DNA from: Ampullaceana balthica
Lineage: Eukaryota; Mollusca; Gastropoda; Lymnaeidae
Assembly (NCBI GenBank): GCA_944989445.1
Contig: CALYLW010000123.1
Location: 1,924,810-1,988,809 of the forward strand
Length of the DNA: 64,000 nucleotides
Direction: 5' to 3'
Positions within the stretch are counted from its first letter, which is position 1. Each line of letters opens with the position of its first letter. The position numbers and the translations under genes were made by a program. This document shows positions 1-64,000 of this stretch, in pieces. The notes below the pieces were generated by a model, which had not been told where the DNA came from, ran no database searches, and was given only the letters and a program-made list of their open reading frames with translations.

Positions 1-900
1 GAAATTCTACGTTTTTTAAAACAAATTTATATTTTTTTATTTGGTATTCGTTTAAAAATAAATATAGTGTGTTTCCTTGACAAGGATCAGGTACTAAACC
101 TTATTATGACCAAAATTATAATAAATAAAAAAACAAAAAAAACTATTGATTTAGAAGGTGAAACGCGCAAATAATTTCTAGGTTAAGAAATTTGTTTTTA
201 AATGTACGATCTTTTGAAAAGGAATATTGTTTTAAAAAATTATTAATGGAATAGTATATTTTATGTCATTAGTAGTAAATACAATAAATTAAACAAGTAT
301 AAGCATCTTTAATGAATGAATTACATAATTTCAAAACATAAGATATATATTCTTTGCTAATAAAACTAATTTAAACATATTCTTACAATATTTAACCATG
401 CATTAAAAATTAAAAAAAAATAAATAATTGTTTTGTTAGTTACAATAATGAGTTTTTGTTTTTTAAATAGAAAATATCAAAATATAATGGTACTTATTAA
501 TATACAGAGACTATTGTTTTTACAATTTCAGAAATGGAAAGTTAAAAATTTAAAGGGATAATGAATTAATATCTCACTAACATTTTGAATTTTTAAAAAA
601 AGTACATTGATTTTCTTCAGAGTCCACCACAGGTGTTCAGTTACAAACACTGTAAGAGGTTAAAAAACCTTTGTGTTTAACCCACACAAACTCTAATGCT
701 AGTTACTGAAACAAATAAAACAATATTTCTGCTTTTATGTTAATAAAAAATGTCATCTAACCATAAGTAAATGCTTCTTACGTATAAGGCAGATATAAAC
801 AGTTGGCATCATCTCAAACAAGTGAGGAAGTTAAATGTCAATACTTTAATTATTGCTTATATTTTTAGCAAAGAACTCTATTATTATTCTCAGAAAAGAA
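1..900. repeat. Segmental duplication, matches 26,039-27,000
   Basis: The order of blocks is conserved: gaaattctacgtttt, cttgacaaggatca, aaatgtacgatctttt, tttaaccatgcattaaaaat, agttacaaacactgtaagag. There is no gene in it. Because its partner follows the copy 2 tail, it probably followed another family member lying left of the window. Confidence 0.8.
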
Positions 901-902
901 TA

Positions 903-1154
903 TAAAACTTGTAAGTCCAGGTACTTTAATTTAATATGACTAAAAACGTGGGGCGGGCGCTTATGAGGTTTTACATATGCAGTTTACTAATTCTCTCACT
1001 TATAGATCTCTCTTTTGCCTTCTAAAGTATGACTTTAGTTTTTATACCGAACAATTATCTTTGTGTTGTATTTCTAAATTAGAATGTGATTTTGAAGCAC
1101 CCGCCCCACGTTTGTAATCATATTAAAGGAAAGTACTTGAACTTATAAGTTTTA
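903..1154. mobile_element. Foldback MITE, copy A
   Basis: The arms of about 55-60 bases are inverted copies: taaaacttgtaagtccag at the left and its near-complement at the right, both leading into the acgtggggcgggcgc motif. A related element is at 54744-54960. Confidence 0.7.
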
Positions 1155-1484
1155 AATTATTTTCTTCTATTTAGTCCACTTATAAAGACGTGGTTTTAAA
1201 AAAATACTTTTTACCTCTATTTATTTTATTCTTTTTAGTCCACTTATTGAAAAAAACCACACTGCACTAATTCATATCAAGACTGCTTTCTTATTCAATT
1301 TACTTCACTGACTGAACTTGAATTTCAAAAATCTTTTTTTACCTCTATTTATTTTACCAATAACTTCATAAGCGCCCGCCCAACGTTTTAATAACACGGG
1401 GATGAAGTCACGGGGTGAACTCCGTTTTTCACGTGAATCTGAAAAGCGACAGACGGATACAGATTCTTATATATATATATAAAT

Positions 1485-2040
1485 TAAGCAATTCAATCAT
1501 GTAATTACGGTACATTTGATCGATCTGCAATTTTTATACAATGCATTGTCATTCAAGATCTATCTGTGGTATAATTTTGAGATCTCTAGGACAATCAGAA
1601 ATGGTTTAATTTTACGTTGGCAGATTTGAAAATAATCAATATATATTTAAAACGCTATATGGAGTAACACGTGAAGCAATTAAAATATATGACCGAAATA
1701 GTTTTTTGTATTTGTCTGATTGTCTCAAATAAAATATGCAAATTTCTAATGATGATAAGAAATCGTTTCTTTAAAGTTTGCTTTATTTTTTTTTACTAAA
1801 TACGCAAAATAATTTCAACAGATCATCACACACTGCTCAAGAATATTATTATTTTCTAAATGTAACAACGGTACATTCCATCGATCTGAAATTTTGATAC
1901 AAAGCATTGTCATCCAAGATCTATCTGTGGTAAAAGTTTGAGATCTCTAGGACCATCAGAAGTGGTATAATTTTACGTTGGCAGATTTGAAAAATTGTGG
2001 ACAGACAAACAGAAACGAAAATGAGTTAATAAAAACGTGG
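1485..2040 (-). repeat. Two reverse-oriented fragments with the GATCGATC core
   Basis: The segments at about 1,500-1,640 and 1,865-1,995 both read tacatt..atcgatctg..ttttgatacaa..gcattgtcat, the reverse complement of the core seen in the 385-bp repeat. A third such fragment is at 56,045-56,170. Confidence 0.65.
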
Positions 2041-2579
2041 TAAAAATCACGTTAAGACCGTTTGTGAAATTTTCAAAAAAAAAGGCATTTAAAGGAAAAG
2101 GTAAAAATTGGTTTTAATTGACGCTGAACCATTGGACGCAGATGAAATCTATGAAGACTGCAAACTATTGTAATAATTTTTTAAAGCTATTTAGCAATTC
2201 AGATCTCTCTTTTACAGATATTAACTATCAATCTAATTATATGGTCTTCCTATATAACCATTATAAATTATAGTTATGAAAATGCAAAAATATGAACATT
2301 TCAAGATTTCAATCAAGGTTATTTCAATAGGCAACAAATTTTAGCACATTTGTTTATAAAAAAATATGAAGTAAGCGTGAGTAGACGACATTATTTCCGA
2401 TTTTATTCAAAGGCTCGTCTAAACTTTCGGTTGTGAATTGTTACCCGGCTGATGGGTTGGGTTTGTTTGATGTATCATCGATTCTTAAAATATAAATATT
2501 TGCTACAATTTTAGTTTGATAAAATATTAATAATATTAATATTGTAGCACATTGTTTTCAAAGAGAATTCTAAAGGGAA

Positions 2580-3590
2580 TTTAGGATTAGTCAAGGACTA
2601 AGGCAGGGAGACTCACTATCTTGTATGCTTTTTAACTTAAGGTTAGAAAGAGTTATGAGAAACATAAATATCGACACTCGAGGAACAATAACTGGATACT
2701 TCCTGAGGGAAACTCAAGAACCAAAAGCTGTTGGCGCTTTCTATAGCCAACCCATCCAATACCTTGCATATGCTGATGACATAGCCCAGCTTGCTAAAAG
2801 TACTAAGGACATATCAAAGTCATACATTTATTTAGAAGATGCATCACTTCAAGCAGGACTTGAAGTCAACAACCAAACAGACAAAATACATGACCCTAGA
2901 AAGAGAATAAACGACAGGTGAAGATATTAAAATTAGGAACCAGACTTTTGAAAAAATAAATCAATTTGGTTACCTAGGATCAATACTAAATGAAAGGAAA
3001 GAATTAAAAATAGAAATCAAAGAAAGAATATCAGCCGGGAATAGAGCCCACTTTAGTAGCCAGAAAATCCTCAAAAACAAAAACAATACAAGGGAAACAA
3101 AAAGAAAACTATTTATAAAACGATCATCAGACCAGCTGAAACATATGCAAGTGAAACTTGGACCTTAACAAAAAATGCAGAAAACCTGTTAAATACATGG
3201 GAGAGGACAGTTCTCAGGAAAATATATGGACCAACAAAAGATAGTTCAGATGGAGAATAAGTACCAACCATGAACTATACAGTTTATATCAGGATACCAC
3301 ACTAGTTGCTGAAATAAAAAAGGGCAGACTGCGCTGGGCAGGACACCTAGAAAGAATGTCAAATGATAGAGGAGTAAAGAGGGTACACCACCAAAACCCC
3401 AGAGGAAAACGTCTCAAGGGAAGCCCTAGGCTTAGATGGATGGATGACGTAGAGAAAGATCTATAACAACTGGGCATCCAATATTGGAGAAGAAAGGCGT
3501 TGATAAGGACTGAGTGGAAAAAAGGTCGTGAGGCAGGCCCAGGTCCTACATGGGCTGTAGCGCCACAGGGATGGATGGATGGATGGAAAA
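2580..3590 (+). pseudogene. LINE reverse transcriptase 3' fragment
   Basis: The frame from 2580 reads FRISQGLRQGDSLSCMLFNL and later YLAYADDIAQL, the RT palm motif with YADD. Further motifs in shifted frames: FGYLGSIL, a GRLRWAGHLERM block and LKGSPRLRWMDDVE. Frameshifts and stops make it dead. It ends in a short (GGAT)n run at 3570-3585, typical of a LINE 3' terminus. The 5' end is truncated. Confidence 0.85.
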
Positions 3591-5131
3591 TATTAATATA
3601 GAGGGAGACAACATTTATGATGGATATAAAGAATTACGTTTAAAGACAATTGAAATTTGAACTCAAAATACCTAGCGTGTTGGCGAGAAGTCTTCTTCAG
3701 CTAACAACAACACAATGAGAATATTTACTTCGCTTCATAATAGTCTCAAAGAATGCAATAGAATTTGGTAATAACAATTATTTCTTTAAATATTTTATTT
3801 AAAAACTTATATTCATCTTTATGTATTTCTCTCCCTGCCTTATTACCTCGCTCACTCTTTGACTGCTTTTATCTTTCCCCCCTTTTTTTATCGCTCTGTC
3901 TCAAACAAATGTAAATAAAGAACGATAAGCCGCGACTGACTCAATGTATTTTTACAAATTTAATTTTTAACACATGAAACTAAAAAGAGTGATTGGATCG
4001 CTACAGCTACAGTAAATTAGTCTATGAAATTCGAACTCGCGTAGCAAGTTAAAACGTACAATAATTCTGGGGAGTGTAAGATGGCGACACCATGCCTTAT
4101 ATCAATCACAGGTTTGTTTAAACGTTCGGTTTCGAATTGATATGAGCCTGATGGATGAATATTGCATAAGGATTCAATGATTCTGAAGTTATACAAAAAA
4201 AAAGGAAATTAATTGTTAGACATTAATAAAGATCTTTGGAAAGATTAACAATGAAGTCAATGTAACCAAACACCTGACAAATAAACGATAAAAAAAACTT
4301 ACAAAAAAAAAGTTTTTGCATCAAGAGTCATTTAGCTAAAAGACAAACATAAACGAAGATGAAAATAAAGATCACTCATTTAAAAATGAAAGGTTCAGAT
4401 AGAGGATTGTAACATAAAGAATTAGTTTATTATTACAATGTGATTTCACAATATCTTGTCATTTTGAATTGATGTGTAATAAATAGTATGCAATTAAGAA
4501 AACTTTTTTAAAAAAAAGAACACAATAAACATAATAAAACTTTGTTTCTCACTGAGAAATCCTTTTCAGGACCACTTAAGCTTAGCTGGTAAATGACCTT
4601 ACTTCGATTTATAACAATTTCAAAGAAATATAAATAAATCTAAGTACTTAAAATTTAATGAAAAAGTGTTTTGTAACTAAAAGCATCGACTTATTGCATG
4701 AATGCACTAGCATTATTTTGAAATAACTTCACCTCAACATCAGTAGACTAAACAATCGAAGCAGTTGATTGTAGTCTTTTATCAAATTACACATGTCAAG
4801 CAGGAAGTATGGCAGGATTTAAACATATCACAGCATATATTATCATCATGTGTTAGTATACTAATTACTAGCAATGCATATAATTAAACAATGTCAGTCT
4901 TTTACTTCTATTAATTCGTTGGCCAGTTTCAACATTTTATTACATATAAATTAAATAAATAAATAAACTTAAAAACAAAACTACAAAAAAGTCAAACATT
5001 TTAAAAAGCATTTTTTTTTAAATAGCCACCAATCAAACTATGATTATTCTTAAAAAAAACTAATAACAACTACATAATCTTCATTTTATAAATATAAAAC
5101 AATCAGTAATGTAATTATTTACTATTCCTAG

Positions 5132-5451
5132 GTCCAATGTTGGAGGTAAAGTTTTTATTAAATAAGAAAGATCATTTTGTCTCCGTTAGTAAATTGCAAG
5201 TGGATATGTTGATATGTGAAGATAATGATCTCCCTTATTCCTTAACTTTTTATAACCAAATATATAGAAGCCAGCGACTTAACTACACGGAACATGCTGA
5301 CAGAGTTACCTTCAAAATTTCTAGTGTTAAATTTGAGGACATGGGAACTTTCATTTGTGTTGTGAACAAGTCCAAATCTCAAAAACTTGGAAAATTCCAT
5401 CAAGAGCTTTAAAATGTCACGAAGTACAAATTGATATATCTGTCAATAATT
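5132..5451 (+). pseudogene. Copy 1 second Ig exon
   Basis: The cctag acceptor and gtgagt donor are retained. It encodes MLICED and DMGTFICVV, so the F-strand Tyr is Phe. The frame is broken near the 3' end by a stop (CTTTAAAAT against CTTTACAAT) and a missing base, compared with copy 3. Confidence 0.75.
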
Positions 5452-5466
5452 GTGAGTAATATACAC

Positions 5467-5520
5467 GTGCTAAAGCAAAATACAATATCCTGTTAAGGAT
5501 ATTCTAATTTGCTTTAGCAC
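5467..5520. repeat. 54-bp inverted repeat (hairpin)
   Basis: The arms gtgctaaagcaaaatac and its near-complement pair over about 24 bases around a tgttaa loop. It sits exactly between the Ig2 relic donor and the LINE fragment of copy 1. Confidence 0.75.
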
Positions 5521-6045
5521 CGAAATATTAGCTAGGGCAGGACTTCCCAGCATCTACACAAGCCTCATGTAGTGTCAACTATGCTGGGCGGGGCATGCAG
5601 TACGCATGCTGGACCATCGGCTCCAAAAGAGGCTCTTCTGTGGTGAGCTTACTAAAGGACATCGAGCTCGCAGATGTCCACGTAAGTGCTACAAGGACAA
5701 GGGTACACTCAAATCTATTCTAAAGGCCATTGGACATGACTCCTGGGAGGCATCAGCTAGTGACCGAGCCCCTTTGCGCCTTATGTTACTTAACCGCGCA
5801 GGTGTCTATGAGGGTAATAGGCTATAGGCTGCTAAGTCCAAACATCAGGCCAGGAAAAATCGTGCACAAAACCCTCCTGAAGGAATCTCATTCATCTCTT
5901 ATTCGACACGTGGACGCAAATTGTGTGCAAGAATAGGGCTAATAAGCCACCAGAAAATACACGGACACTGCACTATTATGATGAGAGTGGTCCTCGTTGA
6001 CTACGACGGCGAACTGCAACACTGTGTTTAATCTGGCAGGAAAAT
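5521..6045 (+). pseudogene. LINE 3' fragment in copy 1
   Basis: The frame encodes RLQKRLFCGELTKGHRARR, then RKCYKD and a DRAPLR block, the conserved region downstream of RT in many non-LTR elements. It occupies the place of the missing third-domain exon of copy 1. GC is higher than the flanks. Confidence 0.75.
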
Positions 6046-6427
6046 AGGAAATCTGTTTTCGACCTATTTCTGTAAAAGATTTATAATGTTCTTAGCTTTA
6101 ATTAATAAAACATTTTTGTGTTCTAATAACTTTAATTCTTATTAAAAGTAATTGAGCCTACAAGTCAATTAAATTCTGTAACATCAACATCGACTCTATT
6201 CCGGGCAACGAGTACTACTCAAATGTATAGTATTTATAATAAAGTTAACAATGTCATACGTTTCAAATTTGATATGTATGTTAAAATAATGTCTTTATTA
6301 AAACACAACCAAATAAAACAATCAAGCTCTTATTTGAAAACGTAAGTTCTAATGAGTAGCTAAAAAAGACAGGTTTTAATAATAAATGCAAGCATTTGCA
6401 AAATTTGAACTGATCATAAATGGAGAT

Positions 6428-6732
6428 TGTCAGGTCTCGATGTTAGGGTATTGTTGTCTTGCTCTCCGCTTTCAACACGTACACATAAAATGATACCATG
6501 ACGTCGAAAAGGTTCACTAGTTTATTTACATATGTACAACTGGCGTTGCCGTAGGCATGGCGATAACGACTTCATACAAAATACTGGCGCAACAGTCGCA
6601 ACCACTCCAGTAACCCTGACTACATTTACTCAGGGCGCTGTACAACGACTCCACATATGGTTTTAGTCCACAAGTCTTAGCCTCGGTATAATGCGACAGA
6701 CCTGAGCCCTGTTCCAGTCTATTACAGCCCTA
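6428..6732 (+). mobile_element. LTR-like insertion
   Basis: The paralogous sequence in copy 2 (23,310-23,340) runs through atggagattaaacc, whereas here it stops at atggagatt and a segment starting TGTCAGG follows. GC is higher than the flanks. The 5' end resembles the reverse complement of 63,150-63,189 (tagggtattg block). A second terminus was not established. Confidence 0.35.
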
Positions 6733-6763
6733 ATATATATATATATATATGTTTTTAAATATA

Positions 6764-6817
<54 letters not shown>
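6731..6817. repeat. AT microsatellite
   Basis: Interrupted (TA)n at the boundary between relic copy 1 and the upstream region of copy 2. Similar tracts lie at 30,728-30,800, 41,919-41,997, 43,261-43,310 and 45,570-45,597. Confidence 0.95.
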
Positions 6818-6818
<1 letters not shown>

Positions 6819-7475
6819 AATTAATATATACATAAGAAAAAAACAGTATGGAGAAATAAAAAGAATGTTGTAGATACACTACTCAGAACACACTTTTTTG
6901 TTAGTAGTATATTATTATGTTAAAGTTAATCAAGTAAGTTTTCTGTTAAGGGATTTTCATTATGTATTTATTATTTCTATTTATAAACAGAACTAAACAT
7001 TTATCTTAATATAGATGTAGTTTCATTAAAAAAAACAATAAAAAAAACATAATTTAAAAAAATGTAAAATTCTTGTTTGAATTTTTTTAAAAACAGTAAC
7101 ACAAATTTGATTAACACAGATTATTAAATTTAATAATTATTTTGTGTTACGAAATATTCATTTGAAATAATTTTCTAAAATAAGTATATTTTCTTATTTT
7201 AAACAATAAATTATTTTTAAAAAAGAATTGTTAAAAATTGTTTTTGAAATTAGCCATAGTTTTGGCGTTGAAATGTTTTAAGAACTGTGAGAAGCGGAAG
7301 TGAACAGCCAATTTTTTCTAATGTTGTCTTATTGTTCTTTGTATGAACATATATTAATGGGGCAGATGAATATTTATTAACAAATAAACTTTCTTAACAA
7401 TGGTAAAAAATTTTTTAAAATATATAAAAAAAAGGATGCATACAGAGGTTAATTGAAAATGTTATTATTACTATA

Positions 7476-7580
7476 AATTATTATTATTATTATTATTTGT
7501 TCACTTATATAGCGCAGTACCCCAGCCTACAGCTGGGCTCACTTCGCTTTACAAATATGCTCAACAACTACATAAAACAC
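7476..7580 (-). mobile_element. LINE 3'-end fragment, reverse
   Basis: It holds (att)n followed by tatatagcgcagtacccc and gctgggctcac, the reverse complement of the kind of 3' terminus seen at 41,850-41,905. Confidence 0.5.
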
Positions 7581-10500
7581 ATTTCACTCTAAATCTTCCT
7601 AAACATAGTTACACACACAAAATTTCATATAAATGTTCAGAAATGGACGCATCGCCGTCATAAACTGTTAATTTGATGGAGCAATCCTTAGCGAAACAGG
7701 AATCCATGATGAAGATCCTGATCCAGAAATAATAACAAGAAAAATACACACACTTAAATCAAGAGTTCAAGGCTATGCATGCCTATTAGGCGTAGTCTCG
7801 TTCTCAATATTCCTACAAGAAGTTTAATCGCAATGGTCGTCCCGTGTTTCGTTGTAAAATGTAATCTTAGGAAATGTGAAATATTTATAAATTACATTGT
7901 TTATTATTCCAATGATTAAGATTTCATTAACACATATGTTTAGCAATGTAAACACATCAAAATAAATATTAATTACCTTTATTTAAGTTTTTAAGTTATT
8001 AACGATATATGTTAAAATAAAAGCCGTGCAATAGATAAACATTTTCAAAAGCGAACTATTTTGAATATTTGAAGTTCTTCACTATCAATTGTTTTACTCA
8101 GAACATATTTTCATTTATTCTTTAATTAAAATAAATAGTTTTCCATGACATGAAGAGCTGAAGGGGAGAAACGGCTATGTAACATTTTTGTATTTTAGAG
8201 ATATTCAAGTTTAAAAGTTCAAAATTATAGAGATTTCTTATAAATTCACTAAATAGATTTGAATTTTTAATTGGGTCAGAGACATCATTTTTTCATATAA
8301 CCTCATTCAGAGCATTCTATTTTTGATCTTCTGTCTGAAAATAGTTGTAATTTAAAAAATTAAAAAATGTTTCATAGCCGTTTCTTCCCATGAGATCTTC
8401 AAATGTTTCCCATTCATGTTAGTAACAAATTAAGAAAGAAAGAATGAAAAAATAGATATTTAAAAAAATCAATATAAATTTAAAACGCATTAAAGTGTAA
8501 GAGGTTAGTCTAAAGCTATGAATTTAATTTAGACTATTATAATTCTGATCTTTCCCACATTATAATGTGATGATATTGGACACCGATACAATGAGTCCTT
8601 AAGATCGAAAGGACATTTTAATTGTATGATTGTCTCAAAAAAAGTAATTAATTTGTATGATGATATGAAATGGTTTCTTTTAAACTTGCTTATTTTTAAA
8701 ACTAAAATTTAAGATGATTTTAACAAATCATCACATACTGATCAACAATATTATTAACGCAATTTCCTTCGGAAAAATTGCATTTATATAGTTGAAATGT
8801 CTAGTCAGTCTGTTCGAGCTTTGAACAGCAACTCCTCCTGAACCATACCAGATAAAGGGTTCGGGTCTTTTGCAAATATGTTAAGGAGGTCTCAGGGATG
8901 TGCACGGGGAAAAAAAATCCTGAAAAGGTTTTCTGGATTTCCTGGAAAAAACAACAACAAAAAAACGAAAAAATATCATTATTCTGTCGATTTCTCGGCA
9001 ACCATAACATCTATCGGGTTAAAACAAATGCAAAACGATAGCTAATAATATTTAGAACACTGTTGGAGTGGGAATTTTTTGAAAAAATCTCTTTCCGTTC
9101 GACTCCCGCAATTTTAGCAGCAATTTATAGATAGCAATTTGGTTTGTTTACTTTCACAGAATTATTGATTTGAAATGACGTTTAATGTAATCTAGAATGC
9201 TTTTCCTTGAATAAAAAGGCTTGAAATTATGCGTTGAAATACTCATTCGAGTTTTTATTACTTGTTATTTTCTTATTGGCAAACACACGCTAAGTGCATT
9301 AGTAAAATTTTCGTAAAAGCTTTTAAGGAAAAGGATTAAAATCAGTTTGATATAAGTGTCTTGCTTGACGCATAACTAAAGAACGCAGATGCAATCTCTT
9401 AAAACTGCAAACTATAGTAATAGTGGTTTTATTTAAGCTATTTATCAAATCAAATTTCACTTTCTTTCACTTTTACTCAATATTAATTGAATGATAGAGT
9501 ATTCCTATGTAATCATAATAAATCAATTGTATACAGATATAAAAAGATGAACATTTCCTTGTTTTATGAAAGTTTATTTCTATCCACAACAAATTTTAAT
9601 GGCATTAGTTTATCAAAATATGAAGTAAACGTGAGTAGTTGACTTCATTTCCGAATTTATTCACAGGCTCGTCTAAATTTTCGGTTGCGAATTGTTACCC
9701 AGCACATTAGCAGAATACATTAAGGCATAAACAATTTTTTAAATATAAATAAAACTTTTAAAAAAAATTAAGCTGGATAATATATGAATAAATAGGTAAA
9801 TAACAATCCGGGCTGATATAAATAATTAAATTTATAGACATGTGAACATTGAGCTCCAAACAACTGGCGTGTTGGCGAGAAGTCTTCTTCAGCTAACGAC
9901 AACACATTGAGAATATATACTTGACATCAAAATAGCCTTCAAGAATACAATCATATGATTGTGTCATTGAAACAATTTTGCAGCATTATTTTAATGTTCC
10001 TGTTCATTTAAAAAAATATATATTTAACACCCAAATTTAATTTAAATTATTTCCGTTATCACCATTAATATTATCTGGTCCTATAGTCGCAAGAAGAAAT
10101 ACATTGTGTGTGTTGTATAGGATGGTTACAACGTGAGGTTATCTCATCTAGTGACACCAACTTTTGCAGCTCCACTTGAAATTAATTAATAAGTTTTAAA
10201 CAAAAATTATATATTTTTTAATTTTGAACGGTTGCAGTTTTAACTAAGCAATTTTTTACGTATATATGAATAAATATGGTAAGAGATTTCTATTTAAGTT
10301 TAAATACGTGTAAGCGTTATGAAAAAGTGATACTTATTTAAAAGGCGATTCCTAAATACAAGTACATTAATAAATATCAACATTCATGTAAGCTTTGATT
10401 TTAAAAAAATCCTTTCAAATTAAATCACAATGAAATAAAAAGATTTTTAAAAAAAATAAATAATTTGTATTACTGTTAAAAGATCGTGATATATTTATAA

Positions 10501-11552
10501 GATGAATTTTACCCATTTAAAAGCTTTAAAAAATTCCAGCAACATATTTTTCGGTTCTCATTTTTGGAGTACTTATGTAAACAAATATAAAATAATACTA
10601 CAAAATTATGTTTGCTTTTTAAAGCACAACAGATTGATGGGAGATATATCTGTGTTAATACAGCATTATATTTCAAATATAACAACAACACTATAATATA
10701 GACGTGTTTTTAAGATAAAGTTTTTAAAGTCGACTAAAAAAGAGAAAACAGTATTGATTTACCATTCTGAGAGTATGTTAATTTTGTTTTTTCAAGTTCT
10801 CGATCACGTGCAAGATTTCTGTACAACTTCCGAACATTTTAGTGTGAACAATCATTAGCCTAACTTACTGGTCAAGAGACATCTAAGGAATCTAATGGAC
10901 CATTAGTTCCAGAAGTATGAGAAAAGATTTAATGTTTAAATAAAATGTGCCAGCTATAAGAGGAGGGGTTTTTCAAGAGATTAAATTGTGTCAATAAAGA
11001 TGTTATGAAAAAAAAACTATAATTTTGAGAACAGTAGACCTTAATGTTTATATGAAATATGATTGACGAGTTGATGTTATTATTCTAAAAAAATACTGCC
11101 TCGTGATTGCTTCATGATTAATGCCTTCAAGGCCGAATGCCACCCCAACCAAAAAGAATGCATTAAAAAAAAATTTGCACTTTATCTCGTCTTCTTATAT
11201 ATCTTTAAACTTCATTGTTTATTTCTTTTCAGTAGCTTTCCCTCTGCTTTCACACTTTTATTTTTCGTTAATTCTTTGTCTTTATCTCTTTCTTAATCGG
11301 AATAGCTTGCTTTCTTTTTATTTCTAAAATCTTAACAATATTTAATTTTCTTCCGTTAACTTTATCCTCTTTCTTCTCTCTCTCTCTCCCCCTTCTCTAT
11401 ATCTCTTCTTTCTCTCTTTTCATCACTTTGTATTTTTTATCAGTCTTTACCTTTCTCTTTCACTTAGTGAGATTATTTGAGTATTTCTCTCTCCTTTAGC
11501 TTTATTTTTTTTTCTGTTTTGTTTTAATTGTCCTTATTTTTTATGTTTCCTT

Positions 11553-12327
11553 TAGGGCTGTAAACGATTAATGTAAATTTAATCGTTAACATTTGAAAAA
11601 TTAACGATTAAAAATTGAAATTTATGGTGGTATAAGTAACGTTAATTAAATGTACTTGAAAATCGAAATAACACTGGAATGTCTTCTTCATATGATATCT
11701 TTTAGCCAACAACGCAAAAAGACAAGTTTATTGATAGTATTAGGTTGAAGTGATGAGCGGGTCTTATTAACAATTTAACCAGCCGAACTGAACAATCGTT
11801 CACATAGCTTTGGATTGTTTCAGCTGAAGTTTCTGATACTGTAATGGATGTTTGGTTTGCAGGTGATATGTAAGCGAAATGTTAGAGCCATGGTAGCAAT
11901 GTTCCCTTTTAGCAGCGCAGATATTTGACCGACGCCACGCAGGAGTTTAGAATTACCTCGCAGCAAATTTTGTAAAATATTGCACAAAAATTGGACGTTG
12001 TGCAACTTTGCAAACGAGTTTTTTTAAAAACTTTGCACACGGACCAACGAAGCTTAGACTTAGAGGGAACATTTCATGGTAGGCAAACGATTTCTCTCAA
12101 TAGACACATAACCTTTCTCAACATTTTGAACACGTCAGTCAATAGTTTAAAACCCAAATGTGCGTGTAATTGTCCGAAAATAAGTTTGTATTTATCGGCC
12201 AAAATAGTTTACTTTTTGACTTCCAGTACATTTATAAGTCGTTGGTCAATTAATCGTTATAAAAATTTAATCGTTAAAAAATTTTAACGATTAATCTAGA
12301 AATTAATCGTTAATATCCGCAGCCCTA
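11553..12327. mobile_element. Non-autonomous hAT element
   Basis: The ends are TAGGGCTG and CAGCCCTA, with further AACGATTAA inverted motifs inside. The flanks are gtttcctt (11545-11552) and gtttactt (12328-12335), an 8-bp duplication with one mismatch. The paralogous segment upstream of copy 3 (about 32,340-32,390) runs through without it, so it inserted after the duplication. No convincing transposase frame is present. Confidence 0.78.
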
Positions 12328-14436
12328 GTTTACTTCTGTCTCTTACTTTGTTTTTTTTTAATTTCTATGTTTTCTCTCATTTTTCTATTTCGTTATTTTA
12401 CATTCTATAACCTTCTCTCTTTTTTTTTGTGTTGCTTTTCTGTCACGTCTCCTTTTTTATCTCCCCTTGTTTTACCCTCCATCTATCTCTTTCGAAAGTT
12501 TATGAAGTTATTTAAACTTTACAGACACAATTGCAACTGTTTAGATGACTCATGTATTCAGCAAATATAAATATATCTATTTATTTGATTTGCCATCCTA
12601 AACAAATGTCTCATTTAAATGAGAATAACGTGTCGCTCAAAAACACTGTAACAAATTTAATCACTAATGCTGTCTTGTGGGGGTAAAAGATTTCAGAAAA
12701 AATAATAAATACGTTACAGATTATAAGCAATACTAATAATTGAACATAAATTGAAATAAAATCATTATAATTTGTTTTAGGACGATTGTAAAAGAAATGT
12801 TCTTCTTATCTCTCTTGAAATGTCTTGAACTAAAATAAACAGGTAATCAATACTCTTTTTTATAAATAAGATAAATTTTCACGCTCTAAAACAAGAAGAC
12901 ATAGTGGTGGAGAAAATAGATATGGGGTGATTCGATCGAATTTAGAATTTTTATTTCAGTGTATCAATTTTTACTCTAAATATACGACAGTTTACATTAT
13001 TATAATTATAGTCGTATTTGATATTAGTTTACTCAAATAAAGTCAATTTGTAAAAATAATTATTTATTGTAATATATTGATAAAGCTTATAATAATCATT
13101 TTGCATTTCACTTCTTGTCTTGCAAACTCCTCTAGCCTTTCACTGCTTTTATATTTTTATATCGCTATATCGCTAACGAATGGAAAATCCATTTGCAATG
13201 TATTTTTTCATATTTGTTTTAACCACACGCTTAACAAACATTAAATAAAAAATATTAAAATATTTTTTTTAAAAATTATTTACATCGCTAAAGTCCTTAA
13301 AGCTCACATCTTGCTGGGCACGTTCAACCGGAATTCATTATTGGAAGCGTAAGATAACGAATTCATGACCTAGTTCCTTCACTGATTTGACTACACTTTC
13401 GGTTTCGACTGGTTACGAGGCTGGGGGATGAGTAGTGATTAAAATGTCAATGATTCTTAAGTTATGCACTTGGAAACTTTACAAGTAAGTGGGAGACATT
13501 AATAAAGCTAAATGGAAATGATTCAGCAAGCAAATTAATGTACATGGACACGTGAAAAATTAACGCAAAATAACAAACGTGTTGTCAACAAGCCTCCTTT
13601 AGCTTTAAAAAAGACATATTAAAAAAAAAGCCAAGATGTAAATAAATATAACTGATTTAAAAATGAAATGTACATATAAAATATTGTTACATAAAGGAGA
13701 ATATATTATTTATATCTGATTTCAGCTGCATATCATGAAATTTTGAATAAATTTGTGATAAATAGTATGCAATTTAGGGAACCATTTAACAAAATACACC
13801 ATTTTAAAATAAAGCCTTTTTTCTAACTGTGATAACGTTTTGAGGACTACTTCAATTCAGCTGGTAAATGACTTCTTGTTGATGTTTTATGATCATTTCA
13901 AAGCGTGAATAATTCAAAGGAAGCGAAATAAGTACTTGAGTTTTACTAATGTGTAGAAAATGTTTAAGCTTTTGTTTTAAGTTCCTTTATAACTTAGTGG
14001 TTCTTCTTTTTAATCCCTGTTTTCTTCCGTGGAATAAAAAAAAATTTGTAACTAAAAGCATCGACATAGTCATTAATACTTATGGAATTTGAAATTTTTG
14101 GACATCAGAACAAAAAGTTGTGCATTGTTACATAAAACAGATAAATGTCTCTTTTACAAAGATAAGGAAAAGGTGTATTTCTATTTAAGGATAAAAAAGA
14201 AATATTTCATTCATATGCTTGATTTGGCAGTAATAAACAAAGTTTTACAGCAAATGCTGAAACACACATATGCTATAAAATATATTTTTACATTGTTCAC
14301 TCTTTACGTAGTAAAAAGAAAAAAAATGAATGCCTTATGTTGAGATATGTTATTTACCATTAAATCATTTTAGAATTTTATTTAATCACTTATTTCTATT
14401 AACTTTTACTAATTTGGTTTTTTGACTACATTTCAG

Positions 14437-14522
14437 AAACATCATTATGGTTTACTTTTTGTCAACTTTACAGAGTTTGATTATTATCATATGTTCAGCT
14501 GATATAGGCCTACCTACACAAA
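14437..14522 (+). CDS. Copy 2 exon 1: signal peptide
   Basis: The ATG is at 14447 and encodes 25 residues (MVYFLSTLQS then a hydrophobic IIIIC core), phase 1 at GTAAGC. The acceptor tttcag ends at 14436, as in copy 3. The exon is intact. Confidence 0.75.
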
Positions 14523-15008
14523 GTAAGCGTTTAATTATACTTAATTCAGATTACATAAATTGCATCTATATCATTATTTAAATACAATTTTAAAAACACT
14601 TTTTAAGTATTCAAGTTTGCTTAGAAAATTAAACATAAACAAAAATAATATTAAATAATTTTGACATCCATCTTAACTAAAATTTATGTCATCTTGTTTT
14701 AAACAGATTTAGCAGAATGATTTTTATAAAACATAAACAACGGAACCTTTTAATTACAAAGGTTCTGATTGTGATAAAAACAAAGCATCAAATGAAATTT
14801 AACAATTTACAATGACTAATGATGTTAAGAATCATTAGAATCATAATGTATGCGATGTAATTTGTAGAAATATGAGGTTTATATCTAAAATATAGTTAAA
14901 TAAGGGCATGTAAGTTTGTTTTGTATGCATTTTGAAGCCATTCATCAATGATAAATAAATAAATCAATTCTTAAACATTAAAAACAAAAACAATTTTTTT
15001 TTAAAATC

Positions 15009-15453
15009 TAACGTAAATACTCGTTCGCAAGCCGACCTTTTTTGGCTAACATCTAGGGGAAAGAGTGTGTGTGGGCGGGGGGTCGGCTTATGAGCGGGTC
15101 ATAGGTGATTTCTGCATGGATATTGAATATTGGTGTTGTTATTGTAGATTATCAATGTCCTTTTCTACATTCTACAAGATTCGACTGCTCTATCAGAAGC
15201 TATAATATATTATTTAAACAAAGAGCAGAAAGACAAAGATAGGCAGTACAAAGTAAACAATCATAATGACCGATTTAGTTTGTAGTTTTAAAATAATGTG
15301 TACCATTTTTTTAAAGCTGTTCTATTATTTTTGGTGGGTCGGCTTGCGACCGGGTTATACACTTTTAATACTTTCCCCTTCCAAAAGTGAGTGTGTGTGT
15401 GGGGGGGGGGTCGGCTTATGAACGAACGGGCTATAGAACGAGTATATACGGTA
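15009..15453. mobile_element. Non-autonomous TIR element in intron 1 of copy 2
   Basis: The left end taacgtaaatactcgttcg is matched inversely by the right end cgagtatatacggta, with AAGCCGAC subterminal motifs facing each other. G-rich tracts (gtgtgtgggcggggggtcgg type) occur near each end. It is non-coding. Confidence 0.6.
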
Positions 15454-15910
15454 TTTTTAAAATTATTCAATATATATATAGAGCATGCACTGTTAAAGTT
15501 TTAATACAATTTTAAAAAAAAATTAAAGACAATCTTAGCATGTTTTCTTTAATGTATGTGTTTACAATTGTTATAATCACATATTTAAAGTGTTATTTTT
15601 AAAAAAAAATATAATTGATAGTTAGATAGTTAGATGTATATGTTAATTCGTTGTATATGTGTTAACAATTTTTAATTCATTTATTGAAAATAAACACACA
15701 TATTTTAAATTAAATATTATTTAAAATGTTTTTCAAAAATATTGTTTAAAAAACACCAAGGCAAACTCATTTTGTTCGTTTTGTCTTTTTCATCGACTAA
15801 TCGATTGGTTTATGCAATATGAAATATGAAAGCAGAACTTTCATTACCATCATTCAATTTAGATTTTATTACATAAACTGCCAAATATAAGTGCCAAATT
15901 TTTTTTTCAG

Positions 15911-16243
15911 AATTATTACAGATCGACAAGTTTGAGTTAGAAGTCTTGAATAAAAGCAGCTCTGTTTTGATTGAAACGTTCAATCTATTTAAAGTGAATG
16001 TACTCACTTTAGAACCTAACACAAAATTTCATTTTAAATGTTCAGCAAGTGGAGTACCTATACCATATGTAGCAGTAAAGTCTAAAGACAATTTTACAAG
16101 AAATGACACAAATCATAATTTCACCTCAACATCAGTAGAATACACAATTGAAACAGTTTATTGTAGCCATTCATCATATTATACATGTCAAGCAGGAAAT
16201 ATGGAAGGATTAAAGCAAATTACTGCAAGTATTATCATAAAAT
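15911..16243 (+). CDS. Copy 2 exon 2: first Ig-like domain
   Basis: This open phase 1-1 exon (acceptor ttttttcag, donor gttagt) carries FKC and YYTCQA as the Ig cysteine positions. It is two codons longer than the copy 3 exon, with a PIP insertion in the C region. There is no inactivating change. Confidence 0.82.
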
Positions 16244-16611
16244 GTTAGTATACTAATTACTTCTTATAATTAATCCCTTTTAATGTGTACTTTTATAAAT
16301 CCGTTGGACTGATCAAACATTTCGTTTCATAAAAATGAAAAAGTTAACGTTGTTTAGAATTATTTATCTTTATGTGAATTTTAAAGACAATGCATTCGTT
16401 TAGAAAAAAGAAGAAATTATTATATGACCACTCAATATTTATTCTTTTCTAAACCAAAACCTACAAAAAATTTATATTTTTACAGTGAAGTGAAAAAAAA
16501 ATAAAAATCACTTATCAAGCTTAATTATGCAAAAGAAACTAAAGACAATTACAAAAGCTTTCTTCAATATATTATAAGATATACTTAACTGTAGTTAATT
16601 TCTATCTGTAG

Positions 16612-16934
16612 GTTCAGTGTCTGAGCAAAGTTTACATCAAATAAAAAAAATCATTACGTTACCGTAAATAATCTCCAAGAAGATCTTATGTTGACATGTG
16701 AAAACAATGATCTACCCAATTCCTTAACTTTATTTAACCAAGAAAATAGAAGCCATCGCCTTAACTACATTGAAAACACTAACAGAGTTACCTACACAAT
16801 GTCTAGTGTTAAATGTGAGGACATGGGAACTTACATTTGTGTTGTGAACAATTCAAAACCTCAACAACCTGGACGTGACGCTCAAGATCTTTACAACGTC
16901 ACGGAAGTACCACTTGATATCTCTGTTAATAATT
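16612..16934 (+). pseudogene. Copy 2 exon 3: second Ig-like domain, frameshifted
   Basis: The exon aligns codon by codon with 39344-39667 except for one missing base (copy 3 TCTGCGGCA versus copy 2 TCTGAGCA near 16621-16627). In the normal frame this reaches TAA after about 18 codons. After the shift the frame is open to the donor at 16935, with MLTCEN and DMGTYICV intact. An AG at 16624-16625 lies exactly where a downstream acceptor would keep the reading frame, at the cost of about five residues. Confidence 0.78.
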
Positions 16935-17239
16935 GTTAGTATTATACAACTGATTAAGCATACTGTCTTTGTTAATTTTTAAATGATCTGAATCTGTAAT
17001 AATTTTCACCTCATCAATAAAAGTTGCGATTTAAAGCTAAGTTACAATGATAAAACTTAATAGATTTCAAACAAAGTTAAAGTATTCTGTTATGAATTTA
17101 CGTTAAAGTTTTTTTTTACATACAAAAATTAAGAAGAAACGTTATTTAATTATTTATATATTGTCTGTACTTTTTTTCTGCTGTTAAAGTATTTGGGGGA
17201 AGTTACGAGAAGTAGCTATGTGAAATTTGAAAAAACGCA

Positions 17240-17420
17240 AGCACACACACACACACACACACACACGCACGCACGCACGCAAGCACGCACGCACGCACGC
17301 AAGCACGCACGCACGCACGCACGCTCGCACGCACGCTCGCACGCACGCACGCACGCACGCACGCACGAAACGCACGCACGCACGCACGCACGTACGCTCG
17401 CACGCACGCACGCACACACA
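17240..17420. repeat. CA and CGCA microsatellite
   Basis: (CA)n passes into (CGCA)n with interspersed CTCG units. It generates long spurious frames on both strands. It lies in the intron between Ig2 and the third domain of copy 2. Confidence 0.95.
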
Positions 17421-17848
17421 GACAAAAGATAGTTTTTCAAATTTTGTATGTGCCCATATTGACATTATTTCGACTAAACAGTATATATATTTCTATTATT
17501 AGGTATCAAAAGAGGATTTAATTCTATAATAATGAAATCGGTAAAATATCGACATTAGAAGCAACAAATGATTGATTTGTTTAACGAAGTTATGCTTGCA
17601 AAATAAGGGGAGATGGGTTGATATTCCTTTTTAAGAAAATTTTAATTTTCAATATATTTAAATGTTTTATTATTTAAAAAATAGATCTATTCCTTAACAG
17701 ACCATAGATATACTTATTTGAATAAGTATTTTTAAAAAAATTGTTTACTACAGTCAAATATTATCGTCGCACTGTTTAATTTTAATACAATTAATGGAAT
17801 CTCGTTATGAATTTAAGACAAAGAAAAATAAAAATTACTTTCCTACAG

Positions 17849-18181
17849 GTCCGCCACGATTCTGTCATAAGACTATAGAAAATAGCAAAGAAAAATTGGA
17901 ATATAAAATGTACATGACTATAACCATTTGCGTAGAAGTTTCCATTGGTACACGAGTCTTTGGAGTGTCTTACAATGGGAAATGGGTGACTAATGGAACA
18001 TGTAAGGAAGAACTATGTTTGGATTGTAAAAAACATGATGGATCTTCGTTTAAACATGACTTGAACGTAACATTTTCAAACGTAGACACAAGAAAGCTCA
18101 ATATTATTACGATCTACATTGGATCAGGATACGACTATAAAAATAACTACATGCGCTACACAATACGCCTCAAACATGATG
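17849..18181 (+). CDS. Copy 2 exon 4: third, cysteine-rich domain
   Basis: This 333-bp phase 1-1 exon (acceptor tacag, donor gtgagt) is the same length as in copy 3 and has the same cysteines except one: the ITC of copy 3 is VTF here. Loss of one Cys would unpair a disulfide if those residues are bonded. The frame is otherwise open. Confidence 0.78.
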
Positions 18182-19126
18182 GTGAGTATGCCTCTAATAA
18201 TTTATTGATCTTGATGGAAAATATGTTACACATTTATATTCATAAGTTACTGATATTTATGCTATATAAAAATGTACCTATATAAATGAATATATATGCC
18301 ATATTTCTCTGCCCATTTGAGCTGTCGCTGACATACAATTGTGTTATCGATGAAATGATGTAATTTTCACAGATAAGTTACATGTTTAAGTTACATGTTT
18401 TTTGTAATAAATATGTTCATTTGTCTGACATGAGAGATTCCACCAGCATAATGTTAAAATATTTAGCTCATTGCATGACTCAAAAAATATATATTAATAT
18501 TTACTTCGTAAAGTTATATAAAAAGGAATGTTCTTAAATAATTTCTGTTTTACGAATATTCTTAAGTTTCGTTTTTTTTTCTGCTAAATTTTATGTTTCA
18601 GAACCCACGCTTTGCTTTTAAAAGTATGTTATTTTAGTAATATAATTGAAAAAAAACAACTGATTAATAAAGTTTTTAGAAGTTGTAATAATTTTTTTAA
18701 AAATATTTTAATCTTTTATATCTCTTGGTCATCATAATATCATTAGAGGTTCGATTGCTTGCTATTTAATGCAGATTTCTGAATTGGTTAAAAGTAAATA
18801 ATTTATAAACTATTTTAATATTTTGATGTTCTACTTAACATTCTAAAATAAATTAATTTATAAGTACAAATAACAGATGCGCTAACCAATGAATGCATTA
18901 AGTCGATAAAATTGATAACAATTTTAAAGAGCCATAAATGTATGCTGTATTTTAAACGAACTTACGGTGTTACATCTGGCTTTAAAAAAGTAAATATATT
19001 TTTGCTTTGTATGGTTTCGGCTCTTTTTGTTGAAGGTTTTAACAATTTGGTTAGCTTTAATTATAAATAAAACTAAGAACAAAAATTTTATGTTGATTTA
19101 ACATTAATTATTATCAAAAGTAATTG

Positions 19127-19201
19127 AGCCTACAAGTCAATTGCATCTTTCAAAATCAACATTGACTCTTTTCCGGGCAACGAGAACTCCTCATATTTAT
19201 G
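19127..19201 (+). pseudogene. Copy 2 exon 5 homologue: stem
   Basis: The 75-bp segment aligns with the copy 3 stem and ends at a gtatgt donor. The acceptor has lost one AG (attgagcc instead of attagagcc), so the remaining AG would shift the frame by two bases. Copy 1 has the identical change, so it predates the split of copies 1 and 2 or was the ancestral state. Confidence 0.6.
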
Positions 19202-20516
19202 GTATGTATAATAAAGTTAACTTTGTCAAACGCCTCCAATTGATATGTAGGTTTACATAATGCTTTCAGTAAACAAAACCAAATAAAGCAATAAAGCTCT
19301 TAATGGAAACGTAAGTTCTAATGTGTAAATAAACACACACACAAAACAACCCGGTAAAAACCAAGTTTTTGACTATAAATCCTTTATATACGAGACATAA
19401 CTAACATAATTTTCATTATAATAGGCATCGCACGACAATCCAAAAATCCAAAATTTTATTTATGTCTCAAATATATAAAGGATTTATAGTAAAAAAACAA
19501 ACTTCTACAGTGTCCGTCCAAATTCCAGCTCGATTTGATCACGGGAAAAGGTTATAAAAACATGTTTAACACTGTGCACACCGCGAGACAGATTAGCAAT
19601 TAATAACATTGACATTTACAGATCGGGAATATATATATTTTAAAAAGTATCGTCAATATAATACGCACCGAACCACGCGACAGGAAAGTATTAAAAAGGT
19701 TGTTCAATATAATACGCAAGCGACACTCTAGCACAGTGGTCCTTAACCTGGGATCCGAGGACCACTAGTGGTCCGCGGATATGTGCCTGGTGGTCCGCGA
19801 GCAAAGGAACATAAAATTATTTACATTTGGTTTTTTTACTGTGGTATATTTCTCTAGCGATTGTACGTCTTTCCATACACAAGATGGAAAAGCTTTTCAC
19901 CAATTTTGGCGGCACCACGTCCAAAGAATATCAATGACACATAGCGCAGAGCGGACTACCACCTACAATCAATCTTTGCGCTCTGTGTCGGCGCTCTTAT
20001 GTCGGCGTTCTTGTCACGGCGCTTTTGTGTAGGCGCGCTTTTGTTGTGCGCGATTTTGATTGGTCAACCATTTTGATAAGGTTATCTACTTTACTACTTT
20101 TTTTCCCCACTTTTTTCCTATTTCGTTTTTTGTTCCTAAATTTCATTGATATCTCATCAACGACGGGATTCGAAAGTGTCTTCTGGTGACGTTATCGCTA
20201 TTATTCCAAGAGTGTTACTCGTGTGAAAAACAGCTATAAAGTAAGTTTAAATTATTTAATTCATTTTTATGCTTTAAATCTTAAATAAATGCTTAGACTT
20301 ATAGCGTCAATGAAATTTAAATGTTAAGAAAACAATTTTTAAAAAACACCATGAATGACTTCCAATAAACATCTTTTTGCGATTATACTGATACGGCTAA
20401 TAGATCGTTTTTATGAAGATTTAATATGTTATAAAAGTGAAATAATATATTTTCACATTTAATTTTTGAACTTTATGATGTTTTATGTTCCTGTTTACAG
20501 ATTGGTCACTTGAACG

Positions 20517-22146
20517 ATGATATTAAACCCACTAATTACAAAAATGAGTTCGAAACAAGAATCGTTAAAAAATTTTCGTGGTAAAAGAAAAATGCCCAGT
20601 GAAGAGAGTGAAGAAGAGCCTTTTACATCTAAAAAGCATACAACTCGTAACAGACAATCTGCACAGATGGAGCTGCTGCCATGACCGGACGACTGTCTGG
20701 TTTTACAGCTCGGATTAAGGAGGTTGCACCTGACTGTGAATCTGCGCATTGTATAATTCACAGGGAAATGTTGGCAAGCCGAAAAATGTCACCAGAATTT
20801 ATAGTGTATTGATTGGTGTCATTAAAGTTATTAACCACATCAAGGCACACGCCCTTAACTCACGTCTGTTTGAGCAGCTTTGTGAGGAGATGGACGCAGA
20901 GCACAGATGCTTCCTTTTTTACACAGAAATAAGATGGTTGTCCAGAGGAAAATCGCTAAACAGAGTATTTGAATTACGAGAGCCATTGCAAAGATTTCTC
21001 TCAGAAATGAAGTCACTGCTTGCAGCATATTTCAGTGACAAGGTATGGGTCGCAAAACTTGCTTACCTGTGTGACATATTCAGCCAGCTCAATGAACTCA
21101 ATCTGTCTCTTCAGGCGAAAATTACAACTATTTTCAAATTGGCGGACAAAGTAGCTGCATTTAAAGCCAAACTGGAGTTTTGGGAACGGCGAGCGAACAA
21201 AGGCATTTTGGATATGTTTAAAAAATTAGAGGAGATTGTAGGCGAGACTGAGCCTGAACACTTTTTGTCACAGATGGTGCACAGTCATCCGTCTTTGCTT
21301 TTAAAAGAGTTTGAGCGCTACTTCCCAACCACAAAAGACCCACGAACTGGTAGGGATTGGATTCATGACCAATCGTCAGCAAATCAGGCGAATCTAGCAT
21401 GACTGTGCAAGAAGAACTGTACCAGCTCGAGATTGCAAATGACGGAGGCCTTAAAACTATGTTCGTGAAACAACTCTTCCAGTCTCCTGGATTAATGTCA
21501 TGTCGGAATATCCTGAGATTTCCACCAAAGCAATTAAATCCATTTTACACGCTCTTATTTAAGTCACAATGTTTGTATGTTGTATCCATCCATCCCTCCT
21601 TGAAATCTTGTAACGTAAAATTAAACCAATTTTGATGGTCCTAGAGATCTCAAAATGTTACCACAGATAGATCTTGGATGACAATGCATTGTATCGAAAT
21701 TTCAGATCGATCGAATGTACCGTAATTAAATTAATCAATTTTTAGTTTATCTCTATTTATCACTATTTAGAATGTATAGTCGTCTGCTAGAGTTGACCTC
21801 CACGGCTCACTGGTTTCACTCTAGCCCTCAATTACCAAATTCACGTGTTTACATCAAGGCCAGGGGAGATCAGCGCGTTTCAGTCTGTAAATGTTTGTAA
21901 ATAAAAGCGTGTCCTTTTTAAAAAAAAGATTTTTTTACATGTTATTACTTATTGCCATTTCAGACATCCTATCTGTGTGAAGCGGGGTTTTCTGCAGTGA
22001 CAGCAACGAAGACAAAGCAACGGAATAAAATGGACATAAGCAGCACACTTCGGGTGTCATTGTCTCCCATTACCCCAAGATGGAACCATCTCGTTGCAGA
22101 GAAACAAGTTAATGGTTCTCAATTATTTAACATTCTAGTAAATTAA
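20517..22146 (+). pseudogene. Degraded hAT transposase (ZBED5/FAM200-like)
   Basis: An acceptor precedes ATG 20517; 55 codons then run to a stop. A second frame continues with AMTGRLSGF and HREMLASRKM, and a third (20749-21402) with TEIRWLSRGKSLNRVFELRE and KLAYLCDIFSQLNELN, all typical of ZBED5-type hAT transposases. The C-terminal dimerisation region resumes at 21950 (SYLCEAGFSA) after a 394-bp insertion. Missing N-terminal BED finger, frameshifts and insertion make it non-functional. No relation to the receptor genes. Confidence 0.85.
21558..21951 (+). repeat. 394-bp non-coding repeat nested in the hAT transposase
   Basis: It interrupts the codons for LHAL and LPFQTSYL of the transposase and is flanked by CTTA on both sides (21554-21557, 21948-21951). 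It starts TTTAAGTCACAATG. Two further copies lie head to tail at 55061-55834. It contains no open frame of note. Confidence 0.82.
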
Positions 22147-22535
22147 AATATTAAATAACTAGCGTATCACCCGTAAAAAATGACGGAAGTTTTCAAAATA
22201 AATACACATCAGATTAAAAAATAACGTAATACAGAACTTTCATTTATTTAATTTATTTTTATTTGATTCATTTTTTATCATTATTGAACAATTTTATGCG
22301 GAACGTTCGAAAAGAGTTATATTTGGTGCAGTAATTTTTGGTGCGCACTATTGAACAAATCAGCATTACATACAAGAAGCATTACATCCATTACGGGAAT
22401 TATGCATGTTGATGAATGATGACGATGTTTAATTCACTTTTTGTGTAAATGTATTTAATTTGAAGGCATGTTTAAGTACAATTAAATTAAAACTATAAAA
22501 TCAAAACAACCTTAAATTGACGCAGTCGCAAACCC

Positions 22536-22593
22536 TACCCCCTCCCACATCTCCCACCAACACATACCCCCTCCCACATCTCCCACCAACACA
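22536..22593 (+). repeat. 29-bp C-rich tandem duplication
   Basis: Two identical units starting TACCCCCTCCCACATCTCCC sit near the 3' end of the hAT element. This is a small local slippage or duplication event. Confidence 0.8.
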
Positions 22594-24257
22594 TACCCCC
22601 CAAGTTAGTTGGCCACGGTAAAATTATCAAATTTTAAGTGGTCCGCGGCGTTAAAAAGGTTGGGGACCATTGCTCTAGCACACAAATTAACATGCTACAT
22701 AAAGATAAATAGAGATAATCTAAAAATTAATTAATTTGATTACAGTATATTTGATAAATCTGAAATTTCAATACATCTATTTTATCATCGACACGAGTCT
22801 GCCTGCAAAACTGCCACTCGCTAGCTCACGAGGAAGTGGGTTAAAAATTGATCCAAAGTTGTTTCGGCATTCAAGCAAGCAAGGCATCAAGCAGACGCCA
22901 CGAGTTAATAGGACTTATCATAATATGCAGAAATATGTAAATAAAACTATACGGGGCTTTTTATGGACGAATTTCATAAAAATTTAATGAAAGATACGAC
23001 TCAAAATGTAAATGTAGGTATATTGAGAAGGAAGTATCTTATCAGCTATTTGTTATTTCTTCGTTAACTTAAGACAGCTTATTTGACTTGAAAAAGTAAA
23101 AACTGTTTCGCAAGTTTACTATGCTATCAATTTGGAGAACATAGTGATTCGATTTTAATTATGCTGTAAAAACATTGTTTCGCTAAAATATAATCTAAAA
23201 ATAGAACATTGAGCTATGAAGTTGTCCTGTTTTAGAAATGACAACCCCTATATAAATGATTTTAAAATATGTGTTTGTAAGATCATTGAACGTATTTGCA
23301 AGATTTGAACTGATGATAAATGGAGATTAAACCTTTGTTTCTTACATCTCTTTTATCTCTCCATAATTGCAACACATTTTAAAAGATTTATTTTGTTTGT
23401 TGGTCAATTTTTATAAAACTATTCCTATTACAGAATAATTAGTTTCAATCAAGATGAAACAACCTCTATCTTGAATACTACTGATTATTGTTTATAAAAT
23501 GTTTGTAATATGGGTGGGTACACGTTGATTTCAGAAGAGAAGAAATTTAAATTTAAAATATTGATTGAACCTATTGGAAAATTAAAACAATTTTTTTCGT
23601 CATTTGCTATTACATAAATGTTTCATTGCCTCGAATATTTTTTTTTAAAACGGCACAATTCAAAAGCAAATCTAAAATTTAACTTTTATAATTTAATGTT
23701 CAATTTCTTTAGAAGATTTTGTGTATTGAAATTAATGTTGTTAAACGATAATCGGAAATCCGATTATACGTTTTGAAAGTGATAATCGGTTTTAAATTTC
23801 TCAAACCGACAATCGATTTAAATACTTTCGGATTAAAAAAAAAGCCGGATTCCGGATTCGCCGGAACCGGAGCTATTATATTAATAAATATTTTATCTCA
23901 AAACTGGTCAGCCGGATTTGGCAGTATATATGAAGTAAATTTCTGCCGGAGCCGGATTTCTAAAAATAGCCGTATTTGCCGGAGCCGAAATCCGGTACAT
24001 CCCTAATTTCTATGAAGTCAGCGGTAAAACGATAATCAGTTTAAAATCGGATTTACATAACCGATACGCGTTTGACAAAAAAAAAGAGAAGAATTAATGA
24101 CGCTAATTGAAATAAAAGAACAAAATTAATTTTAAGGATACTAAAATAATAAAATAATAAAATTAACAAAAAAAATTAAAAAAAATTTATTTTTCAACTA
24201 TATATAATACTCTCTATACATTTCATATTTATAATATCTGTCACATATAATTTTGAC

Positions 24258-24363
24258 GTGACACATGATACATTGATTACCTGGATTAGAGCTCTTATGT
24301 GGCTTTGCGTACTTTTATTTGGTTCCACACTGTGCCTCTCTATTGTTGTTTATTTCTATAAAA
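24258..24363 (+). pseudogene. Copy 2 exon 6 homologue: transmembrane segment without acceptor
   Basis: It encodes TWIRALMWLCVLLF then GSTLCLSIVVYFYK, homologous to the copy 3 membrane exon, and ends in phase 1 at a GTAAGT donor. The 5' boundary is unclear: where copy 3 has acag|AT this copy has acat, and no AG occurs between about 24137 and 24288. The AG at 24288-24289 would be out of frame. The helix and donor are intact. Confidence 0.65.
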
Positions 24364-25019
24364 GTAAGTATGACTTCGTTTACTGTATTCTTTTCTCATT
24401 AAGTCATAGTTTAAAAAAAAATTATATTATTTTACTATTTAAATATGAAATAATAGAATGTTTAAGAATTTGAATTATTTTTAAAAAAATTTTGCACGAA
24501 TATTTTATCAATATTTTTTTTTCTTTTATACAAAAGTCTTCTCTTTTGATCTATGAGCAAAATGCTACACTGTATATTTGTATGTTAATTTTCTGATTTT
24601 TAAAAAATCTATTCATTCGTTCTACACCTTAAACCATTTCAAATGATCTATGATGTTCACTGCTACGTACGTAACGTAATTTGAAAGAAGCATAATACAT
24701 TTGATGAAAATAATTTTGATTTCGTTTAAAATTTGAAATTTTACAAACAAAATTCTTGTAAATTCGTTTCCTATAAATCAAAATTTGATTAACTTTGCAT
24801 TTTTATAGAATTTAGTCAAGACTTTTGTTCATTTTTTATGTACAATTTAATAAAACAAATCTTCTCTTTTTTAATCGCTATTTAATTCATATAATATTTT
24901 ACTATGTGATGCTTAAATAGAATATTCAATGTTATTATGATTAAAAATAAATAAAAATATAAAAACAGAAAAAAATAGAATTAACAATGACTTTATCTTT
25001 AATGTCTCACACGATCTAG

Positions 25020-25291
25020 AAATGACAAAGAATGTAACAAAATGCCCTGTAACAGTGGCATCATCATACAACACAAACCAACTGCTTGACTTAGAAAATA
25101 CTTACGAATCCATGGACCATTCTTTGCAAACACAAACTGAAGGAAATTTTCAAGACCAAAATTCAATATCTACGTCGGAAAACGGTACGACTCACTTTTA
25201 CATGAATTGCGGTCGTCATTTTTTAGGGACACGTGATTCTGTAAGGTATAATTGGATGAACGGCTGCTGGAACAGTAACAGCAGTGATTAA
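25020..25291 (+). CDS. Copy 2 tail exon with YxxM and YMN motifs
   Basis: The acceptor gatctag ends at 25019. Joined in phase 1 to the membrane exon it reads 90 codons to TAA at 25289-25291. Tyrosine motifs: TYESM and RYNWM (YxxM, the PI3K p85 SH2 type), FYMNC (YMN, a Grb2/PI3K type as in CD28-family tails), and SYNTN. There is no ITIM. It has no detectable similarity to the four tail exons of copy 3. AATAAA overlaps the stop (25291-25296). Whether it is still expressed is uncertain because upstream splice sites are damaged. Confidence 0.65.
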
Positions 25292-25600
25292 ATAAACATT
25301 TAAATATCTTTTTAATGCTTGTTGAAAAATACATTCGATTGTTTAACTTCTTTCTAAAAAAACATACTAAGTTATATAAGAATAATCCAATGGTCAGAAA
25401 ATGATTGCTTGTGTGCTTTATATGTTCTGAACTAATCGACAAGCATATTTTATATTATTAGTTTGTTGGTAAAATATATATCCAGATACTATATTAAGAC
25501 ACTGAAAAGTATTTTTGAAATTGTTAAGATGAATTTCCGAACACAGTTTCTATAAATCCTTTGCTAAAATTGTATGTCCTCGAATTAGTAAATATATCTC

Positions 25601-25873
25601 AGCGCACTGGACTGTCGTACCGATGGTCACGGGTTCGAATCCGTGTGAAGGCAAGGGTTTGTTCCCGGGGCCCAGGGCGTCCCTGAGTCACCCCGCTCCG
25701 AATGGGTACCTAACACTACATGTAGTTAGGCGGCTGGGTAATGCGTGGAACCCACAAAGCCGTGGCCTGTGAATGCTGCATCACTTGCCAACAGATCATC
25801 TGTCATGGTCTGTGGACGCAACTATCTTCTGCATAGAAGGAGCGTCTGTATAGATAAGATAAGATAAGATAAG
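25601..25873 (+). mobile_element. tRNA-derived SINE with (GATAA)n tail
   Basis: The 5' part has a tRNA-like region with a B box (gggttcgaatcc), followed by an unrelated body and a gataagataagataagata tail. It is flanked by a 7-bp duplication ATATCTC at 25594-25600 and 25874-25880. It lies just after the copy 2 tail exon. Confidence 0.8.
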
Positions 25874-26038
25874 ATATCTCTTATTGAGTATTGGTAAATA
25901 CATTTTATCCAGACAGTATAAACTGCTATCACTCTCAAATAAATAATCTCATAAAACTACAGAACAAATGAAAACCTTAACTGTATATGAATAATCAATG
26001 TAATTTTTTATAGTCTTCGCATTTTTTTTCTGTTTACT

Positions 26039-29000
26039 GAAATTCTACGTTTTTATAAATGTATATGTGGTATTCGCTTTTTAAAAAAAAATTGTTTGGT
26101 TACTTGACAAGGATCAAGTACTAAACCTTATTCATACCCAATTGATAAAACATAAAAACACAAAACTGTTGATTTAGAAGGTGATATGTGCAAATACTTT
26201 CTAGGTTAAGAATTTGTTTTTAAATGTACGATCTTTTGAATAGGAATTTATTTTAAAATTATTATTGGAATAGTATATTTTATTTCATTGGTAGTAAATA
26301 CAATAAATTAAACAATTATAAGTATCTTTAATGAATGAATTAAATAATTTTAAAGCATGAGATATACATTTTTGCAATTACGATAATTAAAAAAAATATT
26401 CTTACAATATTTAACCATGCATTAAAAATGAAAATAAATCAATGTTTTGTTAGTTACAATAATGAGTTTTTCTTTTTAAAATAGAAAATATCAAATGGTA
26501 CTAATTAATATACAGAGATTATTTTTTTTTACAATTTCGGAAATTGAAAGTTTACAATTTATAGTGATAATGAATTAATAACTCACTAAAATTTTAAATG
26601 TTTTAAAAGTTAATTATATGTTCAGTTACAAACACTGTAAGAGGTTAGAAAAAAAACACATTGAGGTAAACCCACGCCCAAACTCTTATGCTAGTTACTG
26701 AAACAAATAAAACAATATTTATGCTTTTATGTTAATAAAAAATGTCTTCTGGTAAAAAAGGACAATAAAGAAAGACAATTATTGCATTTTTGTGTTGTGT
26801 GCGTATTTATTTTTACAGCCAGATTAAAAAGAAAGTTTCCATACAAATTATTATTTATAAGCTACATTAGGTCCATATTTAACATTTAACCGTAAGTACA
26901 TACGTCTTACATATAAGGCAGATATTAACAGTTGGCAGCATCTCAAACACGTGAGGAAGTTAAAAGTCAATACTTTAAATATTGTTTATATTTTTAGCAA
27001 GAACTTTATTATTATTTTCAAGTCTGTTATTATTTTTTTCTCTGGTAAAATGCAGCTTGATTGCAGATTAATTTTAAGTTTTTTTCCCAATAAAAAACTC
27101 GACTTTTTCATGAAGTTAAACATTATTTGTTTAATTAAAATCTGTATTTAACATAGTTTGTAAGTGTGCAATGCAAAATTTAAAGCAAATCGAACTACGG
27201 GACCTTAATATGATTTTCAATTTAATTAGGACCTCAAAAGATAGTGAAAGAAAAGGTTGGTTGTTTTGCTTTTTTAAAGTGGAAAAACACAATAATTTAT
27301 CCAGCTTAGTCAAAGATACAATTTTATTGGGTTGTCTATTAAACAAGAAAGTACATTATTTATTAACATGGAAACTAACATCAACTCTAATTGATTTGTA
27401 ATAATTATTGGAGATACACATTCTTTGGACACACATTTTCGTTATGAGTATATAATTTAACTAATCAAGTAAGTTTTGAGTAAAAGTATTGTACTATTTA
27501 TTAACAGTACTAAAAATTTATTTTTAAATGAAAATCGTATCATTTTGTATTGTAACATTCCTCTTTTATCTTCTTTGAAACCCAATAGAAAAAAATTGAC
27601 TGATTATTAAGTTAATCAATTAAATTGTGCAATGAATTTCTCCTTTTGGCAAAAGCGATTTTAAAAGAAAATATAACTATTTAAAAAGAATAAACTATTT
27701 AAAATAGAGAAACGAGACAAACATTGTGTTGTTGAAACGAGCCATGTTTTGGCGTTGAGATGTTTTTAAAGAAATGTTGGAAGAGGAATTGAACAGTGAA
27801 TTGCTCCGATATTGTTTTATTTTTCTTTGATAAACACATTTTCGCTTAGATGAATATCTAATTGCAAATAAACGTTCCCAGCGAAGTTAAAATCAAAATT
27901 AAGAAAAAAATAATATAACATAAATAAGCAAATGCATGCATACAAAGAGTAATTGAAAATGGGATCTTCAAAAATATGAAAAATATATTAATTACATGTA
28001 TTAATAATTCCAAGGATTATAATTGCAATTACACATATCGTTAGCAATATGAACACAAGAAATGGATATAAATTTCAACTATATAAAATTTTTAAAGTTA
28101 TAAACGACATTTGTTAAAATTATAAAAGATAAGTAGTGAATGAATTGTTTTCAAATGCGAAATATTTTGAATATTTAAAGAGTTTCATTAAGTGAAAAAT
28201 ATTTTCATTTATTTTTTAAATCACTAGTTTTCCATCTCTTTCGCATATGAAATATTTCTCAAACATGTAATTTAAAAAATAGGAAAGACAGAAAATTATT
28301 TACATATTAAAGAACTAAAACAATATATTTTTAAAACGTTGTTAAGAGTAAAAGGTGAAGCAAAAAGTTATAGGTATATATAATTTAAAATGTAAAACAG
28401 CTTTTTTGCATATTAAACTAAGTCATTTTAGACCTCGAGACAATAACAAAGTATGACTGTAAATTTTTGTTGGTCTGATTTTCTCAAATAAAATTAACGA
28501 ATTTCAGATGATGCAATGAAATGGATTATTTAATATTTGCTTTATTATTTTTTTTTACTAAAACACAAACTGATTTTAACACATAATCACATACTATTCA
28601 AGAACCTTATTCTTTCTAAATGTATAAGTCACGCAAAGAGCATTGGTGAAGTTTTGAAAAAAACAACAACCGCCTTTAAAGGGCAGTCCATCAATGACGT
28701 CACGCACCTAGTATGGAGTGGGTCAAACTTTTGTGTCGAGGCATGATGAGGGTTAGGGGTGTGTTTTAAGAAATATGACGTCACATCAACATGTTCATCT
28801 TTAAATAAAAGTTCCACTTTAATCTTTGGTTGTTAACAATTTATTTAATGACGTTTTACATTGCTTAACGCAGAGGTCGGGAAACGTTTTGTCTGAGAGA
28901 ATCATAAACACCACATAATTTGAAAAGTAATTCTGTGAGAGCCATACTTTATGTTTAAAACTAAAAATTCAATAAAATGTGTGCATTTAGTGTAATTTCA

Positions 29001-29470
29001 ACACTGTAAGTACAATAATTATGTCTCTGAATTATTTTTAAGAACATTGTTTTAAAAAAAAATTCTTTTTATAATCGAACATTTGTCTGAGAGTCAGATG
29101 CATTCATTAAAAGAGAGCCCGCGAGCCATGGTTTCCCGATCCCTGGCTTAACGCGTGTTACGATATTAGAATGTAGTCTTACACTAAATAAACACTTAAT
29201 GACAAAAAGGTTATTAGATACATGCTCATTTTCAAATAGAAAAATTGCCGGTATGGGAAGGGGATAAGGCAAAGTCTTATGACGTCATCGTGGAGGGGGT
29301 TTTAAGTTTTTGTGACGACGCATGACGAGGGGGAGGGGGTGAAAATCAGCGATTCTTAAAATATAAAACTTTGATACAATTTTATCTGGATAACTTAATG
29401 CTATAAGGTAGACAGCAGCTTGGACTGATATAAATAATTTAGTAACTAACCATGTGAAAATTATATAAAC
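26039..29470. other. Intergenic region between copies 2 and 3
   Basis: It holds the duplicated segment noted at 1-900, sequence matching 6,880-8,700, and the MITE at 28,871. The small frames here have no recognisable product. A TGACGTCA-bearing block at 28,680-28,800 and another at 29,275-29,340 look like further repeat ends. Confidence 0.6.
28871..29145. mobile_element. Short hAT MITE
   Basis: This 275-bp element has ends CAGAGGTCGGGAAAC and GTTTCCCGATCCCTG and a perfect 8-bp duplication GCTTAACG at 28863-28870 and 29146-29153. It is non-coding. Confidence 0.85.
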
Positions 29471-29520
29471 TAAAAATAACATGCGTGTTGGCGAGAAGTC
29501 TTTTTTAGCTAACAACACCA

Positions 29521-30338
29521 CAAATGTTTATCTCCTAGCTTGCTTCGGACGGTTGATCGGCGGCCTAACAATCCACCATCGTAAAACATTAACTGTTACT
29601 GACACAGAATTATGATTTCCAATCTTCAAATCAACACAACCAAAACAAAAGTCATGGACCTCACCAACCAACCCAATGATATTATACTTAATGACCAAAC
29701 CATAGAGAAAGTAACCAACTTCACTTACTTAGGAAGCAAAATGTCATATGATGGAGATGCAACATCAGAGATAACGACTCGAATTGCGTTGGCGTCAAGT
29801 GCTTTTAACAAACTTACAAATATTTGGAGATCAAAGACACTTAGCAAACATATAAAACTTAGGCTATTCAACTCTTGCGTAATCCCTGTACTAACATATG
29901 GATGTGAAAGCTGGAAATCCACTCAAGCTATAGAAAAGAAATTAGTTGCCTTCGAGAACAAATGCCTCCGAAAAATTTTGAATATAAAATGGAGTGATTT
30001 TAAATCAAATGAAACAATAAGAGAAGAAACCAACCAAGAATATGTGTCAACCTTTTATAAGGAGAAGGCGTTGGAATTATATCGGTCATGTTCTTCGAAT
30101 GGACGAGAGAAGACTACCATGGCAGGCCTTCATATGGACACCAAAAGGCAAAAGAAAACAAGGAAGACCAAAAGAAACCCTACGTAGAACAATCAAAAGA
30201 GAAAGCTCAACCATGGGTCTAAGAAATAATCAAGACCTAATACAATTGGCGACGGATCGTCGTAAATGGAAATCAATGACTTCTGCCCTATGTGCCGTCT
30301 TCGGCCCGAGAGGAACTAACTAACTAACTAACTAACTA
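29521..30338 (+). pseudogene. LINE 3' fragment with (AACT)n tail
   Basis: The frame 29612-30040 encodes VTNFTYLGSKMS, PVLTYGCESW and KCLRKIL; after a +1 shift it continues with RWNYIGHVLRM and GKRKQGRPKETLRR. It ends in (TAAC)n at 30313-30338. One frameshift separates the two parts. It is 5' truncated. Confidence 0.85.
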
Positions 30339-30734
30339 GCCACAAATAAAATATATATAAATTGCTGCAAATAGCATCCAAGATGCAGAAAGATGTCTAT
30401 GTGCTAAATTTATTAGACTTTATTTAAAAATTAAAAATAAAATTAAGCTTTATTTTCATGTTGCTGTTTTAAAGCTTTAAATACTTAACCACTATACATA
30501 ATTAACATTATTTCTGTTATTACCATTGCTATTATTTGGAGTTATATTAAGAAGAAGATACCCCTTGTTGATTTTGAACAGAAGGGTTACAATAGGAGTT
30601 GATCGCATCTGGTGACACAAAAATCTAGCGGCGCCACTTGATGCGTCATATATAAATTTTCAACATACATGTACTAATATTAATTTTGAACATTTGTATC
30701 TTTAACTAAGCTATGGTTTTAAAAACGATATATA

Positions 30735-30779
<45 letters not shown>

Positions 30780-30894
30780 ATATATATGTATATATATTAG
30801 TATATGTATATGTATTTTCTCTTTTCTTTCACACTCTTTCTTTTGCTATTTGTCTTTATCTCTTTCCTATTCAGCGTCGCTTACTTTCTTTTTA

Positions 30895-31518
30895 AATCCT
30901 TTATATTAACTCGTGGCGTCTGCTTGATGCCTTGTTTGCTTGCTTAAATGCCGAAAAACTTTGGATCGATTTTTAACCAATTTCCTCGTAAGCTAGCGAG
31001 CTGAAATTTAGCAGGCAAACTTGTGCCAATGATAAAAATGACGTATCGAAATTTCAGATCGATCGAATGTTATGTAATTAAATCAGTGAATTTTTAGATT
31101 ATCTCTAATTATCTCTATGTATCATGTTATTTTTTTTGTGCTAGAGTGTCCCGGTGCCTATTATATTGAACAAACTTTTTAATACTTTCCTGTTGCGCTA
31201 TGCGATGCGTATTATATTGACGATACTTTCTAAAAATATATTCCCTATCTGTAAATGTAAATGCTATTAAATGCTAATCTGTCTCGCAATGCGCACTATG
31301 TTAAACATGTTTTTATTAACCTTTTCCCGTGATCAAATCGAGCTGAAATTTAGCAGGCAGACTGTTAAATGTTTTTAAAACTATAAATCCATTATATATT
31401 TGAGACATAACTAAAATTTTGGATTTTAGGATTGTCGTGCGATGCGTATTATAATGTACATACTTTTAGTTGTGTCTCATATATAAAAAAACAACAACTT
31501 GGGTTTTTACAGGTTTTT
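30895..31518 (+). repeat. Interspersed repeat R1, copy B
   Basis: It matches copy A in the opposite orientation and carries the empty target of the hAT insertion (31139-31146). It includes the atttcagatcgatcgaatg core that is shared with several other repeats in the window. It lies upstream of copy 3. Confidence 0.7.
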
Positions 31519-33035
31519 AACGCAATTTCCCTTGCAAGAATTGTGTTTATAGATTCGAAATGTCTTTAACGCTTGCACATGCAACTCCTCCCGAACCATA
31601 CCAGATAGAGTTTTCGGGTCTTTTGCAAATATGCCAAGGAGGTCCCAAGGATGTGTAACGGCCAAAAAATACTGAAAAAAGGTTTACTGGATTTCCTGGA
31701 AAATAAAAAAAAACATTAAAAATATCAGTATTTTGTCAATTTCTCACCAACCATAACATCTATCAGGTTGAAACAAACGTCAAACAATAGCTAATAATAT
31801 TTAGAACAATGTTTAACAAGATATTGAGGCGGTATACGTACACCTTATACGTTTGTTATTTTAGAAGCAATTTTTGAAATCAATTGTTTTGTTTAGTTTC
31901 AAAATTATTGTTTTGAAATGACTTTTAATTAATCTAGAATGATAGTTAATGGGGTTTTCTAGCTTTGTGAGGGCTTATGTTAGATTGTTGCGTGTAGTGT
32001 ATTATATAGAGACATTATTGGTGTGATATAGCGTGAGGGGATATGACCTAATATTGTGTTTTGATTCAGAATTACTTATTTGAATTGACTTTTAATGTAA
32101 TCTAGAATGATTTCCATTGATAGAAAATCGGAAATTCCTTGTTGGTAATTGCGTTTAAATACTAATTCGAGTTTTTATTTCTTGTTTTAATATAATTCTT
32201 ACATTCTTCAAAAGAGTTTTTTTCCCCCCTTAACTTTATCCTCTCTCTAATGCTATCACTTTTTGATTTCTCTCAGTCTAACTTTTTATTTCATTGAATT
32301 TGTTAGAGTATTTTTCTCTCCCTTTTCTTTCAATTATTCTTTTTTTTCCCTATAGTTCGCAATCTTCACTTCCCTCTATCTCTTACTTTGTTTTTATTTC
32401 TATGTTTTTCACTACTTTTTTTTATTTGTTCGTTATTTTAATTTCTCTAACATTTTCCCTCTTCTTATTGCATTTCTGATATATATTTTTTATATCCCCT
32501 TGTTTTATAGTCCGTTTTTCTCTCTAGAACGTGTATGAAGTCATTCAGACTTTACCGATACATTGGCAACTGTAAAGATATGTTATTTATTCATCAAATA
32601 TAAGTATATTAATAAATTTGAGTTCCATCCCTAAACAAACGTTTCATTTACATAAGAGTCAAGTACGCACTGTCTCTCAAAAACACTGCTACAAATTTAA
32701 TTAACAATGCTGTCTTAAAAATAATTACACATAATTCAACATACATTTTTTAAAAAATCATTTTAATTTGCTGTTCGTCGATTGTAAAAGAAATGTTCTT
32801 CGTCTCTCTCTTGAAATATCTCTTTGAAAAATGAACAGTTAATAAATAGTAGTTCATACAATCAATGTTCACGCACTAAAAGAAAAATATAAAGTATTGG
32901 AGAAAATTGATATGTATTCTGTGTATCCACTTTTACCGTGCATATATGACAGCTTAAATGACATTAATTAAAGCCATATTTAAATGTTAGATTAATCAAA
33001 TAAAGTCAAAATATAACATCAAACAGAATTTGGTA

Positions 33036-33315
33036 AGGGGCCGTCCATAAAGTACGTCAATCTCCAGAGAGAGGGGACTGAAAGAAAGTGCGACAGTTTG
33101 TGACAGGGGGGAGGGGGTCCGCCATGTGTGTCGTCACGGTGATTTATATTAAATTTTAATTAATTTGGTAATACAATTTTTTTAAAAATTGATCGAAATT
33201 GTGACGTACTTTGGGGAGGAGGGGATTTGTTCCAAGATTTGTTACAGTTTGTGACATGAGGGAGGAGGGAAGTAAAATGGTCATAAACAGCTAACGTACT
33301 ATATGGACGACCCCT
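33036..33315. mobile_element. 280-bp TIR MITE
   Basis: The ends are AGGGGCCGTCCATAAAGTACGT and the inverse of AGGGGTCGTCCATATAGTACGT, given here only as matched arms of about 20 bases. It is absent from the matching position upstream of copy 2 (about 13,035). The superfamily is not assigned because the target duplication is unclear. Confidence 0.7.
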
Positions 33316-34676
33316 AATGACAATTATTTATCTAAATATGTTTTTAAAGCTTATATTCATCTTTAAGCATTTCACTCACTGTCTTGTTACCTCGTTCACC
33401 CTTTCACTGCTTTTATCTGTCCCTTTTTTAACGCTCTATCTCTTAAGAATTTAAATAAAGACCGATTAGCCGCTACCGATACAATGTATTTATACAAATT
33501 TAATTTTTACCACACGAAACTATAAAGAGTGATCGCATCGCTACAGTCAATTAGACGATATAACTCAAACTCTTGCTGAGCAAGTACAAACGAACATTCA
33601 CTCTGGGAAGCGTAAGATGGCGACCTACAGGACCTAGTTCATTCACAGGTTTGTGTCTAAACTTTCGGTTTCGAATGGTTACGAGACTGATGGATGAGTA
33701 GTGATTAAAGTCTCAACGATTCTAAAGATACACGCTTGGATACCGTACAATAAAGCGGGATAGTTAAATAAAAATGTATGTAAATAATTCAGCAAGGAAA
33801 TATATGTACATTGAAACGTGAACAATAAACACAATATAATAAATATGTTGTCAACAAGCCCCCTTTAGCTTAAAAAAAATTAAAACAAACAAAAAACAAA
33901 GATGAAATACAAATCTATGATTTAAAATTGAAGTGTACATAAAGGAGAAATGTATTATTTCTTTCTGATTTCAGATGCATATCATGACATTTTAAATAGA
34001 TTTGCAATAAATAGTATGAAATTAAGGAAACCATTTAACAAAAATACACCATGAAACAATAAAGCCTTGTTTTAAACAGTGATAACATCTTGGGGACTAC
34101 TGCAGCTTAGCTGGTAAATGACTTCATTTTGATTTATGATAATTTCAAAGCGTGAATAACTCAAAGGAAGTGAAAGAAATCTAAGTACTTACGATTTAGT
34201 AATGTGTAGAAAAAGTGTAAGCTTTATATTTAATTTCCTCTAAAACTGGATGTATATTTATATTCTCTGTTTTCTTTCATGGAATTTAACACAAAGTTTT
34301 TGTAACTTTAAGCATCTACCAATTGCACGATGCACCTTTCTTCTGCATTTTTTAGGACATGATATAATAAATTGTGTATTGCTGCTTAAAACAGACCAAT
34401 ATTATTTTTTTAAAAGATTAGGTAGAAGTAAATTTCTATTTAATAATAATAAGAGAAATTCTTTATTCAAATGCTAGCAATGCTATGGTGGACAAAATGT
34501 CTAAGCTTATGCTGAAAAATGCATATGCAATAAAGGCAATATAAACATTATTCATTCATTTAGTAATACACGAAGACTGAATAAATTATGTTGAAATATT
34601 TTATATAAAAATAAATCATTTAATTGTAATTTAATTTTTTCAACTTTTACTAAATTGGTCATTTAACTTTTTTCAG

Positions 34677-34756
34677 AAACTTCATTATGGTTTACTTTGT
34701 GCAAACTTTACAGAGTTTGATTATTTTGTTATGTGCTGCTTATATATTTACACAAA
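34677..34756 (+). CDS. Copy 3 exon 1: signal peptide
   Basis: The ATG is at 34687 and encodes 23 residues with a hydrophobic core (LIILLCAAYIF), ending in phase 1 at a GTAAGT donor. A tttttcag acceptor ends at 34676, ten bases before the ATG, so there is probably an upstream non-coding exon that I could not locate. The same arrangement occurs in copy 2. The start was chosen because it is the only ATG in frame with the downstream Ig exon and it begins the hydrophobic leader. Confidence 0.8.
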
Positions 34757-37700
34757 GTAAGTGTTCAATTATAATTAACTTAACATTGCATACATTGTTA
34801 AGTGTTTTTTTTTCAAGTTGATTCTGAATGTCTGATTAAAAATTGAACTATGTTTATACAAAGAAATAATTAAAACTAATGTCAATATACATTTTCATCA
34901 GTTTTAGCAGGTTAATGTTTTAAAAAAAATAAAATAAAAACTAATTTGATTTAAAATGGAATTTACAAAAAAAATTAAATCAATAAAAGTCTGTTTGAGA
35001 TAAATACAAACAAAAACATTGGATATATTAATTTACAATTGCTAAAAATTAATAAGAACCATAGCATCGGCGACGGAATTTTTAGAAGTATGATTGCATG
35101 TAAGATCGTCCTGTATGCGTTTTTAAAACATATATAGATCTAATGATAGATATGAAAATCAAGTCTAAAAAAATTAACAAATGAAGCACAGATAAAGTAC
35201 AGATCTAATTTAAAATTACGGAAATTACCCACAACTCTTCCTTAAAAAATACAATTGTAATATGTTTCATTTAATGTATGTAAACATTTTTTTTTAAAAA
35301 TCATTGTTCATTTTTTACCAAAATACCAATGGAAATAATATTAAAATTGTATACAAATTTATTATGATATTATTTTTATTATTAAATTTCTTAAAGTAAT
35401 AACAGAGACGAATATGTTTATTTAAAAATTATTTAAACTATTGGCTTGAATCAGCCGCGTAGCGTGGGTATGTGCCGCCCGGGCAGAACCAATGTTGCCC
35501 GCCATAACCCCCCGCCCCAACTTGGAAAAAATATGTTGATTCTATATAAGTCAATATAATTTTATTGAAAGGTAATAATAAAGATAGTCTACAATTTTAT
35601 ATTAAAAATAAATACATGTTTAAAAGGTTGCTGTTTTTGAAGTTTTATACTTTTTCTCCTGTCACAATAATTGATAAATCAATGTCGTCATATATACCAT
35701 TCTGAACATCCATTATAGCCATAGATTATTCAATCTTGGTGTATTCATCATTAGTCGTAATTAATTTTTCATCAAATTAATTTTAATAAGCTTATCTCGC
35801 AGCTTGCATTATTGATAACTGTTGTAAGCAATTGTTGAATTAATTATATTTAATTCGGTAGGATAAAATCCAAACTAATTATCTTAACAAACTAGAATAA
35901 ATCAAGTGGGCTGGAATGATTTAATTCATTTGTTTTTGTTAGGTAAAATATACCTTTTATTTTTTCACAATGCTGTGAGATATTATACTTTGAATTTGAT
36001 AATCTAATTTTAAGTCAAAATGTAACAGTCCCGTAGATTAACAGGCGTACAAATTATGTAACTATCAAAACCTCAGATGAATTTTCTACAGTAACATCAT
36101 CTTATGATGAACACAAATTTATTCTCAAATGTTTTCCTACATAAAATATTCGCTTGGATTGTCAAAAATGTTTTTGCTCGTTCTTTAACCGGAAATTTCC
36201 ATCAAAATTTTAAGGTCTCCACAAAAGATCTTAGCAAATGTCAAAACATCTCGTTTCGTATTCCATTAGTTTCTCTATGAGCAACCTCTGAAAAGCATTA
36301 TATTAGCACTAAGTGTTTATAAAAAAATAGGCATCATTGACCTCATAAATTAGATGTTTCCAAATGTCAGAAAACAAACAACTAGAAAATAAATATATTT
36401 ATGACCATTAAAGTTCCTGAGTCTGTTTTTGTGTTCGGCCATTTTTCTGCCTCTGTCTGTTTTTCTTTAATCTAGCTTTCAAAAAAAACTTAAAATGACT
36501 CCATGGTACATTCTGTATTTTGTACACTAAAATCTTTTTTATCCCTTGCCTGCAGCAGCAATTAGATTTTTCAAATGTGTTAGGGCATGAAAAAGAAAGC
36601 GTACCAACGTTATTGTGTACTAAGATAGAGTTTCCTTTCAATTGGAGCAGCATGTAATAAATCAGGTTAAAGGAACTGTTCAAGCGAAATTAAACATTGA
36701 GATTTATGTATTTCTTCTTTGTTAAACACGTGTATATTTTCGAGCTATAAAGAAGTAATTACACACGATGAGCCTATGCAGTCAATTATTTTATGACCAA
36801 AATTTGTTTTAAATCATTTCATAAATGTCATAAGCAGATCCATTTTCTGTTTTAATGAAATCTTTGAAATAGTCTACTTCTAATTTCTGCTTTTTTCAAT
36901 CTTTACATATCACACAATTGGACTTGTTTGATTCTTATGTGAAATATAATTTGGAGACCCATCGAACACAATGGAATATTTGGAATGTCGTACCTAAAAG
37001 ATTATTGTTGGCAACATTTTGTTGTTCTTTTTTAATCGTCTATTCGTTTCATCTGATTTCTGATTCCTTCATTTAATAAAACTTGGTTATTTTTAGGACT
37101 TGTTCATGAGAGGCTACTTTAGTATTTTTGTTATGCTTTTTTCAAATCAATTATGTTAGGAATTTTGATAATTGTTTTTTTAATGCAAATTATGCTGTAG
37201 GAGATAAGACATGTAAGTCCGCGACAATTTTTCCAATTAGTTTACGCACATTAAAGACATTAATCAGTACCCCTATCATTTCTATTTTGGTGTGGTGTGT
37301 CTAATTCAGAGAAGTTAACTTTAATATGTTTGAGCCTCTATGAATCTCGCTGCACTTATAGAACCCACAAATTTACATTTGTACATACAGGAATTTTTGT
37401 ATATAAATAAAGTTCATTCATGTTATTAACCTTTTATTGGTTGTGGAATACAAGGAATACATCAATTTTCGCTTCAACAGGATGTTCATTTTCCTATACC
37501 TTTTCACCCCCATGTTTTTTGGTTCACTAACATTAATTTTAGAAGACTTAAGAATAATTACGGCGTTTTAAATTTTAGCATTAGAAACGCTCACGTGTTT
37601 TAAGAGGGTTATTTTATTCTATTATTAAATTCCTTTATATTAACTTCGAAATCTTGTCTGTCGTCATCTCTTCGTAAGTCCTTACGTCGGGCGGAAAAAG

Positions 37701-40700
37701 AAAAGTAAAAAAATGGCCCACATTCCGTGATGCCATCGAGCTGAAATTTGGCATACAGACTTGTGTCACCTAACAATGCATCGTATCAAAATTTCAGATC
37801 GATCGAACGTACCGTAATTAAATTAATGCATTTATAGTTTGTCTATACAAAACTATATGTAGCAGTCGCTATTGTTTACATTTTTTGGGTCACTAGACTT
37901 CATGCCAGCCATAGGTGACCACATCTCGTGTTTTAACCAGGTGGAATTCACTCAGCTTCAGGCTGTAAATGTTTGTCGCGATAGAAAATAATCAATACTT
38001 TAATTTCTGTCTCCTATATAAGGTATTTATAGTCAAAAACTTTGTTTTTACGTTTTTTTAAATTTTCTTGTTACCTTTGCTTTATTTAGCTTTATCAATT
38101 TTTAGAGGCTAATTAACAACTAGGAATTAGCCACCTGAACAAAGTAACGCCCAGAGAACTTGGTTGGCTCATGTTTGAAATTGATATGGTATAGTAATGT
38201 TTGCTTCTACAACAGGAGCGGCTGTCAAATTTTAAGAATAAATTAAGTTTTAGAAGATAATTTTCACTTACGCTGCTTAAAACTCTTTGTATTACAGTTC
38301 ATTAGCATTAGTTTCAGAAGAATTTATATTCACTATAGAGTTTAAAGTTTTGGTCACAATTCTTTTAGGATAGTTCCTTAATTTATTTTATTAGCAAGCA
38401 ACATAGAGACGAGGGATCTGCCGCCGCTAACAAAGTGCCTACCGGGGCATTCCCCTCTTGCCACCATCGCTACGCCTCTAAGTTTAAAAACATACAACAA
38501 AAGCATGCTCTTTATTATTATTGTTTTTTTCATGTTATAATTAAATTGTTTTTTTTAAATTGAATCAGAACTTGCATTTACTACCATTCTATTAAGATTT
38601 TATTATTTAAATAAAAGAGACAAATACTTAACTTTCTTTTTTTCAGAAGAATTACAGATTGATAGTTTTGAGTTAGAAGTCTATAATAGAAGCAACTCTG
38701 TTTTGATCGAAAAGTTCGATCTGATTAAAGTGAATGGACTCACTTTAGTACCTAACACAAAATTTCATTTTAAATGTTCAGCAAGTGGAGTTTCATATGT
38801 TGAAGTTAAGTCAAAAAACAACTCTACAAGAAAGGAATCTAAAAATAATTTAACCTCCACATCAGTAGACTACACAATTGAAACAGTTGATTGTAGTCAT
38901 GCATCCGATTACACATGTCAAGCAGGAAGCATGGCAGGATTAAAGCAAATTACTGCAAGAGTTATTATCACATGTTAGTATACTAATTACTCTTTAAACA
39001 TATAATTAAATAATTTCAGTGTGTACTTCTATAAATCTCTAGGACTGATCCAACATTTTGTTTCATTTAAATGAAAATTTGAAACTTCTATGTTGTTTCA
39101 GAATTCAAAACGATTGTATTTGTTTGTATTGGTGAATTTTAAATAAAATGCATTTCTTTAAAATAAACAGATACAATATTCATTACTATATGACAAATTC
39201 ATTTTTATTTTTTTTAAAAATCGTTTATCTTACATTTTAACACAGCAATTTAAAGAAAAGTACTCATCAAGCTGTTAGACAATTACTAAATATTCCTTCA
39301 ATACATATAAAGTATATATTAATCTAGTTTCTTCTATCCCTAGGTCCAGTGTCTGCGGCAAAATTTAACTCAAATAAGAAGAATAATTACGTCTCCGTTT
39401 CTAATAACACAAATGATTTGATGGTAATATGTGAAGATACTGATCTCCCCTATTCCTTAACTATATATAATAAAAGAAATAGAAGCCATCGCCTTAACTA
39501 CATTGAAAACACTAACAGAGTTACCTACACAATGTCTAGTGTTAAATGTGACGACATGGGAACTTATATTTGTGTTGTGAACAAGTCAAAACCTCAACAA
39601 CATGGACGTGACGCTCAAGATCTTTACAATGTTACGGAAATAACACTGGATGTCTCTGTTAATAATTGTAAGTAATTATTTACAACGGATAAAGCATTAT
39701 GCGTTTTGAAATTTAACACAATGTCATTGTTTCTTTTATTTTATTTTACTACTTTTAAAATTATGTCTGCAATTAAAAGTCAATACTTGATAGGTTTAAG
39801 TATAAGCGACAATACTCTCTTGTATCTATTCCATAAATATCTCTCAAAGCATCTTAAAAAAGAAAACTTAATAAATATTATTTTTTAATTTGATTTATTT
39901 ATGTATCTTTTACCATGAAATCAGGATAAATGCGTAATTGCAAAGATACCGGTAGTAACTACTTCAAACAACGTAATTTATATATTTCTATTATTAGGAT
40001 GTTACAAGATGATTGTTTATGTGATATTAGTGTATGTATAGTATAAAGTTAACGCAGCTTAGAAGCAACAGACTAATAACCAGGTTAACAAATGTATGGT
40101 TACAACCCGGGTTGGGGGAGGGATATTTTGTAATTGGTGTTCATTCTAAAGGTACATTTTCAAATTAAAGAGATTTTAATTTATCAATATTGTTCGATGT
40201 ATGATTTCTCTATTAGTACATGAATATATTTATTTCAATATACATTTAAATTAATTTTTTTATATTCATATAGGGTTATGTAGTTTCAATTTGGTGAACG
40301 TGATTTTTTAAATTAGAATCTTTTTCAATCTTTATATATTTTTTAATGAAATATTCATTGCAAACAGGTCCGCCACGACTGTGTCATGAAACTATAGAAA
40401 ACAATACAGTAACAAGGGAATATAACACACACATATCTTTAACTATCTGTGTTGAAGTTCCAATAAGTACTCGAGTCTTTGGGGTGTCTTACTATGGGGA
40501 ATGGGTCACTAATGGAACATGTAAGGAAGGAATATGTCTGGACTGTAAAAAACATGATGGGTCTCCATTTAAACATAACTTGAACATAACATGTTCAAAT
40601 ATAGACTCAAGAAAGCGCAATGATATGATGATCTACATTGGATCAGGATACAACTATAAAAACAACTACATTAATTACACGATACGCTTCAAACATGATG

Positions 40701-41912
40701 GTGAGTATGCTTCTTGCACTTTATTTACCATGAAGGAAACTATTTTTAAAAGTCATAACTATATTTTAATGATATTTATACTAAATAAATTTGTATCCAA
40801 ATATATATATATATACTAGGCAACTACTTCTACTGCTCGAAAAAGCATTCAGTTAAAAGCAAATCAATTTGCAGATGATACTCAGCTTTACAATCGCACT
40901 GATCCATCTGATATTGACTTCACTGTCAAATTGGTGCAAGAGGGCATTGCTGAGGTAAAGTCTTGGATGACTTTCAGCAAGCTCAAACTGAATGATGAAA
41001 AGACAGAAGCACTCTTATTCTGCAACAATAAATCACGCAGTACTTTGACTCTTCCGAATTCCATTTAGGTGGATAGTTCTGTTATACTGTTCAAAACATC
41101 GACTAGGAATCTTGGCTACATTATTTCTGACATTATGTCTACACACAACTTCATCAATCACATCTGTCGATCTGTCTACACTGCCATTCGTCAGATCAGC
41201 TCAATCCGTCATTACTTAACAGTTATTGCCACACAAACTCTAGTCTGTGCTCTTGTAGTACCTCGTATGGATTAAGGCAATTCTCTTCTGTCAGGTGCGC
41301 CAAAACAATGCATTGAAAAACTACAGAAAGTTCAAAATTCAGCTGCCAAATTTTTTCTAAAGGCAAAAAAAAACAAAAAAAAACATGACCATGTTACTCC
41401 GCTACTATACTCACTTCATTGGCTACCCATACAAGCCCAAAGTGATTGCAAACAGGTCGTTCTCTGTCACAACTTCTTTTCTGACTAATGCCCTTCCTAT
41501 CTTACCGAGCTTCTGTCGGTCTACTCACCAAGTCGTCAGCTACGCTCTTCTGCAGACACGCGCATTCGTGTGTTCCTAAAGCACAAACTAAAACTTTAGG
41601 CGAAATGTGATTCTCTTTTTGTTCAGCCAAACAATGGAATTCTCTACCATTACACATCTGGAGTATTTCATCTACCAAGTCCTTCAAGACTGCACTTAAG
41701 ATGCATCTTTTCAAAATTTATTTTCAAAATTAAAGAAACAACATTTTTTTTAAATGATTAACGTAGCTTATGTGTAACGTACTGTCATTTATGTGGTTAT
41801 TATGATAAGAATGTTTATTTAATTATTTTATGTATGTTATTATCTCTATGTAAAGCACTGTGAGCCCGGCTCCTTGCTGGGATACAGCGCTATAAAAGTT
41901 ATCAATTTATTA

Positions 41913-41998
<86 letters not shown>

Positions 41999-43257
41999 TA
42001 GCAGACCCGTCATGCGTTGCAACGATCAAAGTAAAAAGGAATAAATTTAAAGAAACCAATGAGTGGTATGTTTAAAAACAATTCTGAAGAAACCTTCGTG
42101 AAGTGTGAAAAAAGAATCCAAGTTTCATAGCATACGGATAAATAAATTAATAATTAAATAGCATACAAAAGAAGAAACGATATTAAGGGCCCCGGCCCCA
42201 AAATGAGTGATATTATAGTTTTTTATTGCCATTGTACTCAAGCTATATTCATCAATATCGTGTAAAATTAAATAGGGAATACAATTATTAAAGTTCAGTA
42301 AAAAGACTTTTTCGAAGGAATGGAAATTAAGAGTTCAGTGCCCTATAGTAATATAGGCTCTTAAGTTTTTATATTCTAAGTTTTGTCAAAATCCAGTTAT
42401 TTTCTCAATATCTAACTCTTAAACTACTTTTTATATACCTAAAATAGGGGGGAAAATAACATTAAGGGGCCCCTGGCCCATTCGGTGCAAAAGGTCAATT
42501 TCAAAAACCTGTTCATTTTAGTTCATTTTTATTGTGGCTAAATTTCTCAAGCTCTTTAAAAAGTAAATATGAAAAATATCTTAAACATATACGAAAAAAG
42601 ATATTTGGGGCCCCGGCCCCGAAGATATTGGCATTAGAAGTTCAGTATTTATAGTATTTTAATATAGGCTACCAAGTTTTTGTATGCAAAGTTTGGTGAA
42701 GATCTATTCATTTACTAAGTAGCTAACGTAGAAACTAATTTTTATATAGCTCATATAAGATAAAAACGACATTAAGGGCCCCAGGGCCCATTCTGGGGAA
42801 GATATAAAGTTCAAAACACCTGTTCATTTCAATTAGTATAATAATTGATACATGTGTCATAATTTGTCAAGATTGTTAATGACTGAATGGTGAATAAAAT
42901 CTTAAACGTTTAAAAAATGTGAATTTTTGGGCCCCCAGCCCCAAATGAATGAATATTAGCAATTTAGTGCCCAATAGTATTTTAATATTGGCTATCAAGT
43001 TGTCATATACAAATTTTGGTTAAGATCCATTAATTTACACAGTAGCTAAAGCTTAAACTAATTTTTATATAGCTCGCATAAGAAAAACATGACAATATGG
43101 GCCCCCGGCGCCCCATGAGTGTTAAATTTTAAAAAAAAGTGACTGTTACCCTCCCGGGAGCATACACAACAGTCTTGAAAAGTTTCATGACGATCGGGTG
43201 AATGTTTTAGACAGCTATAAAGGACATTCATACACACACAAATATATTTTATTTATA

Positions 43258-43316
<59 letters not shown>

Positions 43317-46300
43317 TAATAATTAAAAAGTTTACAAAAGAAGAAACTATATTAAGGGCCCCGGCCTCAAAATGAGTGATACATTATATTTTTTGTTGCT
43401 ATTGTACTCAAGCTATATTTCTCAATATCGTGTAAAATTAAATGGGTAATGCAATTAATAACGTTCAGTTAAAAAGACAATTGGGCCCCGATCTCCGAGG
43501 GAATAAACATTAGGAGTTAAGTGCCCTATAGTAATGTAATATAGGCTCTAAAGTTTTTATATACTAAGTTTGGTCAAAATCCAGTGATTTTCTCATTATT
43601 TAACACTTAAACTAATTTTTTTATTTAGCCGATATAGGAAAAATAAACGAAATTAAGGGGCCCCCGGGCCTATGCGGTGCAAGATGTCAATTTCAAAAAC
43701 CTTATCATTTTAATTTAGTTTCATCATGGATATATATTTCTAAAAATCGTTACAACATGAATGGGGAAAATATCTTAAACATATACGAAAAAAGATATTT
43801 GGGGCCCCCGGCCCCGAAGAAATTGATATTAGAAAATATGTGCCCTTAAGTATTTTAATATGGGATACCAAGTTTTTGAAAATAAAGTTTGGTTAAGATC
43901 CATTCATTCACTTAGTACCTAACGCATAAATTAAATTTTAAATAGCTTATATAAGCAAAAAACGACACTAGGGGCCACAGGGCCCATTATTTGCTAGACA
44001 TAAATTTCAAAACACCTGTTCGTTTCAAAATGGATAATAATGAATGCATTTATCATTATTTTTCAAGATCTTTAATAAATATATGGGAAATAAATTCTTA
44101 AAAGTTGAAGAAAAATGGCATTTTGGGCCCCAGGCCCGAAGGAATGGTCATTAGGAGTTTATTGCGCTATAGTATTTTAGTATTGGCTGTAAAGTTTTTA
44201 TATACAAAGTTTAGTTAAGATTTATTCATTTACTCAGTAGCTAACGCATAAACTAATTTTTATATATCTTATATAAGCTAAAAAAGACATTAAGGGCCCC
44301 TTACATGTGTCATTATTTGTCAAGATTGTTAATGACTGAATGGTGAATAAAATCTTAAACGTTTAAGAAATGTAAATTTTTGGGCCCACAGCCCCAAAGG
44401 AATGAATATTAGCAGTTTAGTGCCCTATAGTATTTTAATATTGGCTTTCAAATTGTCATATACAAAGTTTGGATAAGATCCAACAATTTACACAGTAGCT
44501 AGCGCTTAAACTAATTTGTATATAGCTCATGTAAACAACAAATGACATTATGGGCCCCTGGTGCCCCAAGAGTGTTAAATTTAGAAAAAGAAGTTGCCAG
44601 TTACCATCCCAGGTGGGTACTCAACAGTCTCCAAAAATTTCACGACGATCGGATGAATAGTTTAGTCAGCTATAAAGGAAATGCACACACACATACACAC
44701 ACACACACACAGACATACTTTGATTTATATATAATAGATATAAGAAAAAAAGACATTAAGGGCCCCTGGGCCCATTTGGTAATAGCTGTAAATTTTAAAA
44801 ACCTTTTCATTTAATTAAGTTTCCTCATAGATATATTCCTCAAGCTCGTGAAAAATTGAAAAACTCAGTGGGGTAAAATACATTAAACATATCCGAGGAG
44901 AAGACATTGGGGGCCCCCAGCCCTGAAGGAATGGACATTTGAAGTTATTTGCCCTATAGTATTTTAATATGGGCTACCAAGTTTGTGTATTCAAATTTTG
45001 GTTTAGATCCATTCATTTAGTCAGTAGCTAACGCATAAACTAATTTTTATATATCTTATATAAGCAAAAAAACATTAAGGGCCCCGGGGCCCATTCAGTG
45101 CAAGATATAAAGTTCAAAACCCCTGTTCATTTCAATTTGTATAATAATGGATACATGTGTCATTATTTGTCAAGATTGTTAATGACTGAATGGTGAATAA
45201 AATCTTAAACGTTTAAGAAATGTGAATTTTTGGGCCGCCAGCCCCAAAGGAATGACTATTTGCAGTTAAGTGCCCTATAGTATTTTAATATTTGCTATCA
45301 AGTTGTCATATACAAAGTTTGGTTAAGAGCCAACAATTTACACAGTAGCTAGCGCTTAAACTAATTTTTATAAGGCTCATATAAGCAAAAAATGACATTA
45401 TGGGCCCCTGGTGCCCCATGAGTGTTAAATTTAGAAAACAAAGTTGCCAGTTACCATCCCAGGTAGGTACTTAACAGTCTCCAAAAATTTCATGACGATC
45501 CGATGAATGGTTTAGGCAGCTATAAAGGACATGCACTCACACACACACACACACACATAAATACTTTGATTTATATATATATATATATATATATATGGAG
45601 AGATGAATTAACTCTCTTCATGTAGGTTATGTCTGTGCATGATTATTTTCTTTAAATATATTTTTAAATATTTAAGAAATATGTCACTTTCTCGGATTAT
45701 TATACTAAAAAATGTGTGTAATATAAACTCTCTTTTGTCTGACCTACGAGGCCCCTTTGGGCCCCGATTTCATAAGCCCCGCCTACCTTAATTTTCTCTT
45801 ATTATCCTTGATAATTCGTTACCCTTATCAATAGTGGGCCCCGCTCAATCTGTATCGCATTCTAGACAGCATAGGGTCACGCAATTGCTTAGGCGTGCCC
45901 TAATTAAAACTTAGTAAACTAATAAAGGAAAAAAAACCATAAAGATTATAGATATTACAGAATGAAAATATCGGTACGTTCTTGTAGAGAATTTAACGAA
46001 AACCATATTAATGTTAATGAATTTGGGCAATTTAACGGTCTGTTATGTTGTGATAAAATGATTTTTTCAATATAGCACAAATAAAACAAAATATATTATT
46101 GGTTATATTACCTCCTTAAACATTCTTATAACATTTATAAGAAATACATTTCTTTTACTGGAGAAAAAATAATTTTTAATGATTTTTTAAAGCTAAATGA
46201 CATAAAATAAATAGTGTCGATTTTTTCCACATCTGATAATATGTTATTTAGGATATGCTAAAATATAAACGCTAAATTAGTTTTGTTATGTTTCTATAAT

Positions 46301-49300
46301 ACTATTTTTATTTCTTTTACAACTATTTTATTTTAAATAAATGTCTTCACTACATAAATAGTGTCAGTTTTCTCAAATTAAATAATTATAATTATTTTTT
46401 TTAAATCTAAGGCTCTAGACATTTTTAAAACTTTAACATGCATAAAATATAAACACAAATTAATATTTCTAATGGACAATATTTAAGTGCTTTGATCATG
46501 TAAATCACCATTGCGTTTGTAGTGTAAAGGCGGGGTCTAACAGGGAATATATCGTATTTCGTACTCGCTTTGAAATTATAGCAAGTATTTAAACTATTTT
46601 CTTTTGTAGTTGGGGTCAATAATTTATTATATGTAGTACCTTGTTTTTATTCGTATATAATCATTTTCAACACATTTTATTGTCCTAATAATATGCATTC
46701 TTAAAATGAAATATTAGAGCCTGCAAGTCCACCGAATACTTCACCATCAAGTTCTACTCCAATCCGTGCAGTCAACGATACTACCACGTATGGTATGTAA
46801 GGTTAACATTGATGAAAGATTTCTACAAACACTTAGTTGAAAATATGTTTTTTAGCAGCGTTTTTTAAAAAGATTTAATTTTAGGCAATAACGAAAAATT
46901 TTTTAAAAAAGGGATTGAAAGGTATATTTTAAAAGAAAAGTTCGTACTATCAGTTAATTTACTTGTACATTATTAATTGAAAATTTATATTATTGAAGTT
47001 GTGTTTCTTAATTCGTCTTTTACATTCCTTATATGCGAGACATTTTAAATGAGATTTAAAAAAAACAACTATTCTCAACATGCTGATATAACTATGTATG
47101 TATATATTTTTATAACGATAAAATAAGTTTCATTTTTAATAAAAAACTAATAATATTTTACAGATGAAATTCGTGACGTAGATACAAAATCGAATACTTG
47201 GAATACAGTTCTGGTTTTTCTCTGCGTGCTTCTACTGTGTGTAACAATGAGCCTTGCAGTAGTTGTCCATTTTTACAGAAGTAATTATATAAATATTTTT
47301 AATCATAAAAAATATTAAGTTATTTTTTATATTTTAAATCATTATTACTTTAATTTTAAAAAATGAACACAGAAAAGTCACAAAATCGCTTTCATTCTTT
47401 TTTTTAGATTCTCAAAATTTTTCTTTAGGGTTTTTGTGAAAATATAATTTTAATCTAATTAAATATCTTCACATGTATATTCAGTTGCCATCCAATTACA
47501 TGTATGTTAATCATGTTAATTACACACGCACACAAATATCTATCAATTATTTTTCTAATAACTTTGACTAATCACATCTTCCAAAGTATATATATATATA
47601 ATTAATGGAATTATATTTTGGCAATGAATTTTGATAATCCATTCAAACATATTGTTGCATAAAATTTATTTTAGGTAAATGGCACAAATTCCGTCGTCGT
47701 CCATCCAGGTAAAGCCAAATTATTTCTTAGATTTTATACTACTTTCAAACATAGTGGTGTTTCATGTCATTAGCCTTTCTCACAAAATGCGTCTGTTTTT
47801 ATAATTGATATTTGTAAAGTATCCTCAATTATGTGACATCTATATTTGTATTCCATAAAAAGATTTTGGAATATGTAATTTTCTGAATATGGCTTGGTTC
47901 CAGTAAAGACGATATGTTCAATTAATATGTTAACTTATCACATTAACAAAATTAAATACGTACATTTTATGTAGACTGATCGGTGATTCATTTAAATCTT
48001 AAAGCTGTTTTTACCTAACAGGATTTCCCAGAGGCTGAAATTTCTATCACAAAAGCGTCATTCTCAGAGAATCGCAGAAAACACTACGCCTAAAGACTAC
48101 AAAACAGGTGATAGAATAATAAGTGGTATGTTGGTTTTTATTTTAATTTAATGTTTTGTTACCAAACGTGATTGAATAGGCAATGTAATCGACTACAATA
48201 ATATATTTTATTAATTCAACAAACTACATCCTTCCCAATTAAAACAAAATGTTTCGACCTATAGTTATCGATGAACTAGTCATCCAGTCTGTAAACTAGA
48301 GGGATTTTAAACTTTACATCATTTCCCATTTAGCTTTCGGTACTTAGCTCATCCAAGAAAATATATTGCAAAATCTGGATACTGGTTTCATTGACGGATC
48401 TAAATCAAACATAGAGCGAAAAATCATCGAAATCAATATTAAACTGTTGTATGGAATGAAAATCTTGACATTAAATTATTGAAGAGCGGGGGCAAAAGAT
48501 GTTATACATAATTGCAACAATGATTAGTTCTAAACGAAGGAACTATATTTTGGGGGGAAAGGGGGTCATATCGGGAATAGAGATTCAAACAATAACGGGC
48601 AAAAAACTCATTAATAAACGAGATCATACTGGCCTATGAGATCCCATCAAAATATAGAATCAATTTTGAGGAAAGGAATTCCATACACCATTAAATCACA
48701 TTAGGCCGCGGAATCATATTAGGGAAATCTACATCACAGAAAGGCTCGACATTGTGAAACATGATCATACTTTGAGTTATTCGGGGGAAGAAGATAAGTC
48801 GCTGAATGTGATCCCATTTTGCAACTGGGTAGTTCTGAGTTATGTTAAACAATCGAAGTACGGATAATATCAGGGAAAGGAATTCAACCAATGACTGGAT
48901 GCCTTTTTGCAACACGTTCATAATGGTGTACGTGATCTCCTCAAAGCATGAGAAGATAAAGAGGAAAGAAATTCAAAAATAAAGGGTCCCATTTTGAAAA
49001 GGGATCATACTGGTGTACGTGATCTCCTCAAAGCATGGGAAAATAAAGAGGAAAGAAATTCAAATAAAGTGTCCCATTTTGCAACGTGATTATACCGAGT
49101 TATCTTATGCAATCGAAGTAATGCATCTTATCCGGGAAACGGATTTGACTAAGAATGGGATCTTATTAGGAAAAAATGTACTTAATCAAAGTGTGGTATC
49201 GTATCTGGAGAAGGAATATGACCGCAAACAGGATCCCATTTTGAAATTGGATTATACTGAGTGTAATTCAGAATAGGATTCACTATAAATGCCTGGTGGC

Positions 49301-51980
49301 CCGGATATTTGCTAGTATAAATATATATATATATATATATAGCGTGCTTTTTAAAAAAAAATAAGTGCCGGTACTCAGTGATGGATTGCCTAACTTTTAA
49401 CTACCAGTTCGCACCTCAATGCAAGCTAAATCGCAACTGCAAAGATACTATATGTCTAAAACAATTTTATTTTATAATTAACCAATAATAATAAACTTTA
49501 AAATACAAGAAAATTAATAATTTTTTCCCACATTGAAAAACGGTGCCGGTACGCCGTACCGGTGCGTACCGTCACAAAAATAACTGTATATATATATATA
49601 TATATATCGCTATACGGGAGCGAGACATGAACATCGTAAAGTATACATCCCATGAGCGCAAGCTTAATATCTTCCAATTGATGTGCCGGCGTCGCATCAT
49701 TTGCATTAAATGGCCGGACAAAGTGTCAAATAGTGAGGTCTTGATGCGTGCCAATATCATGTTCTCAATCCTTAGTGAAAGACGCCTAAGATGGCTAGGA
49801 CATGTAAAAATAATGAGCCCGGGTCGTATCCCCAAGGACCTCCTATAAGAAGAACTGGCATCAGGAAAGAGGAATACATGTTTCCCCCGTCTCCGATTTA
49901 AAGATGTCTGCCAGAGGGACATGAAACCAGCCGGAATAAACACAAGTGACTTGGAATGTAAAGCAGAAGACCGATCTACGTTGCGCACAGTGTCAAAGAG
50001 TGCGTTGTAGTAGCCGTGGAGCAAAAGATGGAGGAGGCTACAGACAGAAGAGCTAGGAGAAAGGCCAAAACATTGGGGAGAACATACATTGTGTGAAAAA
50101 GCTGTGTAAAAGACTGTCACTCAAGGATAGAACTGCACAAACGCACGCAGAAATGCAACCAAACCCAACGGTGATGCATCATCGTCTTTCGAGACGGAAG
50201 GAAATCGATTAACATATATATAATTTAGAAATATAAATTACTTAAATTACAGTACAGTAGCTCTACGCCCTTAATTTCTCATACGTTTTTTTTGTTTTTT
50301 TGTTTTGTTTGTTTGTTTGTTGTTGGTGATTGAATCATTTGTTTCGTTTATCATATGTTCATGCGCAATGAGTCTTCGGGAGAGATATAAAGCAGCGTAC
50401 TTTAAAAAGCGTCAATAATTAAACTTATTATTATTAATACTTTTTGTTAAAATTGTGACTGTTTTTCTAATAAAACACTTATATTTTGGTAAAGTTTTGA
50501 AGGTTTAATTAATCAAAAGTCTTGAAAAGCATTTAATGTTTATTCAAGATAAAATAAGTAAATATAAAGTAGAAGTTGTAAAGAAAAAAAATAGATGTTA
50601 TAAAACTAGTGTCCCAAAACCATATGATGCTTTTCTGAACATCAGACAAAATGTGATTCATGATTTAATTTTTATTTCACATCTTAATTTCTGAAGCATA
50701 AGTAATTTTTAATTATTACACATTTCCAAAAAAAAATGTATAATGATAGGTGAAAAATACAAAATTTCAGATTTTATTTAACAATTGCAATTTTATAAAT
50801 TTATTTAACCAAACAAAAAATCATATTTATGATCCTTTTATAAATAATGCGTTATTTTTTATTGCTTGATTTACATTTATTAAAAATATTTAAAGACACG
50901 TACAATTTTGAAAGCAGAATATTTAAATAGAACTAAATTTTAAATTTTCTTTAGTTTTCACAAACAAAAAATATGTTTAATTATCTACTTACCATATGCA
51001 AACTATTTCGATGTAAATTTTAAAACAGATGGAGTCTATGAGAACACAAATACACCGAATCAATACGTAAATAACGGTGTCAAGACTTTCTACGTGGAAC
51101 CAGAGCCACCAAACAGCATATACAACAATGTCTTCCCAGTTGTAAGTGAGACATTTTGAAATGATAAAACTAATGTAACTTAGCTTTTAAGATAGAAGGT
51201 TGATACATACAAGAACTTTGCCTGTAATACGTGTAGTGAAAATCACATAAAAGAATAACGTTAAAAGGTATAGACAGACAACTATGGAGTCCGTGTGGTT
51301 TTAACAGCAATATCTCCTCAAGCCATTCTGTGTGAGGTTTTAGGTAAAATATTATAAATACTAGAAAACCATAATTTCGTGAATCTATGAAATGGTTTAA
51401 GCAGCTCCCTGCTATTTATAATGCAGCGGTAGCAATATGTGCAAGACTGAAATCATCGTATTGAAAATCAATAAAAAGTTATAAAATAACATTAATAATT
51501 TATAGATAAAAACACAATACTTTGAATATGTGCGCGTTCCATTTTAAGTAATTGTAATAACAAAGGGCCACATATTCATTACTGGGTAAATAAAACATGT
51601 TTTTTTTTCCATCAATTTTGATTTTAATGTACACACATACTCATCGCAAACACAAATGTATTGAATGGTGTAGAAAGTCAGTTTACTAGATCCTGACACT
51701 TCTCACATTTAAAAAAAAATAAAATTATCCTTTGACTTTAACCGACGTATTTCAGGATTTTGGCCGCTATATGAACGAAGATGGTCTCGTCTACGTAACA
51801 GTTCACAACAGTGAGGCTGCACCTCTACGTGCTGATGCCAACTCTCGAAGTCAAAGATGCAAGGTGTCCTACACGGAGATCGACCCCAACAAGAAGACAA
51901 AGGTGCAGAGCACGTCTGAAGATTCAACGGAAGGAGGAGAACAAGATATTATCTACCATAATATTAGCGGCGTATTTTAG
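34687..51980 (+). CDS. Ig-superfamily transmembrane receptor with four ITIM-like motifs (copy 3, complete, 10 exons)
   Basis: Ten exons join in one frame: 34687-34756, 38647-38973, 39344-39667, 40368-40700, 46718-46792, 47164-47280, 47675-47708, 48022-48125, 51029-51141, 51756-51980. The coding length is 1,722 bases, or 573 residues plus TAG. Every junction has GT/AG and matching phase. Layout: signal peptide 1-23; Ig-like domains about 24-132 and 133-240; cysteine-rich third domain 241-351; stem 352-376; transmembrane helix about 391-411; basic juxtamembrane stretch and long tail 412-573. The tail holds four [SIVL]xYxx[IVL] motifs at Y493, Y512, Y538 and Y566, plus YxN at Y465?-type (YEN), Y474 and Y504. 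By analogy with vertebrate ITIM receptors it would sit at the plasma membrane and recruit SH2 phosphatases after tyrosine phosphorylation; that role is inferred. Many N-glycosylation sequons lie in the ectodomain. It is a paralogue of copies 1 and 2. The ligand is unknown. Confidence 0.85.
35452..38480. mobile_element. TIR element, hAT-like, in intron 1 of copy 3
   Basis: The two ends carry inverted CAGCCGCGTAGCG and CGCTACGCCTCTA. The interior is AT-rich with no intact transposase; only short frames are seen. A target duplication is not clear, so the superfamily is tentative. The R-type repeat at 37,660-38,060 lies inside it. Confidence 0.5.
37655..38062 (+). repeat. Interspersed repeat R2, copy A
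   Basis: It matches 59,235-59,665 along its length: a cgggcggaaaaag block, aaatttggca, the atttcagatcgatcgaacg core, a gaccacatctcgtgtttt block and an actttgtttttac end. It is non-coding. Confidence 0.75.
38647..38973 (+). CDS. Copy 3 exon 2: first Ig-like domain
   Basis: The exon has a phase 1-1 structure between tttcag and a gttagt donor. It shows the B-strand cysteine (FKC) and an F-strand YxC (DYTCQA) spaced as in an Ig fold. The usual C-strand Trp is not evident, so this is a divergent domain. Sequons are present (NRS, NST, NLT). It is closely similar to copy 2 at 15911-16243 and to the 3' half relic in copy 1. The codon spanning the 3' junction is Cys (T|GT). Confidence 0.85.
39344..39667 (+). 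CDS. Copy 3 exon 3: second Ig-like domain
   Basis: The acceptor is ccctag and the donor is gtaagt, phase 1-1. It encodes a B-strand Cys (VIC) and a classic F-strand DxGxYxC motif (DDMGTYICV), the best Ig signature in the gene. It aligns closely with 16612-16934 in copy 2 and 5132-5451 in copy 1. Here the frame is open throughout, unlike both relatives. Both boundary codons are split Cys codons. Confidence 0.87.
40368..40700 (+). CDS. Copy 3 exon 4: third, cysteine-rich extracellular domain
   Basis: The 111-codon exon (acceptor acag, donor gtgagt, phase 1-1) encodes a domain with several cysteines: the split junction Cys, LCH, ICVE, GTCKE, ICLDC and ITC. The conserved core includes a VFGVSY stretch and a YIGSGY stretch. 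It has Ig-like length and phase but lacks a clear DxGxYxC, so it may be a divergent Ig domain or another small beta domain. The exon in copy 2 at 17849-18181 has exactly the same length (333 bp) and is highly similar, which argues for constraint until recently. Confidence 0.8.
40835..41905 (+). pseudogene. LINE (CR1-type) 3' fragment in intron 4 of copy 3
   Basis: It reads ANQFADDTQLYNRTDPSD, then SKLKLNDEKTEALLF and NLGYIISDIMSTHNFIN in several frames, and HWLPIQAQ near 41,420. The 3' end carries the tgtaaagcactgtgagccc and gcgctataaa motif common in CR1/L2-like elements. It is broken by stops. Confidence 0.8.
41999..45570. repeat. GGGCCC-punctuated tandem block in intron 4 of copy 3
   Basis: About twenty GC-rich nodes of the gggccccggcccc type recur every 130-180 bases within otherwise AT-rich sequence. 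Between them recur tagtattttaatatnggct, aagtttggttaagatccatt and gtagctaacgcataaactaa blocks. Larger modules end in acgatcgg and acagctataaaggac followed by CA and AT repeats near 43,245, 44,700 and 45,550. No coding frame survives. Confidence 0.8.
46718..46792 (+). CDS. Copy 3 exon 5: Pro/Ser/Thr stem
   Basis: This 75-bp phase 1-1 exon encodes a short stalk rich in Pro, Ser and Thr (EPASPPNTSPSSSTP and onward) between the ectodomain and the membrane exon, probably O-glycosylated. The acceptor is tattag and the donor is gtatgt. Related 75-bp sequences are found at 19127-19201 (copy 2) and 6155-6229 (copy 1), but the stem sequence there is much less mucin-like. Confidence 0.75.
47164..47280 (+). 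CDS. Copy 3 exon 6: transmembrane segment
   Basis: The acceptor is tttacag and the exon is phase 1-1. It encodes a short acidic juxtamembrane linker, then about 21 hydrophobic residues (VLVFLCVLLLCVTMSLAVVV) followed by HFYR, a typical type I stop-transfer. There is no charged residue inside the helix, so no obvious pairing with an ITAM adaptor. The homologous exon in copy 2 ends at 24363. Confidence 0.85.
47675..47708 (+). CDS. Copy 3 exon 7: basic juxtamembrane micro-exon
   Basis: This 34-bp exon enters in phase 1 and leaves in phase 2, encoding SKWHKFRRRPS. The acceptor is ttttag and the donor is gtaaag. It continues the stop-transfer signal with a polybasic stretch suited to membrane contact. 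It is too short to be found without frame joining; phase agreement with exons 6 and 8 is the main support. Confidence 0.72.
48022..48125 (+). CDS. Copy 3 exon 8: proximal cytoplasmic tail
   Basis: The acceptor is cctaacag and the donor is gtatgt, entering in phase 2 and leaving in phase 1. It encodes a basic, Ser/Gln-rich segment (residues 427-461) with one tyrosine (DYKTG) that matches no SH2 consensus I recognise. It links the membrane exon to the signalling exons. Confidence 0.72.
48480..49315 (+). repeat. Degenerate tandem array in intron 8 of copy 3
   Basis: Units share gatcccattttgcaac and gtgatcatactg motifs with ggaaaggaattcaa spacers. Two neighbouring units starting at 48924 and 49011 are nearly identical with a period of 87 bases. 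It is followed by AT repeats. Confidence 0.72.
49610..50205 (+). pseudogene. LINE 3' fragment in intron 8 of copy 3
   Basis: The first frame encodes ERRLRWLGHVKIMSPGRIP and then, out of frame, LASGKRNTCF and RLRFKDVCQRDMK. The last hundred bases (gtgatgcatcatcgtctttcg) recur inverted at 53,438-53,545. Confidence 0.8.
51029..51141 (+). CDS. Copy 3 exon 9: cytoplasmic tail with YxN sites and first ITIM
   Basis: The acceptor is aaacag (phase 1 in) and the donor is gtaagt (phase 0 out). It encodes residues 462-499 with four tyrosines: Y465 in VYENT and Y474 in QYVNN (both pYxN, a Grb2-SH2 type), Y483 in FYVEP, and Y493 in SIYNNV, which fits the ITIM consensus. The tyrosine density is unusual for a 38-residue segment and supports a signalling role. 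Confidence 0.8.
51756..51980 (+). CDS. Copy 3 exon 10: terminal tail with three ITIMs
   Basis: The acceptor is tttcag, phase 0, and the exon runs to TAG at 51978-51980. It encodes residues 500-573 with YMN at Y504 (Grb2 type) and three ITIM matches: LVYVTV, VSYTEI and IIYHNI. The spacing between successive ITIM tyrosines, counting the one in exon 9, is 19, 26 and 28 residues, within the range of known tandem ITIM receptors that engage SHP phosphatases. GC content is clearly above the surrounding DNA. Confidence 0.85.
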   Translation, partial: DFGRYMNEDGLVYVTVHNSEAAPLRADANSRSQRCKVSYTEIDPNKKTKVQSTSEDSTEGGEQDIIYHNISGVF

Positions 51981-52097
51981 CTACATCTCTAAGGCTTTTC
52001 GTGAATTTTACTTTTTTCAGATTTTTTTTGAAGAGTTTCATTTATTTAATATCATTCTAAAGTGTAAAATGAATGGAAAAAAAAATCATGTACTTTT

Positions 52098-52103
52098 AAT
52101 AAA
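52098..52103 (+). terminator. Candidate polyadenylation signal of copy 3
   Basis: A canonical AATAAA lies about 120 bases after the stop codon of copy 3. In AT-rich DNA such hexamers are common, so the position is what supports it. Confidence 0.45.
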
Positions 52104-53437
52104 ATATAAGCAATTAAATGATCAAGATTGGAAAAAAAATTAAAGTCTATTACATTTTTTAAATTTAACTGACCAAGAAAGCTCTATGAGAAATCCTGAT
52201 TCTCACTCTTCGTGTGCAGTGTTTAAATTATTGCCTTTATTTAATAATTAAATCGTTCATTTTATATTCCTATTAAAAAAAATTATAAATAGCAACCAGC
52301 TTAAAACTGTTACTTATTCGCAAACCACATAAACGTGTAAATCATGGATAAAGGAATTTTAAAAAGTATGATTCATTTTTGACCTCAACAAAGTCATTAA
52401 ATCAAATCAATATAAATGCAAAATGTATAAGTTATAATTGTTGTCTCTTCTGTTGCTTTGGATTTATTTTGTTTATTTTAATCCTAAGAAAGCTAATAAC
52501 ATTCAATTACCGTTTTGTAATTTTTTTAAAAATTAATCATTACTAGACCCTCGGAGTAGCATACGCCATAGAAGAGTGGGGGAAAGGGGGAAGAATGGAC
52601 ACAAACAACAGCAGGAAGAAATGAGAACAACGCGCGTCAACGTCGGTGGTACCGCCCTCGCTTGCCAACCATAAACAAGGATTGGTCGACCCTAGTGAGG
52701 GTCATTTGTCATGCTTATTTGCTCGTGTCTTTTGCTTGTCCTGGGTTATATTTAAAGAAAATATCGCCATATTTATTCGAGCTTATTTTAGTTAACACTA
52801 TGTGAAGTATAGGAAGTATAAAGTGTAGTGAACATAATATATATTTTTTTTTACAAAATACTTTCAAATCCGTATCATGATTCTCTGAATGTATAGTCAA
52901 GATTTTCGTGGAAATTGTAATGTAAAGATTTAATTCTTGATTTTTCCAGTAAACAAAACTTGTTGAATAGATTAATTAGTTTTTTTAGGCTAAAAAGTTT
53001 TTTTGAAAAGACGGACTGATTTTAGGTAATGACACTGAACTATAGATTTGTCAATTTGATCTTGCGTATGTAGCACAGTTTTTATATTAGATTGTCTAAA
53101 TTTCATTAGTCATAACTGTTATTAAACGTGGTTTTAAAATATTGAAGTGAAAACAGTAGAGCGGGGTAAAGCTGGACATATTGTGCAATATAGACCTAGT
53201 TTTGAGACATATGATTGAATCTTCACAAAGTTGTAAATCACATAAAGAAGATTCCACAATAAATGTTCACATTTTTTAAAAACTTTACTCAAAAGTAGAA
53301 AAAGTTTATTGTTTCGAACAGAAATGAGTTTACGTCTATTTTACAACATAATCACTTTAATGTACTTTTCATTATCCATGCAATATTGTTTAAAATTTTA
53401 TTTTGAATAAAACTACAAATAAATGTTATTACTCGGC

Positions 53438-53548
53438 ATCCTTCCGTCTTGCGAGACGATGGTGCATCACCGTTGAGTTGGGTTGCATTTCCTCGTGTGG
53501 TTGAGCAGTCCTATCCTTGAGTGACAGTCCTTACCACAGCTTTTACAC
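53438..53548 (-). mobile_element. Short LINE 3' end, reverse
   Basis: Its reverse complement matches 50,100-50,205: cactcaaggatag, gcaac and gatgcatcatcgt blocks in the same order. Confidence 0.7.
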
Positions 53549-54743
53549 ACGAGCTCTCTGCTTTAAAATTGTTAATAATTCTTATTATTTATGGTTAACC
53601 TGAGCTACGACCTACCCATACAATTTGAACGAATTCAGCTTAATTATCTGCTTAAACAGAAATTGATAATTATACAAATTTTAATCCATGTTAACATTAT
53701 TCATCTGATTATTTATGTGTTTAACTCTGTCCAAATGTGTGTTTTATTTGTGTTAATAATGAGTTTTTTCTGAAAATGAATTAAATGGTAACCTACATAA
53801 TCCTTCAATAAAATCCGTGTTATCTATTTTAATAGTTTTCTAAAAAAAAAGTATAAATTTTGCGGAGAACAAATTTTCATTAAAATTGTATTTATAATTT
53901 TTTTTTAGAAACCATTTTATCCGATTAAAAATTTATACGTTTTTATATACATAGATAGATCATCAGTTAAAGTAAAATTCAATAAATCTAACCCCATTCA
54001 TTACTAAAGACATACAATATAATGCTATTTTCTGAATGCGCCTTTGCCATACAATAATTATATCAAATAAAACAATATGAAATAGCATACAACTTTTAAA
54101 AGACGCACAATTCCTGCACTTTCATGAAAATCAAAATTTAAGACTCATTCCCTTTAAAAAAAAACAAAAGTCAAAGAAGACACAAAATAAATGATCAATG
54201 GTGTGGAAAAAATGTTTTAAAAAATAAAGGCTGGAGTGTTAAGGCCTATAAAAGTACATGACACATTTCATAAGAATAACACCCAACAATATGTTATAAA
54301 TAAATATTTACATGTACCGAATGAATAAGAATCTAATTAATTTGTAGAAGCGACGTTTTAGTAAAAATGCAAATTTATATTCGTGCCTTTTTAATATTTT
54401 CGTAAAATTATTATTATTTCTCTATTGAAAACCCTTTTTGTCTCTCCAAATAAATGATTAAATTCTAAAAATAAAAAGTAAGCAAGTAAAAAATAAATCA
54501 ATTCTGATATAAAAAACCACCAGTCATCCACGCTCCAAAAGATTAAATTTTTATCATAATTCATTATTTAAATCTTATTGTGATTTCTTGTTCTAAAAAA
54601 ATCTAACTCTTATTTAATCTTCAATTTTAAATGATTTTTTAGTAACTTCTTGAATTACGTTAGAAAACTGAAACACAATAAATAGAGGTAAAAAAAGATT
54701 TTTTAAAACCCCGTTCTTATAAGTGTACTAAAAAGAAGAAAAT

Positions 54744-54960
54744 AATTTAAACTAATAAGTTCAAGCCCTTTCATATAATATGACTAAAAACGTTGGGCGG
54801 GTGCTTATGATGTTTTAAATATGCAGTTCAGTCATTCTCTAACTTAATAGATATCTTTTTTGCCTTCTTAATTTATAAATCTTTATTTTTTATACCAAAC
54901 TACAGCCCCACGTTTTTAGTCATATTATATGAAAGTACTTGAACTTATTAGTTTTAAATT
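54744..54960. mobile_element. Foldback MITE, copy B
   Basis: The inverted arms of about 50 bases (aatttaaactaataagttc and its complement, through aatatgactaaaaacg) are better matched than in copy A. The central loop holds tatgcagtt and gccttctta blocks shared with copy A. Confidence 0.72.
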
Positions 54961-55060
54961 ATTTTCTTCTTTTTAGTAAACTTATAAAAACGTGGTTTTT
55001 ACAAATCTTTTTTTATCTCTATTTATTACACGCTTTTATTATTATTATTACACACTTTTA

Positions 55061-55834
55061 TTTAAGTCACAATGTTTGTATGTTGTATCCATCCTTCCTT
55101 CAAATCTTGAAACGTTAAATTAAACCACTTGTTATGAACCTAGAGATCTCAAAATTTTACCACATATAGATTTTAAATGACAATGCATGGTATCAAAATT
55201 TCAGATCGATCGAATGTACCGTAATGAAATTAATCAATTTTTAGTTTATCTCTATTTATCACTATTTCGAATGTATAGTCGTCTGCTAGAGTTGACCTCC
55301 ACGGCTCACTGGTTTCACTCTAGCCCTCGTAAATTCCCGTGTTTACATCTAGGACAGGGGAAATCAGCGCGTTTCAGTCTGTAAATGTTTGTAAATAAAA
55401 GCGTGTCCTTTTTTAAAAAAAGATTTTTTTACATTTTATTACTTATTTAAGTCACAATGTTTGTATGTTGTATCCATCCATCCTTCCTTCAAATCTTGTA
55501 ACGTACAATTAAACCACTTATGATGGCCTAGAGATCTCAAAATTTTACCACAGATAGATCTTGGATGACAATGCATTGTATCAAAATTTCAGATCGATCG
55601 AAAGTACCGTAATTAAATTAATCAATTTTTAGTTTATCTCTATTTATCACTATTTAGAATGTATAGTCGTCTGCTAGAGTTGACATCCACGGCTCAATGG
55701 TTTCACTCTAGCCCTAAATTACCAAATTCACATGTTTACATCAAGGCCAGGGGAGATAAGCGCGTTTCAGTCTGTAAATGTTTGTAAATAAAAGCGTGTC
55801 CTTTTTAAAAAAAGATTTTTTTACATTTTACTTA
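55061..55834 (+). repeat. Head-to-tail dimer of the 385-394-bp repeat
   Basis: Two units, each starting tttaagtcacaatgtttg, begin at 55061 and 55446, a period of 385 bases. The same sequence interrupts the hAT transposase at 21558. The dimer lies inside sequence related to 1,200-1,385 near the foldback MITE. Confidence 0.82.
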
Positions 55835-58529
55835 TTTTATTCTTTTTAGTCCACTTACAAAAACGTGGTTTTTAAAAATATGTTTTTCCTCTATTTTTCT
55901 TTTACACCAAACACCTCATAAGCGCACGCCCAACGTTTTAAAAAACACAGTGATGTTGTCACGGGGTGAACTCATGGATGTCAACAAAAGCAGACGGTAC
56001 AGATGCTTATATGTACATAAACTAAAAAGTTCAATAATTTAATAACAGTACATTTGATCGATCTAAAATTTTGATACAATGCATTGTCATTCAAGATCTA
56101 AATGTGGTTAAAATTTGAGATCTCTAGAACCATCAGACATTGTTTAATTTTACGTTGGCATATTTGAAAAATTGACAGACAAACAAATCCACAGGAACGA
56201 AAGCGAGTTAATAAAACGTGGTTAATTATTGATACACTTAATTATAAAACTGATTAAATTTGAGAACTTAGAAAATTAAGACGATAAATAATGTTTTAGC
56301 CAAGATTGGGCAATTCTATGTCACTTAACATTTCACATTCTAGCCATGCCCTTTTTTTTTAAGTTCTTTTTTTTTAAAAAAAAATTTTGAGTTGGTTTTG
56401 TAAATTATATCAACACCAACAAAAGTAAAAGTCAGCGAGTCACCACAACATATGTGTAAGACCAATATTTTAAAATTTCTCTCATAGACTTATCTGCAAG
56501 TATTTTCTTTGAAAAATAATTGCATTGAAAACTAACATTACTTTCAGACTTATATCGCTAAATATTTCATAAAAAGTCTCATAGTCAAGGACAATTGAAA
56601 ATGTTGGCAGAAATTAACGTACTCCTTAACAATTGCTTTTGTTCTGGCGTAACACATTCTCAATAGTATGAATACCGGCTATTCATTAGCCCTCCTTGCC
56701 ACTTTGCGTAACAGTCAGCTAGGGCGTGGGGGAGGGGGGTTGAAAACAACCTATTGGGATGGAACAATCAACCGGCAGAGTTAAACATGCATCATCTTAA
56801 AACGACTGTACAACTTCGAGTTCTGTTGCATTTCCACCGTTATTCATTATTGACGTGGGAATAAATGTCTACTTATACAAATATACAGCATCTAAAACAT
56901 TTAAAACATATTCTCATACATAAAAAAAAATAATTAAAAATCAACATTTCTATACAATCATAAAACAAACATAATTAATATTGTGATACTTAATTAACGG
57001 GGTACTGCGTTGAAAAACAATTGCATTTTTCAAAAGAGTAAAATGATAAACTATCTTATAAATCTAATGATTTTTTTAAAGAAAATAAAAAAAATATTTT
57101 TTAAAAAATGTAAAAAAAAACAAACAAACAAATAAGCATTCATTGATTAAATGAAACAGTACAAAAGAAGCATAAGATCACTTTGTTAATACAAAAAATG
57201 GTCCCGAAAGTGAACTTATTTACTGTATTGTAGTAACACAGAACGCACTCCTTGACTCAGAGTTTCTGTTTCCGTCAAGTTAAACCATATTTTGAAACAC
57301 TTAGAACGATCCTGTCCAAGTTGAGCTGAATTGGCTTTCTATGACCTCTCAGCTGGAGTGCTCTTATACGAACTTAATTTAATTCAAGACCTTTGCCTAA
57401 CTACAATATGTATATTACTTCCTTTTGGATTTCCCAACCAGTTTCTCTAAATTCACAGATTTTCTGTGGTTTTGTTTATGGAAATAAAGCATAAAGAACG
57501 CATATCGTAAATCGAATGAGATAAAATGTATACGCCGAAAATATAACATCAAATAAATGAATTTTATAAGTTTATAAATTTAAAGAATAAATGAATATCT
57601 TTAAAAAAAAACTTTTTAATATTTAGATTTAAAAAAAAAGAATTGAGTATACTTCTTCTTGTAAAAATATAGCTATACTCTATATAAAACACCTTTAATT
57701 GTTTGTTTCTATGTAATGATAGTAGTATTGTACAGTTTTTCTTTTCTTTAAAATAAAAAAAGCAATTAAAAAATATATTTATTTATCTGTTTTTTATTAT
57801 TATTCAATATATTTAAATCGGTTATTTTTTTAATTATTTTTTTTCGTTTAAAAGGAGACTAAAAGAATCACACAATCATCTTGTTAGTCCGTCATATTTC
57901 GTACTAGATGTTATTTAAGTTTTAGAGTAACTTCTGCCTGATTGAATTTTATAGGAAAATTCTTGTCACATCGAGTTACCGCTCTTAACGAATCACCACC
58001 TTGTACTCACTGAGTGTGACTAAATTTGAACTAAAAATAGATTGACGGAAGTAAATGTTTCATTGTGTGTAGCACAGTCAATAGTCGTGTTTATAGTTGC
58101 TTATCAAGAGCAAGCTGTTCGAAATAGGAAAAATGTTCTATTATGCATACATTTCATTGCAGTGTGCATAGAAATTACATTATTAGCACTTCCAAAAAAA
58201 TTTAAAAGTAGTAGATTTAATTGAAGACTCGAAGTTTTACTTTAATTTGTGCGATTTTACATTTTTTCCTGTGTCGAAATAAAGAAAATGTGGTGAATGT
58301 GTAAGAAAAATCACAGTAAAGAAATACATGTATTTATTTAATTTTTAATGTACATCTTAATAGTGTTTTTGTGTGTTTTTATTACCTACTTGGCGTATTT
58401 TGTAAGTAGATAAGAACATTTTTTTTATTTTTAAAAAGCATTTGCAATAGGCTTAGTATAAATGCGTTAAATGGTTACAAAGAGGATTGCACAGCCAAAA
58501 CGAGGTGACATGTGAGATGAAGAGAGATC

Positions 58530-58622
58530 CCAAGATGTGAGAAAGAGAGAGAGACAGAGAGAATGAGAGTCAGAGAGAATGAGAGACAGAGAGAATGAGA
58601 GACAAAGATAGAGATACAGAAA
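58530..58622 (+). repeat. GAGA-rich minisatellite
   Basis: Units of roughly 18-20 bases (gagagacagagagaatga) are repeated about four times. Confidence 0.8.
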
Positions 58623-58955
58623 ATATATGTGTATACGTTTTTAATGTGTCTAATCATTTTATTACTTAAATATTTTTTAATTGATCAAAAATCTTCGTGT
58701 ATCACTATTTTGTTTTCAAAATTCCACAAATACAATTTTGAATACATTTTATGTCAATTAATTTGTGTAAAAGGAAAACAAAACAAAATCTATAAACATT
58801 TTTTAATGATTTTATATAATTAAGTGATACATAATTTTAAAACAAAAATCACATTAATTTACTATTGCTATTTAAATAAAATATGTTGATAGATTTGTAT
58901 ATTTTATTTCAAGGAGTTTGTTGAGCAGCTATATAATTAAATGTTCGCATAAGGC

Positions 58956-59037
58956 ATGCACATTAAAAGAATCAAGATTGAACGCTTGATAAGGTGCTCA
59001 ATATTTCTGATGACAATTGTTTTGGATGTAGTACAAG
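58956..59037 (+). CDS. Candidate signal-peptide exon of a gene leaving the right edge
   Basis: The ATG at 58956 opens 27 codons with a basic start (HIKRIKIERLIR) and a hydrophobic core (CSIFLMTIVL), ending in phase 1 at GTACGT. This resembles the first exons of the receptor family in phase and size but not in sequence. The next acceptor I find that fits is at 63978 (gatttcag), where the codons read on as GKQCPTF. It could be chance; no transcript evidence is available. Confidence 0.35.
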
Positions 59038-59234
59038 GTACGTATCATGAGATTACATCATAACATTGACAAGTACAATTTTTTTTATTTATTATAAGTT
59101 AAAAGAATAACCCCCTTTAAAGATAATAACTCTATTTTAATGGAGTGAATAGCTACGGGGTGGAGCATAAAACATTTTTTTAATAACTAGGCATTAGAAA
59201 TAAAATATCTTAAATATTAGAGATATGGGAACGA

Positions 59235-59665
59235 TTTATTTTTAAATCACTTATATTAACTTCACCGCCGTCTCTGTCTCTCTGTCTGTCTTGGCGGGCG
59301 GAAAAAAAGGTCAAAAATGATTCACTTCCCGTGATGCCGTCGAGCGGAAATTTGGCACATGTACTCGTGTCACCTAACAATGCATCGTATCAAAATTTCA
59401 GATCAATCAAACGTATCGAAATTAAATTAATGCATTTTTAGTTTATCTAAATCAAAGTATATGTAGAAGTCGCTATTATTTACATTTTACGGGTCACTTG
59501 ACTTCACGCCAGCCATCGATGACCACATCTCGTGTTTTAACCAGGGAGAATTCACTCACTTTCAGGCTGTAATTATTTGTCGCGTTGGAACATAATCAAT
59601 ACTTTAAGTTCTGTATTATATATAAGGGATTTGTAGTCAAAAACTTTGTTTTTACTGGTTTTTTA
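59235..59665 (+). repeat. Interspersed repeat R2, copy B
   Basis: This is the second full-length copy of R2, in the putative intron between 59,038 and 63,978. It begins with a ctgtctctctgtctgtcttgg tract. Confidence 0.75.
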
Positions 59666-60056
59666 TTAATACTATAACTTGATATACAAACTATCGAAAT
59701 AAATGGTTTTCATTTATTAAAAAAACGCACAAGTTAAAAATACTAGAAACGTAAGTAAAGTAGATTTTTAAAAGTTTTGTATTTAGTTACACCAGAGAGT
59801 TGATTTTCTTTAAAAAAGGACATTGAGTTAATTTGCATCTGTTATTTTATTCCCACCCCCTACCCCCACATTCTCGTACGCCAGTTTTGATCAGAATCGC
59901 CCTATAAAACATTTTAGAGTTCTGCTTGATATTTTACTGGATACAATATTAATTACTTAAAAATAAAATTAAATGAGTGTTCATCAAGTAATATCCCCAC
60001 ACGTAACTACATTTAATATAATTTTTAACAATGCTATGCTACTCTAAGGACAATCA

Positions 60057-60560
60057 CAATACCTATATCATTGTTGAGTCTTCTCTCCATGAGGAGCATC
60101 CACCAATCATCGTCGGCGTCTGCGATTTCTCAAAGTTCATAGGCCACCTACGAGAGACCTCAAGGCATACATATCCTGGACCAGCCTCTCCATGATCATG
60201 GCCATTTCTCTTGATTTCTGCCTCCAATTCTCGGCGCCAAGTGTTTTTGGAAAGCCTATTTTTCGTTTTACCTCGGGGTTCCATTCCATGGCTCTCCACG
60301 TTGTATTGGAAGCATTTTTCTTAGTGTATGACCAATCCACCTCCACCGCTCCTGGAGAAATTTTTTCTCAATTGGCTTCTGTTTTGTCCGCTGCCACAGT
60401 TCCCAGTTGCTGATTTTTTTCGGACCAATGAGTTCTGAGAATCCTTCTTAGACAATTGTTGATTGGAAAAACTGAATTCTGGTCAAGTTTATGGCCGCCG
60501 TTCTCCACGTGTCGGCTTTATTAAGAGGCACGTACTTCACCATGGACATATATCATTGCT
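60057..60560 (-). pseudogene. LINE 3' fragment, reverse
   Basis: Minus-strand frames encode WRWIGHT-type and KNTWRRELEAEIKRNGHD motifs found after RT in many LINEs, in two overlapping frames. Stops and shifts are present. Confidence 0.7.
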
Positions 60561-60843
60561 TTAAATACAGTTTTAGTGAAAATTCTCTCACGGAAATAAT
60601 AGAAGCATAACAAATGTGAAGTAGTACATACGTATAATTTCACTATTGGTCTTGTAAAGGTTTTTGAATTTTATTTTGATGCTTGTGCCACACTAAAATA
60701 TATCATGCCCTTTTCGTACATGCGAAAAGAAGACATATACTTCAAATGTACCTTTTAAATTATAAGCTTTATAATAAGTATCGCTGCGCTTTAATAAAGA
60801 TTAATATACAGAAAGAAGACATATACATATATATATATATATA

Positions 60844-61032
60844 GGGCCGCGGTGGTTTAGTGGTAGCGAGCTGGACTGCGAACCGATGTAGAAGAGAGTC
60901 GTGGGTTCTATTCTCGGTGCTGGCATGGCCCTCGGGGCATTGCTGGCCACACAATCCATTGCTCGTTAGTGGTGGCTAAATAAAACTTATGAACTCTACT
61001 TCACTTGCCCATAGTCCGTCATGTACTGGAAT
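60844..61032 (+). mobile_element. tRNA-like SINE
   Basis: It has an A-box-like tggtttagtggtagcgagc and a B-box-like gtgggttctattc about 45 bases apart, then a unique body. It sits between two AT microsatellites, so duplications cannot be read. Confidence 0.65.
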
Positions 61033-61049
61033 GGGGTTTATATATATAT

Positions 61050-61516
61050 ATATATAAAGAACAATCATAGCCATCATAGGACTGATCCCGGACGAGCGCC
61101 CATGTCAAGTATCATAGTTATAGTGATTTAGCCTTGCTCTCCGCATACGTCCAACACACCGAAATGACCCAAGTCTATGTAACCAATCCAATGTTTATTC
61201 TGTGGTGGAACTGGCTATTCTTCATAGAACGGCACCTATACATTTTATACAACTCCTAGAGTACAACTCGTAGTATCTCTGACTATCTCATCACAGGTAC
61301 AGCCTAGCCTCAGGCCTCTCTACACACAAATTAGTACACAATCTCACTGACTCACTGCTGTAAAACCTGATCTCGACCAGTCCCGGGGCCTCTCTGATCT
61401 CTGGCATGTCCTCTTTACACTCAGGTGATCAGAGTTCCTTAAAACATCGTACCCGTGAACTTGTGTTCACTAAGTCAACAATCATATACACCCCAGGGAT
61501 TCTCATAACTCTGACA
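61050..61516 (-). mobile_element. LTR-like repeat, reverse
   Basis: Its reverse complement begins TGTCAGAG and shares the gctctccgc block with 6,460. It is GC-richer than the surroundings. Classification as a solo LTR is tentative. Confidence 0.3.
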
Positions 61517-62199
61517 ATCACCTTTAATGCATAAATGTATAAAAGGAATTAGCTTAATATATGCAAAAATGATATATAAACATATATAATTTGCAATGTC
61601 ACGTAGTGTCTGTCCGTGACGCTATGCGAGGTAACTCCCAATAAAAATGAAAATATAGGAGTAAAAATGTTGCATTCGATAATAACTAAAAGTGTTTCTA
61701 GCCATAAAATATTGTGACGTGACGTCATTATCTGAGCTTTTATTAATGTGTGAACGGAACGGAGTAAAAAGAGCCATGTTTTATTTGATTAAAATTTTTT
61801 TTTCTTGTATTAAATGTCCGTTTGTGTGTATGTGCCCATGTCAATATTACGTATGTAATTATAAATTTAATTTTCTATATTAGAATTTAACATTCGTTTT
61901 TCGGTTTATGAAATGTACAATTGGTTGTCGTTTGGTTGTCAAGTTTCGATGCGTTTTGAACTACAAAGCCATTATTTATTACTGCAAATGAAATTTGCCA
62001 AATTATCCTTCAGTTTAGCGTTTGTTTTTCTTGTATACACTTTGAGATTGCATATTTGTATGTTTAAAAAAATAACATATTTAAAAAATCGGACTCCTCC
62101 CCACAATAGTTTTTTTTTAAATTGTTATTTACATGTAATATTTTAATGCGTCTTAGACTAATTTGGAATGAAACAATCTTTGCTTTTAATATAGAACTG

Positions 62200-62695
62200 A
62201 AAGGGGTGCTGACTTGACAATAATGAAAACGTTTATTAGAATTCCTGAAACGTGTATATTAAAGTTTATATACGATTACCTGTTGATACTTTAATATTTT
62301 CTTTTATCCGATGATTAACATATTACTTCAAAGGTTTCATGCAAAATAAATAGTTCTTTGTTATTCATTTTTGTAAATAGTTACAATTTTTTTATTTACA
62401 TGTTTTTGATAATGTAAAGGTAATAATGTATGGACCAATGGGTGCATAAACTGACAAGTCATAATAGATCGTGAAAAGGTGCTGACTTAACAATAATAAA
62501 AAACGTTTATGTGAATTAATAACACGTTTGTAGTAAATTGTAAATATGTTTAACAGTTGATAATTTTATCTTTTCTTTTATCCTGGAACAAACTTTGCTT
62601 ACTACGTTTCATGCAAAATGAATAGTTCTTTGTTATTAACATGTGTAAAAAATATGGACAAATGGGCGAATAAACTGACAAGTCATAATCATCAA
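62200..62695 (+). repeat. Diverged tandem duplication of about 250 bases
   Basis: Two successive units both read aggtgctgact..acaataat..aaaacgttta and end aaactgacaagtcataat (62,445-62,465 and 62,670-62,690). It is non-coding. Confidence 0.7.
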
Positions 62696-62924
62696 TGAAG
62701 CTTAAACTGCTTCAAGTCACAGATGTCCATGATGTGGATCACATTACAGTCACATTATTTATTTTTAACGCTCTGTGCTGTATTATTGGTGCACTCATAA
62801 TTGATGCGCACTATTCAATTCCGCAAGTTAACGTCCGGCTGACTACTCAGCAATATTTGTTAATACTTCGAACTTCAAACTTCTTTGCTGTAGTATCACT
62901 GTCAGGGAAATATTATAGTCTAAT

Positions 62925-63189
62925 GGGGTTTTCCAGCTTTGGGAATGTAAATGTTAAAATGTTGCGCCGATGCGCACTATTGTTGAGACATTCTTGGAGT
63001 GACGTAGTGTGGGGATGTATGACGTAAAGAGATGACATGCTAGAGGGACGGTTTGGTAGCGGATGGAAGGACAGTCTTGTTATTATGTATTGGAGGATTC
63101 ATGTTTCAATTAAATGATAGATTCATCTAATGGTGTTCTGATTTATTGAGTTCAAGCCTAGTGAGTCAGCAATACCCTAGAACTTGACA
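62925..63189. repeat. Repeat fragment shared with 31,943-32,052
   Basis: The block tggggttttccagctttg and a following gttgcg and gagacatt recur at 31,950-32,010. The end (cttgacaatcacctt) resembles that at 61,510. The 110-codon frame at 62,695-63,027 crosses this repeat and has no recognisable product. Confidence 0.45.
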
Positions 63190-63978
63190 ATCACCTTATG
63201 CTGTGTGTAATTCATTATGCATTTACTATTATCCTGATTATATCATTATTATTCATGCAAACTTATATAACGCGAAGCCTAAGCTTGGAGGTTTTCTCAT
63301 AACACATATATTCGTATATATAATCAAAATACATACTCTGCTATGTCCGTTCCTAAAGCTAGATTTTAGAAAGCGCACCTCTAATAAAATAGCCTTGAAC
63401 AAAAAATTGCAAAAAAAAAGAAAAAAAAAGAAAAAAAAAGAAAACACCATTTTCAAACGTCCGCATAAAATTGTTCAATATGGAAAAGACATTTAACTTT
63501 TCTCTCTTGGTCTCTACATTTTCTGATTATTTACTATGCGGGTTTCAAGCAAAAGGGACAATTGCAAAAACTGAAATATATTCATTTTGAAAACTTCCCT
63601 CATTTTTGAAGGGTAATACACTAGTTATAAATAATTAAAAGAAATATAAACAATATGTGTACAGAGAAAATAATACATTTTAAGATTATATAATATACAT
63701 ATTATTTTATTTAAAAAATTAAAACATATTGACAAACACATGCATTAGTAACAATAAACATTGTATTTATATGTTTTAAACTTGAAAGTGGTGACGGAGA
63801 GAGAACAAAAAGATTAACTTCTCTGAAGAAAAAAAAACTTCTTAAAACCGGAAACGAATGGCAAAATCTTGCAATTATTTAGAAACCAAAACTTAATAAA
63901 GTCGGTGTATTTCTGTAAAATTCAAAAATGTATACATTAATCACATAATGAAACACATTTAAACTTCTTTGATTTCAG

Positions 63979-64000
63979 GAAAACAATGTCCGACATTCAG
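63979..64000 (+). CDS. Possible exon start at the window edge
   Basis: A good acceptor (ctttgatttcag) precedes 22 bases that stay open in phase 1 after 58956-59037 and contain a Cys. It is cut by the window end, so it cannot be judged further. Confidence 0.25.

Follow-up and report, generated by a model that had tools for sequence, protein, structure and literature searches.

The window, the whole stretch of 64,000 nucleotides of Ampullaceana balthica DNA that was analysed (C123:1924810-1988809, in a source genome of 1.097 Gb and 3363 contigs), contains one intact gene, called here copy C, and two decayed duplicates, copies A and B, which lie upstream of it on the same strand. Copy C (34687-51980) consists of ten exons that join into 573 residues and a stop codon; all nine introns have GT/AG borders, and the phases, mostly 1-1, agree at every junction. 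An earlier note on this DNA had claimed ten exons with agreeing phases, GT/AG borders and no internal stop, and this held when the joined exons were rechecked. The features of the window are listed below; gene E is a second gene on another contig, C1027, and P0001 is a protein of Lymnaea stagnalis.

about 4721..6228, + strand: copy A, a decayed duplicate with a fragment of exon 2, exon 3 with in-frame stops, and exon 5
14447..24364, + strand: copy B, a duplicate with exons 1-6, a one-base deletion in exon 3 and no AG before the transmembrane exon
34668..34676, + strand: acceptor-like TTTTTTCAG, where an intron of the 5' UTR probably ends
34687..34756, + strand: coding exon 1, with the ATG and the signal peptide (kept in gene E)
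38647..38973, + strand: exon 2, Ig domain 1, likely cysteine pair Cys67/Cys114 (exon join, Pfam)
39344..39667, + strand: exon 3, Ig domain 2, likely cysteine pair Cys162/Cys209 (exon join, Pfam)
40368..40700, + strand: exon 4, third domain, a predicted Ig-like beta sandwich
46718..46792, + strand: exon 5, stalk rich in Ser/Thr/Pro (exon join, gene E)
47164..47280, + strand: exon 6, transmembrane segment (hydropathy; P0001 starts within this exon)
47675..47708, + strand: exon 7, basic juxtamembrane stretch (exon join, gene E)
48022..48125, + strand: exon 8, membrane-proximal tail (exon join, gene E)
51029..51141, + strand: exon 9, tail with Y465, Y474, Y483 and ITIM 1, SIYNNV (Y493)
51756..51980, + strand: exon 10, with the stop codon and ITIMs 2-4 (Y512, Y538, Y566); the family has this exon in common
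52098..52103, + strand: AATAAA, a candidate polyadenylation signal 118 bases past the stop

The acceptor-like TTTTTTCAG ends 10 bases upstream of the ATG, and copies B and E preserve its TTTCAG; the transcript therefore probably has a 5' non-coding exon further upstream, ahead of coding exon 1. The AATAAA is weak evidence, since the DNA is AT-rich. Within intron 4, positions 40829-41900 read like a remnant of a LINE reverse transcriptase, and positions 42000-45600 are an array of diverged repeat units rich in GGGGCCCC. Searches for Rfam families and for tRNAs returned no matches. Judged by its sequence, copy C is very probably a real gene.

Protein architecture and tail motifs

The product of copy C is composed, in order, of a signal peptide, two Ig domains supported by Pfam, a third predicted Ig-like domain, a stalk, a transmembrane segment and a tail of 157 residues. 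Hydropathy reaches its maximum (3.05) at residues 392-411, and the basic stretch KWHKFRRRPSR comes next. With an N-terminal hydrophobic segment, one strong transmembrane segment and basic residues on the inside, hydropathy predicts a single-pass type I topology, in agreement with the type I membrane protein claimed previously. The Ig ectodomain was borne out by the profile search of the joined protein that had been proposed as a check, in which the Pfam family I-set scored 29.9 bits against a cut-off of 23.7. Taken alone, exon 2 (Ig_3, 1.2e-4) and exon 3 (I-set, 1.3e-3) stay below the cut-off, while their versions in copy B exceed it (I-set, 3e-6, and 'ig', 8.1e-6, respectively). The domain of exon 4 had no match in Pfam and is predicted to be an Ig-like beta sandwich; an AF2 model of exon 3 had a mean pLDDT of only 44 and was set aside. 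This Ig-type ectodomain carries 14 glycosylation sequons. No fibrinogen or C-type lectin domain is found among the eight Pfam families that match the joined protein at E up to 10. FREP and VIgL proteins have such a domain after their Ig domains, whereas copy C has the transmembrane segment and the tail at this place.

Four ITIMs, scored as [SIVL]xYxx[IVL], occur in the tail: SIYNNV (Y493), LVYVTV (Y512), VSYTEI (Y538) and IIYHNI (Y566). When the tail is shuffled, the mean is 0.34 ITIMs, and four or more appear in 30 of 200,000 shuffles, or in 39 of 200,000 if the tyrosines are kept in place. The four matches reported in the earlier note are thus confirmed in the tail, in excess of chance as judged by shuffling. 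The ectodomain has a single match among its 20 tyrosines, and permitting T at position -2 adds one match, which lies in the stalk and not in the tail. Four tail tyrosines have N at position +2 (Y465, YENT; Y493, YNNV; Y504, YMNE; Y566, YHNI). Nor does the tail of copy C contain two YxxI/L motifs spaced as in an ITAM.

The tail in a second gene, in Lymnaea and across the genome

A second gene of the same structure, gene E, is located on C1027 (57173-75286). It has ten exons with phases as in copy C and GT/AG borders throughout, encodes 575 residues and keeps all four ITIMs. Between C and E, identity is 76% in exons 2-4, with a dN/dS of 0.41 (0.29-0.60), and 93% in the tail, with a dN/dS of 0.18 (0.08-0.37), although the low divergence of the tail is partly regional and therefore overstates the selection on it. 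Outside the exons, divergence is 0.068 at the start of intron 9 and 0.108 in the 3' flank, against 0.218-0.471 in introns 2, 6 and 7. Since the 3' non-exon sequence is also less diverged, exchange between C and E explains part of the tail identity. Divergence between positions 49596-53500 of the window and C1027:70435-76776 falls, introns and flank included, as it does after gene conversion. Overall, C and E are 72-88% alike, unevenly; for copy B and a further copy on C1027, copy D, the likeness is 91-92% in the longest two pieces and 75-86% outside the gene. Contig C1027 may represent either a divergent haplotype or a different part of the cluster.

Beyond this genome, a search with the tail alone of 5.77 billion proteins, limited by word matches and length, gave 13 candidates, of which one, P0001 of Lymnaea stagnalis (192 residues), is 68% identical across the whole tail (E 1.5e-58). 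P0001 begins in the transmembrane exon and includes the whole tail, without an ectodomain; ITIMs 2-4 are strictly kept, ITIM 1 reads NIYNNV, and all four YxN tyrosines are kept, as they are in gene E. No other evidence speaks as strongly for exons 6-10 being a single coding unit, or for a host that is a gastropod related to Lymnaea stagnalis yet distinct from it. The whole protein, searched against 5.8 billion proteins, gave 7958 candidates and none at E 0.001, and the transmembrane-tail region gave 557 full-length candidates and none at E 10; both searches missed P0001 because it was too short to become a candidate. No oyster protein was returned by the whole-protein, tail-alone or transmembrane-tail search. 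On the tail-alone search, within its limits, the tail leans towards being gastropod-specific.

Exons 9-10 were also compared with the source genome itself, which gave 14 matches: two in copy C, two on C1027 and, less strongly (E 0.004 to 5.8), ten at other places, four on C971, two on C190 and one each on C133, C2332, C1161 and C1223. The ten places have in common a Tyr followed by GL(I/V/L)Y(V/I/L) and then by xYxx(I/L)D; at the second tyrosine, residue -2 is V or I in nine of them and T in one (C971d). A profile of C, E and Lymnaea recovers all ten with E between 1.8e-8 and 3.8e-5, followed by a segment at 2.8, and in the reverse direction three C971 tails combined in a profile hit the window exon at 2.1e-11, these E values not being independent because the regions were chosen by the same similarity. 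With a C971 tail as the second query (at 88.5 kb), nine of the 11 other places came back with E up to 0.02; new were C3305 (8.3e-7) and, marginally at E about 1, two places on C133. Many further rows match only the repetitive end of this query. Independent support for the tail family comes from its conserved splice site: an acceptor AG stands at the identical codon boundary in seven of the ten relatives, in two more (C190a and C1223) it lies three codons further upstream without a change of phase, and C133 has neither, while AG makes up 4.7% of the dinucleotides of the window. Twelve terminal tails (C, E, Lymnaea and nine relatives, with C1161 omitted as near-identical to C2332) contain 27 ITIMs against 2.6 expected, a number reached in none of 5000 shuffles, although these tails are mutually related and therefore are not twelve independent tests. 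At least two ITIMs are present in ten of the twelve.

The ectodomains of the relatives are less clear. None of ten ectodomain exons exceeded a Pfam cut-off; five gave weak Ig-type matches (best E: Ig_SibA 0.0023, Ig_2 0.0031, I-set 0.013, MtxA_IG-like 0.15 and I-set 0.16, the last ranked behind non-Ig families), two matched non-Ig families only, and three had no match. Profiles of the three domains of the window reached, at best, E 0.25 on exons of the relatives. Plausible transmembrane segments were found, by hydropathy and by eye, in the regions of five of nine relatives. A recurring exon-sized domain of the form Cys-x(about 20)-Cys, without the canonical second Ig cysteine, is present in regions of ITIM-tail genes (C190:698900-701600, C190:598129, C190:605857 and C133:820882). 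Ig ectodomains are likely on the relatives, to judge by these matches. The weak Ig-like exons, the transmembrane segments and the other type of domain on C190 and C133 suggest that the tail is a conserved module while the ectodomains vary, and a receptor family with fast-evolving ectodomains and a shared tail is probably present.

Possible function and the copies without the ITIM exon

The source genome encodes the expected effector, an SHP-2-like phosphatase. On the minus strand of C9 (3715257-3703710), SH2 matches are followed in order by tyrosine-phosphatase matches within 11.6 kb; the exons, read individually, correspond to an N-terminal SH2 domain in two exons, a second SH2 domain and three phosphatase pieces. 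For one of the SH2 exons, PTPN11/SHP-2 is the best match among solved structures (4.3e-37; PTPN6, 1.6e-27).

The most likely reading, with a probability of about 0.68, is that copy C is an intact gene of an inhibitory type I receptor of the Ig superfamily, belonging to a tandem-ITIM exon family and signalling through an SHP-2-like phosphatase. The gene model, the architecture, the excess of motifs, the conserved tail, gene E and the SHP-2-like gene are observed; inhibitory signalling in immune cells is suggested by the motifs, and expression of the gene, its cell type and ligand, the phosphorylation of the tail, the recruitment of a phosphatase and the resulting inhibition are inferred. The Ig-like domains would bind a ligand on the surface of a haemocyte or a similar cell, and a Src-type kinase would phosphorylate tail tyrosines 493, 512, 538 and 566. 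The phosphotyrosines, 19, 26 and 28 residues apart, would engage in pairs both SH2 domains of the SHP-2-like phosphatase, which, once recruited, would damp activating signals nearby.

The tail might instead be a general SH2 docking platform, of Grb2-type YxN or PECAM/CEACAM-like character, in a cell-adhesion or activating receptor that is not mainly inhibitory. The kept YxN tyrosines (Y465, Y493, Y504 and Y566) would fit such a role, as would the Ig-type ectodomain with its glycosylation sequons, and a YxN occurs at least once in six of the nine relatives compared. However, YxN is absent in the other three, whereas at least one ITIM is present in the terminal exon of all nine, and the most widely shared positions are those of two ITIM tyrosines, GLxY and xYxx[IL]D. 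This role is rather unlikely.

The duplicates without the ITIM exon raise another possibility. In copy B, a deletion shifts the frame of exon 3, where an AG 14 bases in would restore it (weakly plausible), and the transmembrane exon is preceded by CACAT, against CACAG in copy D (C1027:31220-36700), which has this AG and in which exons 2, 3 and 4 are open with splice sites. Copies B and D and a third, B-like copy (C1027:45528-50783), which has an in-frame stop in its transmembrane exon, share a transmembrane exon that differs from the one in C and E. Their residue two positions ahead of the hydrophobic core is basic (Arg, Arg and Lys, respectively), while C, E and Lymnaea carry a Thr there. Searched with the tail profile, the sequence after copy B shows no ITIM exon, and the C1027 stretch examined (from 30001 on) shows only that of gene E. 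In vertebrate paired receptors, the activating partners have a basic transmembrane residue that couples to ITAM adaptors. Copies B and D could by analogy be present or former activating or decoy partners in a system of paired receptors, as their common transmembrane exon, its basic residue, the preserved exons of copy D and the missing ITIM exon would suggest. The basic residue is a lead only, because it lies at the edge of the membrane; with 23 residues from there to the next Lys, it does not have to be embedded there at all. The loss of frame and acceptor in copy B and the stop in the third copy also speak against pairing, and a candidate tail exon for B and D (25022-25193) is no more conserved than the surrounding alignment, with 11 differences in 172 sites. 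Pairing in this form is improbable.

Homology between C and B reaches about 1.4 kb upstream of the ATG. Their divergence is 0.155-0.199 in exons 2-4 against 0.326-0.328 in intron 2 and the upstream region, and their dN/dS is 0.47 over 320 codons (bootstrap 0.33-0.67); for C and A, it is 0.81 in exon 3 only. The decayed tandem copies upstream of an intact gene have the appearance of birth-and-death evolution.

That the model is a wrong join, with ITIM exons from another gene or with ectodomain and tail in alternative transcripts, is very improbable: the parts are indeed separated by repeat-containing introns of 6.0 and 2.9 kb, and P0001 lacks an ectodomain, but the phases agree at all junctions, and the order, phases and sites are repeated on C1027.

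Returning to the inhibitory receptor as the preferred reading, a broader proposal can be made tentatively, namely that a gastropod multigene system similar to KIR/LILR exists, with diverse, fast-evolving Ig-like ectodomains, one old and constrained tandem-ITIM exon, and, as activating or decoy partners, duplicates that lack this exon and have a conserved basic residue at the edge of their transmembrane segment. It is possible, with the odds against it; if true, a paired, repertoire-type complex of inhibitory receptors would have arisen here independently.

Relation to known receptors

ITIM receptors restrain vertebrate leukocytes. Among them, KIR, LILRB, Siglec, CEACAM1 and PECAM-1 are type I proteins with an Ig ectodomain, a single transmembrane segment and at least two ITIMs some 20-30 residues apart, and genes of vertebrate tandem-ITIM Ig receptors occur in tandem copies with fast-evolving ectodomains. 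Copy C shares this design, although kinship of the tail was found only in Lymnaea, and the ectodomain is generically Ig. The combination of an ITIM exon shared across the family and copies without it is the interesting part.

The earlier note had pointed to a tandem-ITIM Ig receptor in a probable mollusc. This stands, strengthened by the intact model, gene E, the 68% identity of the Lymnaea tail and the SHP-2-like gene, but it is not the first case: the kind is already known from oyster (Crassostrea gigas), since titles cited in PMC11999971 call IgIT and CgIgIT2 inhibitory of haemocyte responses. Going by those titles, these proteins are, like copy C, molluscan membrane receptors of the Ig superfamily. 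PMC11999971 gives CgIgIT2 five Ig domains and an ITAM, at odds with the cited title, whereas copy C has two Ig domains, a third predicted Ig-like one and four ITIMs, the two being compared by description. In PMC5877582, blocking of oyster CgSiglec-1, an Ig-domain molecule, raised apoptosis and phagocytosis; it has two I-set domains, and the passage on it mentions no ITIM, whereas copy C has four. For amphioxus, PMC8211107 describes BbLcLRR, which inhibits signalling via ITIM or ITIM-like tyrosines phosphorylated by Lck and bound SHIP1 more than SHP1/2; its ectodomain is LRR, and that of copy C is Ig.

The molluscan ITIM cases met in the literature consulted are a few oyster proteins. No title among the literature matches listed concerns a gastropod ITIM Ig receptor, and the term 'ITIM' is absent from the main text of a Lymnaea transcriptome paper (PMC7919325); the gastropod tail family was not met among the matches listed, the kind itself being known. 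The family-wide ITIM exon, its Lymnaea counterpart and the SHP-2-like gene offer a handle on repertoire-type inhibitory immune receptors in snails, which are hosts of trematodes, and on whether the ITIM receptor design arose once or several times.

Elsewhere in the source genome, sixteen near-identical Ig matches follow one another in steps of 1369-1375 bases at C51:106221-127081, with more Ig matches between them, and have the appearance of a recent tandem array of Ig exons.
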